Of a stretch of DNA of 64,000 bases, positions 1 to 64,000 are shown piece by piece. Position 1 is the first letter of the stretch; the number at the start of each line of letters is the position of its first letter. Source of the DNA: Cornus controversa (taxonomy: Eukaryota; Streptophyta; Magnoliopsida; Cornales; Cornaceae); contig CM048853.1 in NCBI GenBank assembly GCA_026545225.1, forward strand, positions 40,564,755 to 40,628,754, written 5' to 3'. A program made the position numbers and the translations under genes. The notes under the pieces are model-generated. The model was not told where the DNA came from and made no database searches. It worked only from the letters and a program-made list of their open reading frames with translations.

Positions 1-736
1 CCTTTTTGAATTCGCTTCAAATCTATCCATAACTCTTTCCATGGTCAACGAAAAATTATCTTCCTTTACCCTACGACGAGGCACCCTCAGCTCTTCACTA
101 TGTTCCCTCTTAATTTCCTTCTTAGGCAAAGGATTTTCATCACTATCCGAGGGACTTAAGGTGGAGGGATGTGCCTTAGAGCCAGTTGCATTTGTTCCAT
201 CAAAAATTTCACACAACCTATCATAGTGCATACAACCTTTTTTCTTGAATCGTTTCACTCTTGGCATAACCTACAACATGTAATTATCAGGGTCAAGATA
301 AACTAAACATAAGCAAACTCAAAAAAGAAAATAAATATAGGACCATACACACCTTCTCCAATTTGTCCCACCTATCATCATCCATTATCACTTTCCCAGT
401 TGTTGAGTTATATCCAACTCCAGTCTCTTGCAACAATCTTTTGAATTCTTTTTGTGCAATTCTCAGTTGACTGTACTTGTTTTTCAGTTGACGTTTATCA
501 TAACTATAGTCAGTGAAAATTTTCATTCCCACGATGAGGTTATTCCAACCAGAATTGGAAAATGTAGTCGTAAGTCTATTCCCTTTTTTTATTTCTTCCT
601 CCATCAGTTGGATAAACTTCTCTTCCTTGGAGGCATTCCATATGTTATTGTCATCTTTACCAACCTCAATCACTTCATTATCTCCACTAATCAAATTGGT
701 GGTCATTTGAGATAATGGATCAAACTCTATATCCAT
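1..736 (-). CDS. MYB/SANT-like DNA-binding domain protein, 5' part (runs off window)
   Basis: Two exons are visible on the minus strand: 736-353 and 270-1, joined by an 82-bp intron with a GTGTGT donor and a TTGTAG acceptor. The phase is 0 on both sides, so WDKLEK continues directly into VMPRVKRFKKKG. Residues about 33-128 match the plant Myb/SANT-like domain (Myb_DNA-bind_3): a W-N-x-x-K-E-E-K-F start, a GW, the KNKYSQLR helix, then FKRLLQETGVGY and a DDRWDKL end. Exon 2 has the family's usual tail, YDRLCEIFDGTNATGS followed by an acidic and then basic linker. Such proteins are nuclear DNA-binding proteins, many derived from PIF/Harbinger transposon partners (L10-interacting MYB-like). The ATG at 736 is the first in-frame Met of a clean exon. 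The C-terminus lies beyond position 1, so the target and exact subfamily cannot be given. No Harbinger transposase is visible next to it. Confidence 0.8.
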
Positions 737-1511
737 CTATTAGATAAAACAGCGTTCACGAGTAAGGATTTAATTAAAATTACATAGGAATTGGGACATG
801 TAACTAACAAATATATCTCAATAATTCAATTAGCTTTGAATAATATCAAGAACATAATTCCTAGTTCAAAGAAACAGCTATTGTGAATAAAGTGTCTTAG
901 TCTTGGAGAGCTAATAGGGAAAAATCTATAGTAAGAACTGTTATTCATGTACCAATACAAAGAAAGAAAATAAAAAATGAGAAGTGTTAGTACAAATGAA
1001 CTCCCTGTTTTGCCACAAGATAAAATCTTAATTCAAAGGGCACTTTGTTATAAGCATTTTTTAGTCATAGCAACTGTCACTGACAACCCTTACAATTCTC
1101 AAGAATTTCTGAGAAAATATGTTAGCAATTTTAAGGATTTTATTCATCTTTGCTAGTGAACATATGAAAATCTTTATATCAAACTGAATAGTGGTGTGTT
1201 GAAGATGAAATATTCAATAAGATTATCAAATTTGAGTCATTTGCCTCTAAATCATGGTCATTCAAACTTCTGAATTCAGTATTTTCAACTAGTTTAGAAC
1301 TTTCTAAAACGGTTCCAGTACTGAAAAATAATTAAAAAATTAATCTAAATTTCAGATATTCAAAATCAACACACAGAGAGAGAGTAGTGAATAAATAATT
1401 AGTAAGAAGCATTAGTCGGAACCTAGAAATATAAAATGGTATCCTTTTATTTTGCTCCACTCAACATAAAATCCAACAGGGACATCACTGAGAGAGAGGA
1501 AAAAGCAAAAG

Positions 1512-1513
<2 letters not shown>
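737..1513. other. Intergenic, upstream of the MYB/SANT-like gene
   Basis: AT-rich sequence with no convincing coding region. It contains the presumed promoter and 5' UTR of the minus-strand MYB/SANT-like gene, but I see no distinct TATA box or start-site signal. Confidence 0.5.

Positions 1514-1547
<34 letters not shown>
1514..1547. repeat. (AT)n microsatellite
   Basis: About 34 bp of uninterrupted AT dinucleotides in intergenic sequence. Confidence 0.95.
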
Positions 1548-1549
<2 letters not shown>

Positions 1550-2041
1550 AATGGGCATCAATAATGGCTAAATTGAGAAGCTGTCTGTTCACACTTCGGA
1601 TTCACATTCTGAATGTTCGTAAATGGGGATTTTAGATGTACCAAACATGACTTAATCCCCCAAAGATTAAACACTTGTCCAGGATATGATCATTTTGTTT
1701 TCACAGTTGTGTGTATATGGTGGGCTAAAGGTGGTTGGTGGCTATAATATGTTCATGCTATATGATTGATAATTATTCCAGTCTGCATTTAATTTCATAT
1801 TTCTTCTCAAATCTGGTTTTATGTTGAGTAATTAAGAGATTTTGTGTTTCTTGCAGCTTCTTGAACCTGGGAGATATATATGGTTGTTAAAATCCTTGTA
1901 TGGTCTTCTAATGCTGCTTCCACACGTATATCTGGGTTCATTTTGGTATTTCGGTCTGGTTGATAGATATACTTTTATGTTACAATCAAGCTAAGGAAAA
2001 AACTGTCACCTGGACCAAAGGATTTTAAACATCATATAAAA

Positions 2042-2236
2042 TTATATATATATATATGCTGGCGGCTGGGTAAGAATTGGCTTGTGTACCTGCTTCTTGG
2101 GATGGTACTGTTTGAGCTACCGGGAGAGTATAGACTTGAGGGGGAGCTGTTGGATAGTTCTATTGTAGCACTTGCCAAGGCACAGGAAATGAAAAGTTTG
2201 GTTGAGGTGCCTGCTGCAGGGGCCTGGTATGGGATT

Positions 2237-2274
<38 letters not shown>

Positions 2275-2305
2275 TTTAGGCATTATTGATGCTAGATCTG
2301 GTTTC

Positions 2306-2341
<36 letters not shown>

Positions 2342-2475
2342 CCAGATCACACACACACACACACAAACAAACAAACTCACATGAGCCCAGATCACACACA
2401 CACAAACACACGCTCACATGAGCAGAACCAGATCTTGGATACACACACACACACATCTATATATATATATATATC
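2042..2475. repeat. Cluster of (TA)n and (CA)n microsatellites
   Basis: TA runs lie at about 2042-2057, 2240-2271, 2308-2337 and 2457-2474, with CA runs at about 2347-2364, 2393-2410 and 2440-2455. The short open frames here translate to IYIYIY strings and are not genes. The sequence between the runs shows no recognisable family. Confidence 0.9.
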
Positions 2476-2550
2476 ATTTTCACCGTAGATCTAGAACATA
2501 TTGTAATAGAGAAGGAGAGAGGGAGAGAGAGTACTCACCTGTTGTTGCTA

Positions 2551-2614
2551 CGAAGAAGTTGAGGAAGACGATTGTGCGGCTGCGAAGAACTTGAGGAAGA
2601 CGATTGTGCGGCTG
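2551..2614. repeat. 32-bp direct tandem duplication
   Basis: Two adjacent 32-bp units (2551-2582 and 2583-2614) differ at one position, each ending in GATTGTGCGGCTG. The frame through them encodes repeated EEDDCAA-like residues, but no gene can be built around it. Confidence 0.85.
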
Positions 2615-3843
2615 AGTTTGTGTTATGCAATTTTGGTTTCCTTTTTAGGTTTCCTTGGTTTTGTTCTCAGATTTTCTTTACGACGTTTGTGGCTCCGTAA
2701 TTTTAAGTGGCACTGTAGCTCCGCTACAGTGCCCTTAACATTAGAATCCTATTCTGAAAGCAACAAATTCTCACTTTCAAAATATACCTAACCGTTTCCA
2801 AAAATCTGAACTAGAATTTTAAAATTTTAAAAGTGAAAATCGATTATCAAACGTGTTTCCGAGTGTAACTTCCAAAATTTTGGAATTGGCAGCTGAAATC
2901 CGAAATTGGAATGGTTTCCAAACACCCCCTAGCGTCTAGCTGCCGCCTGCCAATGGGTCCAGCCACCTGATTATTTCATAATGGTCCCACATAACAATTA
3001 CTTTTCTAAAAATATTTGAAAAATGTATTAAAAAAAACTTTTAACTAAAATGTACACAAAAACATAGGGCATGTTTGGTTTATTCAGAAACAGTGAAATC
3101 ATTTTTAACTTAGTTTTCAAAATACGTATTTTAAATATATATATTTTTAAATTTTTAGATTTTCAATTCTCAAAAAAAAAAAAATTTATTTTCAAAAAAC
3201 TGAATCAAACAAACTATATACTTTGGTTGCAACTTTAAAAAGGAAAAAATAGTGTGTAAAAGTGGATGGACTTCACCGGACAAATATATGTGAATGAAAC
3301 ACGTTCATGTTTAGGGTTTAGAATATAAATTGGTATAATAAACTAATTAATTTCTCAAATTAAATATGAATATGGAGGGACACGTCAGAAGTGGAATAGA
3401 ACAAGAAAAAGTCCATTGTAAATTAATTATGAAGATTCAAACAAATTATAATAAACCAATATTCATTGAAAAATTAGAATTGGTAAAATGCTATAATAAA
3501 ACAACTAATTTTTCAAATTAGATAGGAATATGAACGGACACACAACAATAATTGAATGAAAAAGTCTATTTTAAGTTAATCATAAAAGTGTAAACAAATT
3601 GATAATAGACCAGTACATATTGAAATTTTAATAGGAATTGGTATATTAAAGTAATTAATTTCTCAAATTAAATAGGAATATTGATGGACACATAACAATT
3701 AGTGTAATAGAATATAATAAACCAATTGACATTGAAAATTTAAAATAAGAATCAATATACGAGTAGTAAACTAATAATTTTTTTTGAATTAAATAGGGAT
3801 GTGGATATTGGACATGTAACATATAGTAGAATGAAAAATATAT
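2615..3843. other. AT-rich intergenic sequence, no gene
   Basis: No coding region is seen. A weak terminal inverted similarity (GTTTGGTTTATTCAG near 3070 against its complement near 3215) may mark a 150-bp hAT-like MITE, but its ends are not clean. Around 3340-3760 the motif 'ATTAATTTCTCAAATTAAATAGGAATAT' style recurs three or four times at roughly 180-bp spacing, suggesting a decayed tandem repeat. Confidence 0.4.
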
Positions 3844-4101
3844 GGGTAAATATTACTGACACCCTCTGAGATTTGATGTATTGACATGCAGTTACAATTT
3901 TGTGAATTTTCATCACCAACATCTCTTGTCAGCTTTTTTATTTTTTTTAATATGTGAAATATCTTGATTGTTCCTGATTATTTAAATACATTTTAATATA
4001 AAAATATCATAGTAGAAAAATGGCCACAATACCCTTCATGATAATATGCATTAACAACTAATTTTTTTATTTTATTTTAATCTTATTATTTATGGAATAA
4101 A

Positions 4102-4147
<46 letters not shown>

Positions 4148-4533
4148 TGAATAGAGAAAAAGAAATAGAAATTCAATTACTTTTTTATTTTATGTTAACA
4201 TTATTATTTATGAAAATAAATAATTATATATAGATTACATATATTATAGTGTGTGTATATATATACAGGTATATTGAAAGAGGTATTTTGGTGCATTAGA
4301 CAGGGTTAAATGTGTAAATTTAGTATTCAAACGTGTTAGGTCAGAAGTCAAAGGGTCGTATGATCATTTCACTATCAAAATTGCTCTGACATGGTGTACT
4401 TTTGCCAAGAGGGAGTCTATGTGATATACGACATAAACCACAGGGGGTGTTGGTGATAAAAAATCATAAAGTTGTAGTCGTGCGTTAATACATCAAACTT
4501 CAAACAGTGTCAGTATCTTAGTGATATTTACTC
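3844..4533. mobile_element. Mutator-type MITE (non-autonomous, 690 bp)
   Basis: The ends are inverted repeats of about 85 bp. The left end starts GGGTAAATATTACTGACA and continues through ATTTTCATCACCAACA. The right end, read on the minus strand, starts GAGTAAATATCACTAAGATA and continues in parallel to TTTTTTATCACCAACACC. The flanking 9-bp sequences AAAATATAT (3835-3843) and AAAATCTAT (4534-4542) look like a target duplication with one mismatch. Long inverted ends plus a 9-bp duplication are typical of Mutator-like elements. The interior has no coding capacity and contains a (TA)n run at about 4107-4145. Confidence 0.8.
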
Positions 4534-4775
4534 AAAATCTATTATAAATTTATATTTATCTATCTATATCTATATCTATCTCCATATATATATCTATCTA
4601 TACTACTTATAAAAGTGTGAGACTTTTTTTTATTTTTTTTTATACATTTTTAATTTTTTAATACCATTTTATTTATTTAAACTAATTAACCTCCTGATGA
4701 CTCTACGTCTACCTTATCATAAATATTGAAACTCTCTCTCTCTCTCTCCAAATGTAAACTCCTAATTTATATATA

Positions 4776-5429
4776 GGCCAAAGTGTAATAAACTCCCCTC
4801 TAGTTTCAAAATGGTGCACAATACCCCATTCTCTTTTTTTTGGGTGCATTAAACACCCTCCAACTTATAATTTGGTGCAATTTGCCCCTATTTGGGTTAA
4901 GAATTGATGTAAAATGACAGAAATACCCTCATAGATAAAAAAAAATTAAAATTAAAATTAAAAAGAAAAAGAAAAAGAAAAAAAGTGATTAATTTTTCAA
5001 AAAATACCAAAAAAAGAAAATAAAATATAACTTTAATTTGTCAAAAAAAATTATCCAAAAAAATAACTTTAATTTACCAATTTTTTTTCTCGGTAAATTT
5101 TTTTCTGTAAATTAAAGTTTTTTTTTCTCGATATTTTTTGATAATTTGTTTCGGTATTTCAGCAAATTAAAGTTATTTTTTTCTTTTTTCGATAGTTTTT
5201 TTGGTAAATTAATTTCTTTTTTTCTTTTTTTTTTTTAATTTTAATTTTAATTTTTTTATCTATGAGGGTATTTATGTCATTTTACATCAATTCTTAATCC
5301 AAATAGTGCCAAATAGGGGCAAACTGCGCCAAATTATAAGTGGGAGGATGTTTAATGCACCCAAAAAAATGAGAGGGGGGTATTGTGCACCATTTTGAAA
5401 CTAGAGGGGGGGTTTATTGCACTTTGGCC
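4776..5429. mobile_element. Fold-back Mutator-type MITE (654 bp)
   Basis: The element is nearly all inverted repeat. It begins GGCCAAAGTGTAATAAACTC and ends with the complement, GTTTATTGCACTTTGGCC. The two arms stay complementary for about 300 bp, through the CTATGAGGGTATTT and TTTTACATCAATTCTTAA blocks to AT-rich inner arms. It is bordered by a perfect 9-bp duplication, TTATATATA (4767-4775 and 5430-5438). It has no coding sequence. A decayed relative lies at about 24795-25294. Confidence 0.9.
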
Positions 5430-6225
5430 TTATATATACCCTCACACATACTCTTAATAAATTATGTTATTTAAAAATTTTCTTTCTAAATGGCCACAGT
5501 TAATACCTTCTCAAACAAATAAATTATGTTATTTTAAATTTTCTTTCTAAACGACGCACAATTTTCACATTTTGTGAAGATGATTTTTTCTATACATTTT
5601 TTACAATTTTAAAAGGCTTTTGATATTCGCACTCCACTGATGACTTGAGGCATTCCACTATTTTTCTTTTCTAAATAAAGTTTACAAAAGAGTTCCTAAA
5701 TTACATAATACTTGATTCTCATATTTTTAATACCATAATTACCCTTTTTTTATATTAAAGTCAGAACACACTTGAATTCACTCTCAAGTATTTTCTCTCT
5801 CATATTGAAATTACACACGATATATATGTGAGTTATGCGGTGCGGAAGTGATTGCGAAAGTTAATTTAAAACCTAGTGGTGCGGAAGTGGTTGCAAAAAT
5901 TAATTTAAAACCTAGAAGGGTTGAATAGATTCACTTGCTCATTTGCTTAATTTTTCAAATTAATCCAATTTTAAGTCCAATAAAAAACTAATCAAACATA
6001 GATGAACATGAGAACCTATGACAATGATTAAAGCAATAAATAATCTCTTTCACTAATTGTTCTCTCTATCTCTCACTAATTGATATTTTTAATTTATATA
6101 ATTGGTTTTTTACTTTATAAATTTTTTTAAAACTCTATCATTACTAAGAGGCTTGATAAAGTGGGGAAATAGAATATGAAATGAATTCTAATAGCACTGG
6201 ATGATTTGAAAATCTTTACACTTCC

Positions 6226-6260
<35 letters not shown>

Positions 6261-6543
6261 TAATTCAATATAAATTGCAGTTTGTTTTGTTTAATATATA
6301 TTTATATATATTTGTGTTTCATATATATTTGTGTTAAATAAAAAAAATAGAGAAAAATGTATTCATCTTGTTTAAGAATTTGAGTTTGTATTAAATTAGG
6401 AATATATATATATATATATACACTATTCTTAAATATATGTAAAATTTTATACATTTCTTAATTTTTAAATAAGATATTATTTAATTTAATCCAAAAATAT
6501 ATATTTATTTAGGGCAAATTACTCTGACCTCCCCTGAGGTTTG
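5430..6543. other. AT-rich intergenic sequence with small tandem repeats
   Basis: There is no gene. A 39-bp tandem duplication (5839-5877 and 5878-5916, GGTGCGGAAGTG start), a (TC)n run at about 6225-6256 and (TA)n at about 6402-6420 are present. At 6511-6543 a sequence like the end of the MITE at 3844 (GGCAAATTACTCTGACCTCC) is cut off by the solo LTR that follows. Confidence 0.6.
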
Positions 6544-9500
6544 TGTAATACCCTGAAAAAAATTTAAATGTCTATTAATTTAAAGAAATTGAATTTCTTT
6601 ATATTATTATTTTATTTTATTAATTCATGTGAAATGTTTTTTTTTCTATAAATTATCATTGTAGGTGAGTTGCTTTTCTTTTATATATGTATCTTATCAT
6701 TTTATGTGGATTGCTTAGGTTTTATAGATTCAAATCATTTCATGTAAATTTCTCAGTTTATTTTTTTTTATCATTTTATGTGAATTATTATTAATTGTGT
6801 GTTATTTTATTTAAATGTTTTGGTTTGGGTTAGGGAGGAATTTGGGTTGGAATGATTGGGCTAAGGTTATGTTTAAAATGTTGGGCCAGGGTTATAATTA
6901 TATTATTATTGCTATTATTATTATTATTTTGATTTTATTTAGTTTTAGAAAAATCAATAATAGAATAATAATTAAGACAAAAAGGAAAAAGAAGAAATTA
7001 GGGTTTTTGCCGTTACTTTATGCACATAACTGAGGGAGGAAACGAAAGAGAGAAGGGAGTGACGATCGGGTGAATAAGTTGATTCATCAAAGAGGCAAGT
7101 TTGATTCTTCTCTTCCCCTTTGAATCCGTATGCATAGTCTAGGTTTAAGAATTTGGTTTATATCGAAAATCTGTTTATAATTTCATTTTGTTTTGTTGCT
7201 TCTTATGGATAAATTTCATAGAAATTTATTATGCTAAATTGTATATAAAAGTATATATATATATATATATATATAAGAATATATGCATATATATATTTCA
7301 TGTATGTGTAAATTGTATAGGAATCTGTTTATGCATGAATTTAGGATGAGAAAAGATGTTAATTCGTAAGCATTCTCTGTTGTGATTGTCTACAAAAAAA
7401 CCCTTGATCTTTAATAAAATAGATCGTGAGAAATTTGAGTTGAAAATTTTAAATTTTGCGAAGAACCCTATAACTTGTGAATTAGGGGTTTTTGATTCGG
7501 ACAATTTTTTATGAGGCCTTTTGTACCAATGGGTAGAGGGGATCAAGAGGAGAAGAACGGTACAAAAATCAGGCTGAACGGAGGTCGGACGAAGCCGGAA
7601 TCAGCGCCGAAAAATCCCCCAGCGCGCTGGGGAAGACAGCCCAGCCGGCGCGTGTTCCCCACTCGGGTCGGCACCGGCCGGTTACTGGAAAACTGTTTTT
7701 GGGCCCCACTCGCGGGAGCCCACCTCTAGGTCCAATATGGGCCTATTCCGGATAGTTTTGATATTTCTTTTGTATTTTTGAAATTTTCGGAAAAATTTAA
7801 AAATTAGAAAAATCATTTTTTAAAAATACTTTTATAATTCTAAAAATTCCAAAAATTTTATGTCAACTTTTGGGGAGCTTAACGAGCTTGGGGTTTAAAT
7901 TTCATGTCGAAATGATTTACCATTCTTTTTAAATTAATTTTTAAAATGTCTAAAAACTGTTTTTTTTAGCTTCTTTAATTTTAGAAAATAGTTAGAAAAT
8001 TCCCAAATTTTTACTGTAATTCTATGGAGGATAAATACACTTGGGTTTAAATTTTCAACTCAAAATAATCTTTCCTTGTTGTTCAATTTATTTTTAAAGT
8101 GTCTAAAAGTTGGATTTTCACCTTCTTTTATTTTTAGAAAATATTTTAAAATTCCAGAAAATTCTAGAAAAATTTAGGTAACTTTATAGGATTAAAATGC
8201 ACCTGGATTTTAAATTTCATGTGAAAATGACTCTCCCTTGTGATTGTGTTGGTTGTGAAAGTTTGACTCGAATTATGTTTATTTTCTTTTTGCTAGAAAA
8301 ATATTTTTTTAAATTTCCAAAAATTCTAGAAAATTCCAGAATGATTTAATAGGGTTCTTAGCAGTAGAATACGCCCAGAAACCTAGATAAAAGTTAGGTT
8401 TAGACTCCCTCATTTATTTGAGTGCATTGGAGGTTGAATTGAGAATTTCTTCTATAATGGATGTTTGAGTTATTTGATTCACTTGAATGTATTTTTCTTT
8501 AAGGATATAAATGCCCATCAAATACTTGATTATAGTCTACTTGTGAACGATTTATCTTATGATGATAATTTCATGTTGGATGATTTGAAATAACGGTTTG
8601 TGCAAATTAAATCATAATGCACCTTGTTATTTTGTATTGCATATTGGAATGTATCTATGCATTTTATTTTGGCATGTAAGGATTGCCCGGCGTGTCAGGA
8701 TCGCCCATACCTAATAAGGTATCTATGTATTTTATTTGGCATGTAAGGATTGCCCGGCGTGTCAATACCTAATAAGGTATCTATACATTTTTATTTGGCA
8801 TGTAAGGATTGCCCGACGTGTCAGGATCGCCCATACCTAATAAGGTATTTATGTATTTTATTTGGCATGTAAGGATTGTCCGGCGTGTCAGGATCGCCCA
8901 TACCTAATAAGGTATCTATACATTTTATTTGGCGTGTTAGGATCGCCCATACCTAATAAGGTATCTATACATGTATGCATACGTTTTCTTTATTTTGAAC
9001 TTAAAGAATGTGTTCATTGTTGGATGATAAGGGTTTGTTGGAACAATGTATAAGATGATTTTACTTCTGAAAAACATGAACTAAATAGGAAATGACTAGT
9101 ATGTATATATCTATACCTATTAAGGTATCAAAAGATTAAATGATGGCATGTTAGGATTGCTTAAACTTGATATTATTTCATGTTATGTTTATTTCTGCTG
9201 AAATTAAGAAATGTGATCACTTTTGCGTAATAAGGATTTGGGTGGAATATTATAATTAATGACTGTTGTTTTGAAAACATGAAACTAGAATAAGAATAGC
9301 TTGTATGTTGAATCTATTATTTTCTTTTGTGTCCCTTATACTGAGGGTATGTATATTGGTTCTCTGATTGGGATGTAGTAGATAGAACTTGCTCGTGGGT
9401 TTAACCCACTTTGTTGATATTTCAGGTTTCAGACAGGTTCCACCACGAGGATAGAGTTTTAGGGTTTGGTTGTAGCAGACGTCTCATCTCATCAGTTACA

Positions 9501-9820
9501 GGGTAGGAACTTGTCTTCTTCAAGAGTCATACTATGACCTTTTGAGACTTTGATTGTTGGTATTAATTTTAGAATTAAAAACTTTGGTTCATTTTGGTTA
9601 ATGGGTCCTTGGGTTACAGGACTTCTAAATTGTATTACTGGACATATACTTGTTTAGTTAACAGTTATTTTAATTCAGAGGAACTTTCTTTTCTGCAATT
9701 AGAAAATTGTTCATTATATCTTTTGTATTCTATGCTTGTTGCTACCAGTTGGATGTATCTTCCAGGTTTTGTGTATGAGACTGGCCACCTCATGCGCGAA
9801 ATTTTCTGGGGGGTATTTCA
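6544..9820 (+). mobile_element. Long solo LTR of a Ty3/gypsy-like retrotransposon (fossil)
   Basis: This 3.3-kb sequence aligns end to end with 31933-35545. It begins TGTAATACCC and ends GGGGGTATTTCA, so it has the TG...CA ends and short inverted termini of an LTR. It contains a GC-rich block (about 7600-7740) and a minisatellite of 68-bp units (about 8670-8970). There is no primer-binding site after it and no polypurine tract before it, which fits a solo LTR left by recombination. The five bases on either side (GTTTG and ATATT) do not match, unlike its sister copy. Its family is inferred from length and ends only, as no coding part is attached. Confidence 0.75.
8670..8970. repeat. Minisatellite of about 68-bp units inside the solo LTR
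   Basis: About five units, some shortened, each read roughly GGCATGTAAGGATTGCCCGG, then CGTGTCAGGATCGCCCATAC, then CTAATAAGGTATCTATGCAT and TTTATTT. The same array recurs in the sister LTR at about 34390-34650. Confidence 0.9.
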
Positions 9821-11192
9821 ATATTCTTGAAGTGTCTAAGTGTAAGAGGTATGAATTGAAGGTGAAACTTCAATTTTTTCATACTTGGGGCAATTTTGCA
9901 ACTTACAGTCAAAGAGAGCTTCGATGCATCGAAGTGTCTACTTCGATGCATCGATCTTTAAAATATCCCATTTCATGTCAATTCCAATAGCTGTCGCACC
10001 TTGTGTCGATAGATGGTCGATGCATCGACTGCTTCGATACATCGAAACCTCTACTTCGATGCATCAACAATTTCGATGCATCGAAATAGCCACTTTGATG
10101 CATCTCATCGAAGCACGTGATTGCATACACAGTCATTTAAAATTTGAACCCCTCTTTTTTCCCTCTCTTTTCTCCCTCTCTCTCTCTCTTTCGCGACTCC
10201 CCCTTCTCTTTCTCTCGTCCGAAAAACCCAAGAACACCCATAACTCTCACGAAAGCCCAAGATCGTCCGTTTAGATCCAAGCTCAATCATCCTTGAAGGT
10301 GATTCCACGTGTGGACAACCTTGCACGGCTAGTTTCCACTTATACTAGGTAATGGACTTTATTTGAAGCTTGTAAGTATTTGTGTTGCATTTATGAAATA
10401 ATATGATGTGGATACAGTTATTTTGGGATTTTTTGGGTGAAATTGAGAGAAGTTGTGAGCATTTTTATCCTATTAGAGATTGGGGGTACACTAAGCATTC
10501 GGTAGTATGCTAGATGTTTTAAACGATGAATCCTTCATTTATGTTCATTTCCACATATATAAACTTGTGAGGATGGTGGTGTTGATTAATTGGTAAAAAT
10601 GAGGCGTATGCATGCATAAAATAATTCCTTTGAGTTAGGAACCTTGTGGAGGATAGTTTAAGAATTGAAAATAGGAGAAAACAGGTTCTAGTGAGTTTCA
10701 GCCGACTAAAACTTCCATCAGTCGACCAAAATGGTGAGATACCGAATGTTTGCAATTGCAGACTTTGCAGGTACCTATTTTGTCCGACCAAAACAACCCT
10801 TCAGCTGACCAAAACAACACTTCAGTTGACTGTAAGGCCTCATTCAGCCGACTGAAGCTGAAGGGTAGCTAGCTGATAGATTGCACAAGTTTCAGCAGGC
10901 TAATGGGACATCCAATAGCCGATCGAAACCTGAATGTGAGCTTAAATAGCATTGCTGAGTTCATATGCTCTACTTAGGGGGCCATGGTGAGATTGTAAAG
11001 CTTCTACTATGTTATGATAACTTGATATTAGTGATGATAATGTAAAGGCTTTCGCGATAAGTCATGGCTCAAAAATCGGGACGTGATAGCATGGAATCAT
11101 AATATGGTACCATAGTGAGATTATGGATAAGAGATTATGGCATGTAACCTAAGCACCCTCAATTTTTGGGAGTTGGATATCGAGGCGTGACA
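9821..11192 (+). mobile_element. LTR-like fragment with palindrome and CAGYCGACY clusters (fossil)
   Basis: The sequence ends GAGGCGTGACA, a common 3' end of plant gypsy LTRs. It contains a pyrimidine-rich leader-like stretch (about 10140-10220), repeated TTCGATGCATCGAA palindromes (about 9915-10110) and repeated CAGCCGACT/CAGTCGACC motifs (about 10700-10930). The stretch at 48303-50520 has the same order of parts and the second motif. Its start is not delimited because it abuts the solo LTR to the left. Whether both are LTRs of one family is an inference. Confidence 0.45.
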
Positions 11193-12111
11193 AGTTATAT
11201 ATATATAATGCAAGATCAACTTGCCTTAATTATTTTTTCAATTCAATATTTGCCTCTCCTATAAGCCGATCCCTCAGTCGCATCTCTCTATCTCTCTCTC
11301 GCTTTGCGTGAAATCTTGGAGGCTTAGTTTATATTGTCGGTATAAAACCCTAGCCTTTTAATTTATAGAGTCTATTTAGAAGTTATCATCCTATTAGGAT
11401 TAGAATCCTATTTAATTCAAATCCCTAATCTTGTAACACAAATATAGATATATAAATATATATCCTTATATAATATAAAAAAACACCCAGATATTTTACT
11501 TATTTACTTCTATATCCTTTTTTTTAAAAACAGAAATTCTGAGGTGTTACAATAACCCTTGCTTGAAAAACTTTTGAATCAATCTTTTCAATGAGTCTCA
11601 AGTATTAAATGTGTTTGTTTTATATTCTGTCCATTCAACCAAAGTTACAAACAGTATTAGCAGGCAGGCAGCATGGCCAAACACATTAAGAATTTTAATG
11701 TAATGCACATTCATTAAGAATTTTCTAAAATTGATAATATGTATTTGATACTTAATAAATTTGATTCAAATTAAAATTTTCAAGTTATTTTTTTTTTCTA
11801 AAATGAGAATTGGAATCTCTAAAAAATGAATTGTTTTTCCTGAAAATGAAATTGCGCTTAGACCTTTGGATTTTTTCTTTTTGTATTACTTAATTTCTTC
11901 ATCTTTTTAAAGATTTTTTATTCTAATTTTTTAGGTTATAAATTCCTCCTTATTTAAATTATATCAAATACACCAAACTTGTAATCCAATGATATAACCT
12001 TCCCATCCTCAAAGAGGAAGGAAGGGGATCGAGCCCCCAACATGGAGGTAAGGGGTTGTGGGTAAAATAGTGGGTGAGTCCATATTATTCTCATTTTTGT
12101 TCACAAATACT
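11193..12111. other. Intergenic, no gene; possible retroelement remnants
   Basis: No coding region. A GAGGTGTTACA at 11541-11551 resembles another LTR 3' end, but no matching start was found. At about 12020-12050 the minus strand reads GGGGGCTCGATCCCCT, a possible box B of a tRNA-derived SINE, without further support. Confidence 0.35.
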
Positions 12112-12602
12112 AGGGCTCCGTTTGGATAGAAAAGAGAGAAAATAAATAAGTGCATAACATTAGTTATGAGAGAAATGAAAAGAAATGAGAGGATAACAAT
12201 AACTTATATTCATGTTTGGATAAAAAGAAACAAAAGAAAAGAAAAGAAAAGATAGTATTCTTGTTTGGATAAGATATGAGAGAGAGAAAAAAAAAGATAA
12301 TAATCAAATTACTGTCATATCGTTCTATATTTAATGGGACATAGGTGGAATAGCAATTTTTCTAATTGTTGAGTGCAGTTTCGAGATTATGAAAGTACTA
12401 CTTAACCCACTATCATTTCCCTCCCAATTTTCTTATTTTTGGAAGGATTAGGATACGAGGGATTGGGAGGGATAACTATCACTCCAAATATCTCACAATC
12501 CTCTTATTTCTATTAATTTAAAGTTACTAAACACAAAACACACTATCATCTCCTTTCTTTTCTCTCCTTATCCCTCCAAATCTTTCAATCCAAACAATGC
12601 CT
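12112..12602. mobile_element. Candidate hAT-type MITE
   Basis: The left end GGGCTCCGTTTGGATAGAAA and the complement of the right end, AGGCATTGTTTGGATTGAAA, form imperfect inverted repeats of the GTTTGGAT type common in plant hAT-derived MITEs. The interior is about 490 bp, purine-rich on the left and pyrimidine-rich on the right, without coding sequence. A clear 8-bp target duplication was not found, so the limits are approximate. Confidence 0.5.
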
Positions 12603-15600
12603 GAACAAACATATTATAATTTTTTTTCCTAAACAAACATATTATAATTTTCACTTCTCTTGTATAGATATAATTTTGTATTTATACATTAATATGTATA
12701 AGCACCCTAATTGATTGGTAATATCTATATTATATTCAAGTCAGCTCATTTATCTCATCTATCTCTAGCAACTTATTCAAAAATTGCAATTGAGTAAACT
12801 GTTATATGTACGCAATAATTTTAATTTTCATACAATTAATTTATGAATTTTTGGGATTTCCAATTTAAAATTTGGGTTTTTCAAACAAGGTTGTGTGGTA
12901 ATATGTGAAATTTGATTCTCTTACAGCCAATTGGTCTCGTCTTTACATCTGAATCTCTCAACCATCATGTCCTTAACTCATTATTTTGCAAACCGTAATT
13001 CAAATATTCATCAGTCTTACTCGACTGAGCGACTTAGATTTGAAAGTTGTCTCTCAACTCACTCTCCATTCAGATTTTTGTATTCCAAAATTCTATCACT
13101 CTTACTGAACTGACTGACTCACCTCGCAACTCAATCTAAATTCAGCAACTCAATCTAAATTCGGTTTGATTTTTGTACAAAACGATTGTTCTTTATTTTG
13201 GACTATTTATCGTCACTGCTCGAAAAGACTATACTTTCAAGAGATACTTAGCTTGTTAACTTTGACTCACATGAGGAGTATTTATAGTCTACTCTACTCC
13301 CACCTTCATAGTTTCTTTGGATTAGTTTAGAGTTACAATTTTTAGTATTTTTTATTATCCATTCTAAATATTTGTATACATATTTTTCGCATGTTCTATC
13401 TAAAATTTACTGGTCTATGTCAAGTTTCATTCTTCTAGAAATTTCTAGAATTGACATCAATTCTTAACAGTCTTCTTTTTTTTCAAGCGAGTTTTATTTT
13501 TTAATATATTTAATGTATACTCTCTCCAATTTATATGGAGATCATTTTAAACAAATATAATATTATAATATATTGAACTAAATATTCTCAAAAATTGATA
13601 ACAGAAAGAGATGGTTTCAACTACTTCTCTCAAATATTTTTTCTATTTATTAAAAATCCTTCTTACTTAATAACTAAAGCTATGAATGTATCTAACTTAT
13701 TTGATTTGAAAACTTAAATTCTCCAATTTAACTTTATTTTGAGACATGAAACAAAAATGCCATAATAATCAGCAATTAATAGTATTAAAGTAAAAATAGT
13801 TGTAATTTTTCGTAAACCTTACTTTTTCAATGTGGAATTCACTATCTAGGATTTGGTGTTGTAATATTAATATGGTAGAAAATAAAATTAATGTGCTTAA
13901 AATCAAATTTCCATCATGTTATTGTCATGTAATCTTTTTCGATGTGGAATATATTCACCATCTTATACCATCTACATCATCCATTTCTTAGAGCATCTAG
14001 GTATTTTCACACTAATGGCAAGTTTTTGGCTTCTAATCAGGAACGTTACTCTCTCATTTCTTGAGGTTTGGCCTAATTACTTTTAAATTAAAGTTTTTAC
14101 AAAATTACTCTGACATCTCTGTTAGTCTAGTGACCCGTTAAACAAAATCACATATACTATACAATTACAAAAATATCTTCAAATTATAATGCTTTTGTGC
14201 AAAATAATTTCAATTTCTAATAATGTGACTGAGATTAACATGTTTTATATATACATTTTCTCCATCAATGTCACACTAGCATTACCACCATCAAGAATAG
14301 TTTGAGCATTTTGATTTTTTTTAGATTAATTGACTTTAATAAAGTTGACTGTCATTTTTTTTTAGCACGAGTTGACTGTGAATTAACGGTACCATAAAAA
14401 TAAGGATGTTGAACATCATTTCAAGCAATATCTTAAATTGAGAAAAGTACTTGGTGCTTCAATGACTTTAAAATCATTAAATTATTATTATTATTATTCT
14501 TTTAAGGAAAATTATGTTTTTGTAGTTAACACATATTATGAATGGAAAACATTAGATGTTATTCAATTTAGTATTAAGTTACCAATTGATCAGGCTTTCT
14601 TAAAGATTTCCAGGTAGATATATTTAGATTTTGCAAGGATCGCTTGGATAATTTTATTGTTATTTTTTAGAAGCTGGTGGAGTTAATTGTTGACAGGGGC
14701 TCAGATTTTGCATCTATTTGAGCTCGTATGGGATTGCTCTTGAATCACCTGAAAGCGCTTCTATTTTTTTAAAAAAAGATGCTTTTAAACATGTTTGACA
14801 ACGATTATCAATTTTAGCTCTCAAGAGCTTTTGAATGAAGTTAAAATTTATAATTTTTAAAATTGCATTCTTAGTAGAGGTCCATATTTTAGGTAATTGT
14901 ACGTTTTTTCTTGGAAAATTTTATTCTTTTTTATTTTTTATAGAAACAATTTTATTACTTCTCTTATAAAGTAATGTTATATAGATACATTCTATTAAAA
15001 TCATTATTGTAAATTTAACAATAAAATTTAAAATATATTAGTATCAAACAAATTAAAAATTCTTTAATTTTGAAAATTACTTTATATAATGTATTGCCAA
15101 ACACCTAATATGTTTGTTACTAACAACAATTTTAAGACAATTGCTTTATCTTTTTTAATGAGTATATACCTGGCTTGAAATTAATTTTCTTTAATGAAAG
15201 CTACGTTTGATTTAGGTTGTGATGATGGTGTGTGAATTAACCACACACTTTTTATGAACCAATGAACTAAAAAATTTGGTTGCGGTCCTGAAATGTTTCA
15301 CAGCCCAGATGGGGATGGAGACCAAAGAATTGCATCATCAGAAAGTGAATTAATTGTTGTGCATCCTCATGTACATATGCTTCAAATTCTGTACCCATGC
15401 ATTGAGAATTATTTCTTGAATGCTTATTGTTGTTGTGCATCCTTTCTTGAATGCTTATTTATAAGTCAACTATAATAATACATAACAATACCTCTCATTT
15501 ACACTTATTAATCATTCAATGCAAAAGGTCAAAAATATTGCGCCCTTCACAAAGTCTAAGAAATGATTTTATGTAAATAGAATCCACCAAAACCTAATTA

Positions 15601-15608
15601 ACTTATAC
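12603..15608. other. 3' flank of laccase copy A, no gene
   Basis: The sequence is AT-rich and non-coding. From about 13005 it is colinear with 50872 onward, the 3' flank of laccase copy B. The match breaks at about 14650 (52460 in B), where each copy has its own unrelated insert, and resumes at TCCTTTCTTGAATGCTTATT (15438 in A, 52774 in B). At 12603-12655 there is a short direct duplication of AACAAACATATTATAATTTT. Confidence 0.7.
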
Positions 15609-18535
15609 TTAATTACTAGACATTTCAACTGAATCCTCGAATTCTTGAATATAATTAACGAATGATTCATTGCATCGAGGCATGGATGAAGGGGGCTCGA
15701 GCATGCTTGTCTCGGGAGTTCCACCATCTTTCACTATCAACGCAGTTTTCATGCCCCAAGTGAGATGTTTAGTCAAATGACAGTGCCATAGCCATACACC
15801 TGACAAAAATTAATTATTCAGTGCTAAGAACAAATAAGTAAATTAATCATTCATTGTTAAGAACAAATAAGTTATAGAAAAATGACTTAAAGTCTGATAG
15901 TCAGTGTGACATCCCACATCATCTGGGGAGAGAGATTTGTTGAGACTTATATATATGAATACCCCCTAACCTTGTAGATGTGTTTTGAACAAAACTGTGA
16001 GTACTAAGAGGAGAGTATGCAAAGTGAACAGTATCTCTATGATATGGGGCAGATAGTGACAAATGATATCAGAGTCAATCCCCAGTCGAAAATGGGAGAG
16101 AACCCCATAGGTCGTCGTGACAGATGGTATTATATATCTTTTCCTAATAGGTTTCTTATACTTTTTCCTAAACCATCTACGACTAGGATTTCTTATCTCC
16201 TAAGTTTACACAGTATCAGAGCCAATCCTCAGCCGAAAATGGGAGAGAGCCCCACAGGTCTTGACTGATGGTATTAAAGTCAATCCTCAGCCAAAAATGA
16301 GGGACCGTGCATAAGCCCATGAGGAACTTCTCTTGAGAGATCGACCAACGAGGACGTTAGGTTCCAAGAGGGGGTGATTGTGACGTCTCACATCATTGGG
16401 GGAGAGGTTTATTGAGACTTATATATGTGGGCACCTCGAAACCTTGTAGATGTATTTTAAACAAAATCATGAGGACCAAGATGAGAGTGTGCAAAGCAGA
16501 TAATATCTACATGCTAAGGGGATAAGTCGTGAGAGTGTGCACAAGCCCATAAGAAACTGGTCTTGAGGGATTGGCCAACAAGGATGCTAAACCTAAGAGG
16601 GGGTAATTGTGACATCCTGCATTGCCGGGGGAGATGTTTGTTGAGACTTATATATATGGGTACCCCCCAACCTTAAGACCTGCCAATAAAGATGTTGGGT
16701 CCCAAGAAGGGGTGATTGTGACTTCCCTGGGCACCCCCTAATCTTGTAAATGCATTTTGAAAAAAATTGTGAGCACCAAAAGGAGAGTGTGCAAAGCAGA
16801 GAGTATTTACACGCTACGGTGGCATGTCGTGAGAGTGTACACAAGCCCATGAGGAACTGATTATGACATCCCACATCGCGGGGGGAGAGGTTTGTTGAGA
16901 CTTATATATGTGGGTACCCCCTAACCTCAAAACCAGCTAACCAGGATGTTGGGTCCTAAGAGGGGGTGATTGTGACATCCCACATTACTGAGGGAGAGGT
17001 TTATTGAGACTTATATATATGGGCACCCCCTAACATTATAGACGCATTTTGACCAAAATCATTTGTACCAAGAGGAGAGTATTCAAAGCAGATAATGTCT
17101 ACACACTACGAGGGCAGGTTGTGAGAGTGTCCACAAGCCCACAAGAAATTGGTCTTGAGGGACTGGCCAACGAGGATGTTGGACCCAAGAGGGAGTGATC
17201 GTGACATCCCATATTGATGGAGGAGAGGTTTGTTGAGACTTATATATGTGGACCCCCTAACCTTGTAGACGTTTTATGACCAAAATTGTGAGCACAAAAA
17301 GGTGACGTCCCACATCGCCAGGGGAGAGGTTTGTTGATACTTATATATGTGGGTTACTCCTAACCTTGTAGATGCATTTTAAACAAAATCATGAGCACCA
17401 AGAAGAGAGTGTGCAAAGCGGATAATATCTACACACTGTGGGGGCAGGTTGTGACGGCGAGATTAACTCTGTGACTTATTTTATATGAGTAGGGTGATGT
17501 CAAAAACATCATATAAATCAGTCGGAGTTGTCCTAACTATGGGCGCCTAACCTAGTTTAGAGGGCATTAGAATCAGTTAATTTTTGAAAAATGATATGTA
17601 GTCCAACAAACGAACTAATATGACTTTTTGATGTGAATAAAGAATAACGTCACCATATTATCAGCCATCATAATGCCATCATCCTCCATTCACACAACTT
17701 TCAAATGTTATATCTTAATTTTTTTACCAAGAACAGTCATACCTGGATTATTTGCTTGGAACCTAATTGTGACCCATCCCAATTTAGGAACTCGAATTGT
17801 ATTCAATTCAGGTGGATCAACAAGATTATACGATTTTGGATCGGTCTCATTGTCGAAATTCCCAAGTCCTGCTCCAACGACATAGAAGCTATAGCCATGT
17901 AAATGCATCGGGTGATTCACTGATCCATCCATCACGTTCGTCCCTTGGAACACTATCTCAATTGTTTCATTATAATTTAGCACCTTCACCTTGGTCCCTA
18001 TGCCTGGTGTTTTATAAGCAGCCAAATCTGAGCCTGTAAAGTTGTAAAAAACAAGCGGCTGGTTGGGAAAATCTGTAGTGTAGATCCCACTAATATTCCT
18101 GCATAAATGCATCAAATCGAAAGGTGATCGAAGTAATCTGCTTGATGGAATAAAGAAAAAAATCTAAATAAACATTAGTAATAACAACCATATTTGGACA
18201 TAATATCTCCATTTCTTTGGAAATATGAGAACAATTAAGATCTGAAATTCATGTTTTTTTTTTTCCAAGTAAAAGGGTTTAACTCCGCCCATGTTTCTTT
18301 ATGCAGTCGGTCCCAAACCCGGAAAAAAAAGGAGGGTTGCATACTTAGGTAGCTTGATAGCCAACTTAAACTATCATGACCAATTAGTGTAAACATGAAG
18401 CATGAACCGACTCCAATTAAATAGTTGAGAAAAAGGTTTAATTGTTGGTAAGAGGGGAAGTAGTAATATTGATGAACTATACAAACAAGCACCGCAAAGG
18501 GAGCAGACAGAAAGCTAGCTAAGCTAGACAAAACA

Positions 18536-18586
<51 letters not shown>

Positions 18587-20611
18587 TTAGCACTAGGAAC
18601 TTTAGGTACAGCAAAACACAAACATTCACAATTAGTGTTTCATAGAAGAGTTGTGCTAGATGCCCTAATTTGTTTTATATTCTACAAGGTTCAATTAACC
18701 TTGAACTAATCATATATGAAGAAAGAATAAAATTTGAAGAGAGAGAATATAATAGCATAACTTTTGGCCCCAAAAAGAGAAATCAATTAAGGTATACCTG
18801 TAGTAGGCGAGCAGTATATCTGTAGAAGGGTTTTGAAATGTTATATTACTCAATGCTGAACTAATCCGATTTCCATCCTGTGATTGGCATGAAGCATTTG
18901 GACAAGCAATCTCTTTCTGAGAAACATCTACAAACATATGAGTAGTTATGTTTAATGGTACATTCACAGGATGTTCTTCGCTTGCTAAGCTTCTCAGGCG
19001 TGACAAGAATTCATTGGCGATCACAATGTTTCTATGGTCCGGAAGATTGGATGGAAAGAGAGGTACAGAAGGGGGAGTATAGCTGCCTCTATACTCCATT
19101 ATCGCGGAAGTAGCATTTTCTATATCAGCTGCACCAACAGTGACAAATTGTCTCGCGGCCATGTAATAGTGACCAAGAGGCCGGTTTGCTGTGAGTAGAA
19201 CGTTCATGGTTTGTCCCGGTGAGATTGCCAGAAATGGGGTGTTCAAAGGTTTGAGGTAGCTCCCGTCCATTCCAACCAGTGTGAGATTATGGTCAGCAAT
19301 TGCAAAGAAGAGTTCTGAGTTCACTGCTGCATTGATGATCCGGAGAAGATAGGTCTTGCCATAATCTACAGACATATGGTATGTTGCATCTGCAGCTGCA
19401 CTTGAACAATTATAATCAGCGTAAGTATGATATAACAAAAATAATAGTATGTGGTTTAACTGAGGCTATAGCCTTAGATAGAGCCGAATGAAAACATAGA
19501 ATTGGTGTAACCGTTCCACTCCAAGCTAGCAATTGAGTAGATTGTTGTTCTTGTTGTATGATATAATACACTTGCTCAACAATTATAATCAGCAAGTGTA
19601 TTATATATATAACAGAAACACATTAATTAGATCTTAAATTATGCATTGCAATATATAGTCTGTAAATTATAAGGGCCTGCTCAGATTGCTTGAGAGTTAA
19701 AAGCGAAATGTTACATGCTATATACCTATAGAAAGTACTTGAAGCATGAGATTATTATATGAGAACTTTTACCAAACCCAACTAATTAATTAAAATTTTC
19801 TTTTTTATATCATTATTAAATTTTGTAGCAAAATATTTTTATGCTGTTTTTGATTGCATGAAATTGGTGTCTTAGAATTGGAATCAACAAAGATCCACCT
19901 TAAAGTGCAGTTGTCCTAAAAAAAATTCTTTCTTTTCCAAACTAAGGATGCATATACTATAAACTTGCATTTTGAAAATCTGTAATTGACATGTACTTAT
20001 AGGTTATATGTATTAAAAAAACAAACCATACCACTAGAGCAATATTCAAAGAATGTTCCGGGTTGGCCATTAATGACATATGCATCTGCTCGTGGTAAGT
20101 CTGCACCCACGTGGAGATCCGCATGAAGTTCTTCATTCACATCTCCTTTATACCAAGATGCTGCAAATGAGAAAAGATGAATGAAAATGACAATTTCTTA
20201 TGATAATGTATATAGGGATTATTTCAAATACATGGATTTTTAGAGTACTATTTACTATTTCATGGAGTTAAAGTCATGAAGTTTTGAAAAAATAGATTTG
20301 ACTAAAATGCTGTGAACATAAAAAAAAAGTCCATGTTTTGTAATTTCTTATAACCCAAGTGTCTTTTCTTTATTTTTTAGTAAAATGATTTGCATAATGA
20401 CATTGTACTTCTATGCACAAAAGTGATTTCGAACGTAAACAACTTGTAATTTTCTTTTTTCGAAAGTCCAATAATATTTTTGTACGGTGAATATTGCATA
20501 TGGTCATGCAAATGCTATAATACTATTGGACCTCAAAAAAAAATTTGAACAAAATTTTCAGAAACCACTTCATGACAATAATTTGATGAAATGTAAATAG
20601 CACTTCAAAAG

Positions 20612-20653
<42 letters not shown>

Positions 20654-21953
20654 AAATTACATATGTGGTCCAAAGGATTCTTCCCGCAATCTATTGTTTG
20701 TGTACCTAATGAAAGATAGATTGTATATGGAGCTTTTTTTTTTTTTTTCCATGAATCAGTTAGTAATGTTAAATTAAGTGTACCGAGTACTATGACTTCT
20801 TCAGAATCAGGTTTTGGAAATGGATAAGTTGTTCCCTCAGCAGGCAAGATGATGATGGCACCATGCACACTACTTTGAGTCCAGTCACTGTGGGCATGCC
20901 ACCAAACGGTTCCTTCCTCAGTAGAAAATATGATCTTGTAGGTGAAATTTGTGCCAGCCACGATTGGACACTGTGTGATGTAACGTGGACCATCCGACCA
21001 TGGATTCCTTGGTTGTTTTACTCCATGCCTGTCAATATATAGGTTATTACATTTTTCAGTTATCAAGATCACATATTAATCCTTGTGAAGCATTAAAATG
21101 TTTTTTTTTTTTTTTTTTCTGGTAAAAGGTAAATTTGTATGGAATGGGAAAGACTTATCATGAACTAAAAAAAAAAAAAAGCACAAAGTTAAACACCAAC
21201 AAAGTTGTAGGTGTGGGTGTCGGCTTGAATGTGAACTGGATGAAAGGAATATACTCGTCGATCTAATAAGACAGAGCAACAATACCTCAGAACCGAAGCA
21301 AACATAGAGTGGTGGGCCCCACCAATCGCTATCTTTGTTTCGTTTTTGAAGTTCAGACCACAAATCATTTGCATGCGTGTGTTTTCGACTTAGACTAGGT
21401 TTTGGATCTGAAATTTCTTCTACACTTTTTGTAGGAAAAAATTTGTTTAGATTCTTTTGAGATTCCGTAATCTCCGAAAAACTCTGGTGTACGTGAGAGT
21501 GAGAGAGAGAGAGAGAGAGAGGTAGGAGAACCAGTGAACTCAGAGAGAGAGAGAGAGGGTGAACCAGTGCAGTGTGACTCCATAATTCCCATGATTGTGA
21601 ACATTTACAAACACAGTATCTCCTTTGTGCACACGAATAACTGGTCCAGGAAAACTATCATTAACGGTCAACATGCTCTTTGTACTGCAAAGTCTTGTAA
21701 AATATGTCTCCTTCACCTGCAAGGGAATATATATATATATATATATATATATTAAACGAAATGGATAAAGCACTAAAATAAGGTCGAAACCAAGATATAT
21801 AATAAGCAATGTTTTTGTGCACATACACACACGTATATGTATTTATTTATTGGTACTTACAAAAAAGTCATAATAATGGTCTTTGCCCTGAGCCAGACTA
21901 GTGATGGAAAGTAATAACATGAACCATAAATACTTTGAGAACACTGCACTCAT
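15609..21953 (-). CDS. LAC: Laccase (multicopper oxidase), copy A, seven exons, 585 aa
   Basis: A secreted blue-copper enzyme (p-diphenol:O2 oxidoreductase) that oxidises phenolics such as monolignols or flavonoids in the cell wall and reduces O2 to water. Exons: 21953-21861, 21716-21565, 21028-20784, 20160-20032, 19389-18798, 18098-17743, 15799-15609, all with GT-AG borders; they sum to 1758 bp without an internal stop. Residues 1-23 are a signal peptide (hydrophobic core WFMLLLSITSLA). Copper motifs: L1 HWHG (81-84, split by intron 2), L2 WWHAH (124-128), L3 HPMHLHG (466-472), L4 HCHLTKH (528-534), giving ten His plus Cys529. The residue ten after the Cys is Met539, a weak axial ligand, as in LAC14/LAC15-type plant laccases rather than the usual Leu. 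Length is normal. The exon 5 acceptor could lie 6 bp upstream (19395), adding two residues. Intron 6 carries a TRIM concatemer. Confidence 0.95.
15905..17455 (-). repeat. TRIM-like LTR concatemer in laccase A intron 6
   Basis: At least seven LTR-like starts of the form GTGACATCCCACATCG(C) lie near 15906, 16380, 16609, 16862, 16973, 17202 and 17302. Each is followed by GAGAGGTTTGTTGAGACTTA and a GTGTGCAAAGC-GATA-TATCTACACG block. Between some units are GATATCAGAGTC/GTATCAGAGCC, resembling the initiator-tRNA-Met primer site, and AAGAGGGGGTGATT, resembling a polypurine tract. The motifs read left to right, opposite to the gene. No protein is encoded, which fits TRIM elements. The same array lies in the same intron of copy B. 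The strand given is that of the host gene; the array's own motifs read on the plus strand. Confidence 0.75.
18538..18583. repeat. (TA)n microsatellite in laccase A intron 5
   Basis: 46 bp of TA dinucleotides. The matching place in copy B (about 56759-56770) has only a short run. Confidence 0.95.
20612..20650. repeat. (AT)n microsatellite in laccase A intron 3
   Basis: About 38 bp of AT dinucleotides just downstream of exon 3. Copy B has a much shorter run at about 59136-59149. Confidence 0.9.
21727..21752. repeat. (AT)n microsatellite in laccase A intron 1
   Basis: 26 bp of AT, 10 bp upstream of the exon 2 acceptor on the minus strand. The same site in copy B is 56 bp long. Confidence 0.95.
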
Positions 21954-22100
21954 GGTGACGAAACACGTTTCTTTCCTTTTCTGCAAGCTTCAAGTATATA
22001 CTAAAGTGTGTATGTACACAACTGTACACAACTTCATATATATATATATACACACAGAGAGAGAGAGAGAGAGATTTCTTATAAGAGTGCTTAATTTCTG
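21954..22100 (-). promoter_or_regulatory. Proximal promoter and 5' UTR of laccase A
   Basis: On the minus strand a TATATATATATATGAAG run (about 22037-22050) lies roughly 85 bp upstream of the ATG and could serve as the TATA element. Just upstream of it is a (CT)n tract of about 20 bp, a common plant core-promoter feature. The start context is TCACCATGAG. The counterpart in copy B has the TA run (about 61063-61079) but lacks the adjacent CT tract. Confidence 0.45.
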
Positions 22101-23856
22101 GTGGACTTTCGGTTGTATTATTTGTTGTAAGAGTGTTTTCTGGTGGACTTTCGGTTGGATTGGCATCATTTCTACACCTCTTGTACAAACTTACCCGGCC
22201 ATTGTATTGTTTTGGTTGGGTTCACATGTTTGTTGTTCATACGAGGTTCACAAAAATGTGTGGTGTTGCCGAAAGCTGCAGGTTTTGGTGTTTTTGAAGA
22301 GTGATGTTACGGGTAAAAGTTTAAATCTTGTGACACATGCGAGTAATGCTATAATACGACACGTTTGTGCTGGGCAGCCCGGGTTCAATTCCCCTAGCTA
22401 ACATCTAACCTAAAACCTTACATTGCCTTGAAAAAATAATAATAATCATGTTCGTTACCAACTCTCGTTACTAGTATCATGTGACAACACAATCTCTCCT
22501 CCTACTCTCACGTGTCGCGAGATTTTGGTTAACATAGGGTATTAGTGATAATTAATTATTTGAGTGAACATGAAATTTTGAAAAAGTTATATACTATTTT
22601 TACTCTTTCACGTTAAAGACAACTAATTTTTATGAAAAAATTATAACGACAAAGAATTCTTACTTTTGAAACAAATTTCTAGCAAAGTTTTATAAAAACT
22701 AGAAGACCTCTTTTACTCTTTTTCATTTATTAACAAGACCTTTTTTTTCTTTTTTAGCATTATTCTTCATCTTTGGAACTCTTCTTCACTCTTTCACAAC
22801 ATCTTCTCCTTTCATCACCATCAACCATTTTTTTAAATGATTCAAGTATGGTAATATATTTATCTTTTTTTTCTTTTCTTTTTTTATCTGAAATTTGATG
22901 ATTGTATGCAGATTTAGAATATATTTTTTGCAAAATTTTAAGTTCAGTTTTGTATTTTATTTTTCTTGGCATTCAACAAGGGAAGGATGTTTACTTAGCA
23001 TTCATGATGAACCAATGCATGCATGCATGCATGGCTCATACCATCAAACTACAAACTCATAACCAACCAATGCTTGGATTAATATTAACATATATACGCG
23101 TGCGTGTGAGAGAGAGTGGTGAGAGTGAGAGTGAGTGAGTTTAGCAAAACACACTCCATTTGGGAATCTATCTGAATAATACTTGGATCTTGCTCTGACA
23201 GTATGAACATCATTCTCCCTACTTATGTGGACCAATAGAATTAAAACAGCTGTCGAAAATTTTATTTTTTTTAAAATGAACATTATCCATCTTTTGTGGG
23301 TTAAACGAAAAGTTCATCGTTTATTAATTTTTTATTGTCTTTCAACTTCTATCTGCACACTCATTGATCCACATAAACAAGAAAAATAATATTAGTATTG
23401 TCAGGACAGGATCCAAATATTATCCAATCTATTATGCATGATTTGGAATTTATGTACTTTCATGTTTGAACAATCAACAGTTAACAATGGCTGTCTATTA
23501 GATTGATTTATTTATTTATTAGGTTTTGGTTATTTCCTCGTAAGGCTTGAATAGACACAAGGATGTATATAATCTCACGTTACAACTTTATTGAAAATAG
23601 GTTTCAAAGTGCAAAAGTAAGATTAGGCTTGGAATTTTTTCTGACCCCCGATTTTCTGGGATGACGTGACCACCCCGCCCCGTTCATTCTTCCCATTCTT
23701 CTTTAGTAGGGACCAGATTTGACATGGAAAATCTAACCGAGTCTCATCATTGCGCGTGAGACTTTTCATTAAATTGCCCTTTTTGTGAGTAGACATTTTT
23801 CATTAAATTGATTTGATCGATCGGTAGTTTGGATATATTCTTATATGAACAATGGC
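22101..23856. other. Upstream region of laccase A, no gene
   Basis: Non-coding sequence, partly colinear with 61080-61950 of copy B (for example TGGTGGACTTTCGGTTGG at 22141 and 61111). At about 22375-22390 GCCCGGGTTCAATTCCCC resembles a tRNA box B, followed at 22430 by an A-rich tail; this may be a SINE fragment. A GCATGCATGCATGCATG run lies at about 23017-23032. Confidence 0.5.
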
Positions 23857-24030
23857 TACACACGTTATAAAAATATTTTATGAATTTTTATCTTGAATGA
23901 TGTTACAATTAAATGGTGAGTTAGAATTGGTAAGATTTCTATCATACACGAAATTTCAATTATATTATCACCTACCACATCATTCATGATAGTAATTCAT
24001 GATAAAATTTTATGAGATTTAGCATTTTCC
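23857..24030. mobile_element. Short MITE-like inverted repeat upstream of laccase A
   Basis: The left arm (TTTTATGAATTTTTATCTTG, AATGATG) pairs with the right arm (CATCATTCATGATAGTAATT, CATGATAAAATTTTATG), leaving a spacer of about 80 bp. A related, partly doubled copy lies at 61958-62292 upstream of laccase B. No coding sequence is present, and the superfamily is uncertain. Confidence 0.55.
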
Positions 24031-24794
24031 TTCTTATATACAGAGCTACAGTAAGGACACCGCCATAAAGGTCCGTGACCGTTTACAGATATCCCTTATC
24101 AATATAATCAAGACACAATAGAATACATGTTTGATACAATTAAGGAGTATTTAATTTTTTAAATATTAAATATGGCTAGAATATAGAGGGATACGGTTGA
24201 GATACGTGTGAATATGTCAGGATATATTTGAGATATGTTTAAAATACTTTTCGAGACAAATTTATAATTTTTTGTTATATAAAATAGAGTTAAGATTGTA
24301 ATATTAAAAATTTTATAGGTTAGAAAAATAAGGATTATTTTATAATAAAACAAAAATATTTTTAAAACCCTCAATTAAGTGAGTCATTGTAAATAATATT
24401 AGAAAATATAGAGAATTTTATATTTTAACTTTTTATATTTTGTATAATTTCTTTAAGTATATTTATTGTATGGTTGAAGAAATAAACTTAATATTTTATG
24501 TATAATATTAAATTTTTATTTATTTATTTATTTGATGTATCCTTATCGTGTCTATATCTTATTTTTTGTAATTTCTTGTATCGCTGTATCTGTATCGTAT
24601 TATAGTAATATTACGTGTTCATGTCCGTATTTCCTTAACATAGAGGCTCGTATCTTTGAACTGCAGCCAAGGCCATATAACCACCAGTCCTCATGAGTCA
24701 TTACCCCCAAAAACAAAAACTACCAATCCTGTCAAGAATGTTAGCAAATATATATATACACACACACATGCATACACTTACAGAAACAGATATG

Positions 24795-25294
24795 CAATAA
24801 TGCGGTTAATTAAAAATGGACTTAAAATGATAAAAATATCCTCACAAATAAAAAATAAAAATTTAATTAATTTACTAAAAAAAATCAAAATTTTTTTTTA
24901 AGAAACATAGTAATTTAGCGAAAATTACTAAAAAAAGAAAAAAAAACTTTAATTTGGTGAAAAATACCAAAACAAATTACCGAAAAATACTAAAAAAATA
25001 GCTTTAATTTGTCAAAAAATACCGAAAAAATTTGGTGAATGAAAGTTCCTTTTTTGGTTAAATTTTTTTGACAAATTAAAGTTGTTTTTTTTTTGTATTT
25101 TTCAATAAAGTAATCAGTTTTTTATTTTTTATATTTGTGAATATATTTTTGTCAATTTAAGTCAATTTTTAATTCAAATAGGGACAAATTATACTGATTT
25201 GTAAGTTAGAAAGTATTTGTTGCACTTAAAAAAAAAAAAAGAGGGGTATTGTACACTATTTTGAAATTAGAGGGAGATTTATCGAGCTTTGACC
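24795..25294. mobile_element. Decayed fold-back Mutator-type MITE fragment
   Basis: The right arm matches the element at 4776-5429: GACAAATTATACTGATTTGT, then GAGGGGTATTGTACACTATT and TTTATCGAGCTTTGACCTTA. The left part retains AAATGATAAAAATATCCTCA, while the outermost left arm is missing. It is absent from the corresponding place in copy B. Confidence 0.7.
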
Positions 25295-25961
25295 TTATAA
25301 AAAACTCTGCTGACAAAAGACATTTATTATGTGTTGATTGAAAATTTTATTAATTAATGATTGTTTTGACTTTCTATGTTATTCAACATTTCAAAGAAAA
25401 AAAATTATAAAGAGGGCCCGTGAATCTTGTCAATGAGCTTTTGATAGATGTAAAACTAACATTCTATGTTTGACTTACAATCACTGTAGCAAATATGTGA
25501 TGTAGCAGTGGAGATATATCGGGCTTTCAAGATGTCAAAGAAGCATGCCCACTCTTTTTTAGTTTCTTTGGAAAGACCACATATCCTTCTTCTATGAAAT
25601 CTTGGAACCACTGGGACAACATGTTAATTTATTTTGCTTTTAGTCCAAAATAAGTTCATGAAAGTGAATTAATTAGAAAGAAAACTCTGAATTTCTGACA
25701 AAACGGAAGCTCAAAGATAAATCTCACTCTAAAATAATAATGAAGCAAAAGGTTCAAACTCAAAAGAGTTAAAACATTTCTTTCTCAATTCTTCATTTCA
25801 ATATACCTTTTATCTTCAAGCTAGCTTACATGTATTTTTATATTACTATGGATCTGCAGTAGACTCTTCACCATTTTTTCTGACTTTTGCAACAATGCGT
25901 TGAATAATGTTTTCTTTACTTTCTAGCATCATATTGTCTCTTTATCATGTTGGTGTTTCAA

Positions 25962-25965
<4 letters not shown>

Positions 25966-26022
<57 letters not shown>
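25966..26022. repeat. (TA)n microsatellite, 57 bp
   Basis: A long uninterrupted TA run lying just past the right limit of segmental duplication copy A. Confidence 0.95.
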
Positions 26023-26027
<5 letters not shown>

Positions 26028-26414
26028 TCATTGTGACTTTCCATATTCATTTATCAAAATTAAATAGTCATAATTAGTTGATTACGTGATTAAATATATC
26101 ATTTAATCATCCATGAATAAAGAGGCTTTTAAGTTGCTTGTAATTCTCATCTCTTGAATTTCATAATTAATTCATCATTTATATTTGTTGTAACTCTTTT
26201 TTCTTGGCTTCTATAATCACGTTCATATTTAATCACCATAAATGATTTGTAAATCCTAACTTTTGGGTTACTTGATTAAATATATTATTTAATTACCCAT
26301 AAGTAGAGACAATAAATATGAAGCGTATAAAAGGAGGCCTCGAAAACAATTTTTGTCCCAGGGCAAATCTAACTTTTGGGTTCAGGAAACGGTTTTTGTC
26401 CTCGGAAGATTGCA

Positions 26415-26700
26415 AAGGTTGATTGTGTTTCGTGGTAGTGGGTGTTGTCATTGGGACACAAGTTTGTTTGTTGACACACACACTAGAGTTGGGTTTGTCA
26501 TTTAGACACAGTTTTGTCTATTGATATTCTCGATAGACCAAAAAGGGATCAATTAAACACAGTTTTGTCTATTGACACATATGGTGATGATTTTAGACAC
26601 ATTTTTATCTATTGTTACACCTGTGGTGGTGAGTGTTGGGATTTAGACACAATTTTGTCTATTGACACACACACATTGGAGTCGAGGTTGTCAAATTAGA
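26415..26700. repeat. Degenerate tandem repeat with TTTTGTCTATTGACACA motif
   Basis: About five irregular units, each built as TTAGACACA, TTTTGTCTATTGACACAC and a variable GGTGATG or TTGGAGT spacer. Core copies lie near 26455, 26503, 26558, 26598 and 26642. The array abuts the broken 5' edge of the chromovirus at about 26702. Confidence 0.7.
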
Positions 26701-26701
26701 C

Positions 26702-29393
26702 ATAGGTGAATTCATTCTCCTCACTGATCATGAGGCCTTGAAATACATCAATGGCCAGCACAAGCTGAGTAGACGGCATGCCAAATGGGTGGCATACTTG
26801 CAAGAGTTCACATTTGCACTGAGGCACCAGGCAGGGAGTCTGAACCGTGTTGCAGATGCACTGAGCCGTCTTACGTTGCTCCTCACTATCATGAGCACCA
26901 GAGTTGCAGGTTTCGATACATTCTCTGATATGTATGCTGCAGATCCTTCCTTCGAGAGGATAATTCAGGAGGTAACTGATGGTCAACGCTATGATTTTAT
27001 TTTGCACAATAGTTACCTGTTTCGTGGATTAAAGTTGTGCATCCCAGATTGTTCACTAAGGCAACAGATTATTAATGAACTTCATAACGAGGGTCATTTT
27101 GGGCGAGACAAGACGTTGGGTCTGATCTCTTCCGACTATTATTGGCCCAACTTGACCAATGACGTGGCTCATTATGTGGAGCGTTGTTATGTGTGTTAGC
27201 GGTCCAAGGGAGTTCTCACTAATGCGGGCCTGTACACACCTTTACCGGTCCCTGAAGCCCCTTGGATTAATGTCAGTATGGACTTTGTGTTAGGTTTACC
27301 TCGTACCCAACGGGCCGTGGATTCTATTTTGGTTGTGGTCGGCCGGTTTTCCAAGATGGCCCATTTTGTTGCTCGCAGAAAAATAATGGATGTTGCCCGG
27401 GTCGCCCATCTTTACTTCAAGGAGATTGTGCGTTTACATGGTGTTTCCCAATCCATTACCTCAGATCGTGATACCAAGTTCATGAGTCAATTCTGGAAAA
27501 GTCTATGGGAGAAACTGAAAACGAAGTTGAATTTTAGCAGCGCCTACCATCCTCAGACAGATGGTTAGACAGAGGTGGTGAACCGGAGTTTGGGGAACCT
27601 TTTGAGGAGTTTGGTAGGAACTAAACCAAAGCAGTGGAATTTGGCATTACCTCAAGCAGAATTTTCTTATAACAGGTCGAAGAACAGATCAACAGGAATA
27701 AGCCCATTTGAGATTGTCTATGATCAGAACCCATCTGGGGTGCTTGACTTAGCCCCTATTCCGCGCGTGGGTCGTTTCAATCGCAAGGCAGATGAGATAA
27801 CAGAACATCTTCGAGGTATCCATGAGCAGGTCAAGTTGGCCATTCACGAGAGTAATGCCAAGTACAAGGTTCAGACTGACAGCCACCGTCGTCAAGTACT
27901 TTTTGACGTTGGTGATTTTGTTTGGGTGGTATTAACTCGTGATCATTTCCCTATTGGAGAGTATAACAAGCTAAATGAGCGAAAGATTGGTCCCTATGAG
28001 ATCTTGCAGAAGATCAATGATAACGCCTACAGACTGCGTCTCCCCAGTCATTTGAGGACTTCTGACATTTTTAATGTGAAACATCTGAGTCCTTGTTTTA
28101 TAGATTCCGATGAAGTTACAGTAAACTCAAGGACGACTTCTTTCCAACCCGAGGTGACTGATGCAGGAGCATCCGAGTCAGATGATGCCGAGCTGTCAGA
28201 TGACACGTTGATGGCACTGAAATATCTTGAGTTGGTAGATCAGCGTAAAGATGGCAGAAAACCGTGACCTTGTCACTAATTAGGGTATTTTTGGATGCGC
28301 TTCAGTATTTTGGCCATAACTTTGGCAACAGGTGTCAGAATCGCCTTTATGACCACAATTCGGAAAGCTTGGTTCGGCGCGCACGTCATAGGCATCTAGC
28401 TAAAGCTAAGTGTGTATTTTTTCGAAGCCAAAATTCATTGTTTTTTTCTCCGAATCCCTAATTTTAATTATTTATTTCCTTTTTTAGTAATATTTCTTTT
28501 GTCGATTAGGAAGTGATTCTGGACTCGATTTGAGCCAGATTTCTGGTAGCTTCCTAATTTTATTTCGTATTTTATTTTGGCATGATTATTAGGATTTTGC
28601 TATTTTTGGTATTGTTGACCAGTTTCAACTATATTGCCCGGCTTGTGAGTTGATGCTAAGGCACTTTTGATTTTGAATAATAATATTGAGTACTAGAGAC
28701 TTTTCTTTGAATTTTTTGGGCAATTCTCGTGCTTTCTTTCTATTTATTTTCTGTTGCCCTTACCCTACAAAATAATCACTATTCTGTCCGGCGTCAGCAA
28801 GTGGCTATAGGCTCGGTTTGGTTGAAGCTTGTGATGGTGAGTCATTCAATATTTTATATTTCTATGTATGAATTGGTTGATTGATTCACATAGTAAAAAT
28901 ATGTTATAATATTATGGATAACAACCTTGCTCCTTGCTTGAACATATGTGATTGAGTTCTCTAAGTCATCTGTGCTACATTCACAACTGTTTGGGTGCAT
29001 GAGATGGGTCTGATCATATTTGATAGATCATTTTCCAATTCATTGTACAACAATTAAAGAAATTGGGCTGAGGTTAATATGCTTAGTTGGGCTGCCATAG
29101 TTTAGACATTAGGTTTTGTTTGGGCAGCTATGATTGGGCTAGCTTGCATAGTTTACAATAGGCAGCTAGTGTATGGTTTAGTTTATGGATTGACCCAGTG
29201 AAATTCAAATTAGGCCCAATATCAATTTAAAATGGAATGGATTGATTTTATAGGCTTGGCTTGACATGAGACCGGATCGAAATTGTAGGCTTTGGATTTC
29301 TAGGTTGGCAATGGATTCGAGGGGTTCCGGATAAAAACCCGAGGCAAGTTGATACTTGTTCTTTTCTCCTATTCACTTATATTTAATTTACGT

Positions 29394-29431
<38 letters not shown>

Positions 29432-29477
29432 GCACATTAAATCATGTATGCACACACACACATATATATATAATATA

Positions 29478-29508
<31 letters not shown>

Positions 29509-30442
29509 TGATGACTATGGACATGGAAATTTAAATTGCTTTATTTGAGATTATGTTTTGTAATTTATATTATGATTGATAAAGGTGATTGTGTTATAAT
29601 TTATTTACATGATGACTATGGACATGGTGATTTAAATTGCTTTATCTGAAATTATGTTATGCAATTTAAATTGTAGTTGATGCAGGTGATTGTGTTATAA
29701 TTTATTCACGTGTTTGATATTTCAGTGCAATTGGTGTATTATTTTATGTGCATTATTTGTTAATGTGCATGTGTGTGCTTGTTAACTTTTCTGTACAATT
29801 AAATGTGTTCGTTGACTAAATTGTGGCATTTTATGTATACAATGATAATTATTATTTGTACTCGTGGATGTATAATTGGTACATTTAAATTATGTCAGGT
29901 TATGTGCACAAATTGTACACGGTTGCTTGTACTTGCCAATATGCTTTGTCCATTTAAATTCATTGAATGTTAAATGTTTTATGATTAAATTGTAATATTA
30001 GATGTTATTACTTATTTATATATTAATTAAATTATTTTGAGATTATGACACAAAAGTCAACTTGCTGTGGCAATGAAAGATTGTTCAGCATATCCTTGTT
30101 GAGCTCTGAGCTCACTCCCTCCCAGACTTTGCAGGTTAGGTTGCTGATATGAGAACAATTACGGGACTTGGTAGTACCGGTCGAAGAGGTAGCAATCTGG
30201 GACCATTAGAATTCACTTCTATCTAGTTTTTGAAATATTGTATATTTTTGAGGATTTGTATGAAAGAAATATATTTAATATTATCTTCCAATGTAATAGC
30301 ATTTGTACAGGACTTTATATATAAAGGGACTATTTGGAAACTTTAGATTTCTCTTTCTTCCTTTATTTTATTTTAATTTAATTTTGTTTTTATTTATTTT
30401 TTTCACATCCCTGATTTCTCTTCAAAAATCCGGGGTGTGACA
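26702..30442 (+). mobile_element. 5'-truncated Ty3/gypsy chromovirus (CRM-like), fossil
   Basis: The coding part (26702-28267) starts inside RNase H (TDHEALKYINGQHKLS, HQAGSLNRVADALS). It then has the integrase zinc-binding region (HNEGHFGRDKT), the integrase core (27270-27570, [25 protein letters not shown]) and the integrase C-terminal part (YNKLNERKIGPYEIL, TSDIFNVKHLSP). The wording of the C-terminal part is closest to CRM-type chromoviruses from memory. A 3' LTR of about 2.2 kb probably spans 28271-30442, since these ends are TGTCAC and GTGACA, but the LTR start is inferred. Gag, protease and reverse transcriptase are absent. The element is broken, with a few interruptions in the remaining coding part, and is probably old. 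Confidence 0.85.
29399..29510. repeat. (TA)n microsatellites within the putative chromovirus LTR
   Basis: TA runs at about 29399-29428 and 29481-29509 flank a short CA run. Just to the right, about 105 bp starting TGATGACTATGGACATGG is directly duplicated (29508 and 29612). Confidence 0.85.
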
Positions 30443-30529
30443 CTTACTGCTCGAGCCTTGAAGTCAATAATAATTTTTGTACATAAAGTATTCTTGGTTC
30501 TACTAATCATCTCTGAGTAGTTGTTGATA

Positions 30530-30945
30530 CCAAATTTGAGGGAGGAATTGCTGGGGCAAAACAGTTACACAGATCCAAGGTTCTAAACAATCAGGTGAAA
30601 GAGTATATGGAGCAATCTGCTCTTCACCAGCAATACTGCACAAACAAGGGTTTCTCAAGGTAAGTTGAAACAAGTTGATGCCTGCTAACTTTATTACCTG
30701 TGAAACATTAAAGTTTATTTTTCCTCAGCATAAAACAGGACAGAAGAGCCACCGTTCATCCCTCTGTCATGAGCAAGCTCACCAATGAAGTTGTGGATGA
30801 TGCCCGAGTAAGATGGTAAAATTATCACGAGCAAGCGACTGCAACAGATTTTGCATTGGCTATTATGAGCAAGGTTTTTGGTCATGCAAGGGCAAGGAGT
30901 GTAGCAGCCGGACTGGTGTTTGCATACCCCAGAGCTAGACGATTT
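30530..30945 (+). pseudogene. Fragment of a DJ-1-like (DJ-1C type) host gene
   Basis: Two exon-like blocks flank a kept intron (about 30661-30728, GTAAGT donor, TTTTCCTCAG acceptor). Block 1 reads FEGGIAGAKQLHRSKVL and then, in another frame, VYGAICSSPAILHKQGFLK, which contains the C-S-S-P elbow where DJ-1 proteins carry their active Cys. Block 2 reads ATVHPSVMSKLTNEVVDDAR, then [20 protein letters not shown] ending LVFAYPR. These match the second half of plant DJ-1 homologues, most like the chloroplast DJ-1C type. The frame shifts within block 1 and again in block 2, and the N-terminal half is missing, so this is not a working gene. The kept intron shows a DNA-level copy rather than a processed one. 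Confidence 0.75.
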
Positions 30946-31315
30946 AGGATGCAATCCATATGTTTATGGAGCTATATTCTCCAAATGAAATCAGCCCGAA
31001 GGAGACATTTTTTACCAAGTGCTTGGTGATACAAGGATGAAGGGGTAAAATTATCATCCGGTCCAATGAGTTCAGAAAACAGATCAGGCCCACATCGGCT
31101 TGAGTCCATGTATCAGCAGAAAGCCCAAATGGGCTGGCTTGTTAATTGTTAAGGGCCTAATCACCCCACCGCAATGCTAAAAAGGCCAAATCTAAAGCAG
31201 ACTTATAACTCAAAAAGGAATCCAAATTTTTTGAAAGAAAAGTTAGCTGACAATAAGAAAATTAAAGTCTTAAAAGAATTAAAATTCCTACTTGTATAAA
31301 TATTCATGAAACTAT

Positions 31316-31580
31316 CACTACAAGAAAAATCACTTTTAACGACGGGCAAAAATGCTTTCCATGATGGGCTTTGTCCATTGTAATATGGCCTGTCGTAGTT
31401 AATAAGTAACTTTCCACGATGGTCTCAATGCCCGTCGTAGAAAGTCCACTTTTCACAACGTGCCACGCCTGTCATAGAAAGGCAACTTTTCACAACGTGC
31501 CACGCCTGTCATAGAAAAATCACTTTCCACGACAGGGTAAGCCGTCATGGACTTTCTACGACAGACTTGGCCCCTCGTAA
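31316..31580. repeat. CACTA left subterminal repeat zone
   Basis: Six or more copies of a motif about 10-12 bp long, such as CCACGATGG, ACGACGGGC, CCCGTCGTAG and GCCTGTCATAG, occur in both orientations. A roughly 42-bp stretch (TTTTCACAACGTGCCACGCC start) is directly repeated at 31449 and 31488. The matching right zone is 41600-41790. Confidence 0.85.
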
Positions 31581-31932
31581 AAAGTAAATTTGTTTTAAAA
31601 AAGAAATTTGGATGCTTTCCATTATCCCATAACCGGTACAACAACCAAACACAACCAGAACTCCATCCAAATCCATATATATCCTCACCAAGCCTTGTAT
31701 AAACAACATGATATAAATAAACTTAAAAGTATAGAAAATGGTAAATTTGAATTTAAAGCTTACCAATCACAAAAAATAAATCCCAATCCATTTTTATATT
31801 CATTAAAGAGTTCAAAAGTACAAAGTTCCATCACTATTATTATCAGTACAAGAGAAAAGTTTCAATCCTAACACAACCAAGACATTTCCCACCAAGTTCA
31901 AACTGCAAAAGTTTCACTCCAAAGCATTTAAA

Positions 31933-34900
31933 TGTAATACCCCGAAAAATTTGGACGTCTATTATTTTAAAGAATTTAAATTTCTTTATATTATTATTTT
32001 TTTTATTTTTCAATTCATGTGGAATGCCTTTATATGCATTTTATCATTTCATGTGAATTGTTAGGTCTTTATACAATTATTATTTTATGTGAATTGGTTG
32101 TCTTTATAAATTCTTTCATTTCATGTGAATTGCTCTATTTTTATTTTTATCAATTTATATGAATTGTTTATTGATTGTGTATTATTTGATTTAAATATTT
32201 TAAATGCTTTGAATTGGGCTAGGGAGGAATCTGGGCTGGAATGGTTGGGCTAAGAATATGCTTAATTAAGTTGTTGGGCCATGGTTATAATTATATTATT
32301 ATGGTTATTATTATTATTATTTTTAGTTATTTAGTTTTTAGAAAATAATAATAATAATAATAATAGAATAAAAATGATTAGGACAAAAGATAATAGAAAT
32401 TAGGGTTTTTGCCGTTGCTTTACGCACAGAACTGAGGGAGTAAACAAAAGAGAGAAGGAGTTCGGGTGAACGAGTGTTTGAATCGTCAAAGAGGCAAGTT
32501 TGATTCTTCTCTTCCCCTTTGAATCCGTATGCATAGTTTAGGTTTGAGGATTGTGTTTATTTTGGAAATTTGTATATAATTGTATGTTTTTTTTCTCTGT
32601 TGATAAATTTTGTGAGAATTAATTATGGTAATTGTATAGACATGTTGCTAGAAATTTGTATGCATTTAATTATGAAATTAAATAATTTTGCATGCTAAGA
32701 ATAATTCTGTGAATTAAACATTAGGATTTTGGAGTTTTGGTACAGTTTTAGAGTATTTTTGCATATGTATATACATGTATATATGATTGTATAGGCGGGT
32801 GTATATATATACGAACATGAAATTTGGGTCTACTGTGTTTATCATTTTTGAGGGATTTTGTTCCGATTAAAAGGTAGATCTTACTTCCTAGAACAATCCT
32901 TGAAAGTTTCGTTATGAACCGTTGGGTAGATTGACGGGAAATTGAGTTTTAAATTTTAGATTTTCGAAACTTGAAATTGGGTGTTTTTGATTTAGTCCGC
33001 GAGAGGGGATAATTTTGGTACCAATACGTAGCTTAGATCGATACGAGTTCAATGGTATATTCATATGCGCGATTCGGTGCTCGGAAGTGATTGGGAAGCT
33101 CGGCCTCCATTGTTGGCCGCTGGAGCTTCAGCCGGGGAAGAAGGAAGAAGAAAGAAAAAAAAAAAAAAGAAGAAAAAGAAAAGGGGCCACGCGTTCCCCG
33201 GCGCGTGGGGGCGCGTGCCGCCGGCGCCGGTGGCCGGAAAATTATTTTTGGGGCCACTCTCGGGGGCCCACCTCTGGGTCCAATATGGGCCCATTCCGAA
33301 TTGTTTTAATATTTATTTTGTATTTTTGAAATTTTTGAGAAAACTTGAAAATCTGGAAAAATGATTTTTTTAAAATATTTTTATAATTCTAAAAATTCCC
33401 AAAATTTTATTTCAACTTCCTGGGAGCTTAAGGCGCTTGGGGTTTAAATTTCATATCAAAATTATTTACCATTGTCTTTAAATTAATTTTTAAAGTGTCT
33501 AAAAACTGGATTTTTCAGCCTCTTTAATTTTAAAAAATAGTTAGAAATTTTAAAAAATTCCGAAATTTTTACTGTAGCTCTCTGAAGGCTAAATACACTT
33601 GAGTTTAAATTGTCAACTCAAAATGATCTTTCCTTGTTATTCAATTGATTTTTAAAATATCCAAAAGTTGGGTTTTTCACATTCTGTAATTTTAGAAAAT
33701 ACTTTTATAATCCCAAAAATTCCCAAATTTTTACTGTAATTCTCTGGAGGATAAATACACTTGGGTTTAAATTTTCAACTCAAAATAATCTTTCCTTGTT
33801 GTTCAATTTATTTTTAAAATGTCTAAAAGTTGGATTTTCACCTTCTTTTATTTTTAGAAAATATTTTAAAATTCCAGAAAATTCTAGAAAAATTTAGGTA
33901 ACTTTATAGGATTAAAATCCACTTGGGTTTTAAATTTCATGTCAAAATGAGTCTCCCTTGTGATTGTGTTGGTTGTGAAAGTATGCCTCGAATTATGTTT
34001 ATTTTTTTTTGCTAGAATAATATTTTTTTAAAATTCTCAAAAATTCTAGGAAATTCCAGCATGGTTTAATAGGGTTATTAGCAGTAGAATATGCCCAGAA
34101 ACCTAGATAAAATTTAGGTTTAGACTCCCTCATATATTTGGGTGCATTGAAGGTTGAATTGGGAAATTACTTCTTTAATGGATGTTTGAGTTATTTGATT
34201 TACTTGAATGTAATTTTCTTTAAGGATATAAATGCCCATCAAATACTTGATTATAGTCTACTTGTGAACGATTTATCTTATGATGATAATTTAATGTTGG
34301 ATGATTTGAAATAACGGTTTGTGCAAATTAAATCATAATGCACCTTGTTATTTTGTATTGCATATTGGAATGTATCTATGCATTTTATTTTGGCATGTAA
34401 GGATTGCCCGGCGTGTCAGGATCGCCCATACCTAATAAGGTATCTATGCATTTTATTTTGGCATGTAAGGATTGCCTGGGGTGTCAGGATCGCCCATACC
34501 TAATAAGGTATCTATGCATTTTATTTTGGCATGTAAGGATTGCCCGGCGTGTCAGGATCGCCCATACCTAATAAGGTATCTATACATTTTATTTGGCATG
34601 TCAGGATTGCCCGGCGTGTCAGGATCGCCCATACCTAATCAGGTAACTATACATTATATTTGCTTTGTCATGATTGTCGAGACTTAAATAAATGCATGCA
34701 TATGTTTCTTTACTTTGAACTTAAAGAAGGTGTTCATTGTAGAATGATAAGGGTTCGTTGGGATAACATATAAGATGATTTTGATTTCTAAAAACATGAA
34801 CTAGGTAGGGGAATGACCAGTATGTATATATACCTATACCTATTAAGGTATCAAAAGATAAAATGGTGACATGTTAGGATTGCTTAAACTTGATAGCATT

Positions 34901-35545
34901 GTATGTTATGTTTATTTCTGCTGAACGTAAGGAATGTGTTCACGTGTGCATAATAAAGGTTTGGGTGGAATATTATAAATGTTGACTATTGTTTTGGAAA
35001 CATGAAATTGGATAAAAGAATAACTTGTATGTTAAATCTATGAACTTATTTCGTGTCCCTTATATTGAGGGTATGTATATTGGTTCTCTGATTGTGATGT
35101 AGTAGATAGAACTTGCTCGTGGGTTTAACCCACTTTGTTGATATTTCAGGTTTCAGACAGGTTCCACTGCAAGGATAGAGTTTTAGGGTTAGTTGTGACA
35201 GACATCTACTCTCACCAGTCTCAGGGTAGGAATCTATTTTTTTCTTCAGGAGTAAAACTATGAACTCATTTAGAGGTTTTGGTTTTGGATTTCAATTTAA
35301 GTGTTAAACTTTTGTTCTTTCTGGTTAAGGGGTCCTTGGGTTACGGGACTTCCAAATTGTACTACCAGAATTTAATTATTTAGTTATCAATTATTTCAAT
35401 TCAATGGGATTTCTATTCAGCTTTTAACAATTATTCTATTTCTGTCTTTTGCATCTATGCTTGTTGCTACCAGTTGTATGTATCTCCCAGGTTTTGTGTA
35501 TGAGACTGGCCACCTCATGCGCGAAATTTTCTAGGGGGTATTTCA
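31933..35545 (+). mobile_element. Long solo LTR (3.6 kb) inside the CACTA element (fossil)
   Basis: It begins TGTAATACCCCG and ends GGGGGTATTTCA, flanked by a perfect 5-bp duplication TTAAA (31928-31932 and 35546-35550). It is homologous along its length to 6544-9820, including the GC-rich block (about 33180-33300) and four 68-bp minisatellite units (about 34390-34650). No internal region remains, so it is a solo LTR. Because it carries a target duplication inside CACTA sequence, it inserted after or while the CACTA interior existed. Open frames over the GC-rich and A-rich block are not genes. Confidence 0.92.
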
Positions 35546-35892
35546 TTAAATCGAGACTCCAAGTAACCAAGCATAATTGAAAACAAAGTAAAAAACAGAT
35601 GCATCAAAAGACATTACAATCTCTTTTATAGTAGGCACTAGGAAAAGTAAAATGGCACATAGCATTAAGCATAACTAATTGCAAATTTCAGTAGCATCAT
35701 GCATTCCTTATCCTGGATTAGGAACAACTTTATATCTCCAAGGCCCAATTAGGCAACTAACCTGTCAGCTACTTCTGAGAGAGAGTAAATAGTAGACATA
35801 AGTCCAACCATAAACCTCTAGCATGAGTCACTAAAACTTTGGAAATTGAACCAGAAGTACAAGTTTGAAAGAGAGGAATTTGTTCATAACCT
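35546..35892. other. CACTA interior between solo LTR and NDA-like fragment
   Basis: Non-coding and AT-rich. It resumes the host CACTA sequence interrupted at 31932. Nothing else is recognised. Confidence 0.5.
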
Positions 35893-38206
35893 AGGCCAAA
35901 GCTAGAAGGGTTGGTTTTCTAGTGCTTTCAAGAAACCTACTGCAGTCACCAATTGAGAACACGTCCTGCACCAAAGGAACGCGTAGCCACTCATCAACAC
36001 CAATCCTGTAAAACACACATCAATCTCAATCTGCTAAACATAGACAAATAGTCATATAAGACTGAGTTTAGTATGGGAACGTTTTTACTTGAGCATAGGT
36101 TTTACTTTGGAAACAAAGAAGTGAAAATAGGAAAATAAATATGAGAACAAAGGGACCCAAAGATAGCAAGAATGGTAGTGGAATGCAGTATGGCATTAAG
36201 CAAAGAAGAAAAAGTATCTTAATAATTAGCTCAAGATCGACTTTTCTAAGGAAAACTTTAATGGTGTCTCAACTTTCAACTGTTTTAATCTTTTAGACAC
36301 CTCTCTATGGAACTTTAATGGTGTCTCAACTTTCAACTGATTTAATTTTTTAGGAACTCTATGGACTTCCGGAAAATATCTACCAGGAAAGGAGTAACCA
36401 CTTTCTCAAAGGAGTTTCTAGAAAATATGCTTAAATCATCCATACATACAAACTTTGGAAAACGAAAACACAATTTGTAACTTACCTTCCACCTAGAGCT
36501 TTTGGAAGTTCCATGGAGCTTACAAATGGTGAAGGACCAACACCAGTAGACCATACCAGAAGCCCATATGGAACATCAATTCCATCAGTAAAAATAATTT
36601 TCTGAGGTTGAACATCCTTGACAATCACACAGACATGTCAGACTCCTGACTGAGAGTGAGTATTAGAATCAAAATGAAACAAAACAAAACTGAAATGGAA
36701 TGAAAATTTCTTCACATGCTATGACATTTAAATAAATACCAAATCTTTTTTCTTTTTCTTTTTCTTTTTATTTTTATTTTTTTATAGTTGGAACTGGAAG
36801 GTTTGTGGAAATTAGGTAGAACAAGGAAGCAAGGTTTTGATCAACCTTTCTTTCTCTAATTCTTTACTTCTAGTGATATTTGGTAAATTCATCCATTCCA
36901 CTGCACAGATCCATGAACCAGCTCCACTGAGAAGGAAATTTACATGTATATGAAGAAAAGTTTGGATAGCTCTATAACTCATTATTTCACAACAGTACTT
37001 GGGTTTATCAACATTGGCATTTATAACTCCAGGGGGTTGGCTAACTTGGCCCTAATGCCTAGCAAGCTTTAGATCTAAGGATGAAATCCTCTTGGGTGCA
37101 AATAATTCTTTGGAGGTGGATGGGTGTACCAACTAGGAAAAAAAAATAAAAAAAATTGGCATATATACATTGCATAATTCCAACACATCATTGAAAGTAA
37201 ATTACTCTAAAAAAAACCTTAATTATGGGCTTTGTTCCAAATCCATGTCTAGGAAAGAATAAATTGCAGCACTTACACTTACCACCCCATCTTAACCCAT
37301 CTTCTTGATTCCTTCTATAGAAACAGAAGTATAAATTTACTACATATTTTAACAAAAAAAGGATATTTTTTTATATGGGATATTTAAGAGTAGACCTTGC
37401 AAAAAAGGATATTTTAATTATGGGCTTTGTTCCAAGAGCAGACCTTGCAATAAGAAAATGAGCAGTACCAAATAAACATGAAAACATATTTAAGAGTGGT
37501 GCTGACAGGATCATTATATCAATTGATAATCTCTCAACTTAGTTAACTGTTTAGTTGCATATCGGCGAAGGCGATCATCAAATCTTGTTTGCCTGTTAAG
37601 ACATGTAAATCATAATCTTTTAATCACATTTTTTTTTTTTGTTTTTGGTAAATAAATTTTTAATCAAATATTGATCAAGTTAAAATTAGATCTTATTGCA
37701 ATCAAATTCAATAAATGAGCTCTAAAGTCAAGTGGAATACTTCAGCAAAGCCTAGGTGTTGCATAGATGGCATGAACTCTGGTGAAGCTAGCAAGAAAAT
37801 TCAGCTCAATCATATCTAATGAAAATATACCAATGGACAAACCTCAATCAAAGTAATGTTGATATAGTCATTTACATGAGCGTATCTTTGATGAACATCC
37901 CTGAGGATAAAGTCACTAAGTTCACCGCTAAACTCAACTCCTGTGGGACCACCTCCAACAACAACGCAATGTAATTAAGAGTCTTCCCTTCTCATCTTCT
38001 GTAATTCCTACCTCATCCCATACCCAAGAGAAATATTCACAATGAGAGTTCATATCGTGGATCGGTGTCTCAACACCCAATAAAATCAATATCTTCTAAA
38101 GAGTAGAGGCCTCTACTCCAGATGCAATAACTAGCTTGTCATATGAGATTTTAAATTTCCATCGATCCAATGTATCTGCTCCATTAGTAGCAGTTTGACA
38201 GTGCAC
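35893..38206 (-). pseudogene. Captured fragment of an alternative NAD(P)H dehydrogenase (NDA-type) gene
   Basis: Exon-like blocks in gene order on the minus strand: 38206 to about 38090 ([34 protein letters not shown]); about 38020-37843 (ITEDEKGRLL, then [41 protein letters not shown]); about 36632-36486 ([30 protein letters not shown]); 36005-35893 ([37 protein letters not shown]). These match, in order, the middle and C-terminal parts of plant internal type II NAD(P)H:ubiquinone oxidoreductase, including the second Rossmann motif GGGPTG. Introns are kept with GT-AG borders. Stops (after VEASTL, and at LALA-stop), a frame change before LHCVVV, and missing N-terminal FAD domain and EF/C-tail make it non-functional as an NDA enzyme. 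Captured by the CACTA element. Confidence 0.85.
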
Positions 38207-38209
38207 CTA

Positions 38210-39419
38210 GTGTAACAAAATTAAATTGCTTTTGGTCACCCATATTTCAAATCTATGAGACTGCCATTTAACTATGCTTAATTGCCTAGAAATTATAGAA
38301 ACGGGAATTGAAATCCCAAAAACATCATTTAAGGAACCTGACTCAAGTTTATCTAACTTTTTGGATGGGGGTTGCAAAAGAATTCTAAGGAAAGTTGCCT
38401 TTCCTTTAATATGTTTGGTTGAACAAGAAGGTAAGGAAGTAGTAGGAAAGAGAGCATGACGTGGTTATACTCTCAACCTGAACATATGAAAGGAATAGTT
38501 TTTATTCGTAAAATTGTTGAAAAAGAGGAGGATCCCTTGTTGTAAGAAATAATATGGTTAGCCAGGACGGAAAGGCTCTCCCTCCTCCATTTCCTTCCTT
38601 TCACCTTTTCCTCCCAACAAACTATGGGAGCATTACTTCCCCTCCCATTTTCTTTTCCCTCTTCCATTCATTTCACTCTTTCCATGGATCATAAAACTAT
38701 TAGACTTTTTTTATTTTTTAAATAAGTACCAAAAGGACATAAGATTCCACGATTTCAATTATATTGTTATCAATTTTTGGTATGTTAGCTCGCATAAATC
38801 TCTTACATAAAGTCAAATAAAATAAACTAACTACTATTTCTAATCATAAATTCAGCAAATTATTGCAATGGAAGCAATTAATCCATCCATCAAAATGAAC
38901 ATCTTCCTTCTCGATAATGTTTTCCCCATAATATAACTCTACCTATTAAAAATTCAAAGTACTAATATGTTCATTTTCCCATACTACCACTTACTATATA
39001 ATAAACAAATTTGATCCTTTAAAACTTTTATCCAAGTCCCCAGACTTTTAGCCAAAATCAATTTTCTAAAAAAAAAAAATACAAGAAGAGCAATTCTATT
39101 ATTAGGGGACCCTCACTGTAACCCAGAGCATTCAACTATTAGACAGGAAGTATATTGTAGCATCCTTTTGATCCAAGGCTGGTGACCAAGCGCCTCAGTC
39201 ATAGTTTTTCAGTTCTATTACCTTTCTAATATTTATCTGCTACCTCATAATTTGTGATGCTGCTAATCCGTCCTTTGTCCCATTCTAAATGGTTTTTTTC
39301 CTTTCACTTGGTTTTCTCTATTTTTTCCCTATTTGCATATTATTGTTCCGTCCCTTAGTTTAGTTAATTTTCTACTCTCCTTCTAGAGTGGTGAGTAGTT
39401 TTTTTTTATAGGATTACCG
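38210..39419. other. CACTA interior, no gene recognised
   Basis: Short open frames on both strands (for example around 38274-38459 and 38473-38667) look like chance frames. This is where upstream NDA exons would be expected, but I do not see the N-terminal FAD-binding GxGxxG motif. Confidence 0.45.
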
Positions 39420-39910
39420 ATTTGAAGGAGGTGGTGGTGAAAGTAGATGATGAAAACTTGCAGGAGGGTATTCAAGTGGGGATCTACAATTATTCAAATT
39501 GAGCATGAATATTTTCAAGTTTGTTTTCACAGAGAGTTGGACTTAAGAAAGGGTAAGGTTGGAGGCTCCTGGAGTTCTGAAATCCATCTTCTCTTATTTA
39601 GAGAATGGCAGAGAATTTTGAAGTTTCAAAATATAGAGTTTACATATATAATGGTGTTGATCCAAGTAGAAGTTTTTCCTCTTGAATGTAGTATGATTAA
39701 TGGTTGCCAAAATTTTTTATCAGGTTTGAAAATTGGACATAGAAGAATTGAAGGGGGTTGCTATATCAGAATTAGATTGGAAATAGATGTTTGCAAAGCC
39801 ATTCATAGGGGTGCAAGACTGAAATTGGTGGAAGGAGAGAATCAATGGGCCTATTTTCGCAAAACATGTCTATTGGTGCAAGACTGAAATTGGTGGAAAG
39901 AGAACTTAAT
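39420..39910 (+). pseudogene. DUF4283-like (plant LINE ORF1-type) fragment
   Basis: The frame from about 39447 resembles the DUF4283 domain in gapped form: FQVCFHRELDLRKG, then GGSWSSEIHLLLFREWQ, then the partner helix region VLIQVEVFPLEC and NGCQNFLSGLKIGHRR. The following IRIRLEIDVCKAIHRGARLK and NQWAYFR match the start of the linked zinc-knuckle part (zf-CCHC_4). In plants this pairing is found in LINE ORF1 proteins and related genes. No zinc knuckle, endonuclease or reverse transcriptase follows. A 14-residue-scale direct repeat (GTGCAAGACTGAAATTGGTG at 39811 and 39876) lies at its 3' end. Identification rests on weak pattern similarity. Confidence 0.45.
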
Positions 39911-40499
39911 TTAACTTTAATATACGAACCTCAAAGATCATATATTAGCGCCAGAATCAAACAGAAAGGAAAAAGGCCTAAAACGATGAATACACATACA
40001 TTGCAGAGCTTTTTCAATCATGACATATAAATCAAATCTCAGTTGAAGCATATTCACTGTTTATAGATGTCATTGTTTGAAAAGAAGAACCAATATATAG
40101 ATCTGATAGCAAGATAAAAATAATAGCAAACACAAATTTGCAAGAGATATACAGTGCTGTACAATTTCCAACAGAAATTGAAGTACCAAGAATGAAAAAT
40201 CAGTGATCAAACACCAAAAATATAATACAAATTAGGCAGCAGCGACAAAATTCCAACATTCAATTTGGGGAAAAATAAACTCAACATACAACAAGTGCAA
40301 ATTCAAAGCAAGCATATATCTATTTTGTGCGCATGTGAAAGTGTGTCACTACAATTAATTCATAAATCACTAAATCTCAATCAAGTGTGTCTGTGAGTGT
40401 GTATACAAACTGAAATACGTGCGTCTGTGAATGTGTTGAAAGAGAGAGAAAATTATACCAGTAGAAGGCTTTCTCAAACTCTTAAACCATACTCACAGA
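39911..40499. other. CACTA interior, no gene recognised
   Basis: AT-rich non-coding sequence. Nothing supportable is seen. Confidence 0.5.
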
Positions 40500-40920
40500 T
40501 CAAAAAAAGCTTAAATCATTGCCGAACAACATTAAAATCAACTCGAGAATGATTCCAATGGTTGTTGACGCGATCAATGGCTTCATCGTTGCCCTTTTCC
40601 ACGATGACTGTTCAGGTTTCACTGGTGGAACCATCAACACGGCTTGAGTCGAAACATTTCGGCTTGATGCAGTGGATCTGAGTCTTAAACTGAAATTAAA
40701 GGACATCAATGGTTTGGATTTGAGGAGTACGCCAGACTCGTCGTAGCCATTGTTGGGTGGCACCACTCCGAGGTTGAACGGCGGCATGGTGGAATTACAC
40801 CTCGTCAAGTCATTCTCATTCCTCGTCGAACGCTTCGAACGCTGCTGCCAGTGTACCCACCTAAACTGCAGCAGCGCGTAATCTGTCGTGTTCGAGGGAG
40901 AGAGAGAGACGTTGTGTATC
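40500..40920 (-). other. Unidentified coding-like, GC-richer segment
   Basis: The minus strand carries a relatively GC-rich stretch from an ATG at about 40788 (MPPFNLGVVPPNNGYDESG, then LRSTASSRNVSTQAVLMVPP) in a longer open frame (41159-40500). Base use differs from the AT-rich surroundings, which suggests another captured exon, perhaps an N-terminal targeting region. I do not recognise the protein. The rest of the open frame upstream is low-complexity (SLSHPLSHL) and probably not coding. Confidence 0.25.
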
Positions 40921-41208
40921 CTAATCGTCTCCCTTTTTTCTTTTAAATTTATCACACTCTGAATTCCTAAAAAATCCAGGGCGTGACAAATTGGACTAGC
41001 AATTTCAATGAATTTGATTTCCAATTGGTGGAAAATGGTGTTTAGATGAGAGAGAGGGTGTGAGAGAGATGAAATTTTGGAAAAATGGTGAATGAGAGAA
41101 AGGCTAGTGAGAGAGTGAAATGGTGACCTAAAATCATGTCCCCTTTTTCCAATATTCATGAGAGGAGAGAGAAATAAATGGGTTTGTTACCAAAAAAGAC
41201 AGAGCACA

Positions 41209-41519
41209 TGTGGTGACCCTTGTGGGCGGGTGTGATGTGGGTAGGTGCAAGACACTGGGTGAGCCACCACACTGGCAGGCTATAGGGTGCTCAATTCCAC
41301 ATCGCCTGGGTGTGGAATGAAAAAGTATTATATGTATGTTAATCACCCTTCTATGACACAACGCGTTTTAAAGCCGTAATGGTTGTGAATCCACTAGAAC
41401 TCCACAGTTAAGCATGTTTAGCTGGGAATAGTACCAGAATGAGTGAACCCCTAGGAAGTCTCTGGTCCGGGGAAACCAAAAGCAGACAATATTGTGTCGA
41501 GATAGGGTGAGGCGTTACA
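41209..41519 (+). mobile_element. Cassandra-type TRIM solo LTR with a 5S-rRNA-like domain (fossil)
   Basis: The 311-bp LTR begins TGTGGTGACCC and ends GGCGTTACA, with a perfect 5-bp duplication GCACA (41204-41208, 41520-41524). Positions about 41390-41465 read AGAACTCCACAGTTAAGC, then AATAGTACCAGAATGAGTGA and CCCCTAGGAAGTC. They closely match the 3' two thirds of plant 5S rRNA (AACTCCGCAGTTAAGC, AGTACTAGGATGGGTGACC), including the internal control region. Carrying 5S sequence in its LTR defines the Cassandra family. It is non-coding and lacks the internal region. It inserted within the CACTA element. Confidence 0.92.
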
Positions 41520-41599
41520 GCACATTTCTTAGGTGGCAGTTAATTTTTACACGCGGTAGAGTTCAATTCTGAAAAAAAATAGACCTTCAACATAAAATA

Positions 41600-41790
41600 A
41601 AGCCCGTGGTGGAAAATCTCTTTCTACCACGGGCCCAAGTAGCCCGTGGTGAAAAGTATTTTCTACAATGGGTTATGCGGGTCTATTGTAGCAAGTAACT
41701 TTCTACCACGGATTACACGAGCCCATCGTAGAAAGTGACTTTCCACCACGGACTGTGCGGGCCCATCATAAAAAATCTGTCGTTAAAGGC
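41600..41790. repeat. CACTA right subterminal repeat zone
   Basis: Repeated TTTCTACCACGGGCCC / GCCCGTGGTGGAAA-type motifs occur in both orientations about every 25-35 bp, ending in CGTTAAAGGCTAAATTTCTT and GTAGTG. Confidence 0.85.
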
Positions 41791-44700
41791 TAAATTTCTT
41801 GTAGTGTATCAATGAAAAAGATCCTCGAATCCACCTCTTACAATATCTCTTCTTTCTTTCTGAAAGTATTCTGTTCATTATTTTTAGGTCTATGCATTGA
41901 GTTATTTGGTAATTATCAGTTGAACAATTTCTTGTACCTATACTTTGGCGCCGTCTGTGGGAAACATTTAGTCATTTTTCCAAACAAAAGAAGTAATAAT
42001 CATGGTGGATACGAGTAGAAATACCTATGTTGCGGTGGAACTAAGTTGAACCCTAAGAATCAAAAGAGGGCTCCGCCCATACCACTAATACAGCTAGAGA
42101 CTCGGGATTCGCTGGCATGCCCTAGCATTCAGCAATTACCCAACAAAATGATGTTTTATGCCAACAAATTTGTAGGACAGGGTGGAACGCACTAAAAGCG
42201 CAAGAAACCCCAACAACAATAGAACGAAGGGGCCAGCTAGAGCAATTGCTCGATGAGCATCTCACATCAAAACTGATCTAGTAGTAGACATCATCACCCT
42301 GGACAGCCTAGTGAAGGTCAAGTGGATCCTTCGCAACCCCTCACGGAATGGAGAATCTAGATACAACGGGAGATCGATGCTCTAAAGGGCGACAAATCAG
42401 GCTATCCAGCTAATCGATCGTTCGCCACCACCCAGTTAACTGAATCTCCCTTCACCAAAGATATAGTCAAAACCAAAAGGTTGAGGAGGTTCGCTCTACC
42501 TACGTTCGCTACATTTGATGGAAAAATAGACCCGGTGGAACATATTTACCAGTACCACCAGAAGATGACACTGGATATCAAAAATAATGCACTTATGTGC
42601 AAAATTTTCCCATCCAATATGTCTGGGCCAGTGCTGCTGTGGTTCAAGTAGCAGCCACCCCGTTCGATACCAAACTTTGATAAACTACGCGATCTGTTCC
42701 TAGCCCAATATGCGGGAAACTAGGAACGCAAAAGGACGATCTCCTAGCTGTTCACTATAAGACAAGCCAAAAGGGAGACGTTGAAATCTTTCCTCACCTA
42801 TTTTAACCTAAAGATGTCCATGATAAATCAATGCGATCAGACCACCGTAGTTGAAGCATTTAAGATAGCAGTTTCTTTGAAAGAAAGTTTTGATCGATCC
42901 CTGGTAAAAAATGCCCCGAAAGATGTGGGTGAATTGAACTTCTAAAGCCCAAAAGTACCTGAGGATCAATGAGAATGAGACAGCCAGAACGTAACAATCG
43001 ACCTTGATTACTGTGGCGCAGCAGACCAAAAGCCAAATGGCCAAGCCTTCCTCATGTGCTCCTGAGATTGTGAAAAGAAAGAAGATTGAGGAGAAGATCA
43101 CCCCTCTAAAAGTAACCCTGGCCAGACTCTACTATGAAAACAAGGGTAAAGAAATTTTTCGCTCCCCTCCAGCTATTAGGCAGCCGATAGAGCAGAAAGA
43201 CAAAAAAAAATATTATTCCCTCCACAACTACTTCGACCATACCACTAATTAGTGTAGGAGCTTAAAACAACAAGTCAAAGCCCTGATCGCAAAAGGGGGG
43301 TTTGGCGGAGTACATCATTTGGGAAGAATAGACAAAAACTTTTGATCAACCCCAACAAAAGGCAAATAAATAGTTCAATATTGTTTCGGTCTGCATTATC
43401 AATGTTATTCATAGCCGACCAACCTCCGACTAAGCAAGCAAGTCTGAAAGGTGGTTGAATCTCACGAGTGCCCAGAAGATCTAAAGAATCGGAGAAACCC
43501 ATTGAGTACATGATCGCTCAACCAATACGCCTATCATATTCATAGACAAAGACATAGGCATGGTCCAAACGTCTCACGAAGATCCTTTCGTGATTAGCCA
43601 CTTCGTTTCCAACTGCGAGGTAAAAATGGTATTGGTTAACGCAGGGAGTAGCGCCAACATTTTGACTTTGTCTGCCTTCCAGCAGATAAGTCTAAAACTA
43701 GAACGCATCAGGCCTACCACCGAACCACTCATAGGCTTCAACGGTAAACAAATGACTCTAGTAGGGGTTGTAGAGCTACCAACTACTGCAGCCATAATAA
43801 CACTAACTGAGACCTTCATCATTGTATACTTTAACTCTTCATATAACATGATAATGGGAAAAGGCTAGATACACAGGATGCAAAGAATCCCTTCAACACT
43901 TCACTAACTTATAAGGTGCATCACTCTTAACGGGAAAGCCACAGTTTACATCATAGGAGATCAGATTGCTGCCAAAAGGTGTTACGCTCTTACGCTGAAG
44001 GGAAAAGCAGGGCAGCAAGAATCGAACAAATAGCAATTACAGAACTCTCTGTCGAATGGCGTTCCTTAGGAGCAGGAAAATGAAAGTCCAACCGAGGAAT
44101 TGTTTGAAGAGCTAGAGATCATTCCTGGCAAAGATTCCACAAACTTAGGGACCTCTTTATGCCAAATAAATAGAGTACAGTTGATACAGCCGCTAAGAAA
44201 GAATATTGACATTTTTGCTTGGGACCACACGGACATGCCTGGCATAGATCCCTCAGTATCATGCCATTTACTCAATGTCAATCCTAGCTTCCCACCTGTC
44301 AAGAAAAAGTAGGGACGGTTCACCCCAGAAAAGAATCAGATCATCACTTCGGAAGTAGATCAACTTTTATAAGCGGGGTTCTTCAAGGAAGTTCGGTTCC
44401 CTGACTGGTTGTCGAATGTAGTGGTGGTTCAGAAAAAAATGGCAAATAGATGGTCTACATAGATTATACCAATCTAAATAAAGCCTACCCCAATGATAGT
44501 TTTCCTTTGCCAAAAATCGATCAGATAGTCGATGCCACAACTGGGTACGAATGGCTAACATTCCTTGACGCGTACTCAGGATACAACTATATCCTGATGA
44601 ATCTGGCAAATCAGGAAAAAACTTTATTTATTATCGAAAATGGGACTTACTGTTACAAGATGATGTTGTTCAGACACAAGAATGTAGGAGAAACTTACCA

Positions 44701-45789
44701 ACGGCTGATCAACAAAGTCTCAAAAATCTGATGGGCCGAACAGTTGAGGCATATATAGATGACATGGTGGTGAAAATCTCCAAGAGGGAAGACCACGTGC
44801 AGCATCTACAGGAAGTATTTGACACCCTAAGAAGCCATAATATGAGACTAAACCCATTAAAATGTACATTCGGGGTTTTCTTAGGATAATTCCTAGGGCA
44901 CATTGTGAACCAAACAAGGATAAAGACGAGCCCAGTTCAAGTGAAGGCCCTTCTCCAAAACAAGGAACCGAAGACTCACAGGGACGTTTAGATCCTAAAA
45001 GGACGCATTGCTGCTCTGAGTAGATTCATCTCTTACTTTTGGACAAATATAAACCCTTCTTCAAGGCCATCCGATTGAAAGGAAGAGAAGTATGGGGGGC
45101 TGAGTAGAGTGAAGGCTTGGCAAGGCTGAAACAGTACCAAATCCAACTACCAATGCTCTCGGCACCTGATGCTAGAGAGTCCCTATACTTATATCCCACA
45201 GTATCCCGAACAACTACCAGCACCATCTTGATCAAAGAGCTTGACAAAAAGCAATACCTGGTGTTCTACTCAAGTAAGACTATGACTGAGGCAGAACAAA
45301 TGTAGTCAAAGATAGAAAAGGTTGTACTAGCCCTGGTCCAGGCGAAGAGGAAGCTTAGGCATTACTTCGAGGCTCACCCGATCATTGTCCCAACGAAACT
45401 CCCGATCAGAGCAATCCTTCATAAGCTCGATCAGTCGAGAAGAATAGCCAAATAGGTGATAGAGCTGGGTGCCTACGAAATAACCTACGAACCTCGAATC
45501 GTTATAAAGGGACAGGCAGTTACAGACTTCTTAATAAAATACGAACCTAAAAGTGACGTGGAGACAGAACTTCAGTCCCATCCTGAATAGAGATTATTCA
45601 TAAACGGGTTATCAACACAAACAAGTTCAGGTGTCGGTGTGGAGATCCAGACCCCAGACGGAACAATCCTGCAACAGGCAATCCACCTGGAATTTTTGTG
45701 TTTTAATTAAAAGTATTAAGTGATATTGTTGGTTGTTTGGACATATTTAATTAAGCAAGCATTTTCTTCCAATTTCTTTTTAAAAAATA

Positions 45790-46273
45790 ATTTTTTTTCT
45801 ACGACAGGCTATGCCCATCTTTGAAAGAGGCTCTTTCCATGAGGGGTTTAGCCCAATGTTGAAGCTATGGTTCCACAACGAGATTATGCTCGTCATAGGT
45901 CCGCCATGGAATGATAAATCACCGATAGCCACAGGTCCGCTGTTGAAAGAGGTCGTGCAATGTGACATTTAACGACGAACATTTCCCGTCGTGGAATACG
46001 ACAATCCACGATAGGCATTTTTCGTCTTTCAATGTGATAGTCAACGACGGGCATGACCTATCGTGGAATGCAACAATCAACGATGGGTATGGCCCCTCGT
46101 CAAAGAGACTTTCCACAAGGGGCTATGTCCATCGTTGAATGTCACATTCCACGACGGGTTTAGGCCGTCATTGAAACCAGTCAGTCAATTACGATGGGCG
46201 TTATTATGGCAGACGTTGCCCCGTTGTAAAAAAACATTTTTGTCAATCATTAAAAGCCTATTTTATTGTAATG
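45790..46273. mobile_element. Second CACTA-type terminal fragment (subterminal repeats only)
   Basis: The sequence is made of repeated motifs such as CCACGACGGG, CAACGATGGG, CGTCGTGGAAT and CATCGTTGAATG in both orientations, the style of the CACTA subterminal zones at 31330 and 41600. It ends TTAAAAGCCTATTTTATTGT, a worn version of the TTAAAGGCTAAATTTCTTGT right end. No matching left end or transposase was found. It directly follows the broken end of the Tat element. Confidence 0.65.
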
Positions 46274-48302
46274 GATGTTGATTGTCTACTTGTTTTATTT
46301 CATATTTTTTTATTGAAAGCATGATATCATGAGTTGTAATATTATATTGCTTTGTCTACTAAAGTTTCTGATAAATTATTATTTAATATATATATCATGG
46401 GTGTATGTACACACAAATTTTGAGTTTGAGAATAAGATCAAAACACGTGGACAAATAAATTTAATTTATTAATTTTAAGAAAGCTGGGTTACAAATCTCT
46501 ATAGATCTTTACAAATAAAGATAAATTTCTTTGATTCGATCTCTTTGGTGATCCGACTTCAAGAGTTGCTAGATCTTGATCTTGAATTAGATTGAAACTT
46601 TGGTGAAGAACGGCATGTGGATGTTGTGCTTATTATTTTTCTCTTTCAGGGTTTAGATGTTTTGGATTTAGAGTGAAGAATCTTGCTGAGTTTTAGCTTT
46701 TTAGGAGTCTTCTTGTTGGTGATCCGGATTCAAGTGTTTGTTGAGAGTCCTCTTCAAGTGTTTCTTGTTGAAGAAAACCAGTGAGAATTTTTGATCGAGG
46801 GCTAAAGAAGCTTGATCTTGAAAAGTCTTGTTGATGATTCTTTGAATTTGTTGAATCGTGGAGGAAGAATGACACGACTTTGAATGTGCTTGTTGTTGTT
46901 CTTCTTCTTCAAAACTTTGAGGATTGGATGAACGTATATCTTCATAGCTTCAAGTGTTAATTGAACACAGAGTCTGGCAGAGCTTCAGTATTCTGTCAAT
47001 ATTCCCCCCTTCTCTTTACCCTCTACCTCTATTTATAGACTTCTTGAAAGAGCAAATTTATAACTTTCTTTTCTTCCAATAATTATCTTATAATTATCCT
47101 TAATGATAATTGTGATAATTATCCAATATATACATAATAATTATCTTTGATAATAATTATATATATACATCTATATTTAATTATCTATTTGGCCTATTTT
47201 CAAGTAGGTTTGGAGTTCTTAGACAATTTGGACCAACCCATGACCCATTTATTTGTGGTGGGTCTGGACTTTGAATTATCTTACTCATTGGGCCACATTC
47301 CAAAGTGGGTTAAACTAAAGATAAGCTCAAATTATATTTTGGGTCCTTTATGTAATTTTTTATGTCTACAGTGGGTATAGTGTTGGTAAATTTTTAGAAT
47401 TTGTATTGGAGGGGCCAAGTGGCTAGATTTCTACCCACTCAAATCTAAATGAGGGCTACTTCAGCCTACTTAGTAAAAAAAATATTTTTTTGGGGGAGTC
47501 CCTTGGTAGTTTCGCCCCTGCGTTTAAAAAAGGTAGCTCAATACACGAGACTTCCATCACTGCAAGATCTTAAGAAGGTCAAATATACGTAATCTTACGT
47601 GCCTCCATACGCAGAGACTATTTTTTATTTCACACATGCAACTTTGAAGTTGCAATGGAGTAACATTTCAAGGACAGTTCTTTTATCAAAATAGGTTTTT
47701 TTTTTTTATCTCTTACCAACTTTAATGGTCTAAAAGCTCATTCTCTCTCAGGTGTAAATTATACAAACCTTATTACAGGCTCACAATGTAGATCAAAGTG
47801 TACAAGCTCACATTATTAGACTTGCCTTGTTGAATCTCCTTGTCAAGAATGGTGCTTAATCTAGCAGTTCTCACTCACCAAATGGTTTTCAGTGTCATTT
47901 CTTGAACCTATTATTCACATGGCACCCCTTCACTTGTCATCATCCCATATTTCTTCATAATACTAATTCATATTTCCTTCTTTTTCTTTTTTGTTTTTGC
48001 AATCAGCTTAAATACTCTCAATATTTTTTTATTTGCCAAACAATTTGGCATTTGATTTTCTCAAATGATACCACTTATAATAAAACATTGCAGCAACCTA
48101 ATTTGGCTTGATAGTTTATCAAATTTAGCAAAAAATTAGTGGATGCTCTATGCTTGAGTCTTCTTTAGATCTTTTATGAATAAAAAAATCATGGATCATG
48201 TTTGTTAAATCATTGTTACTAATGTAAAGATCGTGGCCATTTTTGGTGATTTTCTTTTATTCATCATTTATTGTTTTAATTAATTATAAATGATGGTATG
48301 CA
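46274..48302. other. Intergenic; possible minus-strand LTR remnant
   Basis: No gene is seen. On the minus strand a TCTATAAATAGAGGTAGAGG box (about 47020-47040), followed by a leader-like region down to about 46440, resembles the promoter part of an LTR. Neither end could be delimited, so the call is tentative. Confidence 0.3.
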
Positions 48303-50520
48303 TGTTCTAAACACGAAATGCGTGTTTAGGGACTCGTTAGGAGGTTCGGGAATGTTTTGGACTCATTTGGCTCAATTTGATATTTTCGAGTTAGGGAGTC
48401 CGAAAAAACCAAATATTTTTTTGCAAAAGTTTTTTTTTCATTTTAGATCATTTGAAATGTTAAAAGAGGTAAGGAATTGATTTTGGGACCGTAGGAGTTT
48501 TTGGAATCGAAAACGGAGGTCAGGAAGGTACGTTAAGTGACGAAGATTATTTTGGTCATTTCGAGAGATAAAGGCTATAAATATTATTTTATAGATATTT
48601 AGCCATTGTTTCTCTCTCTAAAACAGTTGTCCAACCCCTCTCTCCCTTCTCTCTACACTTCTTCCTCTTCTCTCTAAGTTTTGAAGCCTCTAAGACTTGA
48701 TTTGGAAGGTACCAAAGAAGGAAGGTTCGTTGTATATGTAGTGGACTTTCAATTGAATCGAACAAAGTTGGATTTGGGTGATCTTCATTTCTGGTGGAAT
48801 TAGGGCTTTTGTTTAGAAACTCTTCTAAACCAAGGTAGGGGTGCCTAAACCATGATTTTTAGAATTTTGTGAGTAGGTTGGGTGTCTATGGCAACCAACT
48901 AGGATTTTATGCGTAAAAATGTCATATTTTTTATGTTAAGCATAGTATGTGCAAATGTAAAAGTTTGAGTATATGTGGTGCATATATGTGGAGATGACAC
49001 TAAGAGTTTGTTAAAATGTCTCAAGGAACATGCTTAGTGTTAAAGCATATTTTACATTAATAAATGTATAATTGGTATGAAGATATGTGAAAATGAGCAT
49101 GATTTATGAAATGTTCATGCATTGCACATACTTGGCTTGAAGGTGTATGTGAGAGAGATTAGGAACATCGGATAGACCAACAATGGAATTTGACTGTAAA
49201 ATTAAATGGACTGATAATGGAGTTCGGGTGTTAAATAAAAGGGAAATGAAAGACCGAATGGACCTTTATTGGAGTCCGAGTTCTCGACTGTGCGTGTGAC
49301 ACAAGGGAAGGGCATGACAAAATACATTTTATGCATATAGTTCATGGTGTGAATGTTAGCATGTGATTTTATGTCTAACATGTATATGTGATATGTGGTA
49401 CTCGCGGGGCTTTTGGAAGTGTGTTTTAGACATTTCTACTGAGCATGCAGGAGCTCTCCCGTATATATATAAATATTTTCGGTCATGCCAAGGAAGTGGC
49501 GGAGTCTCCCCAACCTTGATTGGTTTGGAGTATAGGATAATCTTTCGAGCATTTTGTAGTTACTTTTAGAAATGTACATCCAAAATGTAGACTAGAAGTA
49601 TTTTTGTGATATATGTAATGTACTATAATTTGGAGATATGTTGGATGGTATATATATTTATATGCTAGGGATGCAAGAAAAACTTAGGTTACGAGTGTAT
49701 GTATGTATGTATGAAATTGTGGACATGATGCTTTAAGTTCATGTATGTTATGATTATGTCGCTGTTTATGATGTTATAAATGAGTACAGAATGAGGAAGT
49801 AATGAATTACGATGTCCATTTGAATTTGAAATGTATAAGTGGTTATGTTGAGGGCTAAAGTTGGAAGGTAATAGGTTTTGGGGAATTTTGGTCATTTGGT
49901 TGGCTCTATCAGCCGACCGATTGATTTAGAAATTGAGAACTCGAGAGCATGTATATTTATGGACATCAAAATGCACGTTTTGGCCAACTGAAAAGAGGCT
50001 TTCAACCTGCTGAAACTGTCGGGTAGCTGGCTGACCTATTTAGATATTCAAACTCGAAAGTTGTGAAAATTTGAAGTCCTAGGATCATCATTTCTGCTGA
50101 TCAAAAAGGGTCTGTAGCCAACTAAAAAGATACCTTCAGCCGGCTGATGAATTGATCAGTTGACCAAAACTAGTAGGTTAAGTAACTTAGTGCTTTTATG
50201 CCTAATAAGTTGGGATTGGGTATGTGTAGACCTAGGAAAGGCCCAATGATATGATAGTGAGCATATATATAAGCTTCAGCGCGTGTAAGATAATTGAATC
50301 ATAATAATATAACCCATGTGTTCCATGTAGAGACTTAGGGTGGACTGACTTCTGTAGGATTGGTCTCGGTGGTCTGAATCGGAACCGAGAGTGACAGAAT
50401 AATAATTGTCACAATTGTCCAGGGGCATGGGATGATGACTGGGTAAGCGTGACACCTCGCGACCCAGAGTTCAAGATTAGACCGAGGGATTTTTAGTGGC
50501 TTAAATTTTGGGGCGTAACA
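48303..50520 (+). mobile_element. LTR-like sequence, probable gypsy solo LTR (fossil)
   Basis: It begins TGTTCTAAACACG and ends GGGGCGTAACA, so the termini are TGTT/AACA. A TATAAATATT box lies at about 48571-48580. A pyrimidine-rich leader with CTCTCTCT (about 48610-48690) follows, and repeated CAGCCGACC / CAACTGAAAAGA motifs lie at 49905-50170. Layout and motifs resemble 9821-11192. No matching 5-bp flanks were found (ATGCA and ACTAT), so the limits or the solo status may be wrong. Confidence 0.5.
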
Positions 50521-52459
50521 ACTATGCTCTTCAATTCTGTCTATACTTTAATTCTAACATTTTTGTTGTAATATCAAGTAATAGCCTTATATACTTTTTT
50601 TCTTTTCATTTTCTCACTTTTAGCTTCATTTTTTAATTAAAATAATATAATAACCATTTAGATAAAAAAAAAAAGATTTTTTTTAAATAAACATAAACAC
50701 TAAAACATCATTTCAGTGTTTAGATTTCAAAAGCTTCTACTACAATATTGTTTTACAAGTGTTTAGACAATTTATAAACAAAATCAAAATTATCAAACAT
50801 GTTTATTCCCCAAATTTGTTTTTATAAACAATAAACACTAAACATAAATATTTACCAAATGACCAAAATTAATATATTCATTACTCTTGCCCAATTGACC
50901 GACTTAGATTTGAATGCTGTCTCTCAACTCTCTCCATTCAGATTTTTGTATTCCAAAATTCTATCACTCTTGCTCGATTAACTGACTCACCTCGCAACTC
51001 AAATTTTGTACAAATCGATTGTTCTTTATTTTGGACTATTTACCGTCAGTGCTCATAAAGGCATTGAAACTATCTAACAATAGATACTTAGCTTGTTAGT
51101 ATTTTTTATTCTCCTTTCTAAATATTTGTATACATATTTTTCACATGTTATTTGTCTAGAAAGATCAATCTAAAATTTACTGGTCTATGTCAAGTTTCAT
51201 TCTTCTAGAAATTTTTAGAATTGACATCAATTCTTAACATTCTTCTTTTTTTTTCAAGTGAGTTTTATTTTTTAATATATTTAATGTAAACTCTCTCCAA
51301 TTTATATGCAGATCAATTTAAACAAATATAATATTATAATATATTGAACTAAATATTCTATGAAAAATTGATAACCGAAAGAGATGGTTTCAACTACTTC
51401 TCTCAAATATTTTTTCTATTTATTTAAAATCCTTCTTACTTAATAACTAAAGCTACGAATGTATCTAACTTATTTAATTTGAAAACTTAAATTCTCGAAT
51501 TTAACTTTATTTCAAGACATGAAACAAAAATACCATAATAATCAGCAATTAATAGTATTAAAATAAAAATAGTTGTATTTTTTCGTAAACCTTACTTTTT
51601 CGATGTGGAATTCAGTATCTAGGATTTGGTGTTGTAATATTAATAAGGTAGAAAATAAAACTAATGTGCTTAAAATCAAATTTCCATTGTGTCATTGTCA
51701 TGTAATCTTTTTCGATGTGGAATATATTCACCATCTTATACCATCTACATCAGCCATTTCTTAGAGCATCTAGGTATGTTCACACTAATGGCAAGTTTTT
51801 GGCTTCTAACAAGGAACGTTTCTCTCTCATTTCTTGAGGTTTGGCCTAATTACTTTTAAATTAATTTTTTTGCAAAATTACTCTGATATCTCTATTAGAC
51901 TAATGATCCGTTAAACAAAATCACATATACTATACAATTACAAAAATATCTTCAAATTATAATGCTTTTGTGCAAAATAATTTTAATTTCTAATAATGTA
52001 ACTGAGATTAACATATTTTATATATACATTTTCTCCATCAATGTCACACTAGCACTACCACCATCAAGAATAGTTTGAGCATTTCGATTTTTTTATATTA
52101 ATTGACTTTAATAAAGTTGATTGTCCATCTTTTTTTAGCACGAGTTGACTGTTAATTAACGGTACCCTAAAAATAAGGATGTTGAACATCATTTCAAACA
52201 ATATCTTAAATTATGAAAAGTAATAACTTTAATTATTGGTGCTTCAATGACTTTAAAATCATTAAATTATTATTATTATTCTTTTAAGGAAAATTATGTT
52301 TTTGTAGTTCACACATATTATGAATGGACAACATTAGATGTTATGTCAATTTAGTGTTAAATTACCAATTGATCAGGCTTGCTTAAAGATTTCCAGGTAG
52401 ATTATCATTTAAGGACCTTTACAATATATTTAGATTTTGCTAGGATCACTTGGACACAT

Positions 52460-52773
52460 TTAATTGTATGACAGTTTGTAATTTATCAGAACACATGGGT
52501 TCGGATTATTTGATAATTTCTCCAAAACTAAACATATAACTTATATATCATTGGAAACAACCCCTTTAAAAGTGTACATATACTACAAGTTTAACATATA
52601 ATTTTTTCCCTATTAAACCGAAGTACAAAACATAAGACGAAATTGGTCCAAACGAAAATGGCTCTACCAACCTATTTCTTGAGTTCTCTAGAATCTCACA
52701 TACCCTTTCTTTTCTTGAGTGCGATTGAACATCATGGAGCAAATGTTTTAGATATTTTAATGTAACTTCCATC
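52460..52773 (-). other. Copy-B-specific insert in the laccase 3' flank
   Basis: This stretch has no counterpart in copy A, which has its own unrelated 14650-15437. The minus strand is open for 68 codons (KERVCEILENSRNRLVEPFS region), but no family is recognised. It is more likely repeat-derived than a gene. Confidence 0.4.
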
Positions 52774-52941
52774 TCCTTTCTTGAATGCTTATTTATAAGT
52801 CAACTATAATAATACATAACAATACCTCTCATTTACACTTATTAATCATTCAATGCAAAAGGTAAAAATATTGCGCCATTCACAAAGTCTAAGAAATGAT
52901 TTTATGTAAATAACATCCACCAAAACCTAATTAACTTATAC

Positions 52942-55900
52942 TTAATTGCTGGACATTTCAACTGAATCCTCGAATTCTTGAATATAATTAACGAATGATT
53001 CACTGCATCGAGGCATGGAAGAAGGGGGGTCGAGCATGCTTGTCTCGAGAGTTCCACCATCTTTCACTATCAACGCAGTTTTCATGCCCCAAGTGAGATG
53101 TTTAGTCAAATGACAATGCCATAGCCATACACCTAACAAAAATTAATCATTTAGTGCTAAGAACAAATAAGTAAATTAATCATTCATTATTAAGAACAAA
53201 TAAGTTATAGAAAAATGATTTAATGTCCGATAGTCAGTGTGACATCCCACATCATCTGGGGAGAGAGGTTTGTTGAAACTTATATGTATGAACACCCGCT
53301 AACCTTGTAGACGCATTTTGAACAAAACTGTGAGTACTAAGATGATAATATGCAAAGTGAATAGTATCTCCACGATGCGGGGCAGATTGTGACAAATGAT
53401 ATCATGGTATTAAAGTCAATTCCGAGTCAAAAATGGGAAAGAGCCCCACATGTCATAACAGATGGTATTAGAGCCAATCCTTAGCCAAAAATTGTGACAG
53501 ATCGATGATATCAGAGCCAATCCTAAGCCAAAAATGGGTGAGAGCCCCACAGGTCGTTACTAATAGTATCAGAGCTAATCCGGAGCCGAAAATGGGAGAT
53601 AGCCCCACAGGTTATGACAAATGGTATCAGAACCAATCCTGAGCCAAAAATGAGAGAGCGTGCCTAAGCCCATGAGGAACTGCTCTTGAGAGACCGGCCA
53701 ATAAGGACGCTAGGTTCCAAAAAGAGGTGATTGTGACGTCCCACATCGTCGGGGGAGAGGTTTATTAAGACTTATATATGTTGGCACCCCCTAATCTTGT
53801 AGACGAATTTTGAACAAAATCGTGAGCACCAAGAAGAGAATGTGCAAAGCGGACAGTATCTACACACTACGGGGGCAGGTCGTGAGGGTGTGCACAAGCC
53901 CATGAGGAATTGGTCTTGAGGGACTGACCAACGAGGACGCTACACCTAAAAAGGGGTGATTGTGACATCCCGTATTGTCGGGGGAGAGGTTTGTTAAGAC
54001 TTATATATGTGAGTACCTCCTAACCTGAAGACTAACCAACAAGGTTGTTGGGTCCCAAGAGGGGGTGATTTTGACATCCCTGGGCACCTCCTAATCTTGT
54101 AGACATATTTTAAACAAAATCATGAGCACCAAGAGTAGAATGTACAAGGCGGCGAGCATCTACACGCTATAGGGGCAGGTCGTGAAAGTGTACACAAGCC
54201 CATGAGGTACTGGTATTAAGGGACCGGCCAACGAGGACGCTAGACCTAAGAGAGGGTGATTGTGACGTCCCGCATCACCGAGGGAGAGGTTTGTTGAGAC
54301 TTATTTATGTGGGTAGCCCCTAACCTCAAGACCAACCAATGAGGATGTTGGGTCATAAGAGGGGGTGATTTTAACGTCCCACATCGTCAGGTGAGAGGTT
54401 CATTGAGACTTATATATGTAGGCACCCCCTAACATTATAGACACATTTTGACCAAAATCGTGAGCACCAAGAGGAGAGTGTTCAAAGCAGACAGTATCTA
54501 CACACTAATGGGGCAAGTCATGAGAGTGTCCACAAGCCCATGAGAAACTGGTTTTAAAGGACTGGCCAATGAGGACGCGAGACCCAAGAAGGGGTCATTA
54601 TGTCATCCCATATCGCTGGGGGAAAGGTTTGTTGAGACTTATATATGTGGGTAGACACATTTTAAACAAAATCATGAGCACAAAAAGGTGACGTCCCACA
54701 TCTGTAATACCCCGCTCCAACACATGGTATGATATTGTCCGCTTTGGGCCCAAACCCGCACGGTTTCGCTCTTGAGTTTTACCCTAAAAGACCTCATACC
54801 ATTTGAAGAGAACATACTACATATAAGCATATCCCCTTTTCCACACCCAGGTTATGTGGGATTGAGCACCCAGAATCATATCAGTGTGGTAGCTCAGCCC
54901 AGTCTCTGTCTTCGCACCCGCCCACTCACACCCGTCCATAAGGGTTACTACAATTCACCCCCCTACGAGGCCCGATGTCCTCATTGGCACACTTCCGACT
55001 GGGTTCAGGCTTTGATACCAACTGGATTATAATAACCCTTGTGGATGGGTGTGAGTGGGTGGGTGCGAAGACAAACACTATACTGAATTACCACACTAAA
55101 AGGGTATAGGGTGTTCAATCCCACATCGCCTAAGTATGAAAAAGGGAATGTGCTTATATGTAGTATGTTCTCTTCAAATGGTATGAAGCCCTTTGGAGTA
55201 AAACCCAAGAGCAAAACCGTGCGGGCTCAGGCCTAAAGTGGACAATATCATACCATGTGTTGGAGCAGGGTATTATAATTGGTATCAGAGCCTAAACCCA
55301 GCCGGAAGTGTACCGATGAGGACGTCGAGCCTTGTAGGGGGTGGATTGTAGTAACCCTTGTGGCGGGTACGAAGACAGACACTGGGCTAAGCTACCACAC
55401 TGACAGGGTACAGAGTACTGAATCCCACATCACCTGGGTGTGGAAAAAGGGATGTGCTTATATGTCTTATGTTCTCTTCAAATGGTATGAGGCATTTTGG
55501 GATAAAATCTAAGAGCAAAACTGTGCGGACTCAAGCCTAAAGAGGACAATATCATACCATGTGTTGGAGCGGGGTATTACAATATCGTCAGGGGAAAGGT
55601 TTGTTGAAACTTATATTTGTGGATAACCCCTAACCTTATATACGCATTTTGAACAAAATTATGAGCACTAAGAAGAGAGTATGCAAAGCATATAGTATCT
55701 ACACGCTGTGGGGGCAGGTTGTGATAGCGAAATTAACTCTCCAACTTATTTTATGTGAGTATAGTGATGTCAAAGACATCATATAAAATTAATCAGAGTT
55801 GTCCTAACTGTGGGCTCCTGACTTAGTTCAGAGGGCAAGGGAACCAATTAATTTTTGAAAAATGATATCTAGTCCAACAAACAAACTAATATGACTTTTT

Positions 55901-58900
55901 GATGTGAATAGTGACTGAAGTTACCATAGCATCAACCATCATGATGCCATCATCCTTCACTCACACAACTTTCGAATGTGGTATATTAATATTTTTACCA
56001 AGAACATACATACCTGGATTATTTGCTTGGAACCTGATTGTGACCCATCCCAATTTAGGAACTCGAATTGTATTCAATTCAGGTGGATCAACAAGATTAT
56101 ATGATTTTGGATCAGTCTCATTGTCGAAATTCCCAAGTCCTGATCCAACGACGTAGAAGCTATAGCCATGTAAATGCATTGGGTGATTCACTGAGCCATC
56201 CATCACGTCCGTCCCTTGGAACACTATCTCAACTGTTTCATTATAATTTAGCACCTTCACCTTGGTCCCTATGGTTGGTGTTTTATAAGCAGACAAATCT
56301 GAGCCTGTAAAGTTGTAAAAAACAAGCGGCTGGTTGGGAAAATCTGTAGTGTAGATCCCACTAATATTCCTGCATAAATGCATCAAATCAAAAGGTGATC
56401 GAATTAATCTTGATGGAATAAAGAAAAAAGTCTAAATAAACATTAGTAATAATAACCATATTTTGACATAATATCTCAATTTCTTTGGAAATATGATAAC
56501 AATTAAGATCTCAAATTCTTTTTTTTTCCCCCGGTAAAAGGGTTTAACTCCACTCATGTTTCTTTATGCAGCTAGTCCCAAGCCCCGAAAAAAAAAAAAA
56601 AGGAGAGGGTTGCATACTAGGTAGCTTGACAGCCAACTTAAACTTTGTCATGACCAATTAGCATAAACATGAAGCATGAACCGACTCCAATTAAATAGTT
56701 GAGAAAAAGGTTTAAATGTTGGTAAGAGGGGAGGAAGCAAAACAAGATGAACTAATCCATATATATATATTTATTAGTTAGCACTAGGAACATAGTGTCT
56801 CATAGAAGAGTTGTGCTAAATGCCCTAATTTGTTTTATATTCTACAAGGTTCAATTAACCTTGAAGTAATCATATATGAAGAAACAATAAAATTTGAAGA
56901 GAGAGATCATAATAGCATAACTTTTGGCCCCAAAAAGAGAAATCAATTAAGGTACGTATACCTGTAGTAGGCAAGCAGTATATCTGTAGAAGGGTTTTGA
57001 AATGTTATATTACTCAATGCTGAACTAATCCGATTTCCATCCAGTGATTGGCATGAAGCATTTGGACAAGCAATCTCTTTCTGAGAAACATCTACAAACA
57101 TATGAGTAGTTATGTTTAATGGTACATTTACAGGATGTTCTTCGCTTGCTAAACTTCTCAGGCGTGACAAGAATTCATTGGCGATCACAATGTTTCTATG
57201 GTCCGGAAGACTGGATGGAAAGAGAGGTACAGAAGGGGGAGTATAGCTGCCTCTGTACTCTATTATCGCGGAAGTAGCATTTTCTATATCAGCTGCACCA
57301 ACAGTGACAAATTGTCTCGCGGCCATGTAATAGTGACCAAGAGGCCGGTTTGCTGTGAGTAGAACGTTCATGGTTTGTCCCGGTGAGATTGCCAGAAATG
57401 GGATGTTCACAGGTTTGAGGTAGCTCCCGTCCATTCCAACCAGTGTAAGATTATGGTCAGCAATTGCGAAGAAGAGTTCTGAGTTCACTGCTGCATTGAT
57501 GATCCGGAGAAGATAGGTCTTGCCATAATCTACAGACATATGGTATGTTGCATCTGCAGCTGCACTTGAACAATTATAATCAGCGTATGTATGATGTAAC
57601 AAAAATAATAGCATGTGGTTTGACTCTGCATGAGGCTATAGCCTTAGATAGAGTCAAATGAAAACATAGAATTGGTATAACCGATCCACTCCAAGCTAGT
57701 AATTGAGAAAAGACTTGATTGTTATTCTTGTTGTATGATATAAAAGAATCACAGTAGATCTAATGATGCAAAAATTCCCACAATCCGGTTTGACGCCTTT
57801 TACAGTAAAACAGAGGAGATGTGACCTTGCTGGCGATGTGCCGGCCAAGTACACATGATCAAATTACTATCTATGCATCATCAATTAGTGTTGTCTATGA
57901 AAATTTCTGCATCATCAAGATCGGAATGGAAAAATATGGTATGTTGGATCTGCTGCACTTGAACAATTATGATCAGCAAGTGTATTATATATATAACAGA
58001 AACACATTAATTAGATCTTAAATTATGCATTGCAATATATAGTCTGTAAATTATAAGGGCCTGCTCAGATTGCTTGAGAGTTAAAAGCGAAATGTTACAT
58101 GCTATATACCTATAGAAAGTACTTGAAGCATGAGATTATTATGAGAACTTTTACCAAACCCAACTAATTAATAAAAATTTACTTTTTTATATGATAATTA
58201 AATTTTGTAGCAAAATATTTTTATGCTGTGTTTGATTGTATGAAATTAATGTCTTAGAATTGGAATCTACAAAAATCCACCTTATAGTGCAGCTGTCCTA
58301 AAAAAAATTTATTTCTTTTCCAAATGAAGGATGCATATACTATACACTTGCATTTTGAAAAATCCGTCATTGACATGTAGTTATGGGTTATATGTATTAA
58401 AAACAACAAGCCATACCACTAGAGCAATATTCAAAGAATGTTCCGGGTTGGCCATTAATGACATATGCATCTGCTCGTGGTAAGTCTGCACCCACGTGGA
58501 GATCCGCATGAAGTTCTTCATTCACATCTCCTTTATACCAAGATGCTGCAAATGAGAAAAGATGGATGAAAATGACAATTTCTTAAGATAATATATATAG
58601 GGATTATTTCAAATATATGGATTTTTAGAGTCCTATTTATCATTTCATCGAATTAAAGTCATGAAGTTTTGAAAAAATAGATTTGACTAAAATGCTGTGA
58701 ACATGAAAAAAAAAAAACCCATGTTTTGTAATTTCTTATACCTCAAATGTCTTTTTTTTTTTTTTAGTAACATTGTACCTCTATGCATAAAAGTAATTCC
58801 GAACGTAAACAACTTGTAATTTTTTTTTTTTTGAAAGTCCAATAATATTTTTGTACGGTGAATATTGCATATGGTCATGCAAATGCTATAATACTATTGG

Positions 58901-60734
58901 ACCTTAAAAAAATATTTGAACAAAATTTTCAAAAACCACTGTTGGTACATGTAAGTACTACATCTGTGCTAGATACACAATATTTTGTTCATTTATGTAT
59001 GGGCATGAAAATTTGTGATTTTTTCATGTCCAAATCAGTATTTTAATCAAATTCATTTTTTCAAAATTTTATGACAATAACTTCATGAAATGTAAATAGG
59101 GCTCCAAAAATTCATGTATTTGTAATAATACCATCTATATATATATATAGGATTCTTCCCGCACTCTATTGTTTGTGGACACAATGAAAGATAGATTGTA
59201 TATTGAGTTTTTTTGTTTTTTTCGATGAATCAATTAGTGATGTTAAATTATGTGTACCGAGTATTATGACTTCTTCTGAATCGGGTTTTGGAAATGGATA
59301 AGTTGTTCCTTGGGCAGGCAAGACGATAATGGCACCATGCACACTACTTTGAGTCCAGTCACTATGGGCATGCCACCAAACGGTTCCTTCCTCAGTAGAA
59401 AATATGATCTTGTAGGTGAAATTTGTGCCAGCCTCGATTGGACACTGTGTGATGTAACGTGGACCATCCGACCATGGATTCCTTGGTTGCTTCACTCCAT
59501 GCCTGTCAATATATAGGTTATTACATTTTTCAGTTATCAAGACCACATATTAATCCTTGTGAAGCATTAAAAAAAAAAAAAATCTGGTAAAAGATAAATT
59601 TGTATAGAAGAGGAAAGCCATATCATGAACCAAAGAATCAAAAAAAAAAAAAAAACACACAAAGTTAACCACCAACAAAGTAGTAGGTGTGGGTGTCTAC
59701 TTGCTTCCAACTTTTGAGGAAAAAGAAATGATATTATAAAAATATCTCAACATAAGTGATCTATAGTCCAAAATCATCTAATAATTTATTATTGATTTTT
59801 GGCTCGAGCTAGGCTGAGTTGAGATTATTTAAATGATAATAAAATTAGTTTATTTCAAAAATGACTATGACATTCAAGGTCAAAATTCCAACAAAGCAAC
59901 AATCAATCGTAGAATATTCTAAGCTCAAGAAGAAATAGAAATTCTAATAATAAGATATAAAATACGGATTGAATTTAGTTTTCTTTAAAGATTACTTGTT
60001 GATAGCAAAAAAATAAATTAGATGGTATGAGACCATGTGGTCCAGACCAATTAGGAGTAGGTCAGGACCAAAAGATTCCAAAATCACTCCGGCACATTTA
60101 ATTCCATGACTTCTTCTTATTAGCCTAGACCACATGATTTCAGGTCATCTAATTATTTTTCTGTTGACAATCACCTAGCAAGTGATGCTTAGAATTAATT
60201 TTTGTGCTAATTTTAAATTGAATGTGAGTCCGGTGACGGAATATACGCTTCTATTAAGACAGAGCAACGACACTTCAGAACCGAAGCAAACATAGAGTGA
60301 TGGATCCCACCAATCCCTATATTTGTTTGGATTTGAAAGTTCAGACCACAAATCATTTCTCATTTAGGAGTCTGGATCCTCAGCCGAGGATTCAGACACT
60401 TTATTTAGATATGGGACATTTTTGCGGAAGATAAAGCACTTTTCTTCCCCTTCCTTGAGTTCCCAGTCCAGTCATAGGTTGGAGTTTGGTAACAACTTGG
60501 TGTTCTTGGTATGTGTGTGTGAGAGAGAGAGAGGGAGGAGAACCATTGAATTGAGAGAGAGAGAGAGGGTGAACCAGTGAAGTGTGACACCATAATTCCC
60601 ATGATTGTGAACATTTACAAACACAGTATCTCCTTTGTGCACACGAATAACTGGTCCAGGAAAACTATCATTAACGGTCAACATGCTCTTTGTACTGCAA
60701 AGTCTTGTAAAATTTGTCTCCTTCACCTGCAAGG

Positions 60735-60796
<62 letters not shown>

Positions 60797-60992
60797 CGAA
60801 ATGGATAAACCATTAAAATAGGGTCAAACCAAGATATATAATAAGCAATGGTTTTGTGCACGTACACACATATATATGCATTTATTTATTGATACTTACA
60901 AAAAATTCATAATAATGGTCTTTGCCCTGAGCCAGACTAGTGATGAAAAGTAATAACATGAACCACAGGTACTTTGAGAACACTGCACTCAT
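52942..60992 (-). CDS. LAC: Laccase (multicopper oxidase), copy B, seven exons, 585 aa
   Basis: Paralogue of the laccase at 15609-21953, with the same predicted secreted phenol-oxidising role. Exons: 60992-60900, 60726-60575, 59502-59258, 58545-58417, 57553-56962, 56369-56014, 53132-52942. Lengths 93, 152, 245, 129, 592, 356 and 191 bp are identical to copy A, and the joined frame is open. All ten copper-binding His, the Cys and the axial Met are kept (HWHG, WWHAH, HPMHLHG, HCHLTKHLTWGM). Residue changes are few, for example DFF to EFF at the end of exon 1, TYFT to TNFT in exon 2, and EPPSS to DPPSS near the C-terminus. Intron 6 is longer (2881 against 1943 bp) because of an extra TRIM insertion. 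Both copies look functional; expression cannot be judged from sequence. Confidence 0.95.
53238..55727 (-). repeat. TRIM-like LTR concatemer in laccase B intron 6
   Basis: Same array as in copy A. LTR-like starts (GTGACGTCCCACATCG type) lie near 53239, 53732, 53962, 54262, 54373, 54602 and 54688. Primer-site-like GGTATCAGA(G/A)CCAATCC sequences lie at about 53463, 53506, 53566 and 53624. The 54703-55581 insertion splits the last unit. The motifs read on the plus strand, antisense to the laccase. Confidence 0.75.
54703..55581. mobile_element. Compound TRIM insertion with inverted LTR order (fossil)
   Basis: Parts: an LTR on the minus strand (54703-54952), internal segment on the minus strand (54953 to about 55025, primer site read in reverse as GGCTTTGATACCAA), an LTR on the plus strand (about 55026-55278), internal segment on the plus strand (TTGGTATCAGAGCC at 55279-55292, purine tract about 55333-55346) and an LTR on the plus strand (55347-55581). 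The whole starts TGTAATACCCC and ends GGGGTATTACA. It is flanked by ACATC (54698-54702) and ATATC (55582-55586), a likely 5-bp duplication with one mismatch. Copy A has the uninterrupted site. It is non-coding, as usual for TRIMs, and the LTRs resemble the Cassandra LTR at 41209 but lack the 5S-like domain. Confidence 0.85.
60737..60792. repeat. (AT)n microsatellite in laccase B intron 1
   Basis: 56 bp of AT at the site that holds 26 bp in copy A, 10 bp from the exon 2 acceptor. Confidence 0.95.
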
Positions 60993-61140
60993 GGTGATGA
61001 AACACGTTTCTTTCATTTTCTGCAACCTTCAAGTATATACTAAAGTGTGAATGTACACAACTTAATATATATATATATAGAAGAAGCATTTGTTATAAGA
61101 GTGTTTTCTGGTGGACTTTCGGTTGGGTTGGCATTCAATA
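60993..61140 (-). promoter_or_regulatory. Proximal promoter and 5' UTR of laccase B
   Basis: The minus-strand sequence upstream of the ATG (context TCACCATGAG) matches copy A closely, including a TATATATATATATTAAG run at about 61063-61079 that may act as the TATA element. The CT tract next to it in copy A is missing, so the two promoters differ within about 120 bp of the ATG. Confidence 0.4.
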
Positions 61141-61957
61141 TTTGTTTTGGCATCATGGCTACACTGTCTTGTAAACTCAATTACCCCGCCATTATTGTGT
61201 TTCTTATACGTTGCTTTAGTACAAAAAGCACAAAAAAAAAAACCATCACCACAAAAAAGCACAATCCCATGGAGGTCTGGTGTTGTCAACTGCTGATTGG
61301 TGTTTTGGAGAGTGTGATGTTACTTACCTAAAAGTTTAAATAGTAATTATAGTGTGACATGCGGTAAAAAAAAAGATTTATATATATATATAGTATCACA
61401 CATGAGAGTGATATATATGGAATATACTCACACCTACTGATCTAGTGATACTGCTGATTAAGTATTGTCCGTCCATCTTTTTTACGATTCTAATAAATAA
61501 TATCCGACGACCGCTTTTATAAGTATCCAATAATAACAAAGTTCTTTTTTTTTTCTTATAAATAATATAATTATTGATAGCCTCTAGTACCAACTTTCAT
61601 GTGTCACAACATTTCGATTAACACGTATATTAATGATAGTTAATTATCTGGGTGAATGAAGATGGAATTTAGGTTGGATATATATTTTTTTTCTCATACT
61701 ACGCTATTATATAATTGTTCAATTTTATTTATTGGATGACGCGAATCTGAAAAGAAGATAGAATTGAAGCGATTACCTCCACCGCCATAAAGCATTAATT
61801 CCTCTAATTTTGTTTTTTTCACCAAAAGAAAAAAAAATATATGTGATTCACATTCTTACGTGTCAGTCTAGCAGCTGGCAGAATTGAAGGAAAAATCATT
61901 GAGACAGTAGTTGATCAGTCACCTCCATCGTCTGATCATGCACGTAAGATTGTGCGA
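61141..61957. other. Upstream region of laccase B, no gene
   Basis: Non-coding and partly colinear with 22150-23850 upstream of copy A. A short (TA)n run lies at about 61379-61392. Nothing else is recognised. Confidence 0.5.
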
Positions 61958-62292
61958 AATGTTAGCCGTGAAAATCTTTTAAGAATTTGTATCATGAATG
62001 ATGTGATAATTGATAATAAAAAAATATTAAATGTTATTAAATAATTTTATAAATTTGTATCATGAATGATATGACAGGTGATAATATCATAGGATTTCGT
62101 GTACGAGAAGAATTTCACCAATACTAACTCTCTATGTTATCTGCCACATCATTCATGATACAAATTCATAAAATTATTTCATGACGTGTAGCATTGCTCG
62201 TGATAATATCATGAAATTTTGTATATGAGAGAAATTCCACCAATACTAAAATACTAACTCTCCATGTTACCTGCCACATCATTCATGATACA
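61958..62292. mobile_element. Partly doubled MITE-like inverted repeat upstream of laccase B
   Basis: The arms carry AATTTGTATCATGAATGAT and its complement ATCATTCATGATACAAATT. The forward arm appears at about 61985 and 62052, and the reverse arm at about 62149 and 62275, so one and a half to two copies are present. Related to 23857-24030 in copy A. Confidence 0.55.
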
Positions 62293-62458
62293 ACTAAAAT
62301 TTTTCATTATCTTTCGTTTTTCTTTAACGAAGCACCATCGACGAAAACGAATATGGTTCACAGAGACTATTTGATCGGTGGTTGAGATATTGAGCTTAGC
62401 TCCCATGTTTGAGCTACAGCCTAGGCCATATAACTACCGGTCCTGCCATGAATGTTAG

Positions 62459-62461
<3 letters not shown>

Positions 62462-62489
<28 letters not shown>
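62462..62489. repeat. (TA)n microsatellite
   Basis: A TA run of about 28 bp at the place matching the (TA)n/(CA)n at 24751-24770 in copy A. Confidence 0.9.
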
Positions 62490-62495
<6 letters not shown>

Positions 62496-62980
62496 AACAA
62501 TTATAATAGCAATTATAATTGTTGCCCCCCCCCCAACCACCATATTACAACAGCCAAGACCATTGCATAAAGGCTCCATCTTATTGTGGCAAAAAACAAT
62601 TAAAACTGTCGCTGAAAAGATTTATTAACCTGTACTACTTCTAGCTTACCCGAAAAATGGTTCTTCAATTTTCACCAACAATCATAATTGCCCAATGCCC
62701 AGCATGGGACAACATGATAATTTACTTTGTTCATGAAAATGAATTCATTTGAAAGAAAACTAAAATAATAAAACAAAAAGTTCAAACTCAAAAAAGTTAA
62801 AATATTTCTATCAATATATATATATCATTTCTCTTCAACTTACATGTAATTTTATAGTTGGTGCTGCCGGATATTGCCGATCTACAGTCGGCTTCTACAC
62901 TGATTTTTCTGGCTTCTACAACGATGGGACGAACCATATTTTCTTCATTTTCTAACATCATATTATCTCTTTCTCAGTTA

Positions 62981-64000
62981 TGCACAACATGTATATATTC
63001 TTCATCTTTCTTCTTTATTGATGCTACATATTTTTCTTTCAGCCATGCATAGAGTATCGCACTGTTTTCTGATTGTCACACCTTCAGTATTTGCACTTTT
63101 TCGAACACCTAACACATGGCACACACATTACCTTATCGACCTATCTCATTATTCACATTGACTGAGGGACTCAGAAATTTTTATGAGGGCGACATTTAAA
63201 AAAAAAAATTCATATTATCGTAATAATTTTATTGAGTAAATTTATTATTGTTAGTTAATAACATTTACTTTATTTATTAAGAATTTTTAGGGAAAAAAAA
63301 AGCATTTATTTTATTATTTTTTAATTTATTTATTAAAAAATTAAATGAATTTATTATTTTTATAGATATAGAGAGATAGAGAGAGAAAGAGAGGAGAGAG
63401 AAAGAGGGGAAAAGAGAGATTTAAAAATATCTATATATTAAGGGGGCGTATTGAATTTTTTTTTTTTTTTGTAATTTTAGTAGGGGCAAGTGCCCGTGTA
63501 CAAGTATATAATACCAAAATTATAAATATATAATACTAAAAATAAAAAATTGAGTGGGGGTTGCCCTAGTGTAGGTATGACCCTGTTCACATTTATGGTG
63601 TCATGTATCTTTCAAATTGGATAGAAATCAACTTTCAAATTAATTATTGAAATGGTGCCGACTTTGATGGATTAAATGCCTGTTGATGTACCTTTACCTT
63701 TAAAGGCTCAAGCTGAGGCTCGATTACTTATACTTTTTCAAATAAATCTTTTTATCTCATTATTGGAGATTCCATTTTCGTACCAACTCAAAATATGTTT
63801 ATTGCACTCTAAGCATTAACAAGCGAGTATCGTCAAGACATATGTGTAAATAAGTATAATTCATGTACTCGCATAAACAATCAAAATAAAAGAATTGACA
63901 ATAATAACTACAAGTATATAAAAGAACACTAACAGAATTTTGACAATGAAAATGCAGAAACAAAAGTCACAAATTTTTACACGATGCCTGTAATTTAGTG
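62981..64000. other. Right edge, AT-rich, no gene seen
   Basis: Low-complexity A/T runs and a (GA)n-rich stretch at about 63367-63418. No coding region, repeat family or RNA gene could be supported. Confidence 0.5.

Follow-up and report, generated by a model that had tools for sequence, protein, structure and literature searches.

How exons and introns of an NDA-type alternative NAD(P)H dehydrogenase gene come to lie inside a CACTA transposon, and whether they still do anything there, is the question raised by a locus of Cornus controversa. The window, that is the whole stretch of DNA analysed here, comprises 64,000 nt (C9:40564755-40628754) of an assembly of 771.7 Mb in 61 contigs. The main point of the original prediction, a CACTA element with a captured, intron-bearing NDA fragment, proved right, and its details were corrected. 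The whole is best explained, with a probability of about 0.93, as a defective, non-autonomous Pack-CACTA transposon loaded with gene pieces.

The element and its ends

The element and its parts, in window positions, are as follows:

31313-31315: left copy of the target site duplication (TSD) TAT, read directly
31316-41806: CACTA element, 10,491 bp
31316-31932, plus strand: left arm with the TIR CACTACAAGAAA, subterminal repeats and the body of CACTA lineage A
31933-35545, plus strand: nested solo LTR, 3613 bp, TG...CA, TSD TTAAA (31928-31932 and 35546-35550)
35546-35592, plus strand: remainder of the lineage A left arm, ending at the capture junction, where AAA forms a 3-nt microhomology
35593-39203, minus strand: captured NDA gene piece, partial intron 1 to partial intron 6 with exons E2-E6; donor C6:58972139-58976221
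39204-39853, plus strand: DUF4283-like piece, the second capture, with its nearest matches at C4:5.61, 5.81 and 5.86 Mb; GTTTT forms its join with the NDA piece
39926-41208, minus strand: lineage B right-arm body, with the GC-richer 40500-40920 and a 228-aa ORF (41186-40503)
41209-41519, plus strand: nested Cassandra-like solo LTR, 311 bp, TSD GCACA, 5S-rRNA-like at 41374-41471
41520-41806, minus strand: right end with lineage B subterminal repeats and TIR
41807-41809: right copy of the target site duplication TAT, read directly

The word CACTACAAGAAA is found exactly at both element ends, at 31316-31327 (plus) and 41795-41806 (minus), and these are its only matches across the window with up to one mismatch allowed. 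By itself it is weak evidence, since the mean chance expectation is 0.55 and two or more matches were reached in 9 of 100 shuffles. The 28 bp at the termini are 82% complementary, and the subterminal motifs D4, D7, D10, D12 and I1 are repeated at both ends. The CACTA ends, TAT duplication and subterminal motif zones claimed in the original prediction are thus borne out by the exact terminal words, the TAT/TAT pair and the shared motifs. The traits of the CACTA (EnSpm) superfamily present here are CACTA-starting TIRs at both ends, a 3-bp TSD, subterminal repeats and relatives with Transposase_21 (tnp2), and those of Pack-CACTAs are the lack of an own transposase, host-gene sequence with a parent elsewhere and evidence that the loaded element has moved.

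The absence of a transposase, also claimed before, holds as well. No Pfam transposase match was obtained in the 10 ORFs scanned out of 65 listed (at least 38 aa) in 35550-41207, a transposase-bearing relative aligns to the element in its arm only, and none of the best 150 of 492 candidates in a genome-wide PF02992 search lies inside the element. A query made of the joined flanks found no copy of the empty insertion site elsewhere within the window.

The captured NDA piece and its donor

A 52-aa block (37819-37974, minus strand) matches Pyr_redox_2 with an E-value of 1.1e-4 and 22.2 bits, under the cut-off of 26.1, and also solved NDH-2/Ndi1 enzymes with a best E-value of 1.1e-8. With 36000-37000 as the query, long matches were obtained at C6:58.97 Mb (95-96%) and C1:120.71 Mb (91-95%), the eleven remaining rows spanning about 40-85 bp each. 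The C6 locus aligns to 35593-39208 in three collinear pieces with 93.1-94.6% identity, exons and introns alike. It holds a complete NDA-type gene of 8 exons with a spliced frame of 496 codons plus stop (the exon model drew on a guide protein), with GT-AG borders at all five exons later captured. Because of this long exon and intron match, the intact frame, and the best of five further genome matches to exon 1 reaching just 69%, the C6 gene, on another chromosome, is the donor of the NDA piece. A genomic NDA parent with the same introns, the search for which had been proposed, therefore exists; the C9 copy differs from it at 132 of 2987 non-exon sites (K2P 0.0457). The NDA paralogues at C5:64.44 Mb were rejected as parents, their exon 1 being only 68-69% identical, as were ten exon-only matches (C1:22.19 Mb, C2:85.16 Mb and others), which cover about 50-85 bp of one exon and belong to another repeat family.

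These ten loci (L014-L023, e.g., L016:4790-4867) carry about 50-85 bp of E5 (window 36553-36636) at 77-88% identity within a repeat family unrelated to the element, and most of nine starts of that family begin near TGTCACGCCCC. This repeat resembles an LTR, and the case looks like a second, independent pick-up of NDA E5.

The original prediction described four NDA exon blocks in the right order with introns kept; the NDA identity, the order and the introns stand, and the number of exons is five (E2-E6). In the parent these measure 214, 161, 66, 164 and 115 bp, so that 720 of 1491 coding bases were captured. Their present state on the minus strand is the following:

38102-38206, minus strand: E2, 105 of 214 bp remaining and 109 bp lost; 3' half and donor site deleted
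37843-38007, minus strand: E3, frameshift by a 4-bp insertion; splice dinucleotides intact
37538-37592, minus strand: E4, 11 bp deleted; donor GT gone
36486-36649, minus strand: E5, parental frame interrupted by a stop; splice dinucleotides intact
35891-36005, minus strand: E6, parental frame now with a stop as its final codon here; splice dinucleotides intact

All five captured exons are therefore damaged or truncated. In the exons the C9 copy differs from the donor at 34 of 600 sites (K2P 0.0594), which is not below the non-exon value and gives no sign of protein constraint; judged from its sequence, no useful protein is encoded in this piece. C-to-T or G-to-A changes account for 29 of the 53 private C9 changes, as compared with 41 of 99 private to sister copy C1a and 7 of 32 on the donor-or-shared branch, and this excess would be consistent with a methylated, silent element. 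With 1.3e-8 and 7e-9 substitutions per site and year, the non-exon K2P places the capture roughly 1.8 to 3.3 million years ago.

Sister copies of the loaded element

Parts of the capture are present in two other CACTA copies, which shows that the loaded element has spread:

C1:120706747-120712842: sister copy C1a
C1:49861200-49864250, minus strand: sister copy C1b, in locus L046 (C1:49861200-49867199)

C1a has the same joins between the A arm and NDA and between NDA and DUF4283, the NDA pieces, the B body and the right end. Missing from it are 37276-39041 and the first 464 bp at the left, and an insertion of about 1.5 kb is found in this copy alone. C1b shares 38249-39838, 39875-41139, the right end and the NDA/DUF4283 join with C9, its NDA content being the intron-1 part, whose right border is identical. 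Left of 38249 it consists of other material with abrupt borders, of which 1941 bp were searched (36 of 36 candidates scored): bases 1-852 gave one match at C1:103.41 Mb (96%), and for bases 852-969 and 1026-1941 match stretches were found at several places. A gene-like piece of this material, an exon-like 81-aa ORF inside the stretch that matches C1:103.41 Mb, has no Pfam match. An intact left end was seen in neither sister copy, the stretch of C1b covered ending short of that end.

At C1:120.7 and C1:49.86 Mb, too, NDA sequence from parts of the piece adjoins sequence of this element, which means that the NDA piece moves with the element. These joins bear directly on the notion that the NDA block is a segmental duplication or a degenerate NDA paralogue that was later hit by a CACTA insertion. 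Such an origin would agree with the preserved exon order and introns; it is contradicted by the NDA segment found, with identical borders, between the arms of the element at C1:120.7 Mb, by its intron-1 part at C1:49.86 Mb, where the right border is again identical, and by the C9-C1a alignment, which ends at 41810, right outside the element, and we give it hardly any credence. Capture by the element is thus preferred.

The divergence between C1a and C9 (0.0927) exceeds that between C9 and the donor (0.0479). C9 and C1a agree with each other and differ from the donor at 32 sites, against 53 sites private to C9 and 99 private to C1a, indicating that their common stem after the capture was short. 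The copies have since decayed separately, and the C9 copy later gained two LTR retrotransposons, which are now solo LTRs.

Nested solo LTRs

The two solo LTRs, which the original prediction lacked, take up 3613 bp and 311 bp of the 10,491 bp of the element. Both are missing from C1a, which has a single copy of each target site (with GCGCA for GCACA), and both insertions are therefore most simply younger than the split of C9 and C1a. When the first 701 bp of the longer LTR were used as the query, 2720 candidate places were obtained and the best 40 scored; the listed matches include two pairs in direct orientation with a spacing of about 6.96 kb, which is what whole LTR elements would give. A further copy of this LTR family, with 78-87% identity, is present at 6544-9823 of the window.

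The 311-bp solo LTR is, we assume, most like Cassandra. Its 5S-rRNA-like stretch (41374-41471) scores 26.9 bits (E 0.25), below the Rfam cut-off of 38, and part of this LTR occurs twice in locus L040, 323 bp apart. Cassandra TRIM retrotransposons have, according to the available part of the source, LTRs with a 5S-rRNA-like stretch (PMC10853983), a feature that the present LTR may share; only a solo LTR is found here.

Directly to the right of the element, at about 41946, the sequence TGGCGCCGTCTGTGGGA is located. It resembles a retrotransposon primer-binding site, so that an older LTR may have been the landing site of the CACTA element.

Two arm lineages

Searches with the left arm, the right end and the right body returned, respectively, 70 match rows merged into 40 loci (best 40 of 267 candidates), 40 loci (best 40 of 537) and 39 loci (best 40 of 67). 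Among the matches listed, 29 of the 39 B bodies have a B right end no more than 15 kb away, and in the comparison of the 40 x 40 listed loci, the window and C1a are the only places where a left and a right arm are separated by 40 kb or less. The left end can thus be assigned to lineage A and the right end to lineage B among the matches listed, and as far as these go, the element is an A/B hybrid. Copies with both A and B could occur further down the rankings, the best 40 of 267 and 40 of 537 candidates having been scored.

For at least five left-arm loci, a PF02992 match starts 2.1-2.5 kb from the start of the arm match, the pairing of arms with transposases having taken in 18 of the 150 PF02992 places, picked by eye. 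In one lineage A relative, L047, Transpos_assoc, Transposase_21, DUF4218 and DUF4216 follow in that order, reading leftward; its PF02992 match has an E-value of 1.2e-89, and the arm segment (31685-31933/35546-35595) is situated about 930 bp upstream. Over 6.5 kb, L047 aligns to the element solely at 31685-31933 and 35546-35595. No A arm was found in the 4.6 kb to the left of the lineage B member L048, and none of four A members (L038-L041) gave a match to the B body. Two of these four weakly resemble the right end (72 bp at 81% and 198 bp at 69%), which counts against a hybrid origin. A transposase inside the same four loci was considered and dropped after the listed ORFs of at least 110 aa had been inspected by eye.

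The DUF4283-like piece and the right-arm body

The DUF4283 profile matches 39447-39884 (plus strand) with an E-value of 2.6e-5 and 24.4 bits, under the cut-off of 27.2. That this fragment is a further capture, as had been suggested, is supported by its 95% and 82% identity to the nearest C4 sequence; at this level of likeness, the true donor may be another member of the family.

A capture of the GC-richer segment by this copy, the other suggestion, is not upheld. The stretch has 47.5% GC, as compared with 34.6% for the element as a whole, and it is found nearly whole, at 80-88% identity, at no fewer than 21 loci besides the window, C1a and C1b. Its 228-aa ORF has no Pfam match and no codon-position bias, the differences at codon positions 1:2:3 from three relatives being 24:25:22, 24:20:29 and 23:24:27. 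The many carrier loci, the even codon positions and the lack of a Pfam match speak against a gene captured by the C9 copy. Two short partial matches at C8:27.17 and C2:60.65 Mb could point to an older source of this lineage B segment.

Origin of the capture

In the available part of the published accounts (PMC8903248; PMC13317346), neighbouring Pack-TYPE elements are proposed to mobilise as one, giving AB hybrids with the intervening DNA. The A and B arms fit this model of hybrid Pack-CACTAs. Transposase from lineage A relatives would have moved the element. Its hybrid form would have arisen when adjoining A and B elements moved as one unit, and to this joint mobilisation we assign an even chance. 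Its bracketing step is without direct support, as there are no CACTA arms beside the donor NDA segment in 20 kb around the C6 gene.

The joins have 3 nt (AAA) between the A arm and NDA and 5 nt (GTTTT) between NDA and DUF4283. Together with the origin of the pieces on C6 and C4, they suggest that template-switching repair was also involved; pieces from unlinked chromosomes would have been added in the course of gap repair at such microhomologies of 3-5 nt. Gap repair might also account for the element on its own: a CACTA copy would have been excised and the gap filled by copying the unlinked NDA (C6) and DUF4283 (C4) loci with no fusion of elements. The junction microhomologies, the different chromosomes of the pieces, the still other pieces with abrupt borders in C1b and the donor flanks free of CACTA arms speak for this course of events, which we consider a plausible, if somewhat less probable, alternative. 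Repair within one element would not, however, yield arms from different lineages as seen among the loci listed, and a fusion of neighbouring A and B elements, supplemented by template switching, is still the reading we favour.

Possible function and known counterparts

The NDA piece lies on the minus strand, the orientation of the L047 transposase gene relative to the shared arm, and a transcript from the right end would consequently read NDA in sense. At most, non-coding or chimeric transcripts or small RNAs might be expected from it. Sense transcription from the right end could in principle give small or chimeric RNAs with a regulatory effect on the C6 NDA gene; the shared orientation and the splice dinucleotides retained at E3, E5 and E6 would permit this, and chimeric splicing has been published for Tgm-Express1 (PMC1947982, available part). 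Against such a function stand exons no less diverged than the remainder of the piece (0.0594 vs. 0.0457), the 29 of 53 C9-specific changes compatible with a methylated, silent element and the LTRs inserted in the element, and we regard it as very unlikely.

Tgm-Express1 of soybean (Zabala and Vodkin 2007; PMC1947982), as described in the available part of the report, is a CACTA-type element with exon and intron pieces of host genes, whose captured exons can be spliced into RNA. It has pieces of several genes, five in 5.7 kb, whereas the Cornus element has one main gene; the soybean element also occupies an intron of a gene that is expressed and for which chimeric transcripts are known. The Pack-CACTAs of Arabidopsis and maize, in what is available of a survey of Pack-TYPE elements (PLoS Genet 2022; PMC8903248), are likewise non-autonomous, with the CACTACAA TIR, gene pieces from multiple loci and the transposase elsewhere, and AB-type hybrids are reported among Pack-TYPE elements. 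What sets the Cornus element apart from them is a single large, contiguous 3.6-kb piece that includes introns, together with the two young solo LTRs nested in the element. No earlier description of an NDA capture by CACTA was found in the literature searched, which left most subscription papers outside.

Other features of the window

Two blocks of the window, 13339-22115 and 51093-61125, are duplicates with seven collinear pieces of more than 650 bp and 79-95% identity, and either half has a Cu-oxidase (laccase-like) ORF (18713-19465 and 56946-57635). The stretch 18276-18340 (plus strand) matches the type-P1 twister ribozyme with 37.5 bits, against a cut-off of 67.2, and an E-value of 1.4e-4, and the motif GGTCCCAAACCCG is exact at 18309. 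The plain, pseudoknot-free fold of this stretch was no better than that of shuffles (z 0.31).

Conclusions

Gene theft by CACTA transposons is already established in plants, and the Cornus element is one more case. We also considered a wider reading, in which the hybrid-ended CACTA lineage is a running collector that retains one arm of either lineage and inserts unlinked pieces between the two by template switching, in which an LTR-type repeat family independently took up about 80 bp of an NDA exon, so that two or more unrelated elements have sampled this gene, and in which small RNAs from all copies could act on the living NDA gene. This wider reading seems doubtful to us; if true, it would explain the differing combinations of NDA, DUF4283 and one or more further gene-like pieces among the copies. 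The donor, the loaded element, its two sisters, the transposase-bearing relatives and the later insertion sites are all visible in one assembly. The Cornus case thereby permits a base-level comparison of two routes to such elements, the fusion of neighbouring elements and gap repair from unlinked templates.
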